Shown here: piece after piece, positions 1 through 41,862 of the stretch
Layout of the letters: each line of letters opens with the position of its first letter
Position numbering within the stretch: the stretch's first letter is position 1
IMG/VR virus record: IMGVR_UViG_3300009169_000037
Coordinates: 1-41,862 of that record
From: a virus
Reading direction: 5' to 3' (one strand)
DNA length: 41,862 nucleotides
Translations under genes and position numbers: made by a program
The notes under the pieces: model-generated
The model's database searches: none
Seen by the model: only the letters and a program-made list of their open reading frames with translations
What the model was told of the DNA's origin: nothing

Positions 1-344
1 ACAAAAAGAGGATTCTCAACATCGTTATACATGTCTCTTCGCAGCATAAATACCTGCATAGGTAAAAATATACCAGACGTACTTGTATATGGATCTACTA
101 CAACAGCACTAGATTCATAATAATCGTCAATACTAGTAATTGGTTCTCCAGTATGTGCATCTATTATAGAATCAAGTGTGTCTTCATCCTGCTGAGACAA
201 CTGCGATTCAAAAACTATAGTGATAATATCAGGAACATTAAATGAAGAATAAAGTAAAGTAATAGAAATAACCGACTGATTTATTTCTTCATTCAATCTA
301 CCTAAATTTACTGGACTTTTATATTTAGTATATGAATAAGACAT
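1..344 (-). CDS. Partial structural-type protein, 3' end cut by window edge
   Basis: An open frame starts with ATG at 344 and stays open to position 1, giving about 114 residues without a stop. Its ATG overlaps the TAA of the preceding gene as TAATG, so the two are translationally coupled. The visible part starts MSYSYTKYKSPVNLGR, and further on reads IIDAHTGEPITSIDDYYES. It has no signal peptide or membrane segment. I do not recognise the family. Position after three fibre genes suggests another virion appendage protein, which is inference from context only. Confidence 0.8.
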   Translation of the reverse strand, partial: MSYSYTKYKSPVNLGRLNEEINQSVISITLLYSSFNVPDIITIVFESQLSQQDEDTLDSIIDAHTGEPITSIDDYYESSAVVVDPYTSTSGIFLPMQVFMLRRDMYNDVENPLF

Positions 345-1201
345 TACAAAATCCTCCAAAATTCAAATCTAACGTTTTTGACCGACGCGGTAGTTGAAGC
401 ATTAGAAGTTCTAAAATCAAAATCAAACGAGTGTGTACCAGAACTTAAAACTCTATAAAAAAATTGAGAAACAGGGTTCCAGAACAACGTACTAACATAA
501 GGAGATGATTCAAAACTATATACAATATCAGTGTCATCTAATGTTATTTGTACATAAAATGTTTCGTTGGTTTTACTTAAACGCCATTCAAAAGTGTTGC
601 CTAGTCTATATCTACCATAAGCCAGTCCTGAAACAGTCAAATTAGTTTTATTTACAAACGCGGTACTGGTAGTTTGGGACTCAGTTAAAGATAATACATA
701 ATCAAAATTAGAAAAACTAGTTAGTTCTTCACCAGAAACCGTAGTACCGCCAGTTAATGTATCTACAAGATATTTTTTAGTAATTAAATGATCATCCTCA
801 GTAGGATAAACTCCACTAACCGTACTGGTGAAAGCCCTGGTGCCATCGACTAAAATATAATGAGGATGATCATCATTATTTAAATCCATTAAATTACCAT
901 GATGGGAATAGTAGTCTATACCACTTTGTAATGTATTGGAAATAGTCGTCATCTCATAATTATCTATGTAATTATCAGAAACTTCCTGTGTAATATCACC
1001 AGAAATGGTAGTTCCTAGCTGATCTACATAGTATTTAGTGGTTAGATGCGCAGGCTGTGTAGGCAATACACCACTAACAACGGTAGAAACCTCTAACTGA
1101 TTACCAAGTTCATCCCATTCTATGAATGAATTGTCACCAGTACCAAAGATTATCTTTTCGCTGTCTTTTAGCTCTATGTTTTTTGCTGAAATCTTAGCCA
1201 T
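344..1201 (-). CDS. Fibre/appendage protein with short repeats
   Basis: 285 residues, AGGAG seven bases before the ATG. The N-terminus MAKISAKNIELKDSEKIIFG is closely related to that of the next gene upstream (MAKFTDKNLRLKDNERVTFG), so the two are paralogues. Two copies of the pattern SGVxPTxxxHLxTKxYVD follow (about residues 43-60 and 129-146), with an EMTTIS repeat and an HxNLxxLxxDDHPHY motif between them. These motifs are typical of phage tail fibre shafts. The C-terminal 110 residues are a different, beta-rich domain that probably forms the tip. Role in virion attachment is inferred from motif type and position. Confidence 0.75.
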   Translation of the reverse strand: MAKISAKNIELKDSEKIIFGTGDNSFIEWDELGNQLEVSTVVSGVLPTQPAHLTTKYYVDQLGTTISGDITQEVSDNYIDNYEMTTISNTLQSGIDYYSHHGNLMDLNNDDHPHYILVDGTRAFTSTVSGVYPTEDDHLITKKYLVDTLTGGTTVSGEELTSFSNFDYVLSLTESQTTSTAFVNKTNLTVSGLAYGRYRLGNTFEWRLSKTNETFYVQITLDDTDIVYSFESSPYVSTLFWNPVSQFFYRVLSSGTHSFDFDFRTSNASTTASVKNVRFEFWRIL

Positions 1202-1224
1202 TTAACTACTCCTGAAATTTGCTA

Positions 1225-1245
1225 GCGGGGGCTCTTCACCCCCGC
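1225..1245 (-). terminator. Intercistronic GC-rich hairpin
   Basis: Perfect 7-bp arms GCGGGGG and CCCCCGC around a 7-base loop, between the stop of the upstream fibre gene and the ribosome binding site of the next. On the transcribed strand no U-tract follows, so this may be a processing or stabilising hairpin rather than an intrinsic terminator. Confidence 0.5.
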
Positions 1246-1250
1246 AGCTT

Positions 1251-2873
1251 TTAATCTTCTATAACAGACCAATTCAACACATAATTCGCAGAATCCATAT
1301 CACCCATAAAAGTAACGACAAAGCTACTAGTAGTTCTTGCAGACACAATAAATGCGTAAACAGATGGAGGTGAGTCAGTGGTATTTTCCAACGTAGCATT
1401 AATTGTGTAGTTTGTGCTTCCTATATCGGTGAAATTAATAGTTACCTGTGCAGCTCCATTAGCAATAGCTTGTCTGCCATGCCTATCAACACCGCCTTGG
1501 TCTACATAACCCTTAGTGGCTAAATGATAATCCTGGGTAGGAGTCACACCAGAAACAGTAGCAGTGAAACCTCTACTACCGTCAGCTAGAATATACTGAG
1601 GATGATCATCATCACTCAAACCAGTTAAATTGCCATGGTCAATTATCCCAGAACTAGTAAGGTAATTGATAATATCCCCACTAATTGTGGTCATTTCAGA
1701 ATCACTGATATAATCCGTAGGAATCTGAGCTACTATATCACCAGAAATAGTAGTCATTTCAGAATTATCAACAAAATTATTGTTAACCCAAGTTTCTGTA
1801 GCATAACCAGTTAAGCTTGGAATTTGAGCAACAATAGCCCCAGAAATTGAATCAACTTCTCCTTCAGTGTAATATCTGCCATCGTGAGTATGAAGGCTTG
1901 TATCATTACCACCAGTCAATCCACTAAACTGAGCTGATGTTAAGTGATAAAAATTAGGACCATCCCCTTCCAAACCAGATAAATTATTGTGAGTTACCGT
2001 AGAACCAAACTGAACCCATGATCCATTACTATAAACATAAAGCGCATCTAGAACTTCCACCCAAGCAGCAAAACCTTCAACCGCTACAGTCTCAGTCCAT
2101 GAAGTTCCATTCCACTCATAAATATTATCTTCTGTCCAACTACCACTAGTAGTAGAAGCGATATACCTATTACCAGTTACTTGAACACCAGAAGCCAATG
2201 GAACAATGTCTAATACTGAATCCTGCCAATCCAATCCTTGCGCTACAGAATCAACGTATCCTTTGGTAGCTAAGTGCGCGTCTACAATTGGGGTTACACC
2301 ACTAACAGTACCAGCAAAAGCTCTCGAACCATCCACCAAAATGTATTGGATGTGATCATCATCAGATAGACCTGCCAAAAGACCATGGTCTATGATGTTA
2401 GATGTATCGGTAATGTAAGTAACTATATCGCCACTGATAGTCGTCATTTCGGTGTTGTCTATGTAGTTGTTAGAAACATAAGTTAGGATATCACCACTTA
2501 TAGTGGTTCCTATCTGATCTACATAACTTTTGGTAGTTAAATGGTATGATTGTGTAGGATCTACACCAGAAACTGTGGCAGTAAAACCTCTACTCGCATT
2601 TACAGGCACATACTGTAAATGATCGTCAGTAGCGTCAAAGTTAGTTAACCAGTTGTGTGGTAAAGTACCACTTGTTACTGTGCCACTAGTTACAGCTAAA
2701 TCTACATACTGCCTAGTGGTTAAATGATAACTTTGCGTAGGATCTACGCCACTGATAGTAGTGTCTACTCTTAGTTCACTACCATCCCACCAAAAATTGG
2801 CATCATTACCGGTACCGAATGTAACTCGTTCATTATCTTTAAGTCGCAAATTCTTATCGGTAAATTTCGCCAT
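1251..2873 (-). CDS. Long fibre protein with DDDH/TTKxYVD repeats and H-lectin-like tip
   Basis: 540 residues, GAGGAGGG before the ATG. The N-terminal 20 residues match the downstream paralogue at 344-1201. The body has at least four SGVxPTxxxHLxTKxYVD units, three (S/A)G(L/N)xxDDHxQY units, and several EMTTISGDI units of the 21-residue shaft repeat. A middle segment near residues 215-290 (LDWQDSVLDIVPLASG and on) is a separate small domain. The last 80 residues (QVTINFTDIGSTNYTIN ... FVVTFMGDMDSANYVLNW) resemble the H-type lectin fold and recur in the gene at 2892-4511. Likely a trimeric tail or head fibre; sugar binding is inference. Confidence 0.8.
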   Translation of the reverse strand: MAKFTDKNLRLKDNERVTFGTGNDANFWWDGSELRVDTTISGVDPTQSYHLTTRQYVDLAVTSGTVTSGTLPHNWLTNFDATDDHLQYVPVNASRGFTATVSGVDPTQSYHLTTKSYVDQIGTTISGDILTYVSNNYIDNTEMTTISGDIVTYITDTSNIIDHGLLAGLSDDDHIQYILVDGSRAFAGTVSGVTPIVDAHLATKGYVDSVAQGLDWQDSVLDIVPLASGVQVTGNRYIASTTSGSWTEDNIYEWNGTSWTETVAVEGFAAWVEVLDALYVYSNGSWVQFGSTVTHNNLSGLEGDGPNFYHLTSAQFSGLTGGNDTSLHTHDGRYYTEGEVDSISGAIVAQIPSLTGYATETWVNNNFVDNSEMTTISGDIVAQIPTDYISDSEMTTISGDIINYLTSSGIIDHGNLTGLSDDDHPQYILADGSRGFTATVSGVTPTQDYHLATKGYVDQGGVDRHGRQAIANGAAQVTINFTDIGSTNYTINATLENTTDSPPSVYAFIVSARTTSSFVVTFMGDMDSANYVLNWSVIED

Positions 2874-2891
2874 TTATTTATTCCCTCCTCT

Positions 2892-4511
2892 TTATATTAT
2901 AAATCCTGGATAAAAGCCAGGGTCAAATCTAATTGAATCCGAAGCAATTGCAATTCCAATAGGTTGCTGCCAAGACCCACTGATTGTGGGCGCAGCGCTA
3001 CTTAAAGCACCATCTACCGTAGATACATAAATTATACTTCCTGGAGTCCAAGACCATGCGCCTTTTCTTACTATGCCGCGCCACAAAATCTTCTTAAGCC
3101 CTGTGTCCTCTTCCAAAGCCAAAGCTGAACAAGGCATCCTAGCTGTCCCACTAGCAGCTGAACATTGTTCCCAATGACCATTGGATTTCATGTGCAAAGG
3201 ACATCCTACACCTGTATCGTTTAAGTCAACGTACATCCTAGAAATTTCACCACTATAACCTATGGTATACCCATGAATAACATTACCACTAGGCGTAGTG
3301 TCCATCTCCAATCCATAACTGTTGATATACAAATCACCACCTAAAGCTGGAGAACTATCATCATGGACTTCTGTAATTCCAGTATAACTACCTATTCCAG
3401 AGGTAGTAGCAAACCAATTCAATACATAGCTGTTAGAATCTATTTCACCAGAAAAATGGACTGAAAATCCAGAAGCTGTTTTAGTTATAGTTGTAATAGC
3501 ATATTCTGAAGCCGGAGAATCGATAGAATTTTCCAAACTATAAAAAAGTTTGTAGTTACTATCAATAAAAGGAGCTGGAAAAACTATGGTAGCTCCTACC
3601 TCACCATAACTCAGGCTATACATACCTGATTTGTTATTACCTACAAGTTCGTCCACTTCTGTTTTTGTGTAATATCGCACGTCACCGCGATCGTCTGTGT
3701 GATATTGTGGATGATCGTCCGAATCTAAACCAAGAAGCGTATTGTGATAAATAGCCCCTGAAATAGTGCCTGATATAGTAGAATACACAAGCCTATTGGT
3801 AGACGAATCATACTTTAAGTATTTACCATCTCCAATAGTCACTTCATTGACTATCTTGGTTCCTAAAATGTAAGGAGAGTGTGAGGCAAGAACTGCGGTT
3901 TTGACATCGAGCGCGGTAGAAGTATACACTCCATCACTAACACTCTCTGCTCCGGTTACATACCCATCGTCATCAGGGTCATAAACCGACTTACGCATAT
4001 AAATATCGGGCGTAACAGATCCGCTTATTGAACCTATTGCGCCCGATCTCTTGGAAGGGGATTGTGGATGCTGGACAATCAAATGTCCATTTTTATCGGT
4101 AACACTAAAGGTTAGTAGTTCTGTAACGGCATCGTCATCATACAGAACCCAGTTTTCTTCGTCACCATCAAATAATTCTAATCTATTAGTTTGTATCTTA
4201 CGAAGTAAAGTAGTTCTTACATCAACTACTCCTACAGTAGACTCAATAGTATCTAAAACTTCATTATACTCACCGCTGGAAGCGTAGGAATACCTCTCCA
4301 CCCCCGACAGAGTAACGCTGTCGCAGATTACGGCATAGTCTCTAGATGGGTTGTACGCATTAAAGTAATACCCATAGAAACCATCCCCCTTTTCCACCAT
4401 TGAAGCGCCGCTAATAACGATACCATCCGTATCAACGTCTCTAATAGTGGCAACTGGTGATAGTCCTGTAGATGGTACTCCATTATGCGTGAAGTGGGCC
4501 AGTATCCACAT
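2892..4511 (-). CDS. Multidomain fibre protein with H-lectin-like and DUF2190-like C-terminal domains
   Basis: 539 residues. The N-terminal 70 residues (GVPSTGLSPVATIRDV ... GDGFYGYYF) match a small domain common at the start of phage neck and fibre proteins. A short DSDDHPQY and a YYTKTEVDELV motif mark the shaft. Residues about 292-372 are an H-lectin-like sandwich paralogous to the tip of the gene at 1251-2873. Residues about 410-539 (ISRMYVDLN ... GTARMPCSALAL ... IGIAIASDSIRFDPGF) are a small beta domain also found at the ends of the genes at 31052-32938 and 34851-35735, resembling the DUF2190 cement-protein fold. The ribosome binding site GGAG lies 12 bases from the ATG, longer than usual here. 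Confidence 0.78.
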   Translation of the reverse strand: MWILAHFTHNGVPSTGLSPVATIRDVDTDGIVISGASMVEKGDGFYGYYFNAYNPSRDYAVICDSVTLSGVERYSYASSGEYNEVLDTIESTVGVVDVRTTLLRKIQTNRLELFDGDEENWVLYDDDAVTELLTFSVTDKNGHLIVQHPQSPSKRSGAIGSISGSVTPDIYMRKSVYDPDDDGYVTGAESVSDGVYTSTALDVKTAVLASHSPYILGTKIVNEVTIGDGKYLKYDSSTNRLVYSTISGTISGAIYHNTLLGLDSDDHPQYHTDDRGDVRYYTKTEVDELVGNNKSGMYSLSYGEVGATIVFPAPFIDSNYKLFYSLENSIDSPASEYAITTITKTASGFSVHFSGEIDSNSYVLNWFATTSGIGSYTGITEVHDDSSPALGGDLYINSYGLEMDTTPSGNVIHGYTIGYSGEISRMYVDLNDTGVGCPLHMKSNGHWEQCSAASGTARMPCSALALEEDTGLKKILWRGIVRKGAWSWTPGSIIYVSTVDGALSSAAPTISGSWQQPIGIAIASDSIRFDPGFYPGFII

Positions 4512-4535
4512 GCTAGCTTATTACTCCGTCTGAAT

Positions 4536-5426
4536 TTAGTCGATGAGGTTGCCAGTAAGACTGCTAAACATATATTGCTTTACTAATGTATCTAGCATTT
4601 TTCTCAATCGTTGTAAAGTCTTATCACGCTGATTTAAACCAGGAGTAGGGTCGTAAAGTGTCTGATCATCCCTTATAACAGCACCATCATCTACCATATC
4701 TTCAGAAGTCATATTTTCCAGCAAATCAATAGCAGCCTGGAGTATCAAATGATCCCTAGTGACAGTTAAAGCCGTCAGCATCGGAGGAATCATAGCATCC
4801 CCATACGCTTCGTAGACTTCTAAATCGGCAAACTTGAATGTGTAAAACCATATATCTATTCTGGGATTTATACCACCGCTTATTAAAGTCCCACTGAATG
4901 TTAAATATCTATACCCCTGAACAACAGGGTCATCTAATGTGGTGTATTCCACATTATCTATAGAAACATAGACTGGCCACCCTTTTTCTCCTAAATCTAT
5001 GGTATGATTATCAGGTAAAATAGAAGTACAAAATTCATCACCTTCATAAAGTAAGCGCTTCAACTTAACTTGATCACCTACAAGGCGTCTTATTTTACGC
5101 ATTGTAACAGTATCATCTAAAGTATAGTTATACTCTACAGGATAGGTGGGTGTATGATAAAGTTCAGGAGATGCGCCTTGAGCAGCGTTGGATGGTCCAC
5201 TTTCCGCTTCAGTTACAGAATTATAATAGGTAGATCTATACCACGTAACATTAGGAAGACCATTGACATCGGTGTAATAATAACGAGTTACACCAGCCCT
5301 CAATAGTAGGGTAGTTAGGTAAGCATAGGGACCAGATTCATCGTCGGAGTAATAAACACGTACCTGGTCAAACATTCCTGGATAAATTATGTCTATATCA
5401 GGCACTATAACGGTTACTCTTACCAT
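4536..5426 (-). CDS. Probable head-tail connector/neck protein with FN3-like N-terminus
   Basis: 296 residues, GAGGT before the ATG. Residues about 18-80 (VRVYYSDDESGPYAYL, YYYTDVNGLPNVTWYRS) look like a fibronectin type III-like strand pattern. The centre contains MRKIRRLVGDQ, reminiscent of the IRRLIGD motif at the start of head-tail adaptor proteins. The last 90 residues are helical (AIDLLENMTSEDM, DKTLQRLRKMLDTLVKQYMF). It lies between head genes and the distal fibre group, which suits a connector or neck appendage. Assignment is inferred from these patterns and place. Confidence 0.5.
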   Translation of the reverse strand: MVRVTVIVPDIDIIYPGMFDQVRVYYSDDESGPYAYLTTLLLRAGVTRYYYTDVNGLPNVTWYRSTYYNSVTEAESGPSNAAQGASPELYHTPTYPVEYNYTLDDTVTMRKIRRLVGDQVKLKRLLYEGDEFCTSILPDNHTIDLGEKGWPVYVSIDNVEYTTLDDPVVQGYRYLTFSGTLISGGINPRIDIWFYTFKFADLEVYEAYGDAMIPPMLTALTVTRDHLILQAAIDLLENMTSEDMVDDGAVIRDDQTLYDPTPGLNQRDKTLQRLRKMLDTLVKQYMFSSLTGNLID

Positions 5427-5438
5427 GTTCTACCTCAC

Positions 5439-5702
5439 TTATCCAGAGTATGTAGTAGATTCCCAAGCATCATAGGTTATTGAATAATCGTAGGCAGGCC
5501 ATTGTTTAGGATAGTCAGACCCAGATATGGTCTGTGAAAATAGCACCCCATTAAACACCTCTTCTACTCTTACTAAAACATCACCACCACCAGAAACAGT
5601 GGCGAAGTAATTCGTAATAGTAGGATTATAGCCTTTAGAACCTATTATGACGGAACTATAGAACTTAGACTCTGGAGTATTTCGTTCATAAGTTTTAGAC
5701 AT
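5439..5702 (-). CDS. Small hypothetical protein
   Basis: 87 residues, ribosome binding site TAGGAGG eight bases upstream of the ATG. Predicted beta-rich and Tyr/Ser-rich, ending in YDAWESTTYSG; no membrane segment. Family not recognised. It sits 5 bases after the stop of the gene at 5708-6229 and 12 bases before the connector-like gene, so it belongs to the same head/neck transcript. Confidence 0.65.
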   Translation of the reverse strand: MSKTYERNTPESKFYSSVIIGSKGYNPTITNYFATVSGGGDVLVRVEEVFNGVLFSQTISGSDYPKQWPAYDYSITYDAWESTTYSG

Positions 5703-5707
5703 CGGAA

Positions 5708-6229
5708 TTACCTCCTAGTAAGCTCTAATTCCTGAAGGCGTCTTTTCATCAAAATACACAATGAATCCTTATTAGCAAGTTGACGAGCTTCGTTGTAAGC
5801 ATACTTCAACAAATCAATGTCAGTTATTTTTTTCAATTCCGCCCGAGCATCTCTAACAGTTAGGTTGATTATGTCAGCCGGTTGTTTAACTGATTTGACA
5901 AAAGGAGTAACCATTTGAGCGGCTTCAATTTCTTTTTCAGCTTCTTTTGTAATTATCTCAGTGGGCTCTACAACCTTTGACTTTTTGCTTTTAGGAGTTT
6001 TCACGACTGTTTCTTGTGACGCGGATTCCTTATAAACTATTTCCCAAATCTCACTGTTACGAAGCTTTACGTTCTGTAACCAGTCTACGAAAGGAGCGCC
6101 TTCTTGAAGATCGTGTTTCTTACCATACTGTTCAAAAAGCTCGTCTAACGCGACTTTATGACCCGGACCGATAGTCCTCTTCATTGCGTGTCGCCATACA
6201 GTACTCTTATTTTTTACATATCCATTCAT
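5708..6229 (-). CDS. Hypothetical helical protein of the head/neck module
   Basis: 173 residues with AGGAGG before the ATG. Two conserved-looking parts, residues 5-65 (WRHAMKRTIGPGHKVALDEL, FVDWLQNVKLRNSEIWEIVY) and 120-173 (INLTVRDARAELKKI, LLKYAYNEARQLANKDSLCI), flank a Lys-rich linker (KTPKSKKSKVVEPTE). Mostly helical, no membrane segment. I do not recognise the family. Its place between the capsid region and the connector suggests a role in head completion, as inference. Confidence 0.65.
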   Translation of the reverse strand: MNGYVKNKSTVWRHAMKRTIGPGHKVALDELFEQYGKKHDLQEGAPFVDWLQNVKLRNSEIWEIVYKESASQETVVKTPKSKKSKVVEPTEIITKEAEKEIEAAQMVTPFVKSVKQPADIINLTVRDARAELKKITDIDLLKYAYNEARQLANKDSLCILMKRRLQELELTRR

Positions 6230-6247
6230 AACCTTTTCCTCCTATGT

Positions 6248-6589
6248 TTATTCGCCTTGACCGTTCCCAAAATGGGGATCGATACGATCAATTAAATGGT
6301 GTATAATATTCGAAAAGCGATGTAATATTATACCCAATAAAAATAAAGCCAGTATCTCATGTAGCATGCCAATGATATATAGGTACAACATGCACACACA
6401 AAATAAGCTGACCCACACTGATGTGCAGTACGGGCAATCCAAAATCCTAAACACAAATTTGAATATTCTATAATTACTTTCGAATAAATACTTACGCACT
6501 GGTAAAAACAATTCCGACTTAACCAAAATTCCCGTAATAGCTTCTACCAATAAAGCGGTTAGTAAAAACAATAGAACAATAATAAGCAT
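6248..6589 (-). CDS. DUF1360-like small membrane protein with CPYC motif
   Basis: 113 residues. The first 22 residues are strongly hydrophobic (LIIVLLFLLTALLVEAITGI), and there are further hydrophobic stretches near 50-75 and 76-95. Between them is ILDCPYCTSVWVS, matching the (L)xCPYCxSxW signature of the DUF1360 family often seen in phages. The C-terminus is short and charged (RIDPHFGNGQGE). It comes directly after the capsid gene and its hairpin. A membrane role such as lysis or exclusion is possible but not shown; the CPYC pair could bind metal or form a disulphide. Confidence 0.65.
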   Translation of the reverse strand: MLIIVLLFLLTALLVEAITGILVKSELFLPVRKYLFESNYRIFKFVFRILDCPYCTSVWVSLFCVCMLYLYIIGMLHEILALFLLGIILHRFSNIIHHLIDRIDPHFGNGQGE

Positions 6590-6613
6590 AATACCCTCGC
6601 GAACACGATTTGA

Positions 6614-6643
6614 TTATACCCGCCCCATAAGGGGCGAGTATAA
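6614..6643 (-). terminator. Strong hairpin after the major capsid gene
   Basis: Arms TTATAC-C-CGCCCC and GGGGCG-A-GTATAA pair with a single mismatch around the loop ATAA, just 13 bases past the capsid stop codon. No U-tract follows on the transcribed strand. It may limit read-through or protect the abundant capsid mRNA at its 3' end. Confidence 0.6.
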
Positions 6644-6655
6644 CCATTTCAACGA

Positions 6656-7729
6656 TTAAAGCGACCTATCAATTACACCAATGCCCAACATTCTAGGATC
6701 AAGACAAGCAAATCCGATTTCTTCCCAACCGAAGAATCCAGCTTTCTGAACTCTCAATAGGGTAGGATCATCATATGCTTCGTATTCCTTACGAATAGGC
6801 ATAACTAGTGAATCGTTAACGCTTAGATCAAAACCGATGACCTGAGTCTCACCCAACGTAGTAACGGTACCATCAGCACCGGTAATGTTAGGATTGTCCA
6901 ATGTGTAAGAATTGTATGTCTGAGTTACGTCTGCACACACAAACTTACCATAAGACGAACCGAAACCATTGATGTTGTAAAGACCAGTAGCACCGAGGTG
7001 CTGGATTTCATGAAGGGCTACATTCCACAAACTACCCATACCAGCAGCCTGGAAGATTTCTCTTCGGGTCACTGGATCGATGTCTGTGTCAGTCCATTCA
7101 CGAATATCAGCCGCGTCTTCAGGAGACACATAAAGATCAGTCAATGTACGACCGATTCTCTTAAAACCTACGATCATCTTATTGATCAATTCCTTTGAAA
7201 GATAACCAGCACCAGTCGATGCTGGGTTTACTTCATAGATAGGAGCTGGGCGCGAACCCAAAAGACCCTTACCAAAGAACCTAGAAGTAGCCGCAGGAAG
7301 AATTACCCTCCAACCGCATTCCTCTTCGTAATCAGCAAGCGCCTTAGCAGCTTTCTCAGCGGCTCTAGCCGCGATATCCACTCTTGAATCTCTAGCGTAT
7401 GTAAGCTTCCAATCACCTGAAGCATCGATGGTGAAAGTAGGAACATACACTTCTTCTCCTATACCTTCAATAAAGTTCTGAGCAACATAGCCAAGTCCAG
7501 GAAGTACCCATACTGGAATTTCAAAATCCTCAGCAACGGGATAACTAGCCTGAGCACCAGGACCCAGTCTTTCAACTGCAAACAACTGTCTCATAATAGA
7601 CTGTTGCTCAATGGCTTGAAGAATAGGAGTAGTTAGAGCGGCGGCAAAAGCCTTGTAAGCAGCCAATCCCTCAGGCGTATTTACACTCGCAGTAGCCTTG
7701 AACAATTCTTTCATTTCTTTGCTATCCAT
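6656..7729 (-). CDS. Major capsid protein (HK97 fold, probable)
   Basis: 357 residues, AGGAGG upstream of the ATG. The length, absence of membrane segments or repeats, and position last in the series terminase, portal, protease, scaffold fit a major capsid protein. The N-terminal third is helical (residues 1-50), followed by a beta-rich body. The middle contains LTDLYVSPEDAADIREW, and the end reads FACLDPRMLGIGVIDRS, patterns typical of HK97-type capsid proteins of phages that carry a separate scaffold. It is followed by a strong hairpin. It would assemble the icosahedral shell after scaffold-guided prohead formation. Confidence 0.8.
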   Translation of the reverse strand: MDSKEMKELFKATASVNTPEGLAAYKAFAAALTTPILQAIEQQSIMRQLFAVERLGPGAQASYPVAEDFEIPVWVLPGLGYVAQNFIEGIGEEVYVPTFTIDASGDWKLTYARDSRVDIAARAAEKAAKALADYEEECGWRVILPAATSRFFGKGLLGSRPAPIYEVNPASTGAGYLSKELINKMIVGFKRIGRTLTDLYVSPEDAADIREWTDTDIDPVTRREIFQAAGMGSLWNVALHEIQHLGATGLYNINGFGSSYGKFVCADVTQTYNSYTLDNPNITGADGTVTTLGETQVIGFDLSVNDSLVMPIRKEYEAYDDPTLLRVQKAGFFGWEEIGFACLDPRMLGIGVIDRSL

Positions 7730-7759
7730 AATCTAACTAACCTCCTCGTAATTTTGGAT

Positions 7760-7772
7760 GCGCTATACGCGC
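7760..7772 (-). other. Short GCGC hairpin upstream of capsid gene
   Basis: GCGC-TATAC-GCGC lies within a wider GGAT...ATCC inverted repeat in the leader of the capsid gene. The stem is only four base pairs long, so function is uncertain. Confidence 0.3.
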
Positions 7773-7800
7773 TTTTAATCCATAAATCAGTCCTTGATAT

Positions 7801-8370
7801 TTAAACCAAAAGCTTTACTCTAATTGGGAAAAGAGTAGTATTAGCCACATTGGCAGTTACCTGAGCAGCGCTTGCGCCCTTAACTACCCTAGCGACAGTG
7901 CCGGCTGTAGTATTCAGATATACAGTCGAAAGCTCAGATGAAGCATCGCGTCTAACACCTAAAGCTGTACCTGCATTAATAACAGCCTCAGCGTAATAAT
8001 GAATAGTGTCCCAAATACCAAGATGAGCTACACCAACAGGAGCAGCCTTGGCACCATTGATAACACCATTAGCATTATAGCTTGGCTGAGCGATAACGTC
8101 AGACGAACCCAAATCGCCTGGCATAACGAATCCAGCAGGATGAATTGAATGATATCCTACCTTCACCTTCTGCATCAAGAAACCAAACGTAGAAAAAGCT
8201 TCGTTACCATAGTAAATGTTAACATAAGCTTCAGTCTGAGTAGTATCAAGATAACAAGCCGAGCCAGCATAAGCTAGAACTCCACCAGCACCCGCAGTCG
8301 CGCCACCACTAGTGGTAGCGTTTAATTGACAAAATTGATCTTCCACAACTGGATGTCTAGGAATAAACAT
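7801..8370 (-). CDS. Probable head decoration/structural protein
   Basis: 189 residues, AGGAGG before the ATG. Rich in Ala, Gly, Thr and Val with a predicted all-beta pattern; starts MFIPRHPVVEDQFCQLNAT and ends TTLFPIRVKLLV. No membrane segment. It lies between scaffold and major capsid genes, where many phages encode a decoration or cement protein. I do not recognise a named family; the call rests on position, composition and size. Confidence 0.6.
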   Translation of the reverse strand: MFIPRHPVVEDQFCQLNATTSGGATAGAGGVLAYAGSACYLDTTQTEAYVNIYYGNEAFSTFGFLMQKVKVGYHSIHPAGFVMPGDLGSSDVIAQPSYNANGVINGAKAAPVGVAHLGIWDTIHYYAEAVINAGTALGVRRDASSELSTVYLNTTAGTVARVVKGASAAQVTANVANTTLFPIRVKLLV

Positions 8371-8412
8371 AATCAGCGTTCCTCCTTAAACAAATATTAT
8401 ATTTTAAATCGA

Positions 8413-9198
8413 TTACTTACTGCCTCTACGTTTTCCTCTAGCCTTAATCTGATCAGCCAAAGCCTCTCCAAACTTACGATATTTGTTTTTCACATCGTCT
8501 GAAGGAAGAACTTCTAGATTCAACATAGCAGCCACAGCTTTCATCGGATCAATAGATTCCTGAGAAGTAGCAGCAGCTTCTTCTTCCTCTAGTTCAACTT
8601 TAGTATCTTCAGCAGCACTAGACTCTTCTTCTTTCTTAACTTCAGCAGCTGGTGCAGCAGGAGCCGCAGGAGCAGCTGGTTGAGCTTTTTCCATTTCCGC
8701 AACGATGGCTTTGCGCAACTCTACTCTTTCAGCTTTGTAAGCTGCAAAGTCCTCGTCTGTCATTTCTTTAATCTTAGCAAGTTGGTCTTCAACTGCTTTA
8801 GCTTCGGAAGCAGCAACGCCGCCCTTCTTCAAATCCTCGAATCTGGCGCTTGCCAACTGATTCTTCTTGATTGATTCAAGTTCTTTCTCAGCTGTCTCTG
8901 CTCTCTTAACCAATTCAGCCTTTTCAGTCTCAAAACCAGTCTTTACCTGCTCAAGATTTGTAGTCAATTCCTTATTCTTGTCAGCTAGATCAGCCAAAGT
9001 CTTCTCAAGCTCATCCACCTTAGCCGTAACAGTGCTAATCTCCTCATCCTTCGCCTCTAAGGATGTGGTAAGCTCAGTTATTTTTTCGGCAGAATCGTTC
9101 AAAGCCTTCTCAGTATCTTTCATAAGTTCAGCTTCGTCTTTTTGCTTGAAAATTGCTTCAACTACCTGTTGTACATCTTGAGTCAACTTATCGGTCAT
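8413..9198 (-). CDS. Capsid scaffolding protein
   Basis: 261 residues, AGGAGG before the ATG. Residues about 10-120 form a long coiled coil (ITELTTSLEAKDEEIS, VDELEKTLADLADKNKEL). Then come helices with LKKGGVAASEAKAVEDQL, an AAPAAPAAPAA linker near 175-187, an acidic stretch (VELEEEEAAAT), and a basic helical C-terminus (KARGKRRGSK). A coiled body with a basic C-terminal hook is the standard design of phage scaffold proteins, and it lies directly upstream of capsid genes. It would template prohead assembly and then be lost or cleaved. Confidence 0.75.
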   Translation of the reverse strand: MTDKLTQDVQQVVEAIFKQKDEAELMKDTEKALNDSAEKITELTTSLEAKDEEISTVTAKVDELEKTLADLADKNKELTTNLEQVKTGFETEKAELVKRAETAEKELESIKKNQLASARFEDLKKGGVAASEAKAVEDQLAKIKEMTDEDFAAYKAERVELRKAIVAEMEKAQPAAPAAPAAPAAEVKKEEESSAAEDTKVELEEEEAAATSQESIDPMKAVAAMLNLEVLPSDDVKNKYRKFGEALADQIKARGKRRGSK

Positions 9199-9214
9199 AA
9201 CTTAAACCTCCTTT

Positions 9215-9228
9215 GATAATGTATTATC
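9215..9228 (-). promoter_or_regulatory. Small palindrome upstream of scaffold gene
   Basis: GATAAT and ATTATC arms separated by two bases, lying just upstream of the scaffold gene's ribosome binding site. It could be an operator-like site or simply AT-rich chance; a TATACT sequence lies next to it but has no good partner at -35. Confidence 0.2.
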
Positions 9229-9282
9229 AGTATACCAACCTCTCAAAATCCATAAATCTCCATTTCCTTCACCAAAATCTGA

Positions 9283-9714
9283 TTATAGGTTATTACCTAC
9301 CTTTTTCCAAATTTGGTTAGAATCAGTGCTGACAAAGTTGTGGTCAACACCAAGCATAATCATAACATCGAAACTAGCAGTCCCAGTTGGAACAGCTGAT
9401 GTCGTCATCAACGATACTGTGTTGTTCCAATCATCTTTCTTTACATAGTAACTTAATGCAGCAGCTACAGCATCCTGTGGTGTTATTAGAACAAGAGAGC
9501 CGCTAGAAGTTGCTACATCCATGTTGCTAAATGAAACACCGCTGGATATCACCCCTGAGGTGGTACCGGATGCCAATGTTACAGATGTACCCCAAATAAA
9601 AGGAACTCTGCGACCATTGCCAAGATTTCTGTAAAGAACAGACTCGCTATCCGCAGCATTCACTCTTACAACCTTGGGCATACTCTTTTTACTACCTGTT
9701 TGTGCTTGTGGCAT
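9283..9714 (-). CDS. Hypothetical head-module protein
   Basis: 143 residues, AGGAGG before the ATG. The N-terminus is basic (MPQAQTGSKKSMPKVVR), followed by a beta-rich Ser/Thr/Gly/Val body (TLASGTTSGVISSGVSF, AALSYYVKKDDWNNTVSLM). No membrane segment. It sits between protease and scaffold, so it may be a minor head or decoration protein. Family not recognised. Confidence 0.6.
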   Translation of the reverse strand: MPQAQTGSKKSMPKVVRVNAADSESVLYRNLGNGRRVPFIWGTSVTLASGTTSGVISSGVSFSNMDVATSSGSLVLITPQDAVAAALSYYVKKDDWNNTVSLMTTSAVPTGTASFDVMIMLGVDHNFVSTDSNQIWKKVGNNL

Positions 9715-9736
9715 AAGCGATTACCTCCTATAAAAT

Positions 9737-10099
9737 TTATCTATCTAATAAGTTTCGCAACTGAATGACAAGATCGCCTCTTCTATCTTGTGCATACAGC
9801 TGTTCTAACTTACTGGTAGTGTATGATTTCGCAATTTGTTTTGCTTTAACTCTTAAACATTCAGGATTGTCTGCCCCGCGCGAAGGTGAAGTACAACTTT
9901 GTTCGTAGAGAGCACACCAATCCTCATGCAAAACGGGTGCATCAGGACCTTCAAAAGTCGCATCTACCACCCGTCTCTTGTAACTAACACAAATACCTAT
10001 GCTAGTTTGTTGCCTAGTTTCATAAGCACCAGGACCACCACTAACATCCGCAGGGGATGTGAAATCAGGTCCAGCTGCCTTCTCTTTATCTTTAGCCAT
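9737..10099 (-). CDS. Possible nested in-frame product of the protease gene
   Basis: An ATG at 10099 (residue 254 of the protease) begins MAKDKEKAAGPDF and is preceded by GGAG at an 8-base distance, as good as the sites of independent genes here. The frame runs to the protease stop, giving a 120-residue protein with four cysteines. The MAK opening is shared by other genes in this window. Nested in-frame products at the 3' end of protease genes are known, such as lambda Nu3 within C. Expression from this start is inference. Confidence 0.45.
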   Translation of the reverse strand: MAKDKEKAAGPDFTSPADVSGGPGAYETRQQTSIGICVSYKRRVVDATFEGPDAPVLHEDWCALYEQSCTSPSRGADNPECLRVKAKQIAKSYTTSKLEQLYAQDRRGDLVIQLRNLLDR

Positions 10100-10858
10100 A
10101 GTATTATCTCCATTCACAGGTTCTAACTCTATTACTATTTCAGCGTCATCATGTTTCTGACTGCGCTTGGCAGCGACTTCTAAAATAACCGATCTAGGAT
10201 TAGCTGGATTCTTTACTAAACCACATCCTGAAAACAATAGATTTCTCAACACTCTAGTCACTGCCCCCTTTGCTATTTCTGTGCCTCGTCTGAGGATTTT
10301 AGCTATTTTACCAAGAACGTCTTCAGAAGCCAGACCCAGTGCCTCAGCTTCCTGTTGCGTCATGATTACATTGCCCACCTTCACGTCAAAATCAGTGAAG
10401 TAAGTTTCCATGGACAACTTCCATTTATTGTCTTTTACTTCTTTTGCCAATTCAGGAAATCTGCTCTTATACAGAATTCCAGCAATCATTACATCAAGTT
10501 CTATCTTTTCTAATTCTGCGGTAGTTTTATTTTTTAAATCTGAAACTTCCACTTTATTGCCTGCCCTATCAATAAAAGCAGCGTCATAAATATGTCCCAC
10601 AATCTCAGACTCACTATGTTCAATGTCCAACGGCTTGTTGGCGATTGTGTCGTGAGCTTTCACAAGCTCGGAGGGCATAAAATAAGCCTTGTTCAGATTC
10701 TCTCCTGAAGACACAAAAATACCTGTAAAATAAGATAGATCAGGCGTCTTATTATCAGGAAATGAAACAATCGAAGCTACGGCTTTCTTCAATTCTTCGG
10801 TTTCCTCGATCAACTGAATGTTAGCTTCGAGTTCTATTGGATGTTGTTTATTTTCCAC
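9737..10858 (-). CDS. Prohead maturation protease, with extra Cys-containing C-terminal domain
   Basis: 373 residues from a GTG start chosen because AAGGAGG lies seven bases upstream. Residues 60-225 resemble phage prohead serine proteases: NKPLDIEHSE with candidate catalytic His81, the AGILYKSRFPELA helix, and KWKLSMETYF with candidate Ser149, followed by FSGCGLVKNPANP. It lies between portal and scaffold, the usual place. After residue 235 comes a separate segment with four cysteines (ICV, WCA, SCT, ECL) that begins at an internal ATG with its own ribosome binding site. The protease would trim scaffold and capsid subunits inside the prohead. Confidence 0.72.
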   Translation of the reverse strand: MENKQHPIELEANIQLIEETEELKKAVASIVSFPDNKTPDLSYFTGIFVSSGENLNKAYFMPSELVKAHDTIANKPLDIEHSESEIVGHIYDAAFIDRAGNKVEVSDLKNKTTAELEKIELDVMIAGILYKSRFPELAKEVKDNKWKLSMETYFTDFDVKVGNVIMTQQEAEALGLASEDVLGKIAKILRRGTEIAKGAVTRVLRNLLFSGCGLVKNPANPRSVILEVAAKRSQKHDDAEIVIELEPVNGDNTMAKDKEKAAGPDFTSPADVSGGPGAYETRQQTSIGICVSYKRRVVDATFEGPDAPVLHEDWCALYEQSCTSPSRGADNPECLRVKAKQIAKSYTTSKLEQLYAQDRRGDLVIQLRNLLDR

Positions 10859-10927
10859 TACTATTCCTCCTTGCCCGGAAAATAGGTATTCTCCTACATA
10901 ATATAGGGTTAGATTATTTATGCGCCC

Positions 10928-12880
10928 TTATTGCCCGTTTAGTTCGGTTAAGAATCCTTCCATGAATTCTATGAAGTCTTCTTCCGACATAGTTTGACTT
11001 GCGTACTCCACTACCTGCCTCACATCCACACTCGCAGCTTGTGGGCTGGCATTAGGTTGTTGGCTAGGTCTAGGCTTGGGTGCTTTTGTTTTAGTGTTAG
11101 TTTTCGTAGAAGGTTGTTTTGTTTTAGGAACTTGAGCTTTTGGTCTACCACTTGAAGGCGTGCCCGTAGGCGCTCCTGTAGGTTGCGTGCCACCAGGCCC
11201 AAATTTCGATTGCTGGAACGGACTGCCCTTAATACCAAGCGTTCCATCCAAAACAGAAGGCAACTCATTCTGCATACTATTAAATTCATTACCAAAATCA
11301 AATCCAAGTTCTTCAAGTGCCGTCTCGTAGGAAATCATACGTCTGTCTACCAAGTTAGCAATCGTAGTCATATAAAGAATAACATCTCGTAGCACTGCGT
11401 TATCCCATCGAACTCTTGGAAATCTATCAAAACCCATTGCTTCAGCTATCTGTCGGTATTCATTATAAATCCAATCTGATACCTGATTTCTTGCATAGTT
11501 GATTTCCTCAACCATTGTTTTGGTTACAAGTCCGGCTTCGCCTTGTCCTACAGTAGTGCCTCCATCAAGCAGCGCACGGCAGAAGGCAAGACCACCAGTA
11601 ATATCCTCATTTACTTGAGCGTACTTGTCTTGTCCTAAGACACTTTCAATTTCAGGAGATACTATTTTTTCAATTTCCAATGTATGGTTCCACACCACAT
11701 CGAAAGACTTGGAAGTGGTGTTAAAAAGTTCAGCTACAGTGTTTAACTGCGCCTGATCCACGACTGGAAACGTGTCATTACCTACTGTGATCTTAAGTAT
11801 GTAGTTGGTAATACCATCCAGAGTGCTTAGGTCTGCCTCTCGTAGAGATTTCTTGTATTCCAGCGCGTCGAAAACTTTTATTCCGCGCGGGCGTGGATAA
11901 CGCTCATAGGGTTGTTTTCTGTAATCCACTGCCCCTACAAACATCGGATCTAAAGGTATGTTGCCACCCTTTTCAACGGCAGCTTTAAATTCAGAAGGTA
12001 GAAGTTTGAGAATTTCTTTCTCATCTTCTGTTAATTCTCCACCAGCTTTTTTGATTAGTTTCTTCAATTCATCAGACGGAGTAAGCGTGGTGGCTGACTT
12101 ATCGAAAAGTAAACTACCCTCAAGATTGACTAACAACGGATTTAGTATTGTGTAGGCTATAGGCATATAACCCTTTGACCAAACACGCTTCTTTGCCGAT
12201 AATTCCATTTTAGTCATTTTGTCTAATTTCTTACGGGCGTCTAATCTTTTTAGTTCTTTCTCAAGGTTTTCAAGTCTAATTTTATGGATTCTATTAGCTC
12301 TTTCCACCATTTTCTGTAAATCACCACGAGCTTTTTTAGCGCCAGGAACTGGAGAAATATAACTAATTCCAGGTTCGTATTTACCTATAATCTTGTAAGT
12401 CCTAACCATACCAACTCTAAAAAAATCAAAGAAAATCCAATAGAGTAATTTATCAAACCCCACATCAAAATTCCAAGTGTCATAAAACGTCTTTATCTGA
12501 TCGTCGTCAATATCATTCTCAAATCCCTTACAAGACAGGTTGGTTAGAATATCAACGTGAGCTCCATAAATATCTGCTTCAAAATAATACTTAATGGATC
12601 TTCTATAAGCTTCCTTTGGGTCTAAATCAGACGGAGAAGTAGTAACAGATAAGTCCAGATAAGACCTATCCAACACATCTCTCCTAATTACAGCACCATA
12701 AGATGGTCCGTGAAGTTTTATAGCCTTATCAGCCGGCAACGAAGCCAACACCTTTTGAGTAGGCTGAACAAAGAAACTCGACTTACCGGTAGCTTCGTCT
12801 ACCTCTATTCTTTGAATACCCAAATCAGGGTATTTATCTTTCAGATCACTGGTTATTTTAGTTAATTTTTCAGAATCCAT
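10928..12880 (-). CDS. Portal protein
   Basis: 650 residues. It lies between large terminase and protease, the normal portal position, and has the size and mixed alpha/beta pattern of a portal. Recognisable stretches are EAYRRSIKYYFEADIYGAHV (about residues 90-110), WIFFDFFRVGMVRTYKI, and a C-terminal crown-like part with NYARNQVSDWIYNEY and FPRVRWDN. Residues about 565-615 are a low-complexity Pro/Lys/Thr/Gln linker, then a short acidic helix ends the protein (MSEEDFIEFMEGFLTELNGQ). As a dodecamer it would form the DNA entry channel and dock the terminase. Confidence 0.75.
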   Translation of the reverse strand: MDSEKLTKITSDLKDKYPDLGIQRIEVDEATGKSSFFVQPTQKVLASLPADKAIKLHGPSYGAVIRRDVLDRSYLDLSVTTSPSDLDPKEAYRRSIKYYFEADIYGAHVDILTNLSCKGFENDIDDDQIKTFYDTWNFDVGFDKLLYWIFFDFFRVGMVRTYKIIGKYEPGISYISPVPGAKKARGDLQKMVERANRIHKIRLENLEKELKRLDARKKLDKMTKMELSAKKRVWSKGYMPIAYTILNPLLVNLEGSLLFDKSATTLTPSDELKKLIKKAGGELTEDEKEILKLLPSEFKAAVEKGGNIPLDPMFVGAVDYRKQPYERYPRPRGIKVFDALEYKKSLREADLSTLDGITNYILKITVGNDTFPVVDQAQLNTVAELFNTTSKSFDVVWNHTLEIEKIVSPEIESVLGQDKYAQVNEDITGGLAFCRALLDGGTTVGQGEAGLVTKTMVEEINYARNQVSDWIYNEYRQIAEAMGFDRFPRVRWDNAVLRDVILYMTTIANLVDRRMISYETALEELGFDFGNEFNSMQNELPSVLDGTLGIKGSPFQQSKFGPGGTQPTGAPTGTPSSGRPKAQVPKTKQPSTKTNTKTKAPKPRPSQQPNASPQAASVDVRQVVEYASQTMSEEDFIEFMEGFLTELNGQ

Positions 12881-12899
12881 CTACTATACCCCTTTTACG

Positions 12900-13199
12900 C
12901 TATCTATTTAGCCTTCTTTGAATAGCTTCCTCTCCCAGCCCAGACTCGTCATCATCTGCGACTTCTTGACCATTAGTCAGTTTCTTACGTTTGAATACAT
13001 CCACTATCTCGTAAGCGCCTTTAATGCCTAACACAGTGACGAATATAGTAACCATTTCTGCCCCAGTCAAAAAACTGAAAATACGCAGAAGGGCAGCGCC
13101 GAGCATAACCCACACTTTTATAGAAATAATTTGTGAAAAAAACTTTTGAAAGAATAAATCCCAAAATTTGTTTGGGGAAATCAAATAATCTTTAGCCAT
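12900..13199 (-). CDS. Small membrane protein, holin-like or head-associated
   Basis: 99 residues, AGGAGG before the ATG. Two hydrophobic segments near 22-43 (IISIKVWVMLGAALLRIFSF) and 48-64 (MVTIFVTVLGIKGAY) are followed by a charged tail (DVFKRKKLTNGQEVADDDES). The shape fits a class II holin or another small phage membrane protein, but no endolysin is nearby and the gene sits between terminase and portal. Function is not shown. Confidence 0.6.
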   Translation of the reverse strand: MAKDYLISPNKFWDLFFQKFFSQIISIKVWVMLGAALLRIFSFLTGAEMVTIFVTVLGIKGAYEIVDVFKRKKLTNGQEVADDDESGLGEEAIQRRLNR

Positions 13200-13241
13200 A
13201 ACATACCTCCTAAATAAAGGATAGTCCTCTATTATTAATAG

Positions 13242-14957
13242 TTAGTTTATTGGTTTTTTCAACACAGCATACTGAGTATAAGGCTTGCCAGCCCCGACAG
13301 ACAAAGGTTTAAATGTAGCGCCTTTTGTGTGTGGCCTAGACAACCCTTGCGAATATACAAACTTAATTTGTTCAGATCCTTCCCTTACTAATTCTCTCGA
13401 ACCCCACGCAGATAAAATCAAAGCGGAATACAAGTCCTTGTTCTGACCTTTCTTTGGCGTATCAAAATGAGTCAAACCTCGGGAAGTAGGAGTCACAATT
13501 ATGTTCAATAATTGAGATTTCAATATTCTAACTTTTTCATACAACTCTTCCGCAATAGGATCTGAGTTCAAAGGAAGAGCTGGAAATCTAAGTTTTTGAT
13601 TTTCAAACAACGCCAGTGTATCAAAATTAGCGTCTGAAATCCAAGCAGGTGTGGGGTTAACCAACTGAAGTATATGTTTGCCTTCTTTTTCCAACATCGT
13701 TTCATCTTCCAAATCTATGATAAGAACGTGATTATTATATCCTTCCTGTAGTAAATCTCTGATAGGCTTTCCACCGCCCTGAGAATCCATAAAGATGCGC
13801 TTTACATTGAAAGCAGTGGTCAATCTTTGAATCTCCATAACCATCTGTTGAGTGGTTTTCTTTTTGAGACCATCCACATAAACAATGCGCAAAGGATCGC
13901 CAATCTCAATAATTACAACACCGCAAGCGGCAGCGCCACCTTGGTTGGGGTCTATTCCCATTACGTATTCTTTATCCTTGTCTCCATACATTTTAATACT
14001 GAAATCACTGCCTAAGGTACATTTTTCCAACAAAGAAGCTTTAAAGAAACCATCACTATCTGACACCATGGCGGCTTCGTATTCCATCATAAATTGTAAC
14101 GAAGACATCGTTCGTTTAGCTTCTGCTACATTGTCTGTGTCTAAAAATCCAGGAGGAAGCAATTGATAAGGAACTTGATACACAGCATACTTAGAATTAT
14201 CACCTTGTTCTCTTATAGCCTTCCAATAAGACTTCATACGATTCCACATATGATTGAACTTGAAATATCCAGATGAGGTCATAATCATTTTGTTAGCGCC
14301 CTGATCGTCGGCAAAATCTTCGGCACTCGCCAATCCTTGATCTATAAGTAGTTGCCTTCTTTCGAACTCTCTAACTCTTTCCATAGGTTCCAAAGAAACA
14401 GCCGCCATAGGTCTAACAACAAGATCAATAACATCCGTTGTCATCTGTGCCAACTCGTCTATCTCAATCAAATAGAAACGCGACCCTCTGATCTTGGCAC
14501 CATCCACACCGATAGGTAAAGCTTCTATAAAACTACCATTTGATCTATCTGTGCCTTTGAATTTAAGAAAGCAAGTGTCAGCACCTCGAACAGGTCTTTT
14601 CTCACAGGCTTCTCTTACTATGGACGATCTCAAATAGATCTTTTCCACCTCTGAGAAAATCATTTTTGATTGTCTAAAAGACGGAGCAATCAAACCTACC
14701 CTATACCCAGGATACAAAAGTGCGTGTAAAATAGCGTTCACAGCAAGAAGGAATGTCTTACCAAAACCACGACCAGCCACTGCTATCACATACTTCTTAA
14801 ACCACATATCTCTTAAAACAACTCTTTGAACAGGAGCCAAGTCCACATTCAAAAGATCATAAGCTGCCAACACAGGTTCATTACGATAGAATTCTATCAA
14901 ACCAGCGCCTTGAGTCATTATGTAATCTATATCGTCATACTTATGAACAGTAGCCAT
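13242..14957 (-). CDS. terL: Terminase large subunit
   Basis: 571 residues. The packaging ATPase half has Walker A AGRGFGKTF (about 61-69), Walker B RFYLIEIDEL (160-169) and the coupling motif MIMTSSG (224-230). The nuclease half has the RNase H-like acidic residues Asp336 (MGIDPNQGG), Asp391 (RIFMDSQGGG) and Asp508 (NKDLYSALILSAW). All expected elements are present, so the enzyme looks intact. Its ATG overlaps the stop of the preceding gene as TAATG, which supports coupling with the probable small subunit. It pumps DNA into the prohead and cuts the concatemer. Confidence 0.95.
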   Translation of the reverse strand: MATVHKYDDIDYIMTQGAGLIEFYRNEPVLAAYDLLNVDLAPVQRVVLRDMWFKKYVIAVAGRGFGKTFLLAVNAILHALLYPGYRVGLIAPSFRQSKMIFSEVEKIYLRSSIVREACEKRPVRGADTCFLKFKGTDRSNGSFIEALPIGVDGAKIRGSRFYLIEIDELAQMTTDVIDLVVRPMAAVSLEPMERVREFERRQLLIDQGLASAEDFADDQGANKMIMTSSGYFKFNHMWNRMKSYWKAIREQGDNSKYAVYQVPYQLLPPGFLDTDNVAEAKRTMSSLQFMMEYEAAMVSDSDGFFKASLLEKCTLGSDFSIKMYGDKDKEYVMGIDPNQGGAAACGVVIIEIGDPLRIVYVDGLKKKTTQQMVMEIQRLTTAFNVKRIFMDSQGGGKPIRDLLQEGYNNHVLIIDLEDETMLEKEGKHILQLVNPTPAWISDANFDTLALFENQKLRFPALPLNSDPIAEELYEKVRILKSQLLNIIVTPTSRGLTHFDTPKKGQNKDLYSALILSAWGSRELVREGSEQIKFVYSQGLSRPHTKGATFKPLSVGAGKPYTQYAVLKKPIN

Positions 14958-15490
14958 TAGTTGTCGTTCTCCACCACGTCAGCGCCTTCATCATCCCTGT
15001 TACCGATTAACAAATCAGAGCTCAGTATCTCTTCCTCTTCCTGCCTAAAACCTGTAGCTCTTTCATACATAGCTCTTTTCTTTTCAACGTCATAATTGAC
15101 AGCTAAATCCACAATAGAAAATCCACTAAACTTCTTTGGATCTATTCTATCTTTTCGACGGCTTCCTAAGTTTTCTTTCAGCTTATCAGTCTGTTTTCTC
15201 AACCTTTCAATAGCGGTTGAAGCATCTATCTGTTTATCAGGGTTACCTTTACTGGACTTTAACAATCTAAACTCCAAAACCCTATTCATAGCAATGGACA
15301 TTATGTCATCCATATCGTTAGCTGTAAGCTGTTCTTCATCAAAATCCTTCAAATAGATATTGACTAAATTCTCATACATTCTTCCTTCCTCTTCTTCAAA
15401 CAAATCAGCGGAAGGAACGCTTTGAGCAAGCATAGTTTTAAAATCAGGGGCTTTAGGAGGTCTTCCTCGACCCCTCTTCGCAATTTCCAT
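14957..15490 (-). CDS. Probable terminase small subunit
   Basis: 177 residues, start preceded by AAGAGG. It directly precedes and overlaps the large terminase. The N-terminus MEIAKRGRGRPPKAPDF is an AT-hook-like GRGRPPK DNA-binding segment. The rest is helical with coiled parts (DASTAIERLRKQTDKLKENL) and an acidic C-terminus. Size, location and a DNA-binding tail fit a small terminase, but the usual HTH is not obvious by eye. Confidence 0.55.
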   Translation of the reverse strand: MEIAKRGRGRPPKAPDFKTMLAQSVPSADLFEEEEGRMYENLVNIYLKDFDEEQLTANDMDDIMSIAMNRVLEFRLLKSSKGNPDKQIDASTAIERLRKQTDKLKENLGSRRKDRIDPKKFSGFSIVDLAVNYDVEKKRAMYERATGFRQEEEEILSSDLLIGNRDDEGADVVENDN

Positions 15491-15500
15491 AATTTACCTC

Positions 15501-15932
15501 TTATAGTAATGAGATCAATTCTTTAATATCTACGTCTTTTTCAATTAACTCTTCTTTCAAAAGAAGTAGAAATTCTGGAGTGGCGTTGTGCCCGAACAAC
15601 ACCTCTATTTCATGACCTAGGGAAATTTCTAACTGGCGAGAATACATCAATCGTCTTTCTGTCAGTATATCCGCTTCTTTGTCCAATTCGTCTGAATTCT
15701 CGTCTATCCATTCCGTAGCTTCGGATGAAATTTCACTATATTCTTGATTGATCGACCTGGAAAATGAATCACGTTTTTTGAAATATTCGGACAAGGATTT
15801 AGAAATCTTATCCTTTGTTTCCTGGTCATGGTGGGTTCCTAACCTATGTTGTCTAATCTTATCTTTAGTATTATCGTTTAACCTATGTCCAAAAGGTCTT
15901 CCGCGCCTTTTTGCTCCATTGTTTTCTTCCAT
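15501..15932 (-). CDS. NUMOD3-like DNA-binding protein
   Basis: 143 residues. The N-terminus has an AT-hook-like KRRGRPFGHRL, then two adjacent repeats, NDNTKDKIRQHRLG and DQETKDKISKSLSEY, that match the NUMOD3 motif usually found as the DNA-binding part of homing endonucleases. No GIY-YIG or HNH nuclease residues are present; the C-terminal half is an acidic helical domain (LGHEIEVLFGHNATPEFLLL). It may bind phage DNA for packaging or regulation, given its place one gene before the small terminase. Function is inference. Confidence 0.6.
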   Translation of the reverse strand: MEENNGAKRRGRPFGHRLNDNTKDKIRQHRLGTHHDQETKDKISKSLSEYFKKRDSFSRSINQEYSEISSEATEWIDENSDELDKEADILTERRLMYSRQLEISLGHEIEVLFGHNATPEFLLLLKEELIEKDVDIKELISLL

Positions 15933-15935
15933 AAT

Positions 15936-16424
15936 CTAAGCACCTTCCAGCATAATATCATCCAAGCAGCACTTCACTAATCTGTCAGAACCAAAAATCT
16001 CCACACTTACTAATAACTTGTCGTCATGTATTTCCTTTATGGTACAAATCAAACCTTTGAAAGGAGTTCCTATCAATTTGTAATTACCCCCAATATCTAT
16101 CTTAACCGGAGGCAACAATTCTTCGTAACTTTTCTTGGTCAATGATTCTACATGATCTATTTCCTGTTGTGAACAAGGACCTACATAGGACTTCAACCAT
16201 TGACAATTAGACAATTTAACCATCATATGAGGATCATGGTTGTATTTAATGAATATGTAATTGCTATACAAAGGTGTATATCTTATTCGTCTAGTGTGCT
16301 TAGTTGAAACTTCCTTCGAAACAGTTGGATACAAATACGTCTCTATCTCAGGAATGCTGTCAAGGTATTCCTGAACTTTCCTATATCTCTGCTGATTTAT
16401 AGACCATACGTGCCATGTGTTCAT
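15936..16424 (-). CDS. NusG-like transcription elongation/antitermination factor
   Basis: 162 residues. Residues 1-80 match an NGN domain: WHVWSINQQRYRKVQEYL, a YLYP strand, and PLYSNYIFIKY, which corresponds to the (P)xFPGYIFV motif of NusG. Residues about 112-160 match a KOW domain: GTPFKGLICTIKEIHDDKLL. The length is close to bacterial NusG (about 180). The start overlaps the previous stop as ATGA. NusG paralogues bind RNA polymerase and alter pausing or termination, so this one probably acts on long phage late transcripts. Regulatory action is inferred from the family. Confidence 0.8.
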   Translation of the reverse strand: MNTWHVWSINQQRYRKVQEYLDSIPEIETYLYPTVSKEVSTKHTRRIRYTPLYSNYIFIKYNHDPHMMVKLSNCQWLKSYVGPCSQQEIDHVESLTKKSYEELLPPVKIDIGGNYKLIGTPFKGLICTIKEIHDDKLLVSVEIFGSDRLVKCCLDDIMLEGA

Positions 16425-16669
16425 AATTCTTCCACCCTTTCCACTTTAGTAACCTTTTTACAATCAGGACAAATACACATGATTGTATTGGGTCCCGCAG
16501 TAATAACCCTTCCGCATTCCACACATCTAAAGTAAACCATCTTACCATTCTTCTTTGGTTTAGAAAAATCAAATGGTAAATTTTTATGGTCGTCGGCAAA
16601 CTTACTTTCTTTGTGTATCTTATCTCGAAGTTTTTTTTCTCCGCCATCAGGTACCCATCGCCTAGCCAT
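16421..16669 (-). CDS. Small zinc-ribbon protein
   Basis: 82 residues. Cys49 and Cys52 (FRCVECGRV) and Cys65, Cys67 and Cys70 (MCICPDCKK) form a zinc-ribbon pattern. The N-terminal 40 residues are basic and probably helical. The gene overlaps both neighbours, TAATG with the HD gene and ATGA with the NusG-like gene, so all three are translationally coupled. It may bind nucleic acid or a polymerase, judging from fold and neighbours. Confidence 0.7.
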   Translation of the reverse strand: MARRWVPDGGEKKLRDKIHKESKFADDHKNLPFDFSKPKKNGKMVYFRCVECGRVITAGPNTIMCICPDCKKVTKVERVEEL

Positions 16670-17250
16670 TACACCACCTCCAAAAGCTTCCTACTAGAAG
16701 CTATATGAACAAATCGTTTACTGCTGACGTAATCCGAAATGTAAACACACAACTCCCACGGCTTATAATCTGAAAGAGGCTTCCTTACCGATTGTTCTGT
16801 CCATGGTCCATAATGATAAAAGACGCCATAATAAATCCTAAAAGCAGCTTCCTTGGGAATCTTATCCTTAAACGACTCGTTGTAAATGTCAGCAACAAGC
16901 TTAGCCATTATTTGAGGATGATCCCTAAGCGTGTGCCCACTTTTCTCTAGACCTTGTTTTGCCATGTCATGAAGCAGTGATGCTGCGCAAATCTCATCTC
17001 TATACTCTTCACAATCCAGAGCCCTGCTAAGTTCATAAGCCAAAGCAAACACCTTCTTAGTATGAAGGATTGTTCCATCGGCTCCAAGTTCCTCAAGTGG
17101 ATGATATTTACCCGAACTACTCGAAGGACAATTCTCAAAAATATAGTCAGGTGATCTCTTGATACACTCTATGGTAAATTCCTTTATTCCAGGATTTACC
17201 AACAACGACAACTCTTCCTTAAAAGTTTCCATTCTTAGTTCAAAATCCAT
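16669..17250 (-). CDS. HD-domain phosphohydrolase
   Basis: 193 residues, start preceded by AAAGGAGAA. The metal-binding set of the HD superfamily is visible: His63 (TILHTKKV), His94-Asp95 (AASLLHDMAKQG), His111 (RDHPQI), His146 (VFYHYGPW) and Asp173 (YISDYVSS). Members hydrolyse phosphate esters of nucleotides; the C-terminal SDY pattern recalls bacterial YqeK-like and related nucleotide hydrolases. Substrate cannot be told from sequence. Likely cytoplasmic nucleotide metabolism during infection or removal of a host signalling nucleotide; both are inference. Confidence 0.82.
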   Translation of the reverse strand: MDFELRMETFKEELSLLVNPGIKEFTIECIKRSPDYIFENCPSSSSGKYHPLEELGADGTILHTKKVFALAYELSRALDCEEYRDEICAASLLHDMAKQGLEKSGHTLRDHPQIMAKLVADIYNESFKDKIPKEAAFRIYYGVFYHYGPWTEQSVRKPLSDYKPWELCVYISDYVSSKRFVHIASSRKLLEVV

Positions 17251-17284
17251 TATAATTCTCCTTTTCCTTTAAATAAAATTCATA

Positions 17285-17509
17285 CTATCGCGTGCGAATG
17301 TATGGAGTATCAGTAGATAAATTCACTCTGTCAGGACGAAGATTAGGTCGCTGAGCATTATAACCAGGTTGTGGTTGATTGCGCCAAGCTCTTCCCCCAT
17401 AGGAATGATTCATTTGATCAAACCTAGCAGCGTCATCTCTCAAAAGAGTAGCACCTTCCTTGTATCTAATAAACCTTGGGTACATATACTCTCTTTCTGA
17501 AATTGCCAT
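17285..17509 (-). CDS. Small basic hypothetical protein
   Basis: 74 residues, directly abutting the stop of the gene at 17510-17776, with GAGAGGA upstream. Rich in Arg, Asn, Tyr and Pro (NQPQPGYNAQRPNLRPDR), probably largely disordered. Starts MAISEREYMYPRFIRYKEG. No family recognised. Confidence 0.6.
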   Translation of the reverse strand: MAISEREYMYPRFIRYKEGATLLRDDAARFDQMNHSYGGRAWRNQPQPGYNAQRPNLRPDRVNLSTDTPYIRTR

Positions 17510-17776
17510 TTACTTTGTCCTCTCTTTCAGAGCAGCGAATTCCTCTTTGTTCTCTTTGATTTCTTCTTTGCTAGACTGCATCCAGCCCATAAGACCCATT
17601 ACGAATTCAGGGATAGTGTCACCCTTCCATTCATAGGAAACACTCAAATACTGATCGTCCCCAATCTTGACACCCATTCTGGCATACTTATAATCACCGC
17701 TCTTCATAATCTCCGACCCCACAATCTGAGCCGGATCAATTGTAATGTTCAAACTCTTGCTTTTCTTATCAGCCAT
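17510..17776 (-). CDS. Small hypothetical protein
   Basis: 88 residues, ending one base before the next start and beginning 3 bases after the dNMP kinase stop. The first half is beta-rich (SLNITIDPAQIVGSEIM, YLSVSYEWKGD), the second a helix (SSKEEIKENKEEFAALKERT). No known domain recognised; coupling to the kinase suggests co-expression only. Confidence 0.65.
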   Translation of the reverse strand: MADKKSKSLNITIDPAQIVGSEIMKSGDYKYARMGVKIGDDQYLSVSYEWKGDTIPEFVMGLMGWMQSSKEEIKENKEEFAALKERTK

Positions 17777-17778
17777 TT

Positions 17779-18378
17779 TTAGATTCTCCTTTCTAACTTT
17801 GTAATAAGATTTACAGCGTCCTTAGCGGCGTTTTGTAAATCCTCCAATGTTCCATCATTGTTGATTACCATATCGTAATCGGTGTATCTATCTAAAGCTG
17901 TCTCAGACTCATGAGTCATTCCGTGAATTTCATCGGCACTTTTTCTAACGATGTTTATCAAAAAACCATTCTGCTTTACATACCAAGCTTCGTTTAAATG
18001 ACGAATATCCGTTATGATCCAATCCTTATGTCTGGCAGCTTTTAATAGACGCTCCAAAGCTTTTACCCAAAAGTCATAGTCAATCGATCTGAAAAAGGAA
18101 CCTAACGCCTGCATTATTTCCCTTGGAGACCAATAATCAGCCGGATTACTTGACAAACCATGATGGTCTCCTTTAGCAAATCGCAAATCAGGAACTTCTT
18201 TTTTGTCACCATACAATTGATCATGACTTAAATCAAAGGAACTAATACACATATTCTTAAGACAATAAGCAAAAGCCGTATCTCTAAATTCCCTTCCTTG
18301 CTTATCAAATTCTTCAATCAAAAACTTAGCGAAAGTATCTTTCCCACAACGAGCTTTCGCAGCAATTCCTATAATCAT
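17779..18378 (-). CDS. Deoxynucleoside monophosphate kinase
   Basis: 199 residues, with GGAGG before the ATG. Walker A GIAAKARCGKDTFAKFL occupies residues 4-20, a variant in which Cys precedes GKDT as in phage dNMP kinases (T4 gp1 type). WIITDIRHLNEA near residue 120 matches the DVR loop, and the MTHESETALD segment matches the lid region of that family. It would phosphorylate dNMPs to dNDPs for phage DNA synthesis. The ATG overlaps the stop of the gene upstream as ATGA. Confidence 0.85.
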   Translation of the reverse strand: MIIGIAAKARCGKDTFAKFLIEEFDKQGREFRDTAFAYCLKNMCISSFDLSHDQLYGDKKEVPDLRFAKGDHHGLSSNPADYWSPREIMQALGSFFRSIDYDFWVKALERLLKAARHKDWIITDIRHLNEAWYVKQNGFLINIVRKSADEIHGMTHESETALDRYTDYDMVINNDGTLEDLQNAAKDAVNLITKLERRI

Positions 18379-18647
18379 ATTTTAATCCTCCGTAATTCTC
18401 TTATCGTCTTTTGAAACTCTGTTTTGAATTTCTCAGATTCCTTAACAGCTTTCTTGGTCTCACTTAGAAATTCGTCAGATCCTTTAACTAACTTGTCCAT
18501 CATCTGATCAAATTCTTCCTGTTCTCTATCAATGGGAATAATTTTGACAACAAACTCTTGACACTCCTTAGGGCACTCATACTTGGACTTATAGCAAGCT
18601 TTTATGTCCCCGTTTTCATCAAATTCTATCCAGTACCTAAATACCAT
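18375..18647 (-). CDS. Small helical hypothetical protein
   Basis: 90 residues from ATG at 18647, which overlaps the stop of the preceding gene as TGATG and has GGGAGG upstream. A TTG six codons earlier is possible but lacks a proper ribosome binding site. The N-terminus is a small beta part with two cysteines (MVFRYWIEFDENG, YECPKECQEF), followed by a long charged helix (SDEFLSETKKAVKESEKF). Family not recognised. Confidence 0.65.
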   Translation of the reverse strand: MVFRYWIEFDENGDIKACYKSKYECPKECQEFVVKIIPIDREQEEFDQMMDKLVKGSDEFLSETKKAVKESEKFKTEFQKTIRELRRIKI

Positions 18648-19081
18648 CAAACCTCTACCTCCCAAGTAGCAAATTCTATTTCAGTGCCAAGAGTTTTTAT
18701 ATCCAATCGAATAGATTCTATTTCCTTGAATAAATCATTCAAATCTATACAAGAACATTTCAAGGAATGCTCATAGATATCTTCCATAACCCTAAGTTTA
18801 TTTTCAAACACTTGTTTGATTACAAGCGCATCCAATAAACTCAGTTTATTACTTTGAACCTCGATAAAGGCAGCTGCCTTTGCCCGCTCGATCGAAACAC
18901 AGAAATTCTGGTATTTCTTATAAAGATTTCTTAATTCCTCAAACCTGTTCTTTATCAAGGCGTTCAAAGTTTTAACATCCGTCGCGTCTTCTAAAACAGA
19001 TGTATTTACAATATGCTGTTGTAGAGCATAAATTGAATCTTCTATAAAATCCTTTTCCTTAATTGCCTCTGCCAGTTTCAT
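18647..19081 (-). CDS. DIP1984-like helical protein
   Basis: 144 residues, almost wholly helical and coiled. The opening MKLAEAIKEKDFIEDSIYAL and the later KLSLLDALVIKQVFENKL match the layout of the DIP1984 family, small bacterial and phage proteins of unknown function that start MKLAEAL. A CSC pair lies near residues 109-111. The stop overlaps the next start. Family assignment is by eye; function unknown. Confidence 0.6.
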   Translation of the reverse strand: MKLAEAIKEKDFIEDSIYALQQHIVNTSVLEDATDVKTLNALIKNRFEELRNLYKKYQNFCVSIERAKAAAFIEVQSNKLSLLDALVIKQVFENKLRVMEDIYEHSLKCSCIDLNDLFKEIESIRLDIKTLGTEIEFATWEVEV

Positions 19082-19099
19082 CTAATCTACCTTCCTTCT

Positions 19100-19318
19100 T
19101 TACAGAGGCGATACTTCTTGAGCCTGCACGCCTTTGTCAGTGGTAACTAACTTGAACGAAACCTTTTGTCCAGCCTTAAGGGTCTTGTAACCTTCCATCT
19201 GGATGTAGCTGTAGTGAACAAAGTATTCACGATCAGGATCTCCATCCTTTAGCACGAATCCGTATCCCCTTTCAGCGTTGAACCACTTTACTACTCCACT
19301 AACATTTTCATTACTCAT
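19100..19318 (-). CDS. Cold-shock (CSD) family protein
   Basis: 72 residues, AGGAGG before the ATG. It is a complete cold-shock domain: GVVKWFNAERGYGFV (residues 8-22, including RNP1) and EYFVHYSYIQ (31-40, RNP2), with the usual length of about 70. Such proteins bind single-stranded RNA or DNA and melt RNA structure. RNP2 has YFVHYS where bacterial Csp proteins have VFVHFS. It could help translation or antitermination of late transcripts, as known for Csp proteins; this is inference for the phage. Confidence 0.93.
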   Translation of the reverse strand: MSNENVSGVVKWFNAERGYGFVLKDGDPDREYFVHYSYIQMEGYKTLKAGQKVSFKLVTTDKGVQAQEVSPL

Positions 19319-19347
19319 AAAACATAATCCTCCTATCTATTTCTAGC

Positions 19348-19360
19348 GCCCCAAAGGGGC
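19348..19360 (-). other. Hairpin in the cold-shock gene leader
   Basis: GCCCC-AAA-GGGGC, lying between the stop of the preceding gene and the ribosome binding site of the cold-shock gene. No U-tract follows on the transcribed strand. Could be a leader structure melted by the protein itself, which is only a guess. Confidence 0.4.
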
Positions 19361-19365
19361 AGCCG

Positions 19366-19599
19366 TTACAAACTAGCCAAATAAGTGTCAATCTCCTCCT
19401 GATCCATAATCCTATGCGAAATGTAATCTAACGGATTAGGGTCAGTAGGCAAAATAGTTCCAAAATTAGCAGCTTCTGGAAATGTACCCTCTTCACCAAC
19501 CCAAATAATTTCACCAGTGCCAGAAACAGTTACGCCAGTAGATCCTACTGGAGGTAACTGACCTGGGGTCAATTCAAAAGCTCTGTATTGAATAGCCAT
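19366..19599 (-). CDS. Small hypothetical protein
   Basis: 77 residues, GGAGAAG before the ATG. Beta-rich with PPVGSTGVTVSGTGEIIW and a short acidic C-terminal helix (MDQEEIDTYLASL). No membrane segment or recognised domain. It sits between the actin-like ATPase and the cold-shock gene. Confidence 0.6.
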   Translation of the reverse strand: MAIQYRAFELTPGQLPPVGSTGVTVSGTGEIIWVGEEGTFPEAANFGTILPTDPNPLDYISHRIMDQEEIDTYLASL

Positions 19600-19624
19600 A
19601 GTATTTTCTTCTCCTAAATGTTAT

Positions 19625-20620
19625 TTACAATATAGCAGCCATCAAACAACCATGCGCAACTGCTGTCATCGGGTCTACAGCGCGTTTAATGTCTTTTACT
19701 TTGAAGGGAAATGATTTTGAATTAGCCTCCATACTGAACTTCTCCACAAAATTGGTAGCCAAGGTCAATCCACCAGAAACCACAATCGGGATTGGTTCTC
19801 TGAAAGACGGAAGCTTTGCTTTCTTCAACTCAAACACTATATTGTCGAGTGCGTAGTTGATAAGAACACTATAATAAACCACCAAGGCTTCTTGAATCTT
19901 ATTATCAGGTTTTAACAAATCTAAACTTGATTCCTCTTTTTCAATCTGAACTAATGAAGGATTCAAATCTAAAGCATTACCTACAGATTTGTCTATCCAA
20001 TCACCTCCCTTGGTAAGTGAAAACTGAACTATTGGATCGCCTTCATAACATACTACAGCATTCACCATTCCAGCTCCAAAAGACAAACACATTCCTGTCA
20101 AACCATCATCCAGCAATTCTGAAAAAGCGATAGCAAATCCCTCATTAAGAGGACTGGCTATATAACCCATTTCCTTCAAATAAGTTTTCAACATTTCAGA
20201 ATGATAGTGAATGTCGAACTCACCATCAACTGGATCAGCTGGGATAGAAAAAATCAATTTAGTATCTCCATCCGCTTGCCCTATAATACTCTTAACCAAC
20301 AACTTCATAATGGGCAAGGAGTCTTTTTCTCGCGGGGAAAGAACACCTTTACTCATCGGTCTACGAGCTTCAGTATTACGCTCATTAGCCATTCTCAAAG
20401 CGTCTTCTCCTACAATAACAAACTCGTCATTGTCAATAATGAAGTTGGCTTTTCTGCTCTCCAAAGACATTCTAATACTCTTTCGATTTACTTCAGACTT
20501 GGGAGCAATCTTGAAGAAAGCGTCTCTCTGCTTTTTATAAACAGGGCTTCCACTTTCATCCAACATAGCAGCAACCAACATATTGGTCCCTACATCGAGA
20601 CCTACACCTTTACCAGACAT
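19625..20620 (-). CDS. Actin/Hsp70-fold ATPase (ParM/MreB-like)
   Basis: 331 residues, GGAGG before the ATG. The nucleotide-binding signatures of the actin superfamily appear in order: phosphate-1 GLDVGTNMLVAAM (7-19), FSIPADP (124-130), NEGFAIAFSELLD (159-171), phosphate-2 LSFGAGMVNAVV (179-190), GGDWIDKSVG (205-214), adenosine motif VVSGGLTLATNF (280-291) and DPMTAVAHGC (316-325). The length fits ParM, Alp or MreB filament proteins and is too short for full DnaK, with no substrate-binding domain. It lies 12 bases after a long coiled-coil gene that may encode its partner. Filament formation is inferred. Confidence 0.8.
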   Translation of the reverse strand: MSGKGVGLDVGTNMLVAAMLDESGSPVYKKQRDAFFKIAPKSEVNRKSIRMSLESRKANFIIDNDEFVIVGEDALRMANERNTEARRPMSKGVLSPREKDSLPIMKLLVKSIIGQADGDTKLIFSIPADPVDGEFDIHYHSEMLKTYLKEMGYIASPLNEGFAIAFSELLDDGLTGMCLSFGAGMVNAVVCYEGDPIVQFSLTKGGDWIDKSVGNALDLNPSLVQIEKEESSLDLLKPDNKIQEALVVYYSVLINYALDNIVFELKKAKLPSFREPIPIVVSGGLTLATNFVEKFSMEANSKSFPFKVKDIKRAVDPMTAVAHGCLMAAIL

Positions 20621-20632
20621 ACTAATACCTCC

Positions 20633-21499
20633 TTATAATTTCAGCAATTCCCTTAACTTAGCAAGATCGCCCTTTATGTTTCTTCCATTAGATTCTTCAG
20701 CAGGCTTCTCTTCCTTTACCTCTATGTGGGAATCCATTTGTTCTTCTCTACCTGGTTCAATAGGATCAATGAAAATCTTGTCCTCCAAAGCAGGTCTGTC
20801 CATATGACTGCCTACCAGAGGCTTGATAGATCCATTGGAAATCCTATCATACACCTGATCTAACTTTTCTCGTAGATCCTGCATCTCACCGGTTCTTGAC
20901 TCTATTACCGAATTCAATGTTTCAGTATTACTTCTCAAATCTGAAATCTGTTCGTCTTTACCTCTTATCGTCGATTCATACAAATCTATTTTAGCAGCAA
21001 GTTCAGCTTTTACAGAAGCAAGTTCAACAGATAGATTTTGGATAGATTGGTCTTTTTCAGAAATGGATTTTTGAAATTCAACAGCATTAGGCGCGCTTAA
21101 AACTTCCTCTTTTAACTTTCTAATCTCTGCCTTAAAATTTATCAAATCTTCCTGAGCGGCATTATACTTCTTTCTGGAATCCTTTAGTTGTTCATTCAAG
21201 CTATTCAAACCGCTTTCAAATCTGGCGGCTTCATCTTTTCTGGTAACTTCAACAGCTTCCAATAACTTCTGCCTAACTTCCTCTAAAGGCATATACTGCG
21301 ACAAATCTAGCTGAGCTTGAACTGGCTTATCACTCACAACAGGACCAGTCATTTGAGGACGAACTTCTCTGTCATTAGCAACCATTTCTCGTAACAACCT
21401 TTCTTGCTGATCTAATCTCTGACGAGTCTGGACATCTCTTGGTCCCCCGCGAGCTAAAATTTTACCAGATCTTTCTTTGTTATAAACTATTTTAGGCAT
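20633..21499 (-). CDS. Long coiled-coil protein, possible partner of the actin-like ATPase
   Basis: 288 residues. The basic N-terminus (VYNKERSGKILARGGPRDV) is followed by a helix (QRLDQQERLLREMV), a linker, then a continuous coiled coil from about residue 75 to 220 (LNEQLKDSRKKYNAAQEDL, ELASVKAELAAKIDLYES). The tail is acidic and ends in the helix IKGDLAKLRELLKL. Family not recognised. It is flanked 6 bases from ClpP and 12 bases from the actin-like gene, so the three are expressed together; a filament adaptor or a ClpP substrate are both possible. Confidence 0.7.
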   Translation of the reverse strand: MPKIVYNKERSGKILARGGPRDVQTRQRLDQQERLLREMVANDREVRPQMTGPVVSDKPVQAQLDLSQYMPLEEVRQKLLEAVEVTRKDEAARFESGLNSLNEQLKDSRKKYNAAQEDLINFKAEIRKLKEEVLSAPNAVEFQKSISEKDQSIQNLSVELASVKAELAAKIDLYESTIRGKDEQISDLRSNTETLNSVIESRTGEMQDLREKLDQVYDRISNGSIKPLVGSHMDRPALEDKIFIDPIEPGREEQMDSHIEVKEEKPAEESNGRNIKGDLAKLRELLKL

Positions 21500-21505
21500 T
21501 CAAAA

Positions 21506-22087
21506 CTAACTCCTTTTAGTCAAAATCTCGTCTACAATTCCATACTCTTTTGCTTCTTCCGCACTCATAAAATAATCCCGTTCCATATCTTTTCGCAATT
21601 GATCTACCGATTTACCAACCAAATTAGAAAATTCTTTCAGATAAAGGTCGTTCAATCTTTCAGTTTCCTTAAAATGAACTCTCATATCCTGGATATTGCC
21701 TTCTGTCCCAGCAGAGATTTGATGGATCATTATCCTAGAATTACCCAATGATAGTCTTTTACCCTTTGTTCCTGCCGCCAAAAGAAAAGCAGCGGCGCTG
21801 CTAGCAGATCCAGTACAAATAGTTGAAACAGCCGGTTTGATATAATTGATAGTATCGTAAATAGCCAGAGCTCCAATCGCAAGTCCACCAGGACTGTTGA
21901 TATAAAGCGTGATATCTCGTTCAGGATCATCAGCTTCCAAAAACAAAAGCTGAGCAACAACGGAGTTGGAAACTTCCTCGTCTATCCCAGACTTCAAGAA
22001 AATAATCCTATCCCTTAATAGCCTGGAATACAGATCATAAACTCGTTCATTTGAACCAGAACCTTCAATAACATACGGAACACTCAT
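21506..22087 (-). CDS. clpP: ClpP-family serine protease
   Basis: 193 residues, matching the usual mature ClpP length. LRDRIIFL, DITLYINSPGGLAIGALAIYD (split across residues 58-78), the nucleophile Ser97 in TGSASSAAAFLLAAG, His122 in RIMIHQ and Asp171 in MERDYFMSAEEAKEYGI-VDEI complete the catalytic triad. The nucleophile neighbourhood reads SASSAAA where bacterial enzymes have QAASMGA. It would form a barrel peptidase, either with host Clp ATPases or in head maturation. A separate prohead protease candidate exists here, so its role is open. Confidence 0.93.
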   Translation of the reverse strand: MSVPYVIEGSGSNERVYDLYSRLLRDRIIFLKSGIDEEVSNSVVAQLLFLEADDPERDITLYINSPGGLAIGALAIYDTINYIKPAVSTICTGSASSAAAFLLAAGTKGKRLSLGNSRIMIHQISAGTEGNIQDMRVHFKETERLNDLYLKEFSNLVGKSVDQLRKDMERDYFMSAEEAKEYGIVDEILTKRS

Positions 22088-22127
22088 AATTCAAATCCTC
22101 CTATAATGTAAATAACTTCCATTCTAT

Positions 22128-22133
22128 ATTATA
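22128..22133 (-). promoter_or_regulatory. Candidate -10 element upstream of clpP
   Basis: A perfect TATAAT on the minus strand lies about 40 bases before the clpP start, within an 86-base AT-rich gap between the fibre cassette and clpP. No good TTGACA is seen 17 bases upstream, so this is a weak promoter candidate. Confidence 0.3.
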
Positions 22134-22173
22134 GGATACAAATTCTATTTTACTAGATGAAAATTAACTAACC

Positions 22174-24468
22174 TTAAGATAAACCACCGTGACCATTAGA
22201 GCAAGCCCCGTGTGTTCTACGTGACAATGTCAAATCACTAAAATCAGAAGCATTTCCAGGAACACTAATAGTAATATAATCAATAATATTAGTGTCTGTT
22301 GATGTACCAATAGCACCACCACTAAATAAACCTCTAATGCTATTTGAACAAGACGATGGGTTATGTGATACAGTCAAATCTCCAAAATCCGAGGCATTAC
22401 CTAAACTATCAATGGTAATATAATCAATAATGTTATAATATGTAGTAGTGAACTGATTCCACCCGCCTCCAAAAACACCTCTAGTGGAAGATGAACAAGC
22501 TCCTAAATAAGACCTGCCAAGAGGGGCATCACCAAAATCTGCCGCATTACCAGCAGTGTTTATGGTAACATAATCGATGGTATTAGAAACATCGGAACCA
22601 GTACTACCGCCTATAAAAACACCACGAGTAGGAGAAGAACATGATGCACAACCATGCCTTCCTACTGTTAGATCTCCAAAATCCGTAACACTGCCAGCAC
22701 TACTTAAAGTAATATAATCAATAACATTTAAAACAGAGTAACCTCCTCCAAACAAACCCCTAACGGAGTTAGAACAAGCCGCTACAGAATACCTCGCGTA
22801 AGAAGAATTACCAAAAATAGAAGCATCGCCAAGAGTACTAAAATTAACATAGTCAAGCCTGTTGGAAGTATCGCCTGTATAACCACACGCAAACACACCG
22901 CGAACTGAAGATGAACAAGCTGCTAAATACCTTCTAGAAACAGTCAAATCGCCAAAATCGGCAGCATTTCCTAAAGTAGAAATTGCGACATAATCTATTA
23001 TATTAAGATAAGAGGTTGTCAATGCCGCATATCCACCACCAAACAATCCTCTATCTCCTATAACTGGGTAATCAGTAGATCTACTATAAGAAGTAGTAGG
23101 AGGAGTGAAATTAGAAGTCCATCGAGCAATTCCTTTAGAGATACGAAGTTCATCTATATAACCATTCAATCTATTATTACCATCAGTTGATCTACCACCA
23201 ATACCAAGCGTTAAATCTGATGTGTATAAAGCATTAGCAAAAGATAATGATGCGGTCTGTTGCACACCATCTACGTACAAATTGAAAACATTACCGTTGC
23301 GAACTAGGGCTATATGATAGAACGCACCAGAAGTCAATGTACTATTAGATTTAATAGATTTATCATAATCACTACCATTTATTGATAAATAAGCATAAAG
23401 ATAATTATCACTACCCATCATAATCAACCAACTACATTTAGTGTTTGTATGATCCCACTGGCTAGCTATATATTGATATGTGCCTAACACTATCAATCTA
23501 AACCAAGTGTCAATGGTAAAATCACCGGTTCCAAATTGCCAATCGGCAGAAGCTGGTACAGTTAGATAATCACCAGTTCCATCAAAATAGTAAGATCCAT
23601 TCCATTTCGTAGTGGCAGCGTTTAACTTTGTATCGCCGGCGAAAGTAATTTCATTTACAGAATCACTCTCGTCGCCGTCAAAATGAAGAAGAAGTTTAGT
23701 GTAAGAATCTGAAGTATAAGCGGAGGTGGAAGGTGTAAACGTGGTAGTCCAGCGGGCTATACCTTTAGAAATCCTAAACTCATCCAAATAACCATTCAGA
23801 TAATTAGATGTAAGTTCTCCCATTCTTCCTATACCTAAAGTGGTAGTAGCATTATTCACCGACACTCCAGTTACATCGTAGGTGCCTTGCGAACTACCGT
23901 CTAAAAATAATCGCAACGTATTACCATCCCTCAAGAACGCTATATGATGCCAATCGGTATCAATTATAGACCCTGAAGATATTATAGGATAAACATTAGA
24001 TCCTGAATTAACTTGGGCTCTTATCGTGTTATCAGCTAAAATTTGTATCGCAAAACTCACAGAAGCAGTTTCCCCGATAGAGTTAATTTGCCCGGCCAGC
24101 CTATGTTGAACGCCTATAATCGCTCTTCTAACCCAAAAATCCACCGTGAAATCCCCTGATCCAAAATTCCAGTCGTCACTGTCAGTTACAGACAAATAGT
24201 CATCGGAACCATCAAAATATATACTTGAAGCCCCAACTTTCTTTACTATGGAAGATAGTTTAGGACCACCATTAGTAGTAATTTGATTTTGAGAAGCGGA
24301 TCTGTCACCGTCCATATGGAGAGCTAGTTTGGTGTAACTATCTATACCTCCAGCTATGGCTGGGGCACTACCTCCACCTGGATATTTTCCAATGTTAGCC
24401 TTAGTGATAGCAAACATTTTACCCAGATTGTTTATATCTGTAGTCCAGATTTTTGAGACATTAGCCAT
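22174..24468 (-). CDS. Receptor-binding protein: anchor, two LamG-like domains, six kelch-like repeats
   Basis: 764 residues, GAGGAG before the ATG. Residues 1-36 are the shared anchor module (MANVSKIWTTDINNLGKMF ... GGGSAP). Two LamG/concanavalin-like domains follow (about 43-250 and 255-460), paralogous to each other: each has SYTKL-L-H-DGD, YFDG, DFTxDxWxR, LNGYxDE-RISKGIARW. Residues 473-764 hold six repeats of about 48 residues with RGxFxGGY, (N)xIDYxTIxxxGNAxDFGDLTxxRR and ACSxSxR, probably a six-bladed propeller. Fusion of LamG and propeller is unlike the other cassette members. Likely a host-surface binding appendage. Confidence 0.8.
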   Translation of the reverse strand: MANVSKIWTTDINNLGKMFAITKANIGKYPGGGSAPAIAGGIDSYTKLALHMDGDRSASQNQITTNGGPKLSSIVKKVGASSIYFDGSDDYLSVTDSDDWNFGSGDFTVDFWVRRAIIGVQHRLAGQINSIGETASVSFAIQILADNTIRAQVNSGSNVYPIISSGSIIDTDWHHIAFLRDGNTLRLFLDGSSQGTYDVTGVSVNNATTTLGIGRMGELTSNYLNGYLDEFRISKGIARWTTTFTPSTSAYTSDSYTKLLLHFDGDESDSVNEITFAGDTKLNAATTKWNGSYYFDGTGDYLTVPASADWQFGTGDFTIDTWFRLIVLGTYQYIASQWDHTNTKCSWLIMMGSDNYLYAYLSINGSDYDKSIKSNSTLTSGAFYHIALVRNGNVFNLYVDGVQQTASLSFANALYTSDLTLGIGGRSTDGNNRLNGYIDELRISKGIARWTSNFTPPTTSYSRSTDYPVIGDRGLFGGGYAALTTSYLNIIDYVAISTLGNAADFGDLTVSRRYLAACSSSVRGVFACGYTGDTSNRLDYVNFSTLGDASIFGNSSYARYSVAACSNSVRGLFGGGYSVLNVIDYITLSSAGSVTDFGDLTVGRHGCASCSSPTRGVFIGGSTGSDVSNTIDYVTINTAGNAADFGDAPLGRSYLGACSSSTRGVFGGGWNQFTTTYYNIIDYITIDSLGNASDFGDLTVSHNPSSCSNSIRGLFSGGAIGTSTDTNIIDYITISVPGNASDFSDLTLSRRTHGACSNGHGGLS

Positions 24469-24488
24469 TTTATTTTCTCCTCAACTTA
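24464..24488 (-). repeat. 25-bp direct repeat, copy 1 (fibre gene ribosome binding site)
   Basis: This stretch around the ribosome binding site and first codons of the gene at 22174-24468 is identical over 25 bases to positions 32985-33009. Similarity continues, with a few mismatches, into the coding sequence. Confidence 0.85.
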
Positions 24489-25484
24489 AACGTTCGATGT
24501 GGCACAAACATACTCTCTTCCAGATAATAAATCACCAAAGTCAGCGGCATTTCCAGTTGAAGTAATGGTGACATAATCAATGACATTATAGCTATTTCCA
24601 CCACCAAATACACCTCTGTTTCCAGATCCGCTGGAACAAGATCCAAAACCAGCGCGCACTATCGTCAAATCTCCGAAATCAGCAGCATTGCCTGTAGAAG
24701 AAATATTGATATAATCAAGGACATTTACATACGCTGGTGTATTATTCAGACCGCCGGCAAAAATACCTCTATTATTAGTACCATTAGAGCATCCTGAAAG
24801 ATAACGTCTAGCCATCGATAAATTCCCAAAATTAGTGGTATCACCAGCACTTGATATAGTAACATAACCCATGTTTGCATAAGGATCGTTATCATTAACT
24901 CCGCCAGCAAAAACAGCTCTGTTATTTGTCCTATTATCTACAGCCCCAGGAGTTTGTGTTGATCCGTATTGTATATCACCAAACTTACTGGCATTGCCAG
25001 TAGTACTTATGGTAATGTAATCTATTCGAGTTATAGCCCCACCCCCATTATTACCGCCACCAAACAAACCACGTCCATTAGTTCCATTAGAACATCCTGC
25101 CCTAGTATTAGTAGGCGCACTGAATTCTCCAAAACCACTAGCGTTTCCAGGAGTAGAAATAGTTACATAATCTATAGTACATTTATATCCTAAATTATAA
25201 CCGCCGCCGAAAACACCTCTGTTTGAAGTGCCATTCGAACAAGCCGATGATTGTTGTCTAGCCAATGTAAGGTCACCAAAATCTGTGGAATTACCTAGAG
25301 TGGATATAGTAATCTGGTCTATGTTATTTTTAGGGCCTGACCCACCTCCAAATACACCCTTACTACTATCCACTACCGGAGCACTACCACCGCCTGGATA
25401 TTTTGATATGTTGGCTTTAGCGGTAGCAAACATTTTACCAACATTATTAATATTTGTAGACCAAACTTTTGATATATCAGGCAT
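24486..25484 (-). CDS. Six-repeat kelch-like propeller fibre-tip protein
   Basis: 332 residues. The N-terminus MPDISKVWSTNINNVGKMF and PGGGSAP form the shared anchor module. From about residue 44 to the end come six repeats of about 48 residues, each with RG(V/I/L)FGGG, a xIDYxTIS strand, GNAxDFGD and a SNGT turn. The GG doublet and spacing recall kelch motifs. The last repeat ends at CATSNV. Probably a secreted-surface-facing virion tip for receptor binding, inferred from the family design. Confidence 0.78.
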   Translation of the reverse strand: MPDISKVWSTNINNVGKMFATAKANISKYPGGGSAPVVDSSKGVFGGGSGPKNNIDQITISTLGNSTDFGDLTLARQQSSACSNGTSNRGVFGGGYNLGYKCTIDYVTISTPGNASGFGEFSAPTNTRAGCSNGTNGRGLFGGGNNGGGAITRIDYITISTTGNASKFGDIQYGSTQTPGAVDNRTNNRAVFAGGVNDNDPYANMGYVTISSAGDTTNFGNLSMARRYLSGCSNGTNNRGIFAGGLNNTPAYVNVLDYINISSTGNAADFGDLTIVRAGFGSCSSGSGNRGVFGGGNSYNVIDYVTITSTGNAADFGDLLSGREYVCATSNV

Positions 25485-25490
25485 TTTATT

Positions 25491-26552
25491 TTACACCTCT
25501 TTGCTAGGATCTTTGTACATATACCAATCCTCGTGTAAATCTTCTACTCCTATTTGTCTCAATACTTTTTTGTATTCATCTTTAAACTGAGCGCTCATGT
25601 CTTCTAGGAACTTATGTAAATCGTCTATGTCCAGTAGATCGTCTATTGACACGTCTTCTTTGTTTTCCAAGTCGCCCAATTTTCCGGCGCGGCTCTCAAT
25701 ATATTCAGCGACAATCTTACTAGCTGTCATAGGATGAATACCAAACTGACCTAAATATTCAATGGTTCCCATACCTATTCTTCCACTAACCAAAAGATCG
25801 CGGAGTAAAAGAAGGAACCCCATCTGAATGTGGTGTTCCACTTCCGCCTTCTCTAAATCCTGTTCGTCCCAGTTTTCTGGAATACCTTTGTTTTTTATGA
25901 TTTGTAAATAAGAAGATTGAAAAGAAGCTACATCTTTTAGAGCTCCTTCCATGTAAAGCATGGCATCATGAATGCCAGTGATCAACTTTTCCATCTTAAT
26001 CTTTTTCATATCCAGATCAAACATCAAATTCATTTGTTCATCTTCTATCGCAACAACATCACCGGGATAGTCAGCCTTCTGAGCTGCTTCTATCCTTTTG
26101 GGTATTTCATTCAACTGCTTTTCTACTTTACCTATTTCATATCTAATTTTGTTAAGTTTAACATAACTTTCCGCCAGCTTAAATCTGTTTTCCTTGATCG
26201 CTTGGCGGCGATTTTCAATTTCAGTAAGACACTGACGGACTATTCTCATAGGAGAGATTCCGTTCAGCATTGTTAGAGTCATCAGCCTATTCGTTACTTG
26301 GGTGTTTTTCCTGCCTAACGACCTCGTGGCTCGATTTATTTCTGGCATCCTATCTGCGATAGTGGCTAGCTTAGTTTCATCGAATACGTGGAACTTAGGC
26401 ACTAAATCTGTGCCCTCTACCGCCCTTGTAGTAATTTGGTTAAATACGTTTGTTTTATCCAATAAAGCTGTTAATTGCGTATTAGCCTTATCCGCTAAAT
26501 CCAAACCATCCTTAATTATCAAATCTAAACTATTTTCGTTTCCCATAATCAT
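25491..26552 (-). CDS. Helical hypothetical protein within the fibre cassette
   Basis: 353 residues, AAGGAG five bases before the first ATG (MIMGNENS). Nearly all helical with coiled coil around residues 105-160 (ENRRQAIKENRFKLAESYVK, YEIGKVEKQLNEIPKRIEA). The C-terminal part is acidic (VSIDDLLDIDDLHKFLEDM). It has no repeats or beta domain like its fibre neighbours. Family not recognised; a chaperone or assembly role for the fibres would fit its location but is not shown. Confidence 0.7.
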   Translation of the reverse strand: MIMGNENSLDLIIKDGLDLADKANTQLTALLDKTNVFNQITTRAVEGTDLVPKFHVFDETKLATIADRMPEINRATRSLGRKNTQVTNRLMTLTMLNGISPMRIVRQCLTEIENRRQAIKENRFKLAESYVKLNKIRYEIGKVEKQLNEIPKRIEAAQKADYPGDVVAIEDEQMNLMFDLDMKKIKMEKLITGIHDAMLYMEGALKDVASFQSSYLQIIKNKGIPENWDEQDLEKAEVEHHIQMGFLLLLRDLLVSGRIGMGTIEYLGQFGIHPMTASKIVAEYIESRAGKLGDLENKEDVSIDDLLDIDDLHKFLEDMSAQFKDEYKKVLRQIGVEDLHEDWYMYKDPSKEV

Positions 26553-26577
26553 TAAATCTCCTTTTCTGTTTTAATTA

Positions 26578-27606
26578 TTAAGCATTAGAGCATGCATTAC
26601 AGCTGCTCCTTGCAACCGTTAAGTCGCCAAAATCCGATGTATCACCAGTAGTGTTAATAGTCGCATAAGCAACTACATTGGTGTATCCTCCAAAATACCA
26701 ACCACCTGTAAACAACGCCTTATTACTAGTTCCATTAGAAGTCGCACCAGCACCACCACCTATCGACTGCATATCTCCGAAATCAGAAGCATTTCCCGTG
26801 GTATTAATAGTGATGTAATCAATGATATTGTAATTAGCAACATAATCATACCCACCAGTATAAATAAATCTTTCACCAGTCAAGTTAGAAGTACCAACTG
26901 CTCCGTATTCAACTCTTCTTCCATCTCCAAAATCAGCAGCATTACCTGTAGTAGAAATAGTTATATAATCAATGACATTGGTTGCGCTGGACCCTCCTGT
27001 GTAACCACCCACAAAAACACCTCTACCATTTGTGCCGTTAGAACCAGCAGCTACATATTCTCTACTAACCGTCACATCCCCAAAATCAGAAGCATTACCT
27101 GTAGTAGCAATGGTTATGTAGTTTATCACATTATTAACCTGAGCCCCAATTCCCCCAGCAAATATACCCCTACCAGTCGTATTATTCGAAGTTCCGCCAG
27201 TTGCGCCTGCATTACCGGTCAAATTTCCAAAATTTGAGGAATTTGATGGAGAGTTTATTGTAACATAACTTATAGAACTTACACCTCCCCAATCCCATCC
27301 TACAGTGCCACCACCAGCTATACCTCTACCAGTAACTCCGTTCGAGGTAGCGGCTAAATAACTTCTTGCAACTACCATATCTCCAAAGTCAGTAGCGTTG
27401 GTGTTGGTAGAAATGTTAATGGTATCTATAGTGTTGGTCTGGGCACCAGAACCACCATTGTAACCGCTAAAAATAACACCTTTGGCACTGGAAGTAGGAG
27501 GGGCACTACCACCCCCTGGAAATTTACCAATGTTGGCTTTGGTGGTAGCAAACATCTTGCCTAAATTACTTATGCTAATTGACCATACTTTAGAAACGTC
27601 AGCCAT
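26578..27606 (-). CDS. Six-repeat kelch-like propeller fibre-tip protein
   Basis: 342 residues. Anchor module MADVSKVWSISISNLGKMF with PGGGSAP, then six repeats of 46-53 residues from about 43 onward. Consensus is RGxFxGGY, NxIDYITIxTTGNAxDFGD, xxSNGT. Repeat 2 is most divergent (SSISYVTINSPSNSSNFGNL). It is closely related to the genes at 24486 and 33755. Likely receptor-binding, by analogy with other repeat-tip fibre proteins. Confidence 0.78.
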   Translation of the reverse strand: MADVSKVWSISISNLGKMFATTKANIGKFPGGGSAPPTSSAKGVIFSGYNGGSGAQTNTIDTINISTNTNATDFGDMVVARSYLAATSNGVTGRGIAGGGTVGWDWGGVSSISYVTINSPSNSSNFGNLTGNAGATGGTSNNTTGRGIFAGGIGAQVNNVINYITIATTGNASDFGDVTVSREYVAAGSNGTNGRGVFVGGYTGGSSATNVIDYITISTTGNAADFGDGRRVEYGAVGTSNLTGERFIYTGGYDYVANYNIIDYITINTTGNASDFGDMQSIGGGAGATSNGTSNKALFTGGWYFGGYTNVVAYATINTTGDTSDFGDLTVARSSCNACSNA

Positions 27607-27620
27607 TTAGTTTTTACCCC

Positions 27621-28079
27621 TTACGTGTAATATAATTCGATATTAGTTATACTAAAACTACCACCTTCAAAATACAAACGACCCCAGGTATCAGTAATGG
27701 TGAAATCAGCCTCTTTGCCTGAAGTGTAATCAGAATCATCATAATAATGCGCTGATCCACCGGCGTCTCTAACTGACATTGTCAAAGGACTAGCCCCCTC
27801 AAAAGTTATACGTATTTTAGTGCCAGAAGGGGCTGTCAACACCGACAGCACAACTTCCCAACCATTAGAACGCCAACTTGTTGGAGGATCTTCAGGATCG
27901 TCATACCACCAACCTTGGTTGGATTCCCATTCGGTGTTGTCAAAATGAACATGCCAATTGTCTCCGCCACCGCCAGCAACTTTTTGGTCCATAAAACGCA
28001 TATTTGCTACTTTAGTTATAGATAAAATCGAGCCAACATTATTAATAGGTGTATCCCAAATTTTTGCTATATCAGCCAT
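27621..28079 (-). CDS. Short fibre-tip protein: anchor plus small beta-sandwich
   Basis: 152 residues. The anchor module MADIAKIWDTPINNVGSIL is kept, but instead of repeats there is one C-terminal domain of about 110 residues (WHVHFDNTEWES, GWEVVLSVLTAPSGTKIRIT, WGRLYFEGGSFSITNIELYY). Aromatic-rich beta strands suggest a carbohydrate-binding-type sandwich. It shows the anchor joined to yet another tip type. Confidence 0.65.
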   Translation of the reverse strand: MADIAKIWDTPINNVGSILSITKVANMRFMDQKVAGGGGDNWHVHFDNTEWESNQGWWYDDPEDPPTSWRSNGWEVVLSVLTAPSGTKIRITFEGASPLTMSVRDAGGSAHYYDDSDYTSGKEADFTITDTWGRLYFEGGSFSITNIELYYT

Positions 28080-28093
28080 TTTTATTTACCCCT

Positions 28094-28573
28094 TTATCCT
28101 GAATAAGTTGGTAATTCAATATTGTAAGCCACTAATTCAGCATAATCAGTGATAGATGTCACATCAGATTCCACTGTAACAACAGCGGACCTAATTGACG
28201 ATCTGTAGTTCTCCACATCCGTAGGAATAGCAACATCGACTTCGTATTTTCTAATTACATACCAGTCAAAAGGATGTAATATTTCCCAAGCCATCATTTT
28301 AGCTTGATCTTTCTTTACTTCTCTTACACCAGACACAGTGTACTTTGGTTCTACTGAATGTGTGGCTACTACTTCACCCGCGACAATTTCTTCTGTAACC
28401 CCAGTGCTTGTGTAATATTCACCATTATACTGAACTTCACGATAAGGATAAATGTCGAGGGCATTCATCTCAGGGATTGACCACACATAAAACATACTAG
28501 CTGGGTAAAGAACACCGCTAATAGTTACATCTCTAGGTTTGCTAATAATTGCGCCATCAGGCAATTTCCACAT
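28094..28573 (-). CDS. Fibre-tip or tail fibre assembly-like protein
   Basis: 159 residues, AAGGAG before the ATG. The opening MWKLPDGAIISKPRDVTISG, ALDIYPYREV, and HPFDWYVIRKYEVDVAIPTD followed by VENYRSSIRSA match a conserved pattern (DWxVIRxxE, VPxxVxxYRxxIR) found in many phage tail fibre assembly or tip proteins. It is in the middle of the fibre cassette. Exact role cannot be separated between structural tip and chaperone. Confidence 0.6.
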   Translation of the reverse strand: MWKLPDGAIISKPRDVTISGVLYPASMFYVWSIPEMNALDIYPYREVQYNGEYYTSTGVTEEIVAGEVVATHSVEPKYTVSGVREVKKDQAKMMAWEILHPFDWYVIRKYEVDVAIPTDVENYRSSIRSAVVTVESDVTSITDYAELVAYNIELPTYSG

Positions 28574-28590
28574 AGTTTATTCTCCTTTGT

Positions 28591-31035
28591 TTATCTTGCG
28601 GTACTATATTTAAAGGGCGTCTCGGCCCAAGCCATAAAAATGTATCTATCTCCAGAATAGTTCCAATCGTATCCAGCATGTCTCAACTTAAAACCGTTAG
28701 CAAGCAAATCAACCACGTTATAAGAAGTACTTTCAGAAGAAGTAGTTTCAGCCCATATCTGATGGTTGCTCACATTATATGTATCACGCTCCGCGTCAAT
28801 TAAAGTCCATGATCCAGCCCCACTCAAATACCCACTAGCGTGCTTCCAAATAATTAGTTTGGGTTTAAATCCGCAATATACAAACGTACCATTAGTGGAG
28901 CCGTTTCCTATAAAATAACTAAACTTCGAAAAGCCTTCTATTTCAGACCATAAATAAGCTACGTGATCTTTCCCACTTTCATTATTACCAGTATTAGCAC
29001 CTACGGTAAATTGAGTAGCTGTTGGAGCTGTATCGTTCCATACAGTGTTATTATCACTAGCGCCACCACCAGTATCCAAAGCCATCCAGTCTGTTTCAGG
29101 ATCAGTCGCCATAAACATGTGTAGCGTATACCAGTCCTGTGCAGATGTAGCATTTCTTTCTTTTGTAATCAATAATTTAGGAGCTATGCCTAGAGAATGA
29201 TTTATGTTTTGAACTGATCCTGTTCCAGTATAAGCTACAATATCAAATCCATAGGCAGCGCCTTTTTTCCAACACCAATTTACATAATTATGAGTGTTGT
29301 AGTTATAGTAAGATCCTGCGGCTCCAATGGTAAAACCCGTAGAGGAAACTCCCGATAAATAACCATAAGAATTATATTGACCTTCGTGATATGTTTCATT
29401 AGGATACAACTGCTTTCCGCTAGCAAATCCTCTAACACTATCCATTAAGGTATGATCGACATTATCACTTCTATTTTTACTCCATACCATATCAGACTGA
29501 AAACTTAAACCAGACAATGTTCTAGGTGCAGTACCATCACCTGTATAAAGTATAGTATCAAATGCTGTAGAGGACATTACAATTGAAGGAGTCTCTAAAT
29601 TGTAGGAGCAGACTGCTAAGAAATTTGTAGGCGGAGCGTATTCAAAATTACCTATCCCATTTGAGTCAGTATTTCCAGAAGCAACATTTGCTGAATCCTG
29701 ACCAAAATTAGCGTATAAAGCAGAGCTTCTTGATTCAACAGTTGGAGAATAAACTTTACCTATAGTCAGGGTGGTTGTCTCGTTAGTACCCGCAGCAGGA
29801 TTACCACTTCCATACCAAGTACCATTCAAACCAAACCATATTTTTCTATTATCCGTATCTATCGCGATACTAATAATATCCCCAGTTGTAATAGAGGCCG
29901 GTGATCCAAACTCAGAATTTTCTTTTACATATTTAGAATACGTGCTATAAAAATAATGTCCTATACCTTCCACATAAGTGACATCGTTTATCATAATATC
30001 AGAAGTAATAGGCAAAACACCTATAACACTACCATTGCTAGCAGCTGAAGTTACTTTCACTTCCCAATACCATTTTCCATACGTCAATGCTAAAGTAGAT
30101 CGCACCGCAGGATAAGAAGCCCCATTTCCAACAAATTTCAAATTCCCTTCAGTTAATGTGCCACCTCCGTTACCAATATCGAGAGGATTTAATACACAAA
30201 AATTGTTGGTAGGGCTATCCGTTATTTGATCGGTGGTAGTAAGCCCACTAGATGTAAAATCATTGTTATTCCCAGAAATGTCGTTTCCTAAGTCTGAAGC
30301 ATTAGCGAAATCCAAATGAAAACCATTAGTGCCGTAAGTCCCAGCGTAAGCTTTAGGAATCCAAGCGCCTGTGGTAGCACTGATTTCTCCGAAAGAAGAG
30401 GGGGTTAGTTGCTGACCATTGATCATATACACATCCGAGATATAACCATTAAAATAGTACCCAACAGTGGGCTCACCATAACCACCCACACGATGTACAC
30501 AAGCAGCACCTACCGCTCCTTCATCATTCTGAGTAGGATAAGTAGCGACAGCCCCGGTATACTGGACACCGTTAACATACAACTTAAATCTATTAGTATT
30601 TGTAGCTTGAGTAGTATCCAAAGCCACCACAATATGATACCAAGCCGAAGGATCGCGATAAAAAGAAACCGTATCACAATTTATTGACAGGCTATTAGCC
30701 CAAGATACCACTTGCATGTATTGCGGCCCGAAGATCAATCTAAATCTATAATTACCATCCACATAAGCATCAAATAGGGGTGGAACAGAGGTAGTCATGC
30801 TACCTAATTTTGCCCACATAGATAAGGTCCAGGTCTTTCTGTTACCCGCGCCAGAAAATGTCTTTGTCAAATAAGGGCTGTCTGGATTATTAAATCTACA
30901 GGAGTAATCCACCTCGTAAACTGGCTCAGATCCACCAACAAGTATTCCCATTATCTTACCAATACCGGATTTAGCAATTCCGAATAATTTACCCACATTG
31001 GAGTACAATACTGACAGGATTGAATTAACAGCCAT
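28591..31035 (-). CDS. Large adhesin: anchor, LamG-like, SPRY-like and phage repeat C-terminal domains
   Basis: 814 residues from ATG at 31035, chosen because GGAGAT lies eight bases upstream; a longer frame would overlap the preceding gene. Residues 1-36 are an anchor variant (MAVNSILSVLYSNVGKLFGI). Residues 55-205 are LamG-like (KTWTLSMWAKL, YHIVVALDTT, FKLYVNGVQ). Residues 318-448 are SPRY-like (GKWYWEVKVTS, IAIDTDNRKIWFGLNGTW). From 495 on, two or more copies of a unit with YTGxGxxxxLxHSLG, PKLLITKERN and DWMALDTGG resemble a domain seen in marine phage fibres. Likely a receptor-binding virion protein. Confidence 0.78.
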   Translation of the reverse strand: MAVNSILSVLYSNVGKLFGIAKSGIGKIMGILVGGSEPVYEVDYSCRFNNPDSPYLTKTFSGAGNRKTWTLSMWAKLGSMTTSVPPLFDAYVDGNYRFRLIFGPQYMQVVSWANSLSINCDTVSFYRDPSAWYHIVVALDTTQATNTNRFKLYVNGVQYTGAVATYPTQNDEGAVGAACVHRVGGYGEPTVGYYFNGYISDVYMINGQQLTPSSFGEISATTGAWIPKAYAGTYGTNGFHLDFANASDLGNDISGNNNDFTSSGLTTTDQITDSPTNNFCVLNPLDIGNGGGTLTEGNLKFVGNGASYPAVRSTLALTYGKWYWEVKVTSAASNGSVIGVLPITSDIMINDVTYVEGIGHYFYSTYSKYVKENSEFGSPASITTGDIISIAIDTDNRKIWFGLNGTWYGSGNPAAGTNETTTLTIGKVYSPTVESRSSALYANFGQDSANVASGNTDSNGIGNFEYAPPTNFLAVCSYNLETPSIVMSSTAFDTILYTGDGTAPRTLSGLSFQSDMVWSKNRSDNVDHTLMDSVRGFASGKQLYPNETYHEGQYNSYGYLSGVSSTGFTIGAAGSYYNYNTHNYVNWCWKKGAAYGFDIVAYTGTGSVQNINHSLGIAPKLLITKERNATSAQDWYTLHMFMATDPETDWMALDTGGGASDNNTVWNDTAPTATQFTVGANTGNNESGKDHVAYLWSEIEGFSKFSYFIGNGSTNGTFVYCGFKPKLIIWKHASGYLSGAGSWTLIDAERDTYNVSNHQIWAETTSSESTSYNVVDLLANGFKLRHAGYDWNYSGDRYIFMAWAETPFKYSTAR

Positions 31036-31051
31036 TTTTTTATCTCCAGTG

Positions 31052-32938
31052 TTAAGAAATTTCAGCAATGATATATGAAGGATTAAAATAAATAGTATCA
31101 GCACTCAAAGCAAATCCAACAATTTGAGCTTGTTGACCAACTCCAGATACAACAGTTTGGGTCATTTGACCTGTCGTAGCACTTACAAATAAATTACCGC
31201 TAGACCAGTTCCAGGCGGTATTACAGACTTGTCCTTTTAGCAAAATCTTTTTTGACCCCGAACCATTTTCCAAGGTCACCGCTACTGCCGGCATTGTCGT
31301 CGCGCTATCCGCATCCGCGCGGTCGTAATGAAAATCGGCGGCGCAGTATAAAACATCACCAAACACCGCAGAAGCGTCATCAACAGTAGCAGTTATGTAT
31401 TCACCAGCGTAAGAGCCACTAGTTGTTAAAATAGTACTTCCAAAAACATAACCCATAGTGTTAGGAATTTGTGATACTATATCTCCGCTGCTAGTTGTAA
31501 ATTGTGTTATAGATAATTTCTCGTCATCTAATTCTTGAATAGCTATTTGAACGTTTGTAGACGAAATATTACCATATGGTACAAACACTACAGATGAAGC
31601 ATTAGATGCTGGTACTCCACCAGCTGGTAAAGAAGAACTGTTTCTATAGTCAACACCTTCCTGATAAGCACCGTCACCTTTATAAATCCATTTATAAATC
31701 AACTTAATCTCTGGTACTAAATTTAGACCAGACAAAGACGGTATAGACTCTGATCGTGCCGAAGTCACGGTACCATGCGCAGTTGATGCTGAAGTAGGTA
31801 TAATATAGATAGGTCTATCAACGTCATTAGTGGCATAAACCCACATCACCACGTATTGATTATCAGGTACACTTGTTAATGTATAATTGTCTGTGTCAAG
31901 ATATTGAGGATCTCCAGAAGAACCAGCGTATGGTAGAGAGGAATCCGCAAATGTATAACTTCCAGCGGCTGCCTGATAAAATACCCTTGAAATAGTTTGA
32001 GTTCCAAAAGTAACAGCTAAATCCTCATCATAAATAGTGCCGCCAGTTAAACTAAGCACTGCCCCTGAAATAGTAGATGGGTAAGTTTGAGCTATACCAG
32101 TATAGTATCTAGCTCCTATAGTTAAATGAGCGTTAATATGCCAATCAATATCTCTAGTATAACTATGAGTTTCTTTTCCAATAGCGCCGGCAGAACCATT
32201 CCAATACACAACTGATATAGGAACTTTGTCATGTAAATCCCAAAAAGAATTCCCAGCTTTTAAAGTACCACTATCATCATCAAAATAGACATAATAAAGA
32301 GTTCTAGCTGTTATAGACAAGTAATCATCTAAATCACAAGTAATTGAATTATTAATAGTAACTCTACTACCTTTATACCAGTAAACATTAGTTCCCGAAG
32401 CCACAGTCACTATGTGGGTAGAATTATTAAAAGATAAAGCACCCATAGATTCAACACCATGATACTTTTCCGTACCTTGTATTTTAGTGTCTATAGACCC
32501 TGAAATAACATCGACTTCGCCCTCTGTATAATATCTATCATCATGAGTATGAACAGTAGGGGCTCTGTCATTGATATTGGTTTGCAAGTCTCCAGAAATA
32601 GTTGTTATTTCAGATTCGGTATAATATCTAGCGTCCCCTCTAGCAGTCGTTAAATATTGAGTATGATCATCCGCATTTAGATTTAGTAAATTACTATGAG
32701 AAACACTACTACCTTCAGCTGCCCAAACCATCCCGCTAGCTGTGGTATATTTCATAAAATAACCATCCACAGGAGCATTAGCGATAGATAACTTATCTTC
32801 TGATACGGCATCAGAAGCTATGTCTGTGCCAGAAATAGTAGACGCAGCTATTTTATCCCCAGTAATAGTCTCTGGGGCTATATCCTCGTCTTCTATAGTC
32901 AGATCTTTAATCTGATCACCACGGATTACTGTGGTCAT
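31052..32938 (-). CDS. Fibre protein with DUF2190-like C-terminal domain
   Basis: 628 residues. Its ribosome binding site AAGGAG lies inside the end of a 15-codon remnant frame just upstream. The N-terminus has pentapeptide-like steps (MTTVIRGDQIKDLTIEDEDI, ETITGDKIAASTISGTDIAS), an SNLLNLNADDHTQYL shaft motif and two YYTExE motifs. A large middle beta domain spans about 155-440. The last 125 residues are the domain shared with the genes at 2892 and 34851 (AVFGDVLYCAADF, KKILLKGQVCNTAWNWSSG, IVGFALSADTIYFNPSY). Confidence 0.78.
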   Translation of the reverse strand: MTTVIRGDQIKDLTIEDEDIAPETITGDKIAASTISGTDIASDAVSEDKLSIANAPVDGYFMKYTTASGMVWAAEGSSVSHSNLLNLNADDHTQYLTTARGDARYYTESEITTISGDLQTNINDRAPTVHTHDDRYYTEGEVDVISGSIDTKIQGTEKYHGVESMGALSFNNSTHIVTVASGTNVYWYKGSRVTINNSITCDLDDYLSITARTLYYVYFDDDSGTLKAGNSFWDLHDKVPISVVYWNGSAGAIGKETHSYTRDIDWHINAHLTIGARYYTGIAQTYPSTISGAVLSLTGGTIYDEDLAVTFGTQTISRVFYQAAAGSYTFADSSLPYAGSSGDPQYLDTDNYTLTSVPDNQYVVMWVYATNDVDRPIYIIPTSASTAHGTVTSARSESIPSLSGLNLVPEIKLIYKWIYKGDGAYQEGVDYRNSSSLPAGGVPASNASSVVFVPYGNISSTNVQIAIQELDDEKLSITQFTTSSGDIVSQIPNTMGYVFGSTILTTSGSYAGEYITATVDDASAVFGDVLYCAADFHYDRADADSATTMPAVAVTLENGSGSKKILLKGQVCNTAWNWSSGNLFVSATTGQMTQTVVSGVGQQAQIVGFALSADTIYFNPSYIIAEIS

Positions 32939-32941
32939 TGT

Positions 32942-32989
32942 TTACTCCTTGTTAATGCCGACTGTCCAAATTTTTGAAACATCAGCCAT
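32942..32989 (-). pseudogene. 15-codon remnant of the fibre anchor module
   Basis: With GAGGAG before its ATG, this frame reads MADVSKIWTVGINKE and then stops. The first 13 residues match the anchor module of the propeller genes (MADVSKVWSISISN), but it ends where the others continue with GKMF. Its last codons supply the AAGGAG used by the next gene. It looks like a truncated copy left by recombination, or a short leader coupling translation of 31052-32938. Confidence 0.75.
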
Positions 32990-33009
32990 TTTATTTTCTC
33001 CTCAACTTA
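32985..33009 (-). repeat. 25-bp direct repeat, copy 2
   Basis: Identical over 25 bases to 24464-24488. Here it encodes the last codons of the glycosyltransferase (DKLRRK and its stop) as well as the ribosome binding site and start of the remnant frame. This marks a likely recombination junction. Confidence 0.85.
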
Positions 33010-33734
33010 TCCAACAGGAACACATTGGATTTTTTGGATTTATTCAGCCTAATCCTAAAAATCTCATTGAGTTGTGCCTCGGACACTCTAAAAGAATACA
33101 TACCGTTATGAACTGGTATCTGTGTGAAATCCACATGGATCTTGTATCCTAGTTCTCTTAATCTGTAACATAGATAGTAATCTTCAGGTAAATAATGTCC
33201 ATCTACTACACCTATTTTGAATACATCGTAACTTTCTTTTGATAATTGTTCCCCCCGTGAAAAACGAGGGTCATCATCGTATTTGTCTGACACTTTGATA
33301 ATGTCCGTTACAGCTTTTCTAGACAACATCAACACTGCATTCCCTACGTGCTGCACTTCCGCCAGTCCAGTTTCATCGAATGAGTGGATATCACCTATAT
33401 TCAACACAGGCAACCCTAAAGCATCTACTCCTTTTAAAGGCACTGGACAACCTATTACATCTACGTTTCTTTGTAATAAAGCAGGTATAGTATTAGATCC
33501 TAAACCTATGTCTGCATCTAAATAAACCAAATGAGTAAATCTTTCGTTCTCGTGAAAGTAAGAAATCAAACTGTTTCTTGCTTTTGGCACCAAGGAATTG
33601 TTTCCTATGGTTACTATTTCAACACCCACTCCGTGGGCCATTCCTCCACGAACCAGGGCAATAACCGAATTCAGGTAATCTATGTGAACCATACATCCAT
33701 AAGCCGGTGTTGCTATCATCAAATTCAAATCCAT
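32991..33734 (-). CDS. Glycosyltransferase, GT-A type
   Basis: 247 residues from ATG at 33734 with GGGAGGG upstream; a TTG nine codons earlier lacks one. The N-terminal strand MDLNLMIATPAYG, KARNSLISYF, the DxD-type motif LVYLDADIG (69-77), VGNAVLMLSR (130-139), and LPEDYYLCYRLRELGYKIHV (182-201) followed by His209 are typical of small phage GT-A transferases. It would move a sugar onto virion protein or another acceptor. It lies among receptor-binding genes, so appendage glycosylation is possible. The last few residues overlap a 25-bp duplicated segment. Confidence 0.82.
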   Translation of the reverse strand: MDLNLMIATPAYGCMVHIDYLNSVIALVRGGMAHGVGVEIVTIGNNSLVPKARNSLISYFHENERFTHLVYLDADIGLGSNTIPALLQRNVDVIGCPVPLKGVDALGLPVLNIGDIHSFDETGLAEVQHVGNAVLMLSRKAVTDIIKVSDKYDDDPRFSRGEQLSKESYDVFKIGVVDGHYLPEDYYLCYRLRELGYKIHVDFTQIPVHNGMYSFRVSEAQLNEIFRIRLNKSKKSNVFLLDKLRRK

Positions 33735-33754
33735 AATAAATCCCTCCCAAGTAA

Positions 33755-34789
33755 TTAACAATCAGATGTTCCAGTATTTTGGTATACATACAATCGTATA
33801 GCCACATCCCCAAAATCGGCAGCATTTCCAGTACTGTTAATGGTTATATAATCTATGTTGTTTATATAATCTGTAGAGTACCCTCCAGCAAAAATACCTC
33901 TATTACTAGTGCCGTTTGAAGTTCCTCCAAAATTTCTCTTTGCCGAAGTCAAATCCCCAAAATCAATAGAATTACCTGCGGCATTAACAGTTATATACTC
34001 TACTATATTAATGTTTACACTGCTCCTATTATAACCCCCTGCAAAAATTCCTCTCTCACTAGTGCCGTTGGAAATACCAGCGGCTAAGGTTCTGCCTCCA
34101 GCATTCAGATTGCCAAAATTAGCACAACTACTAGCGGTAGATATGGTAGTGTATTCTATGTTGGTGTACCCTGTGCTCATAGTACTACTATCATATTGAC
34201 CCGCTGCAAAAACACCCCTGTCATTGACAGAGTTTGATAATCCAGATCTTCTAGTTAAAGGGCCTACACTAGATTGGATATAAGAAGTAGCATTACCTGT
34301 ACTAGCAATATTGAAATAATAAATACGATTCGAACAGCTAGCTGGTGTGTTAGTATTCTTTACACCCATTGCATTCATAGATCTATTGCTGGTACCATTT
34401 GATACACTTGCGCATCCATAACATCTATTTTCTTCAAGAGATATGTCGCCAAAGTCGGTAGCGTTTCCTGGAGTACTCATGGTTATATAATCTATGGTGT
34501 TATAGGTATTACCATTGCCTCCAAAAAATACAGCGCGGCCATTAGATCCATTAGATGACGCAGATGGAGCTCTACCATCAGTCAAATCCCCAAAATCTTG
34601 CGTATTACCAAAAGTACTTATAGAAACATATTGTATAGTGTTGTCATTTCCAGAAAAAATACCTCTACCGGCAGCTACAGCAGGTATATTTCCGGCTCCC
34701 ATAAAACTTTTAGCAGAGGATTTAGAAGTCACAAATAACTTACCTACGTTCCCTATACTTACACTCCATATTTTAGAAATGTCAGCCAT
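33755..34789 (-). CDS. Six-repeat kelch-like propeller fibre-tip protein, with one degenerate repeat
   Basis: 344 residues, GTGAGG before the ATG. Anchor module MADISKIWSVSIGNVGKLF, then six repeats of 43-55 residues. Repeats 5 and 6 follow the consensus closely (RGIFAGGY, DYITINSTGNAADFGD); repeat 3 has lost the GG doublet and DFGD (RSMNAMGVKNTNT, IASTGNATSYIQ). Repeat 1 is shortest. The C-terminus LYVYQNTGTSDC differs from the SNA/SNV ends of its relatives. Confidence 0.78.
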   Translation of the reverse strand: MADISKIWSVSIGNVGKLFVTSKSSAKSFMGAGNIPAVAAGRGIFSGNDNTIQYVSISTFGNTQDFGDLTDGRAPSASSNGSNGRAVFFGGNGNTYNTIDYITMSTPGNATDFGDISLEENRCYGCASVSNGTSNRSMNAMGVKNTNTPASCSNRIYYFNIASTGNATSYIQSSVGPLTRRSGLSNSVNDRGVFAAGQYDSSTMSTGYTNIEYTTISTASSCANFGNLNAGGRTLAAGISNGTSERGIFAGGYNRSSVNINIVEYITVNAAGNSIDFGDLTSAKRNFGGTSNGTSNRGIFAGGYSTDYINNIDYITINSTGNAADFGDVAIRLYVYQNTGTSDC

Positions 34790-34814
34790 TTCAGTTTACC
34801 TCACTATAAAGTTC

Positions 34815-34842
34815 GAGGCCGCCCCTTGGAAGGAGCGACCCC
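34815..34842 (-). terminator. Intercistronic hairpin with G-U pairs
   Basis: On the transcribed strand GGGGUCGCUCC pairs with GGGGCGGCCUC through about 12 pairs including three G-U, with a CC-centred loop. It lies 8 bases after the stop of the gene at 34851-35735. CUUUAU follows, too short for a classic U-tract. Confidence 0.5.
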
Positions 34843-34850
34843 TATTTCAA

Positions 34851-35735
34851 TTACGCAATTTCTACAGTCCCATATTCTGGGTTGAAGAAAATAGTGTCGG
34901 CGCTAAGAGCATAACCAACAATCTGAACCTGATTACTAGAAGCCGCAGGAGCAGTCTGTGTAAGAGTACCAACAGTAGTACTTACATAAATGTCCTTACC
35001 AGGAGTCCAGTTCCAAGATGTGTCACAGATCTGTCCCTTATGGAAGATCTTCTTCGATCCTGAACCAGATTCAAGAGCCAAAGCTCTACATGGCATAGTT
35101 CCAGACGCAGTTGCGTTAGCCCTATCATAATTCCCATCAGAAGCGCAATAAAGAGGATTACCAAAAGCGGCACTTCCGTCATCTACGGTAACAGTCATGA
35201 TCTCACCTTCGTAAGTATCATCACCAGTTAGAGGAGCCCCATAATTCAAACTCTTATCATTCAAATCAAGATTACCACCAAGCTGTGGAGCTGTGTCATC
35301 TACTACAGCTGAAATACCACCAGTGCCACCACCTTGAGTAATCAAATAAGTAACCAACAGAATATCCCCAGTAGCTGGAGCAACAACAAATGTGATAGTA
35401 TCGCCAGAGATAGTATAGTCGTCACCAACACCCCTTTCCTGCAACAAACCATTCAAGTAAACCATGTCGGTATTAGCAAGAGGAGTATTAGCTAGGGTAT
35501 AAGTAACATTAGACCCATTAATATCTCCAGTAGGTACTTCACTCACGATCATCTCAGAAAGAGTTACATCACTCCACTGCATACCACTAGCGGTAGTGTA
35601 TTTCAGGAAGCGACCGTCTGAAGGATCATTTGCGATGTTCAACTTTACTTCAGGGATAGTACTGTCGATTAAATGACCGCCAGAGATGGTAGTCTCTTCA
35701 ATCTGCGCACCACGAATAGCAGTGTTTAAAGGCAT
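34851..35735 (-). CDS. Short fibre protein with NGLLQ and DUF2190-like domains
   Basis: 294 residues, GGAGGG before the ATG. The N-terminus MPLNTAIRGAQIEETTISGG resembles the neighbour at 36388 (MATKIRGAQINEAIAG). Residues about 60-135 hold the NGLLQ domain (VYLNGLLQERGVGDDYTISG, TGDILLVTYLI). Residues about 165-294 are the shared C-terminal beta domain (MTVTVDDGSAAFGNPLYCAS, KKIFHKGQICDTSWNWTPG, IVGYALSADTIFFNPEY). Appears to be a compact form of the larger fibre proteins. Confidence 0.78.
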   Translation of the reverse strand: MPLNTAIRGAQIEETTISGGHLIDSTIPEVKLNIANDPSDGRFLKYTTASGMQWSDVTLSEMIVSEVPTGDINGSNVTYTLANTPLANTDMVYLNGLLQERGVGDDYTISGDTITFVVAPATGDILLVTYLITQGGGTGGISAVVDDTAPQLGGNLDLNDKSLNYGAPLTGDDTYEGEIMTVTVDDGSAAFGNPLYCASDGNYDRANATASGTMPCRALALESGSGSKKIFHKGQICDTSWNWTPGKDIYVSTTVGTLTQTAPAASSNQVQIVGYALSADTIFFNPEYGTVEIA

Positions 35736-35815
35736 ATCTTTATCCCTCCATATTTCTTATTGTTCTACTCAGCCCCGCTAATTCGTTTTATTCATCCGGT
35801 AAAGCCTGTAATCAT

Positions 35816-36328
35816 TTATACTTTTGTTTTCTTACCTTTTTTCTTGGAAGCGTTTTCTGTAGCTATTTGTTCCAAAATCTTTTTTCTTAACTCAGCTTCC
35901 AGATTTCGCATTCTTTCTTCTTCTTGTTCGGCTTTGAGAGCGGCTTCTTCATTAGCCTTCCGGGTAGCCTCAGATTCAGCAGCTTTCTTGGCATCTTCAA
36001 CAAGTTGATTTTTTCTTTCGGTATCTCTCTCAGTAGATTCAGTCAAAACATCTTCAAAACCAAGAATAATACCATCCAATTTTATAATCTGTTGTTTGAT
36101 ATTGAATTTCTGTTCTTCAATCTCTGATATACGTTTATCGTAAGTAGTTATAATGTCGTAACCTTTTTGTCTTTCCTGTTCCGCCCATGCTTTTTTATCG
36201 TTAATGATTTCCCGTAATGTCATATCGTCTGTCCTCCTAATTTCTTCCATACGTCTTAAAGTTCTTTCCATTCTCTCCCTTTTTTCGGGAGGAAGCCTTT
36301 CTGCAAATCTTCCTTTTAATTTCAACAT
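35816..36328 (-). CDS. Coiled-coil hypothetical protein
   Basis: 170 residues, AAGGAG before the ATG. Highly charged and helical throughout: ERMERTLRRMEEIRR, EIEEQKFNIKQQIIKLDGI, a KAAESEATRKANEEAALKAE stretch, and a basic end (KKKGKKTKV). Family not recognised. Sitting inside the fibre operon, it may be a fibre chaperone or virion rod component; unproven. Confidence 0.65.
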   Translation of the reverse strand: MLKLKGRFAERLPPEKRERMERTLRRMEEIRRTDDMTLREIINDKKAWAEQERQKGYDIITTYDKRISEIEEQKFNIKQQIIKLDGIILGFEDVLTESTERDTERKNQLVEDAKKAAESEATRKANEEAALKAEQEEERMRNLEAELRKKILEQIATENASKKKGKKTKV

Positions 36329-36348
36329 ACATCACTCCTTATAGTTTA

Positions 36349-36376
36349 GGGGAGGGAGATTTCTCTCCCTCTCCCC
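36349..36376 (-). terminator. Intercistronic hairpin
   Basis: GGGGAGGGAGA pairs with TCTCCCTCTCCCC across a 4-base loop, with a 2-base bulge. It lies 11 bases after the stop of the gene at 36388-38463 and just before the ribosome binding site of the next. No U-tract on the transcribed strand. Confidence 0.5.
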
Positions 36377-36387
36377 ATAAAGATAAA

Positions 36388-38463
36388 TTACACGCTCTTT
36401 GCGGTGTAATGAATAACCAAAATGTCACCAGTCAAAGGAGCAACAGTAAACGTAATAGCTGTAGTGGTCTGGGTATAATCCTTTCCAGAACCCTTCTCTT
36501 GCAATAGACCATTCAAGAATACCTGAACGCTATTATCAACAGGAGTAGAAGCTAGAGTAAAGCCTGTGGTATTACCATCACACTCAGCAGACTTATTCTC
36601 CAACTTAAGATCGGTTTCCTGAATTCCCTGTAGACTAACGTCAGTCCACTGCATACCACTGGCAGTCGTGTACTGCAAGTAATAACCATCGGCAGGAGCA
36701 TTGGCAATAACCAATTCAGCCTCAGCAATACCGTCGTCCTTAACAGCCAATATACTTCCAGAAGTAGTGAAATTATCAGTGCTATAAGATGTAACGTGAG
36801 CATAAGCAAGCTCGTGACCACTTACGGCAGATGAAGCGGCTCCTAATAGATCATAAAGACCAGCATGATCACCCCAACCGTAAGCCGCATTCCAATTGGA
36901 CACATCAGTACTTGAAATAGCTGACAATACATTGTAATCCGTCAAATCCAAGTGATAATACTCACCAGCAGTACCACCCTGCAATCCAGCCAAGTTGTTA
37001 TGCTGTACGGTACCAGACATGCTGGTAAGAGCACCAGATACAGTGTCAACGTAGTTGTAGATAGCAAGAGCAGTAACCAACTCATCATCAGTAGAAGAAG
37101 AAGTAATAGTAGTGTCAATGTCATTAACGCTGGCACCAGTCTTCAAGCTAAAACCATCAGTATTGATAGTGGTCTCTACTACGTCATTAACACCGATAGT
37201 AACAGTGTTACTACCACTATTAACTGTAATGAAAGTATCGCCCATAGTTCTCAAAGTGTAACTTGCGGCATCCCACCAAGTAACTCTAGTGTCAATAGGA
37301 TTTTCCTCGCGGGTAGCAACAGGCTGCAATGGATAACTATTGAAAGAACTTTGAGTACCAGAAACACCAATACGGAAGTTATCAGATCTCTCGTCAAATA
37401 CAAAGAGATAAGCAGGTTCAGTTCCTCTATCAATTTCAATACCAGCAGTTACCTTTGTTACACCACCACCAGGTTCTCCATAATTAAGAACCATGATATT
37501 GTCCGCAACCAAAACAGTTTCAGTATTGGTATAGAACAAAGTACCAGTTACGGTTAAGTCTCCACCAACAGTCATATTGCCTGAAGTGTAGATCTCCTTA
37601 CCCATATGAGCAGCCTTTGGACGGATCTGATCGTAAGGAGTGTCAATCACTTCCCAAATATCATTCAAATCAACGTAAGAAATAATGTCACCACTGATTG
37701 TGGTCATCTCAGTGTTGTCAATATAATTATCTGACACATACTGCAAGATGTCTCCACTAATTGTGGTCATTTCGGAATTATCGATATAGTTGTTTGACAC
37801 ATAACTTAGGATATCACCTGAAATCGTAGTCATTTCACTATTGTCGATATAGTTAGCCGAAACGTAATTCAAAATGTCTCCAGATACAGTGGTAATTCTG
37901 CCATCTGTATAGGAGATAATGTCGCCAGAAATAGTGGTCATTTCAGAATTGTCAATATAGTTATCTGAAATGTAAGACAAAAGACTTCCACTAGCGCTAG
38001 CCACCTGGGTGTCTACGTACAACTTAGTAGTTAGATGCGGATCAAGGGTAGGAGTAACACCACTAACGGTATTAGTAAAAGCTCTAGTACCATCAGCGCG
38101 AGAATACTGAGGATGGTCATCGTCAGCAAGACCAGACAATGCATCATGCTGAATACCCGAAGCAATTACGCTTAACTGATCACCCGCTGTAGAAATAGTG
38201 GTGCCGTCAACAGCCACATCTAGTGTGGCAGAACTGCCTAAAGAAATAGAACCACCACCAGTCAAAGCATTTCCAGCGGTTACAGTAAGTGAAGAATTGG
38301 TAAGCATAGCATTGCTAATACCACCACTCTTTACCCTTAAGCTGTCAGCGTTGATTTCAATAGATGAATTGTCAACGTTAACAAACATCACACTACCACT
38401 AAGAGTCAAGCCATCACCAGCAATAGCCTCATTAATTTGAGCACCTCTAATCTTAGTAGCCAT
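36388..38463 (-). CDS. Long tail fibre protein with 21-residue shaft repeats
   Basis: 691 residues, GGAGG before the ATG. After an N-terminal part (MATKIRGAQINEAIAG) come HDALSGLADDDHPQY and SGVTPTLDPHLTTKLYVD, then four copies of a 21-residue repeat (ILSYVSNNYIDNSEMTTISG type) and one short copy between residues 160 and 262. A central domain (MVLNYGEPGGGV, AGIEIDRGTEPAYLF, NFRIGVSG) resembles one common in marine phage fibres. The last 75 residues are the NGLLQ domain (VQVFLNGLLQEKGSGKDYTQ). Its role as an elongated virion fibre is inferred from this architecture. Confidence 0.82.
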   Translation of the reverse strand: MATKIRGAQINEAIAGDGLTLSGSVMFVNVDNSSIEINADSLRVKSGGISNAMLTNSSLTVTAGNALTGGGSISLGSSATLDVAVDGTTISTAGDQLSVIASGIQHDALSGLADDDHPQYSRADGTRAFTNTVSGVTPTLDPHLTTKLYVDTQVASASGSLLSYISDNYIDNSEMTTISGDIISYTDGRITTVSGDILNYVSANYIDNSEMTTISGDILSYVSNNYIDNSEMTTISGDILQYVSDNYIDNTEMTTISGDIISYVDLNDIWEVIDTPYDQIRPKAAHMGKEIYTSGNMTVGGDLTVTGTLFYTNTETVLVADNIMVLNYGEPGGGVTKVTAGIEIDRGTEPAYLFVFDERSDNFRIGVSGTQSSFNSYPLQPVATREENPIDTRVTWWDAASYTLRTMGDTFITVNSGSNTVTIGVNDVVETTINTDGFSLKTGASVNDIDTTITSSSTDDELVTALAIYNYVDTVSGALTSMSGTVQHNNLAGLQGGTAGEYYHLDLTDYNVLSAISSTDVSNWNAAYGWGDHAGLYDLLGAASSAVSGHELAYAHVTSYSTDNFTTSGSILAVKDDGIAEAELVIANAPADGYYLQYTTASGMQWTDVSLQGIQETDLKLENKSAECDGNTTGFTLASTPVDNSVQVFLNGLLQEKGSGKDYTQTTTAITFTVAPLTGDILVIHYTAKSV
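37680..37986 (-). repeat. 63-bp coding repeats of the fibre shaft
   Basis: Four units of 21 codons plus one shortened unit encode (Y)VSxNYIDN(S/T)EMTTISGDI. Related single units occur in the genes at 344-1201 and 1251-2873, more than 35 kb away. Confidence 0.8.
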
Positions 38464-38486
38464 GCAAATTTTACCTCCATTTTATC

Positions 38487-39467
38487 TTATTGCGATATGT
38501 AATTAGCCAATAAAACATCGCCTAATTCAACACCTATAATAAAAGTAATTATACTTCCTGTAATCATATAATCCTCATCTGGTTCTTGTAACAAACCGTT
38601 TAGAAATACACAAACTGTTCCACTTACCGGATTGTGTGGAATAGAATAAATTTGCGTACCACTCACAGTAGTTAGGGGCTGATTAAATACAAAATTCGTA
38701 GCTACACCTGAGCCGGTAGCAAGATAATTCAAAGCTTCTGTAACGTCATCACCCGGAATGGTAGATTCGTTGCTTACAGAAGATGAGTCTGTGACAATTC
38801 CAGTTAAATTCGATCCATCTCCATAATAATTTCCAGCATAAATATTGCCTATTCCAGAAATAGTATTGCTTCCAAAGTTGTAATCTACTTTATTTGAATC
38901 TAACCACTCTAAAGCGTCCTTTACCGTTACACCAATTATAGTCGAGTCGTTTGTAATGTCACTAGCGTTTAAAGTACCACTAGCAGGTACTATATCCTCA
39001 GCAGTTCTTCCTATGTACCTATAGGCTTTAACCTTAAAAGCTGAGTCATTCCATCCATACGTACTAGGATCATAATCAAAGGTCAAAACACCGAGTTCGT
39101 AATCGAAAAACCAACCGCTTCCATCGGTAGTAAGGATTTCGTCATTATCAGCGTCATAAACCCTTACCGTGTAACCTTGTCCATACTTCGGTGATATGAA
39201 TGATCCAATTCTTGTTCCCGAGGGATATTCCGCAAGCCAAGATCTTTGGCTCCCCACGGTTATGTCCTGCGTTAAAGTTAAGGTGTTAAATATTTGAACT
39301 GATGAAGTTCCGCTTGAAGGTGGGGTAGTAGGAAGATGATCCATCCAAACGTCAATACCACGCACATTGAACGGGATACCAGGCTGTTCCTCGTACCACG
39401 CTTTGGCGGTGGTTGTATATTGCCTACTAACAATTTTCTTAAAAACTAGGTCTAGTTTATCCGCCAT
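38487..39467 (-). CDS. Fibre-associated protein with NGLLQ C-terminal domain
   Basis: 326 residues, GGGGAG before the ATG. The N-terminal half is beta-rich and reads like a fibre-attachment or hinge protein (FKKIVSRQYTTTAKAWYEEQ, FFDYELGVLTFDYDPSTYG, KAYRYIGRTAED). The middle has SNTISGIGNIYAGNYYGDGS followed by NLTG, a pattern frequent in phage fibres. The end is the NGLLQ domain (TVCVFLNGLLQEPDEDYMIT, LGDVLLANYIS). It lies directly between two large fibre genes and probably joins the same appendage. Confidence 0.7.
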   Translation of the reverse strand: MADKLDLVFKKIVSRQYTTTAKAWYEEQPGIPFNVRGIDVWMDHLPTTPPSSGTSSVQIFNTLTLTQDITVGSQRSWLAEYPSGTRIGSFISPKYGQGYTVRVYDADNDEILTTDGSGWFFDYELGVLTFDYDPSTYGWNDSAFKVKAYRYIGRTAEDIVPASGTLNASDITNDSTIIGVTVKDALEWLDSNKVDYNFGSNTISGIGNIYAGNYYGDGSNLTGIVTDSSSVSNESTIPGDDVTEALNYLATGSGVATNFVFNQPLTTVSGTQIYSIPHNPVSGTVCVFLNGLLQEPDEDYMITGSIITFIIGVELGDVLLANYISQ

Positions 39468-39482
39468 CGCTCAGTACTCCCC

Positions 39483-41159
39483 TTACCAATTAACGCTGAT
39501 ACTGCTAATGTATCTATTGGTGTTTCTAAAAGTTATTCGTATTACTATTAGACCTCCCGAATTAGCAGTACTGAAAGTACCAAAAGTCAATGCCAACGTA
39601 TTTCCAGAAGCACTGACTTTACACCCATCGCCGTCAATTCCAGTAAAAGTTGCGGCACTAAATAATTTACCACCATCCAACCAACCAGTTTGAGTAGACA
39701 ACTTAACTTCAATATTCACATCTCCAGCACCAAGCTGACCAAGACCATTGACAGTATCAAAACCACCAAGAGTCAAAGTCACATTGCTATGAGGAGCAAT
39801 ATCATAAAAGCCTCTCAAATACAATTGGTTGCCAGAAAAACCAGTGTAATTAGGATTGCCTGTAGGAAGTGTCCCTACTAGATTATGGTTAGGATATTGT
39901 ACCCTTTCATTATAAACCAAACATTGCCCATTAGTTAAAGTAGTTTGCGAATTCCACTGACCTGTTAGAGTAGGAACTACATTGTAAGTTCCGTTAGGCA
40001 ATCTGTAATTCTCGTCCCTGAAATACTCAGATTTAGCAGTGCTTACATTACCATAACCACAGTAAAGCCTGTTTTGTGAAGCGCTTGTAGCCGTGGATGT
40101 TGTTTTCCAGGGATGATACAAATAAGCCGACAATCTAGTATCCAAATCATGGTAATTAGATCTGTCGGCGGTTATTGTTTCACTCACCACAAAACTATCC
40201 GTGTAATGTGGAACGGTAGCTGGGTTTCTTGTAACATTGCTTGATTGGGCTTCAAATCTATACATCGAAACTTGTGAAACGTGATAGCATTTTCTAAACA
40301 CGTTCAAACCCGTATAAGCAATGTCAAAAGTATCACCCACTGAATAGTATCTGACACCTGAAATATATTTACTTGAACTCAATGTGTTCTGCACTACAGT
40401 GGGCGTACCTGAGAAAGCCATGGAATTGGTGTCGTTATCATACCACAACTTGTATTCGAGTGTGGCTCTTTCGCCGGCGGTCAAAGACTGCGTCAGGGCA
40501 AAAGAAGTGAACCCTTCATCCAAATCCACTACTTCCATTTGAGCATTCATTATTTGCCACGCGTTGAAGCTGTTGTACCAGCCGCAACTTGTGACTACTT
40601 GAGAACCCTTACCATTGCTAAAAGCAACGGTAGCATTACTGCACGGGTCCCCGCTACCCTGGTGATCCCAAGTTGTCAAATCTTGGACTGACGGTCCCTG
40701 TACAGTTACATCGAAATTTGACTCGATGTCCAAATTCGCCACCCTGGCGAACCCAGAGCCATCATTGTAGTAAGACCTTAAGAACCCTTCATTCCCGGGT
40801 CCGAACTTACTAGCCTGATCAGCAGAAGCAAGCGTTATTGTACTAAATTCTATTATCCTGTCGGAAGTGTCGCCGGCAACTTTACCATCCTGGTACCAAC
40901 GACCTGTCAAACCTTCTGGTATTTTACCAGTTCTAAGCGTCCTATTACCTACCAGGGCTGTGCCAGTCAGTGAGCCTGGAGGTGGGGGCGCAAGGTCGGC
41001 TAAAATCTCGTTGAAGGCATCTACAGAGTCCACAACCAAGGTCGTTTCGGTTAGGTCAAGCAAACCATCTGCAAAAGTACCGTCACTTGGCAATCCCAAA
41101 GGTACTTGACCTGAACCTCCTCCGCCGCCACCTTGTGGCCTGGTAAAAATTATCGGCAT
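39483..41159 (-). CDS. Large fibre/adhesin protein
   Basis: 558 residues, AGGAG before the ATG; first gene after the gene-free stretch. The N-terminus is a flexible Gly segment (RPQGGGGGGSGQVPLG) followed by LPSDGTFADGLLDLTETTLV and VDAFNEILADLAPPPPGSL, a segment recurring at the start of large fibres in many marine phages. The rest is long, all-beta, aromatic-rich (GWYNSFNAWQIMNAQ, VRYYSVGDTFDIAYTGLNVF) with scattered cysteines. No enzyme motif seen. Host-surface binding is the likely role. Confidence 0.72.
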   Translation of the reverse strand: MPIIFTRPQGGGGGGSGQVPLGLPSDGTFADGLLDLTETTLVVDSVDAFNEILADLAPPPPGSLTGTALVGNRTLRTGKIPEGLTGRWYQDGKVAGDTSDRIIEFSTITLASADQASKFGPGNEGFLRSYYNDGSGFARVANLDIESNFDVTVQGPSVQDLTTWDHQGSGDPCSNATVAFSNGKGSQVVTSCGWYNSFNAWQIMNAQMEVVDLDEGFTSFALTQSLTAGERATLEYKLWYDNDTNSMAFSGTPTVVQNTLSSSKYISGVRYYSVGDTFDIAYTGLNVFRKCYHVSQVSMYRFEAQSSNVTRNPATVPHYTDSFVVSETITADRSNYHDLDTRLSAYLYHPWKTTSTATSASQNRLYCGYGNVSTAKSEYFRDENYRLPNGTYNVVPTLTGQWNSQTTLTNGQCLVYNERVQYPNHNLVGTLPTGNPNYTGFSGNQLYLRGFYDIAPHSNVTLTLGGFDTVNGLGQLGAGDVNIEVKLSTQTGWLDGGKLFSAATFTGIDGDGCKVSASGNTLALTFGTFSTANSGGLIVIRITFRNTNRYISSISVNW

Positions 41160-41511
41160 TTAGCTTCTCCTACAAGTGATAAACAAAACTTAGAGTTTTG
41201 ATTATTTTTTCCTGGCGTTATTTATTGGTGAAGTCGCTTCGCTCCATGCATTTACAAACGATTTGTTAAATCTAACTTAGGGTGCGAACGAAGTGAAGCA
41301 CCATCTAATAAAGGTATATCTAATAAGTATATACTAATGTGGCTTTTTGGCGGCCACGATAAAAAATAACTTTTTTGAACTACCGTTGTTATAATTCATT
41401 GTTATTGTTATTGCTTTAAACACACCATCGTCTGTAACTGCTATTTTTCAAAAATACCACTCGCGGCTCTGTGGAAGCCGCCTCGCGGCTCTGTGGAAGC
41501 CGACTCTCGAC
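41160..41511 (-). promoter_or_regulatory. Gene-free junction dense in inverted repeats
   Basis: 352 bases without a gene. It contains inverted repeats at 41184-41200 (CAAAACT/AGTTTTG), 41251-41270 (TTTACAAA/TTTGTTAAA), 41281-41302 (GGTGC/GCACC), 41339-41357 (GTGGC/GCCAC), 41442-41456 (TATTTTT/AAAATA) and the tandem hairpin at 41460-41502. No convincing -35/-10 pair was found on the minus strand. Probably a terminator-plus-start region between two late transcripts, by position. Confidence 0.5.
41460..41502 (-). repeat. Tandem 21-bp hairpin repeat
   Basis: Two exact copies of a 21-base unit at 41460-41480 and 41482-41502, separated by one C. Each folds with GCGGCT (or CGGCT) pairing AGCCG(C) around a CTGTGGA loop. 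The pair lies 9 bases after the stop codon at 41512 and is followed on the transcribed strand by TATTTTTG, suggestive of a double terminator. Confidence 0.7.
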
Positions 41512-41862
41512 TTAAATTACTCTTGGTAATGGTTTGCGATACGCTTCTTCTGACCTAAAAACTGTGTTGTAAAACGTCTTACCATTATCAAGTAATTTCT
41601 CTGTAATGACGTAAGGCATTTCATAATTACTTTTGATAAAATCCTTCAAATCCTGATTCATACAATACGGGTTTATATCGGTTATTTTAGGTCGTTTGCC
41701 TTTTTTGATTTGGTTTTCTATGTTTTCACAAATAGCATCTTCAAACTTTAGTACCATACCATATAGAAAGTAGGATCTGTTTTGTCCATCAGCGTGTCTA
41801 AGTCCTACAATATACAAACTATTGGAATAGTTCCTATGCACAATTATTACTAAACCAAGATC
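41512..41862 (-). CDS. Partial hypothetical protein, 5' end cut by window edge
   Basis: The frame is open from the window edge (DLGLVIIVHRNYSN) to a stop at 41512, about 116 residues. A GTG at 41841 exists but has no ribosome binding site, and the frame is open upstream of it, so the gene most likely starts outside the window. Visible features: SLYIVGLRHADGQNRSYFLY and a Lys-rich helix (IENQIKKGKRPKITDINPYC). Family not recognised. Confidence 0.65.
   Translation of the reverse strand, partial: DLGLVIIVHRNYSNSLYIVGLRHADGQNRSYFLYGMVLKFEDAICENIENQIKKGKRPKITDINPYCMNQDLKDFIKSNYEMPYVITEKLLDNGKTFYNTVFRSEEAYRKPLPRVI

Follow-up and report, generated by a model that had tools for sequence, protein, structure and literature searches.

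Why would a virus carry, among its structural genes, an actin-like ATPase together with a coiled-coil protein and a ClpP peptidase? The question is raised by a 41.9-kb virus record (41,862 nt), called the window throughout, in which the three genes lie next to one another on the minus strand. A sequence-only reading had proposed that an actin-like protein with a dedicated coiled-coil partner and a protease could form an assembly or positioning system, which the protease might take apart. Phage actins accompanied by adaptors are already a known kind of system. Here we establish to which actin family the window protein belongs, how far its neighbours are conserved with it and where else the features of its partner are found, and we propose how the module may work.

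Gene order and genomic context

The clpP gene (21506-22087; 193 aa) comes first, followed after 6 nt by the gene for a 288-aa coiled-coil protein (20633-21499), the proposed actin adaptor, and after a gap of 12 nt by that for the 331-aa actin-like ATPase (19625-20620). All three start with ATG and share one reading frame. The ORFs bear out the earlier description of the trio, including its place between fibre and packaging genes: upstream are fibre-like genes with tail-fibre and virion PHROGs (22174-38463), and downstream are TerL (13242-14957), a portal-like gene (10928-12880) and an MCP-like gene (6656-7729). From position and strand we infer that the trio is expressed late.

Two unannotated genes lie between the portal-like and capsid-like genes, one prohead-protease-like (9737-10858; IEHSES...KWKLSMETYF, read from sequence) and the other coiled-coil and scaffold-like (8413-9198). 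A NusG-like protein in the same gene run as the trio (15936-16424; PF02357, PHROG antiterminator) is a possible late antitermination factor. Scanning the trio region for promoters and terminators gave counts close to those in shuffles. Upstream of clpP the gap contains an inverted repeat of 12 nt (22099-22136), which may be an operator or a terminator, and a perfect sigma-70 consensus, TTGACA-16-TATAAT, is found on the plus strand at 17667-17694, antisense within the gene at 17510-17776.

An actin-like ATPase of the Volactin family

The Pfam family Volactin (PF25216), to which the cell-shape actin of Haloferax volcanii belongs, covers the ATPase over its full length (residues 6-329, profile positions 3-321 of 321), at 6e-66 and 223.5 bits against a cut-off of 35, and identity to haloarchaeal volactin/salactin is about 36%. 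A profile of 19 relatives searched against the PDB matched MamK (4e-6) and MreB (2e-5), with ParM and crenactin absent from its matches. Searched singly with phmmer, the ATPase had no better than chance matches in the PDB, with no actin among them, and a direct search against PHROGs gave no match. The predicted fold, with core pLDDT mostly >85, is closest to MreB, MamK and BeeR by Foldseek, with a TM-score to target of 0.70-0.71 against the filament forms of MreB and MamK; DnaK structures among the matches listed reach 0.54 at most. The viral fold database BFVD contained nothing close: its matches were Hsp70-like or remotely actin-like viral proteins, among them Hsp70 homologues and Bacillus phage G gp506 (TM 0.54). 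Assignment to an actin-like, filament-type family therefore holds both by Pfam and by structure, where the best matches are MreB and MamK instead of chaperones or sugar kinases. The Pfam, PDB profile and Foldseek results together rule out a DnaK or sugar kinase identity.

The nucleotide-binding motifs, all on the minus strand, can be located individually. The phosphate-1 loop GLDVGTNML (residues 7-15; 20576-20602) is kept in the 19 relatives, and the adenosine motif VSGGLTLA (19757-19780) is conserved among relatives. NEGFAIA (20126-20146) aligns with SEPFMVGY of MamK and contains the invariant E160, which we take to be the catalytic glutamate position. The phosphate-2 loop LSFGAGMVN (20060-20086) departs from the usual pattern. 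Its first residue is Asp in actin, MreB and ParM; here the motif reads S180-F-G-A-G, and the Ser is invariant in the aligned viral and archaeal relatives, archaeal volactin included. With Ser in place of Asp, hydrolysis may be weak, but archaeal volactin shares this residue. The earlier statement that all nucleotide motifs are intact thus needs qualifying: the motifs are conserved, but phosphate-2 starts with Ser and not Asp. The same loop is an intein insertion point (IS|CGAGM) in the actins of three phage relatives (L059:5989-8088, L014:3067-5169 and L057:383-1870); two of the inteins are large, the one in L059 having a recognised LAGLIDADG domain, and the third is a mini-intein.

Conservation of the three genes

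A profile-derived IMG/VR scan found at least 445 confirmed relatives, on viral contigs of up to 545 kb, and a pair of huge-phage records (485 and 595 kb) also have relatives. The scan of cellular genomes, one per species, yielded 291 relatives in haloarchaea, other archaea, Omnitrophota, Acidobacteriota and others. Plasmid matches to archaeal volactin were limited to four haloarchaeal megaplasmid records. The complete ClpP, coiled-coil and actin trio is also present on two loci from bacterial bins, which may be binned phage.

A maximum-likelihood tree unites the clade of the window (43 rows) with a support of 100/100 and places the haloarchaeal volactins apart. Gene order was counted over 46 distinct near-clade loci, a locus being informative where it holds enough sequence. 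The coiled-coil gene lies upstream of the actin gene on the same strand in 43/43 informative loci, mostly with a gap of <35 nt, and ClpP lies upstream of the coiled-coil gene in 37 of 38. Over pairs with measurable dS, which is saturated in some pairs, dN/dS is 0.02-0.13 for clpP, 0.09-0.18 for the coiled-coil gene and 0.04-0.07 for actin; purifying selection acts on each of the three. Because their order is kept in tens of divergent viruses and dN/dS is 0.18 or lower where measurable, the trio is not a chance arrangement, and the suspicion that its neighbours might not be conserved in relatives can be set aside.

The coiled-coil partner

The 288-aa protein is conserved at its two ends. Its N-terminal motif, YNKE..GR.L..GGPRDxQ.RQ, has a core, GGPRD (21434-21448, minus strand), that is conserved among relatives. 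The C-terminal tail (20636-20773, minus strand), the proposed actin-binding element, comprises FIDP..., DSHIEV and the helix GDLAKLRELLKL; the consensus is FIDP...LDSHI...DLxKLRxLL and the window version FIDP...DSHIEV...DLAKLRELLKL. Mean pairwise identity falls from 42% in both the N-terminus and the FIDP segment and 37% in the tail helix to 26% in the coil and 18% in the linker. Conserved ends with a variable coil and linker are the layout of an adaptor. The arrangement is also of the arcadin-2 type, with a conserved C-terminal helix beyond a variable linker. With its gene upstream of actin in every informative near-clade locus and its tail motif tracking actin, the protein is, as first suggested, a dedicated actin partner.

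A tail shared with haloarchaeal membrane proteins

In distant phages, proteins of other kinds stand upstream of the actin and carry a similar tail, for example DPLFIPS...ALKKLKRK. We searched a phage-only HMM made from 12 of these distant-phage tails against every ORF in the loci retrieved. Among near-clade ORFs its only matches, at E<0.1, were 22 coiled-coil proteins. The 4,127 ORFs of 60 archaeal loci contain 47 matches at E<1 (best 4e-7), every one of them a DUF7139-type membrane-protein gene of a volactin locus, mostly just upstream of volactin. Reversed and shuffled ORFs gave no matches. The HMM of the near-clade tail had no match among archaeal partner proteins at E<1, so the link between phage and archaeal tails runs through the distant phages.

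Volactin is present in 39 of the 59 Halobacteria genomes sampled. Tail-type DUF7139 is found in all 39 (family E-value 1e-68 or better) and in none of the 31 DUF7139 copies from volactin-negative genomes, which are all of other subtypes; both counts ignore genome relatedness. Coordinates place the DUF7139 gene adjacent to volactin in 30 of the 39 genomes, the tail-type copy lying elsewhere in the other nine. The tail HMM reaches E<=1 in 34 of the 39 tail-type proteins, the remainder having a divergent tail. Haloferax volcanii, the control genome, scored above the cut-off for volactin and for DUF7139. The presence of the same tail in the viral partner and in the membrane protein that accompanies haloarchaeal volactin points to a shared actin-anchoring system.

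The window actin resembles volactin/salactin in its full-length PF25216 match, in its degree of identity and in its phosphate-2 Ser, and most volactin-bearing haloarchaea likewise have a tail-motif gene just upstream. It differs in being viral and in a clade of its own, in having a partner predicted to be a soluble coiled-coil protein rather than a membrane protein, and in the addition of ClpP.

Two further observations concern cellular loci. The DUF7139 paralogues of volactin-negative haloarchaea (L183-L213) often have a Cys-rich end, YCGNCxHFxY, instead of the tail. Omnitrophota loci, such as L103:4434-9029, have a chromosomal cluster of a ParA-like protein, a coiled coil and two volactin paralogues (~330 and ~475 aa), after which comes a protein of 195 aa with a C-terminal sequence similar to the tail motif (STLEKLRRLKGL).

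In the distant phages the neighbours of the module include a gp10-like tail completion protein (PF04883, PHROG 5) and a virion-like 390-aa protein, which lends some support to a link with virion assembly. A distant-phage gene of ~1,200 aa was considered as a tail sheath from its VPPGVYTRT start and rejected, being without Pfam or PHROGs support. In the large phages L070, L077, L080 and L081 a Dps/ferritin-like protein (PF00210 in L081) lies between partner and actin.

Predicted models of the tail with actin

AlphaFold models were made of tail-actin fusions. The phage fusion joins the partner tail in-frame to actin, with the intervening stop read as Gly (406 aa), on an alignment of 28 rows that excluded one row from an annotated phage record and its companion. 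The model has a pLDDT of 86.9 and a pTM of 0.87. Tail residues 24-70 are ordered, with block means of 83, 77, 70 and 86 over residues 31-70; a helix at 57-68 covers DLAKLRELL, and pLDDT is <50 in residues 1-23 only. In the Natrinema fusion, made through the 32-codon intergenic linker, a VELSW strand and the helix DDQTAKLKELREQQRAEEL are ordered (helix blocks 80-90), and the linkers at 38-86 and 142-178 have pLDDT <50. The tail is predicted to be ordered beside actin in both the phage and the archaeal fusion, and tethering itself can favour such contact.

ClpP

The window ClpP matches PF00574 (2e-68) and is most like cellular ClpP (PDB ClpP chains, 2e-64); its best PHROG is a head maturation protease family. 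The triad S97/H122/D171 is invariant in 19 aligned ClpP relatives. The gene sits 8.6 kb upstream of the portal gene, outside the interval from portal to major capsid gene. ClpP beside actin is, in the volactin loci examined, essentially confined to the clade of the window, and the distant volactin phages examined have no accompanying ClpP, with the exception of L073, where a divergent copy lies two genes downstream. We thus regard ClpP as an accessory and not as a core part. Jumbo-phage ClpP has been noted earlier as possibly deployed against the host (PMC7824862).

Discussion

The reading we favour, at a probability of roughly two in three, is that the locus encodes a viral cytomotive module made of a volactin-family actin and an actin-binding adaptor, acting late. 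We infer its filaments, the binding site of the tail, the late timing, the cargo and the role of ClpP as follows. The 331-aa actin most likely assembles into ATP-dependent filaments in the late phase, the volactin of Haloferax volcanii being known to form dynamic filaments in vivo (PMC10869688). The C-terminal tail of the partner would bind the actin, most plausibly through a helix lodged in its groove; the C-terminal helix of arcadin-2 occupies the groove of crenactin between subdomains IA and IIA, and ParR with ParM is a like precedent. For a phage operon of adaptor and actin the precedent is AlpA-AlpC of the Corynebacterium glutamicum prophage CGP3, where the adaptor gene likewise comes first and is co-transcribed with that of the virus-encoded actin; AlpC is expressed early (PMC4446434), and no ClpP is reported there. 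The coiled coil would oligomerise the partner, and the N-terminus (YNKE...GGPRDxQ) would hold the cargo, probably a virion or DNA component, or ClpP, and so couple it to the filaments. ClpP would be a clade-specific accessory acting, probably with a host unfoldase, on proteins delivered by the module. The proposed late positioning by a viral filament recalls PhuZ of jumbo phages, which has a tubulin fold whereas the window protein has an actin fold.

The partner might instead be a sequestering or depolymerising regulator of the arcadin-2 type, with ClpP and a host unfoldase removing either actin or regulator and so timing the breakdown, in line with the sequence-only reading. The likeness to the crenactin system is one of layout: a neighbouring gene encodes a conserved C-terminal helix after a non-conserved linker, and that of arcadin-2, which depolymerises, binds actin. 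The near-constant presence of ClpP upstream in the near clade would suit such a role. However, crenactin is not among the PDB profile matches, a long coiled coil and a conserved motif at the N-terminus are more suggestive of tethering than of sequestering only, the haloarchaeal partners are membrane proteins, which fits anchoring, and nearly all distant volactin phages are without an accompanying ClpP. We see regulation as a minority possibility.

Partition of the ParMRC type, in which the actin would separate the genomes of a plasmid-like virus while the partner binds a centromere-like repeat and the actin end, appears unlikely. An actin paired with an adaptor that has a C-terminal actin-binding helix does resemble ParM with ParR, salactin has been linked to DNA partition (PMC10746226), and AlpA of the prophage system AlpAC binds DNA (PMC4446434). 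In the window, however, the region upstream of the trio (21950-22400) has no direct-repeat family that could serve as iterated centromere-like repeats, Pfam and PHROGs searches recognise no DNA-binding domain in the partner, and ParM, as noted above, is missing from the PDB profile matches. The partner gene precedes actin, the opposite of parMR, and the trio is set among fibre, packaging and connector genes.

Alteration of the host, through cell-shape rebuilding or a block of the host cytoskeleton rather than movement of viral cargo, is suggested by the control of cell shape by archaeal volactin (PMC10869688); with the trio positioned among virion and packaging genes, we find it distinctly unlikely. 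That ClpP and the coiled coil are a head maturation protease and scaffold beside an unrelated actin is very improbable and is rejected as the main reading, for although the best ClpP PHROG is of that family and coiled coils are common among scaffolds, the tail motif tracks actin and not heads, the window ClpP resembles cellular ClpP, and the separate protease-like and scaffold-like genes described above exist.

Conclusions

A cytomotive module of volactin-family actin and adaptor may reach beyond this virus. Volactins would then be a two-part system found over viruses, archaea and some bacteria, an actin with a partner whose tail stays the same and whose head changes, a generalisation for and against which we find the case evenly balanced. 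The haloarchaeal head would be the DUF7139 membrane protein, anchoring the filament tips; the viral head would be a coiled coil or a small virion-linked domain tying filaments to cargo, and one viral clade would add ClpP. Volactin filament tips touch the haloarchaeal membrane and binding factors have been suspected (PMC10869688), while salactin showed poor synteny and no partner was found (PMC10746226).

Within an incomplete coverage of the literature, no volactin-naming paper with a virus-themed title was found and DUF7139 was not named; a huge-phage survey names tubulins and no actin. The viral volactin, the tail that viral partners have in common with a haloarchaeal membrane protein, and the association with ClpP therefore appear to be new, to the extent of that search.

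Volactin-family actins are widespread in viruses, huge phages included, and virologists gain a defined module with measurable cargo and timing. The viral trio also leads to a concrete haloarchaeal candidate, DUF7139 with the shared tail. If the two-part reading is true, the cell-shape actin of haloarchaea would thereby have its partner identified.

Follow-up and report, generated by a model that had tools for sequence, protein, structure and literature searches.

Six-bladed kelch-type propellers in an array of putative viral tail adhesins, with blade numbers in multiples of six among relatives

A single virus carries four genes whose products each end in a run of related repeats, which raises the questions of whether a shared repeat number reflects a closed ring and what a virus might do with four such rings. 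A sequence-only reading of this DNA proposed that the repeats are kelch-like, that each set of six closes into a propeller, and that the four proteins serve as parallel tips in a multi-receptor or switchable host-binding set. Here we analyse the linear virus record in question (IMG/VR record IMGVR_UViG_3300009169_000037; 41,862 bases), referred to in its entirety as the window, together with its relatives. We consider it likely that the four genes constitute an array of parallel kelch-type tail adhesins. That their C-terminal parts are closed six-bladed propellers is strongly supported by a predicted fold and by repeat counting.

Tip genes of the window

The four propeller genes, designated here by their first position, are present where they had been reported, all on the minus strand (Table 1). 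With a profile derived from repeats of the window itself, exactly six repeats, of 42-55 residues, were confirmed in each gene, and the exact motif GNAxDFGD occurs 10 times in the window versus 0 expected from dinucleotide shuffles. The description of every repeat by an RGxFxGG doublet, an IDYxTI strand, and GNAxDFGD stands as a consensus, but several repeats are degenerate, such as repeat 3 of gene 33755 (RSMNAMG...YYFNIASTGNATSYIQ). The four propeller proteins are mutually about 45-50% identical, and 22174 is set apart from the other three by two LamG domains ahead of its propeller. An HGGL motif lies C-terminal to the last repeat in gene 22174 and in many relatives, and the other three window copies are without it.

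The tip genes of this phage also have in common an N-terminal anchor with the consensus MADxSKxWSxxIxNxGKMFAxTKANIGK. The first 28-36 residues are common to the four propeller genes and gene 27621, with a variant form in gene 28591, so that the window anchor occurs on propeller, LamG-propeller, and PPC-like tips and the variant on a SPRY/DUF7483 tip.

Table 1. Tip genes, repeat regions, and neighbouring features of the window
Feature	Coordinates	Strand	Basis
Tip gene 1: anchor, two LamG domains, six-bladed propeller, C-terminus HGGLS	22174..24468	-	translation, profile scans
Six repeats of gene 22174	22186..23052	-	repeat profile
Two LamG (concanavalin A-like) domains of gene 22174, limits approximate	23077..24213	-	profile scans
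Tip gene 2: anchor, six-bladed propeller; protein modelled by AlphaFold2	24486..25484	-	repeat profile, fold model
Six repeats of gene 24486	24492..25361	-	repeat profile
HX: helical hairpin protein (phrog_1409 family), conserved neighbour of propeller genes	25491..26552	-	
Tip gene 3: anchor, six-bladed propeller	26578..27606	-	repeat profile
Six repeats of gene 26578	26584..27483	-	repeat profile
Same anchor on PPC-like C-terminal part (weak Pfam match)	27621..28079	-	
SPRY/DUF7483 tip with a variant anchor (start MAVNSILSVLYSNVGKLFGIAKSGIGKI; true start probably at 31035)	28591..31035	-	
Anchor relic, 15 codons, MADVSKIWTVGINKE then stop; just upstream of gene 31052	32942..32989	-	
Glycosyltransferase-like gene (phrog_1574), overlapping 3' end of gene 33755	32991..33761	-	
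Tip gene 4: anchor, six-bladed propeller; most degenerate repeats of the set	33755..34789	-	repeat profile
Six repeats of gene 33755	33767..34666	-	repeat profile

Fold and variable face of the repeat region

One of the four window proteins, the product of gene 24486, was modelled with AlphaFold2 from its own sequence and 112 further sequences; the other three have the same repeat pattern according to the repeat profile. The model contains six blades of four strands each, with a mean pLDDT of 90.8 (about 96 over the repeats) and a pTM of 0.86. The anchor is predicted at low confidence (pLDDT 53-66), with a helix at residues 12-28. Foldseek places the model on kelch propellers (E about 1e-16 to 1e-19), and VIA-align superposes it on the kelch domain of Keap1 with a Z of 37.5 and 1.9 Å over 277 residues. 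This superposition is co-linear, matching residues 37-331 with Keap1 322-609 and reaching both chain ends in the predicted structure, where the last strand (327-330) is modelled. The designed six-bladed kelch rings known as SAKe score still closer (Z 38-39), and Keap1 and SAKe both superpose co-linearly on the window propeller at 1.8-1.9 Å. In general architecture the window family resembles Keap1, KLHL12, KLHL3, Plasmodium kelch, and SAKe, all of which likewise have six four-stranded blades, a repeat of about 50 residues, and a glycine doublet after the first strand. Across 1488 repeats of the family, the two positions of this doublet are glycine in 83% and 92%, the tyrosine of IDY is present in 78%, and phenylalanine is present in 95% at a place that we assigned by eye to the kelch tryptophan; this phenylalanine, in DFGD, stands about where kelch domains have tryptophan. 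Because identity to the Keap1/KLHL kelch domains is only about 14%, and because none of the four window proteins matched the Pfam Kelch families up to an E of 1, we term the family kelch-type by fold rather than a member of Pfam Kelch. The proposed kelch likeness is thus borne out by the AlphaFold2 model and its superposition on Keap1, and not by Pfam profiles.

Variation within the repeats is unevenly distributed. Over the same 1488 repeats, entropy peaks chiefly at the AB loop (columns 8-14, of widely varying length) and at the CD segment (columns 36-41), while the BC and DA turns are more conserved. In a four-stranded blade, the AB and CD loops lie on one face and the chain ends exit from the opposite face. 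The chain ends would then sit on the BC/DA face, and the AB and CD segments, whose variability is seen directly in the repeats, would together form the opposite face and may serve as the receptor-binding surface. Keap1 contacts Nrf2 mainly through its BC and DA loops, and so binds its ligand elsewhere than on the AB/CD face that varies in the window family.

Blade number among relatives

Relatives were recovered with a DNA pattern for GNAxDFGD, where single-sequence and window-alignment scans had been unsuccessful; the pattern identified 120 stretches in IMG/VR, and other searches added further loci. About 220 contigs contributed 327 distinct complete ORFs to the resulting count set, in which loci of the same viral lineage are not independent and no weighting by phylogeny was applied. 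After correction for gaps, the blade count is 6 in 252 ORFs, 12 in 59, and 18 in 3. The other 13 consist of split-gene pieces (10 ORFs, considered below), one ORF (L060) with 11 detected repeats and a visible degenerate first repeat, a lone three-repeat frame (L032), and an ORF with 11 repeats (L088), these last two being left as frame-broken. We considered whether counts of 5 and 11 might be true exceptions and rejected this, as nearly all such proteins have a gap or end of 40-80 residues with a degenerate repeat. No well-supported exception to a blade number of 6, 12, or 18 was seen across more than 300 relatives. Repeat counts varying freely among relatives, which would speak against a closed ring, were looked for and not seen in the 327 ORFs.

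The positions of the linkers follow the same periodicity. Repeats 6 and 7 are separated by the longest linker in 52 of the 54 proteins where twelve repeats were detected, its median length being 18.5 residues compared to 1 elsewhere, and the two longest linkers of the first 18-repeat protein fall at 6/7 and 12/13. Counts that rise in steps of six, together with a linker wherever a set of six is complete, support the closed six-bladed propeller independently of the model. Blade number thus persists where most of the sequence has changed, the median pairwise identity between propellers being about 42%. With over 300 rings that have diverged strongly yet keep to multiples of six, the family provides a natural data set in which the effect of closure on repeat proteins is tested directly.

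The fixed six may in part reflect inheritance without turnover. Blades are hardly more alike within proteins than between them (46% versus 45% identity) and carry almost no position memory, and a test for re-amplification of blades inside a protein gave no support for it.

Split propeller genes

In some relatives, the six repeats are divided between two adjacent ORFs. From a listing of adjacent frames whose repeat counts are not multiples of six, we identified five unrelated real splits: L022 (1+5), L140/L144 (2+4), L212/L215 (2+4), L154 (3+3), and L047 (4+2). The remaining pairs of that listing were either frames that overlap or genes whose repeats had been undercounted. L212 and L215 do not differ in the split region and may derive from one source. 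A sixth case, L222/L228 (3+3), came from a scan for the junction pattern and is not counted towards the argument from position, as that scan specified the position.

All five have the same layout. The first ORF stops just past strand A and the glycine doublet (e.g. RICFAGGDS; RGVFSLGIT in L212), and in the second the initiating ATG precedes strand B by a few residues (MARVDVIEYITIAS, MAKRDTIDYITTAS). This stop overlaps the start as TAATG or abuts it (TAAATG in L140/L144). The glycine codons give a G-rich, Shine-Dalgarno-like stretch upstream of the second start (AGGAGGT in L140), such that the codons of the conserved doublet would resemble a ribosome-binding site for the second gene. That all five breaks fall in a loop of about 7 residues within a repeat of about 48 has, by our own estimate, a chance probability on the order of 1e-4, and the break lies in the AB loop in all six cases. 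The sum of n and 6-n blades is not counted as evidence because any split of a six-bladed gene yields six.

We tentatively hypothesize that some phages form a two-gene, two-chain ring with its break at the AB loop, and that half-rings could be exchanged for new tips; this is quite possible, if short of probable. The first chain would contribute the anchor and n blades along with strand A of the blade that follows, and the second, starting from strand B and without an anchor, would contribute the remainder, the assembly of both chains into one ring being a supposition from the gene layout. Consistent with exchange, the second halves of L222 and L228 are 91% identical while their first halves are 58% identical and have different N-terminal sequences. 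If two-chain rings do exist, nature would already offer a system in which half-propellers are assembled and exchanged.

It is also possible, although somewhat doubtful, that there is no two-chain ring, and that these genes yield a full-length protein through frameshifting or stop read-through or carry a second ORF that is a decaying remnant. L154 and L022 have runs of G just before the break that could slip, L140/L144 require read-through of a single TAA only, and the dN/dS values of the paired chains (0.36 and 0.33 in L140/L144; 0.64 and 0.52 in L222/L228) are not very low. On the other hand, L047 has no slippery run, the same loop is broken every time, and one layout, with the second start overlapping or abutting the stop and a G-rich stretch upstream, recurs in six unrelated cases and is kept across separate contigs in both L140/L144 and L222/L228.

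Two-chain rings would not be without parallel. The propeller of BambL is built from several chains, as a homo-oligomer like RSL, and the ring of Sec13 is completed by one partner blade in trans. All three are rings completed by separate chains, as proposed here for the split genes, with the difference that these genes would supply n and 6-n blades from adjacent, coupled ORFs rather than identical subunits or a single blade. RSL is reported to be a trimeric propeller (PMC11883740).

Anchors and the adhesin reading

Anchors follow the genome, whereas propellers barely do. N-terminal scores of at least 50 were found for 44% of within-contig pairs versus 8% of pairs between contigs (AUC 0.80), while propellers are barely more alike within contigs (AUC 0.585). 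This pattern suggests that each genome supplies its own anchor to its tips, which would fix these proteins to a common virion site, probably the tail or baseplate, and leave the C-terminal part, modelled and counted as a closed six-bladed kelch-type propeller, at the tip. Among relatives, whole propeller genes come and go while the blade number remains constant: the nearest relative (L137) keeps HX (75%) and the glycosyltransferase-like gene (73%) and has two propeller genes with another shared N-terminus, and L138/L139 keep both neighbours and have one propeller gene. As closure needs six blades, it is whole rings that are gained or lost rather than single blades, and such turnover would give proteins of 6, 12, or 18 blades and differing numbers of propeller genes. 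The proposal of parallel tips thus gains from the common anchor and from gain or loss of whole genes. A putative multi-receptor role of the set is plausible.

Alternatively, the propellers may be virion decorations or enzymes (e.g. sugar-binding or sugar-cleaving propellers) and not the primary receptor-binding tips. Propellers serve many roles, the two LamG domains of 22174 could themselves bind, and the nearby glycosyltransferase-like gene hints at sugar chemistry; still, we regard this as unlikely, since propeller variation is concentrated on one face and arrays of divergent paralogs on a common N-terminus suit recognition better than a fixed enzyme. That the set is phase-variable, with one tip in use and the others kept as silent spares recombined via their similar 5' ends, is very improbable: three copies agree at 74-79% in their N-terminal DNA and an anchor relic persists (Table 1), but the fourth copy is just 54-61% identical to the others there, every gene has its own start and a purine-rich stretch upstream in a single orientation, and neither a recombinase nor a reverse transcriptase turned up when the larger ORFs were scanned with profiles, leaving the switchable part of the original proposal without support.

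Comparison with known phage kelch proteins

Phage kelch propellers are already known from giant phages. The kelch-like proteins CBB_550, CBB_552, and CBB_554 have been noted in giant phage CBB, with CBB_552 a virion protein, and a kelch-repeat gene has been noted in cyanophage P-HM2 (PMC5259590 and PMC3037559, respectively). Both CBB and BcepSaruman thus resemble the window phage in combining a kelch-type propeller with a tailed phage. The BcepSaruman model resembles the window propeller at an identity of only 19%, and the CBB account, in its available portion, differs from that of the window family in making no mention of counts in sixes, of anchors in common, or of genes divided in two (PMC5259590). 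Synechococcus phage S-SKS1 (L233, L234) has related repeats with the GG doublet and TIDRIDFSNETTSAPGNN, and a linker, GGASERIKGSRT, follows the sixth repeat in both genes with a readable start; these repeats are distant in sequence, and the genes continue past six and are broken by frames or the record end, such that their counts are incomplete. Within the incomplete coverage of our literature search, and from sources available in part, we found neither a description of the window propeller family nor any mention of repeat counts in sixes or of phage propellers split between genes. Single-sequence search recovers almost none of the family from reference phages.

Partner genes

Two further genes accompany the propellers. 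One homologue of HX occurs in each of 78 loci, the window included, and 31 of the 41 pattern loci that extend 3.5 kb or more downstream contain HX. Conversely, propeller genes are found in all 56 HX loci with more than 2.4 kb upstream, although, at 68-95% identity to the query, the HX proteins concerned are not independent. The profile phrog_1409, of unknown function, is matched by 40 of 63 HX members. The predicted structure of HX is a helical hairpin, for which Foldseek found no match at an E of 0.001 and re-alignment gave generic coiled coils only; two HX members, each used as a single-sequence query against reference phages, gave no match. An iterative search from the gene at 34851 drifted onto propellers and was discarded.

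On the basis of linkage, HX may be a dedicated folding or assembly partner of the propellers. In Alteromonas phages V22 and A5, tail-fibre genes are reported to be accompanied by a dedicated chaperone gene (PMC7289586, PMC10579305), an arrangement of adhesin gene and small gene comparable to propeller and HX; no relation of HX to any known chaperone was detected. The glycosyltransferase-like gene (phrog_1574) is found in the same neighbourhood in 22 loci, often directly after HX, and its product could modify the tips. With HX as their conserved partner, the propellers point to an adhesin family that is widespread in viral metagenomes and goes undetected by Pfam profiles. Propeller genes, some with HX and the glycosyltransferase-like gene, also occur in contigs (L130-L136) from bacterial MAG or SAG bins assigned to Nomurabacteria, Pirellulales, Porticoccaceae, Maricaulis, Epulopiscium, and Parcubacteria, which are probably phage contigs or prophages.
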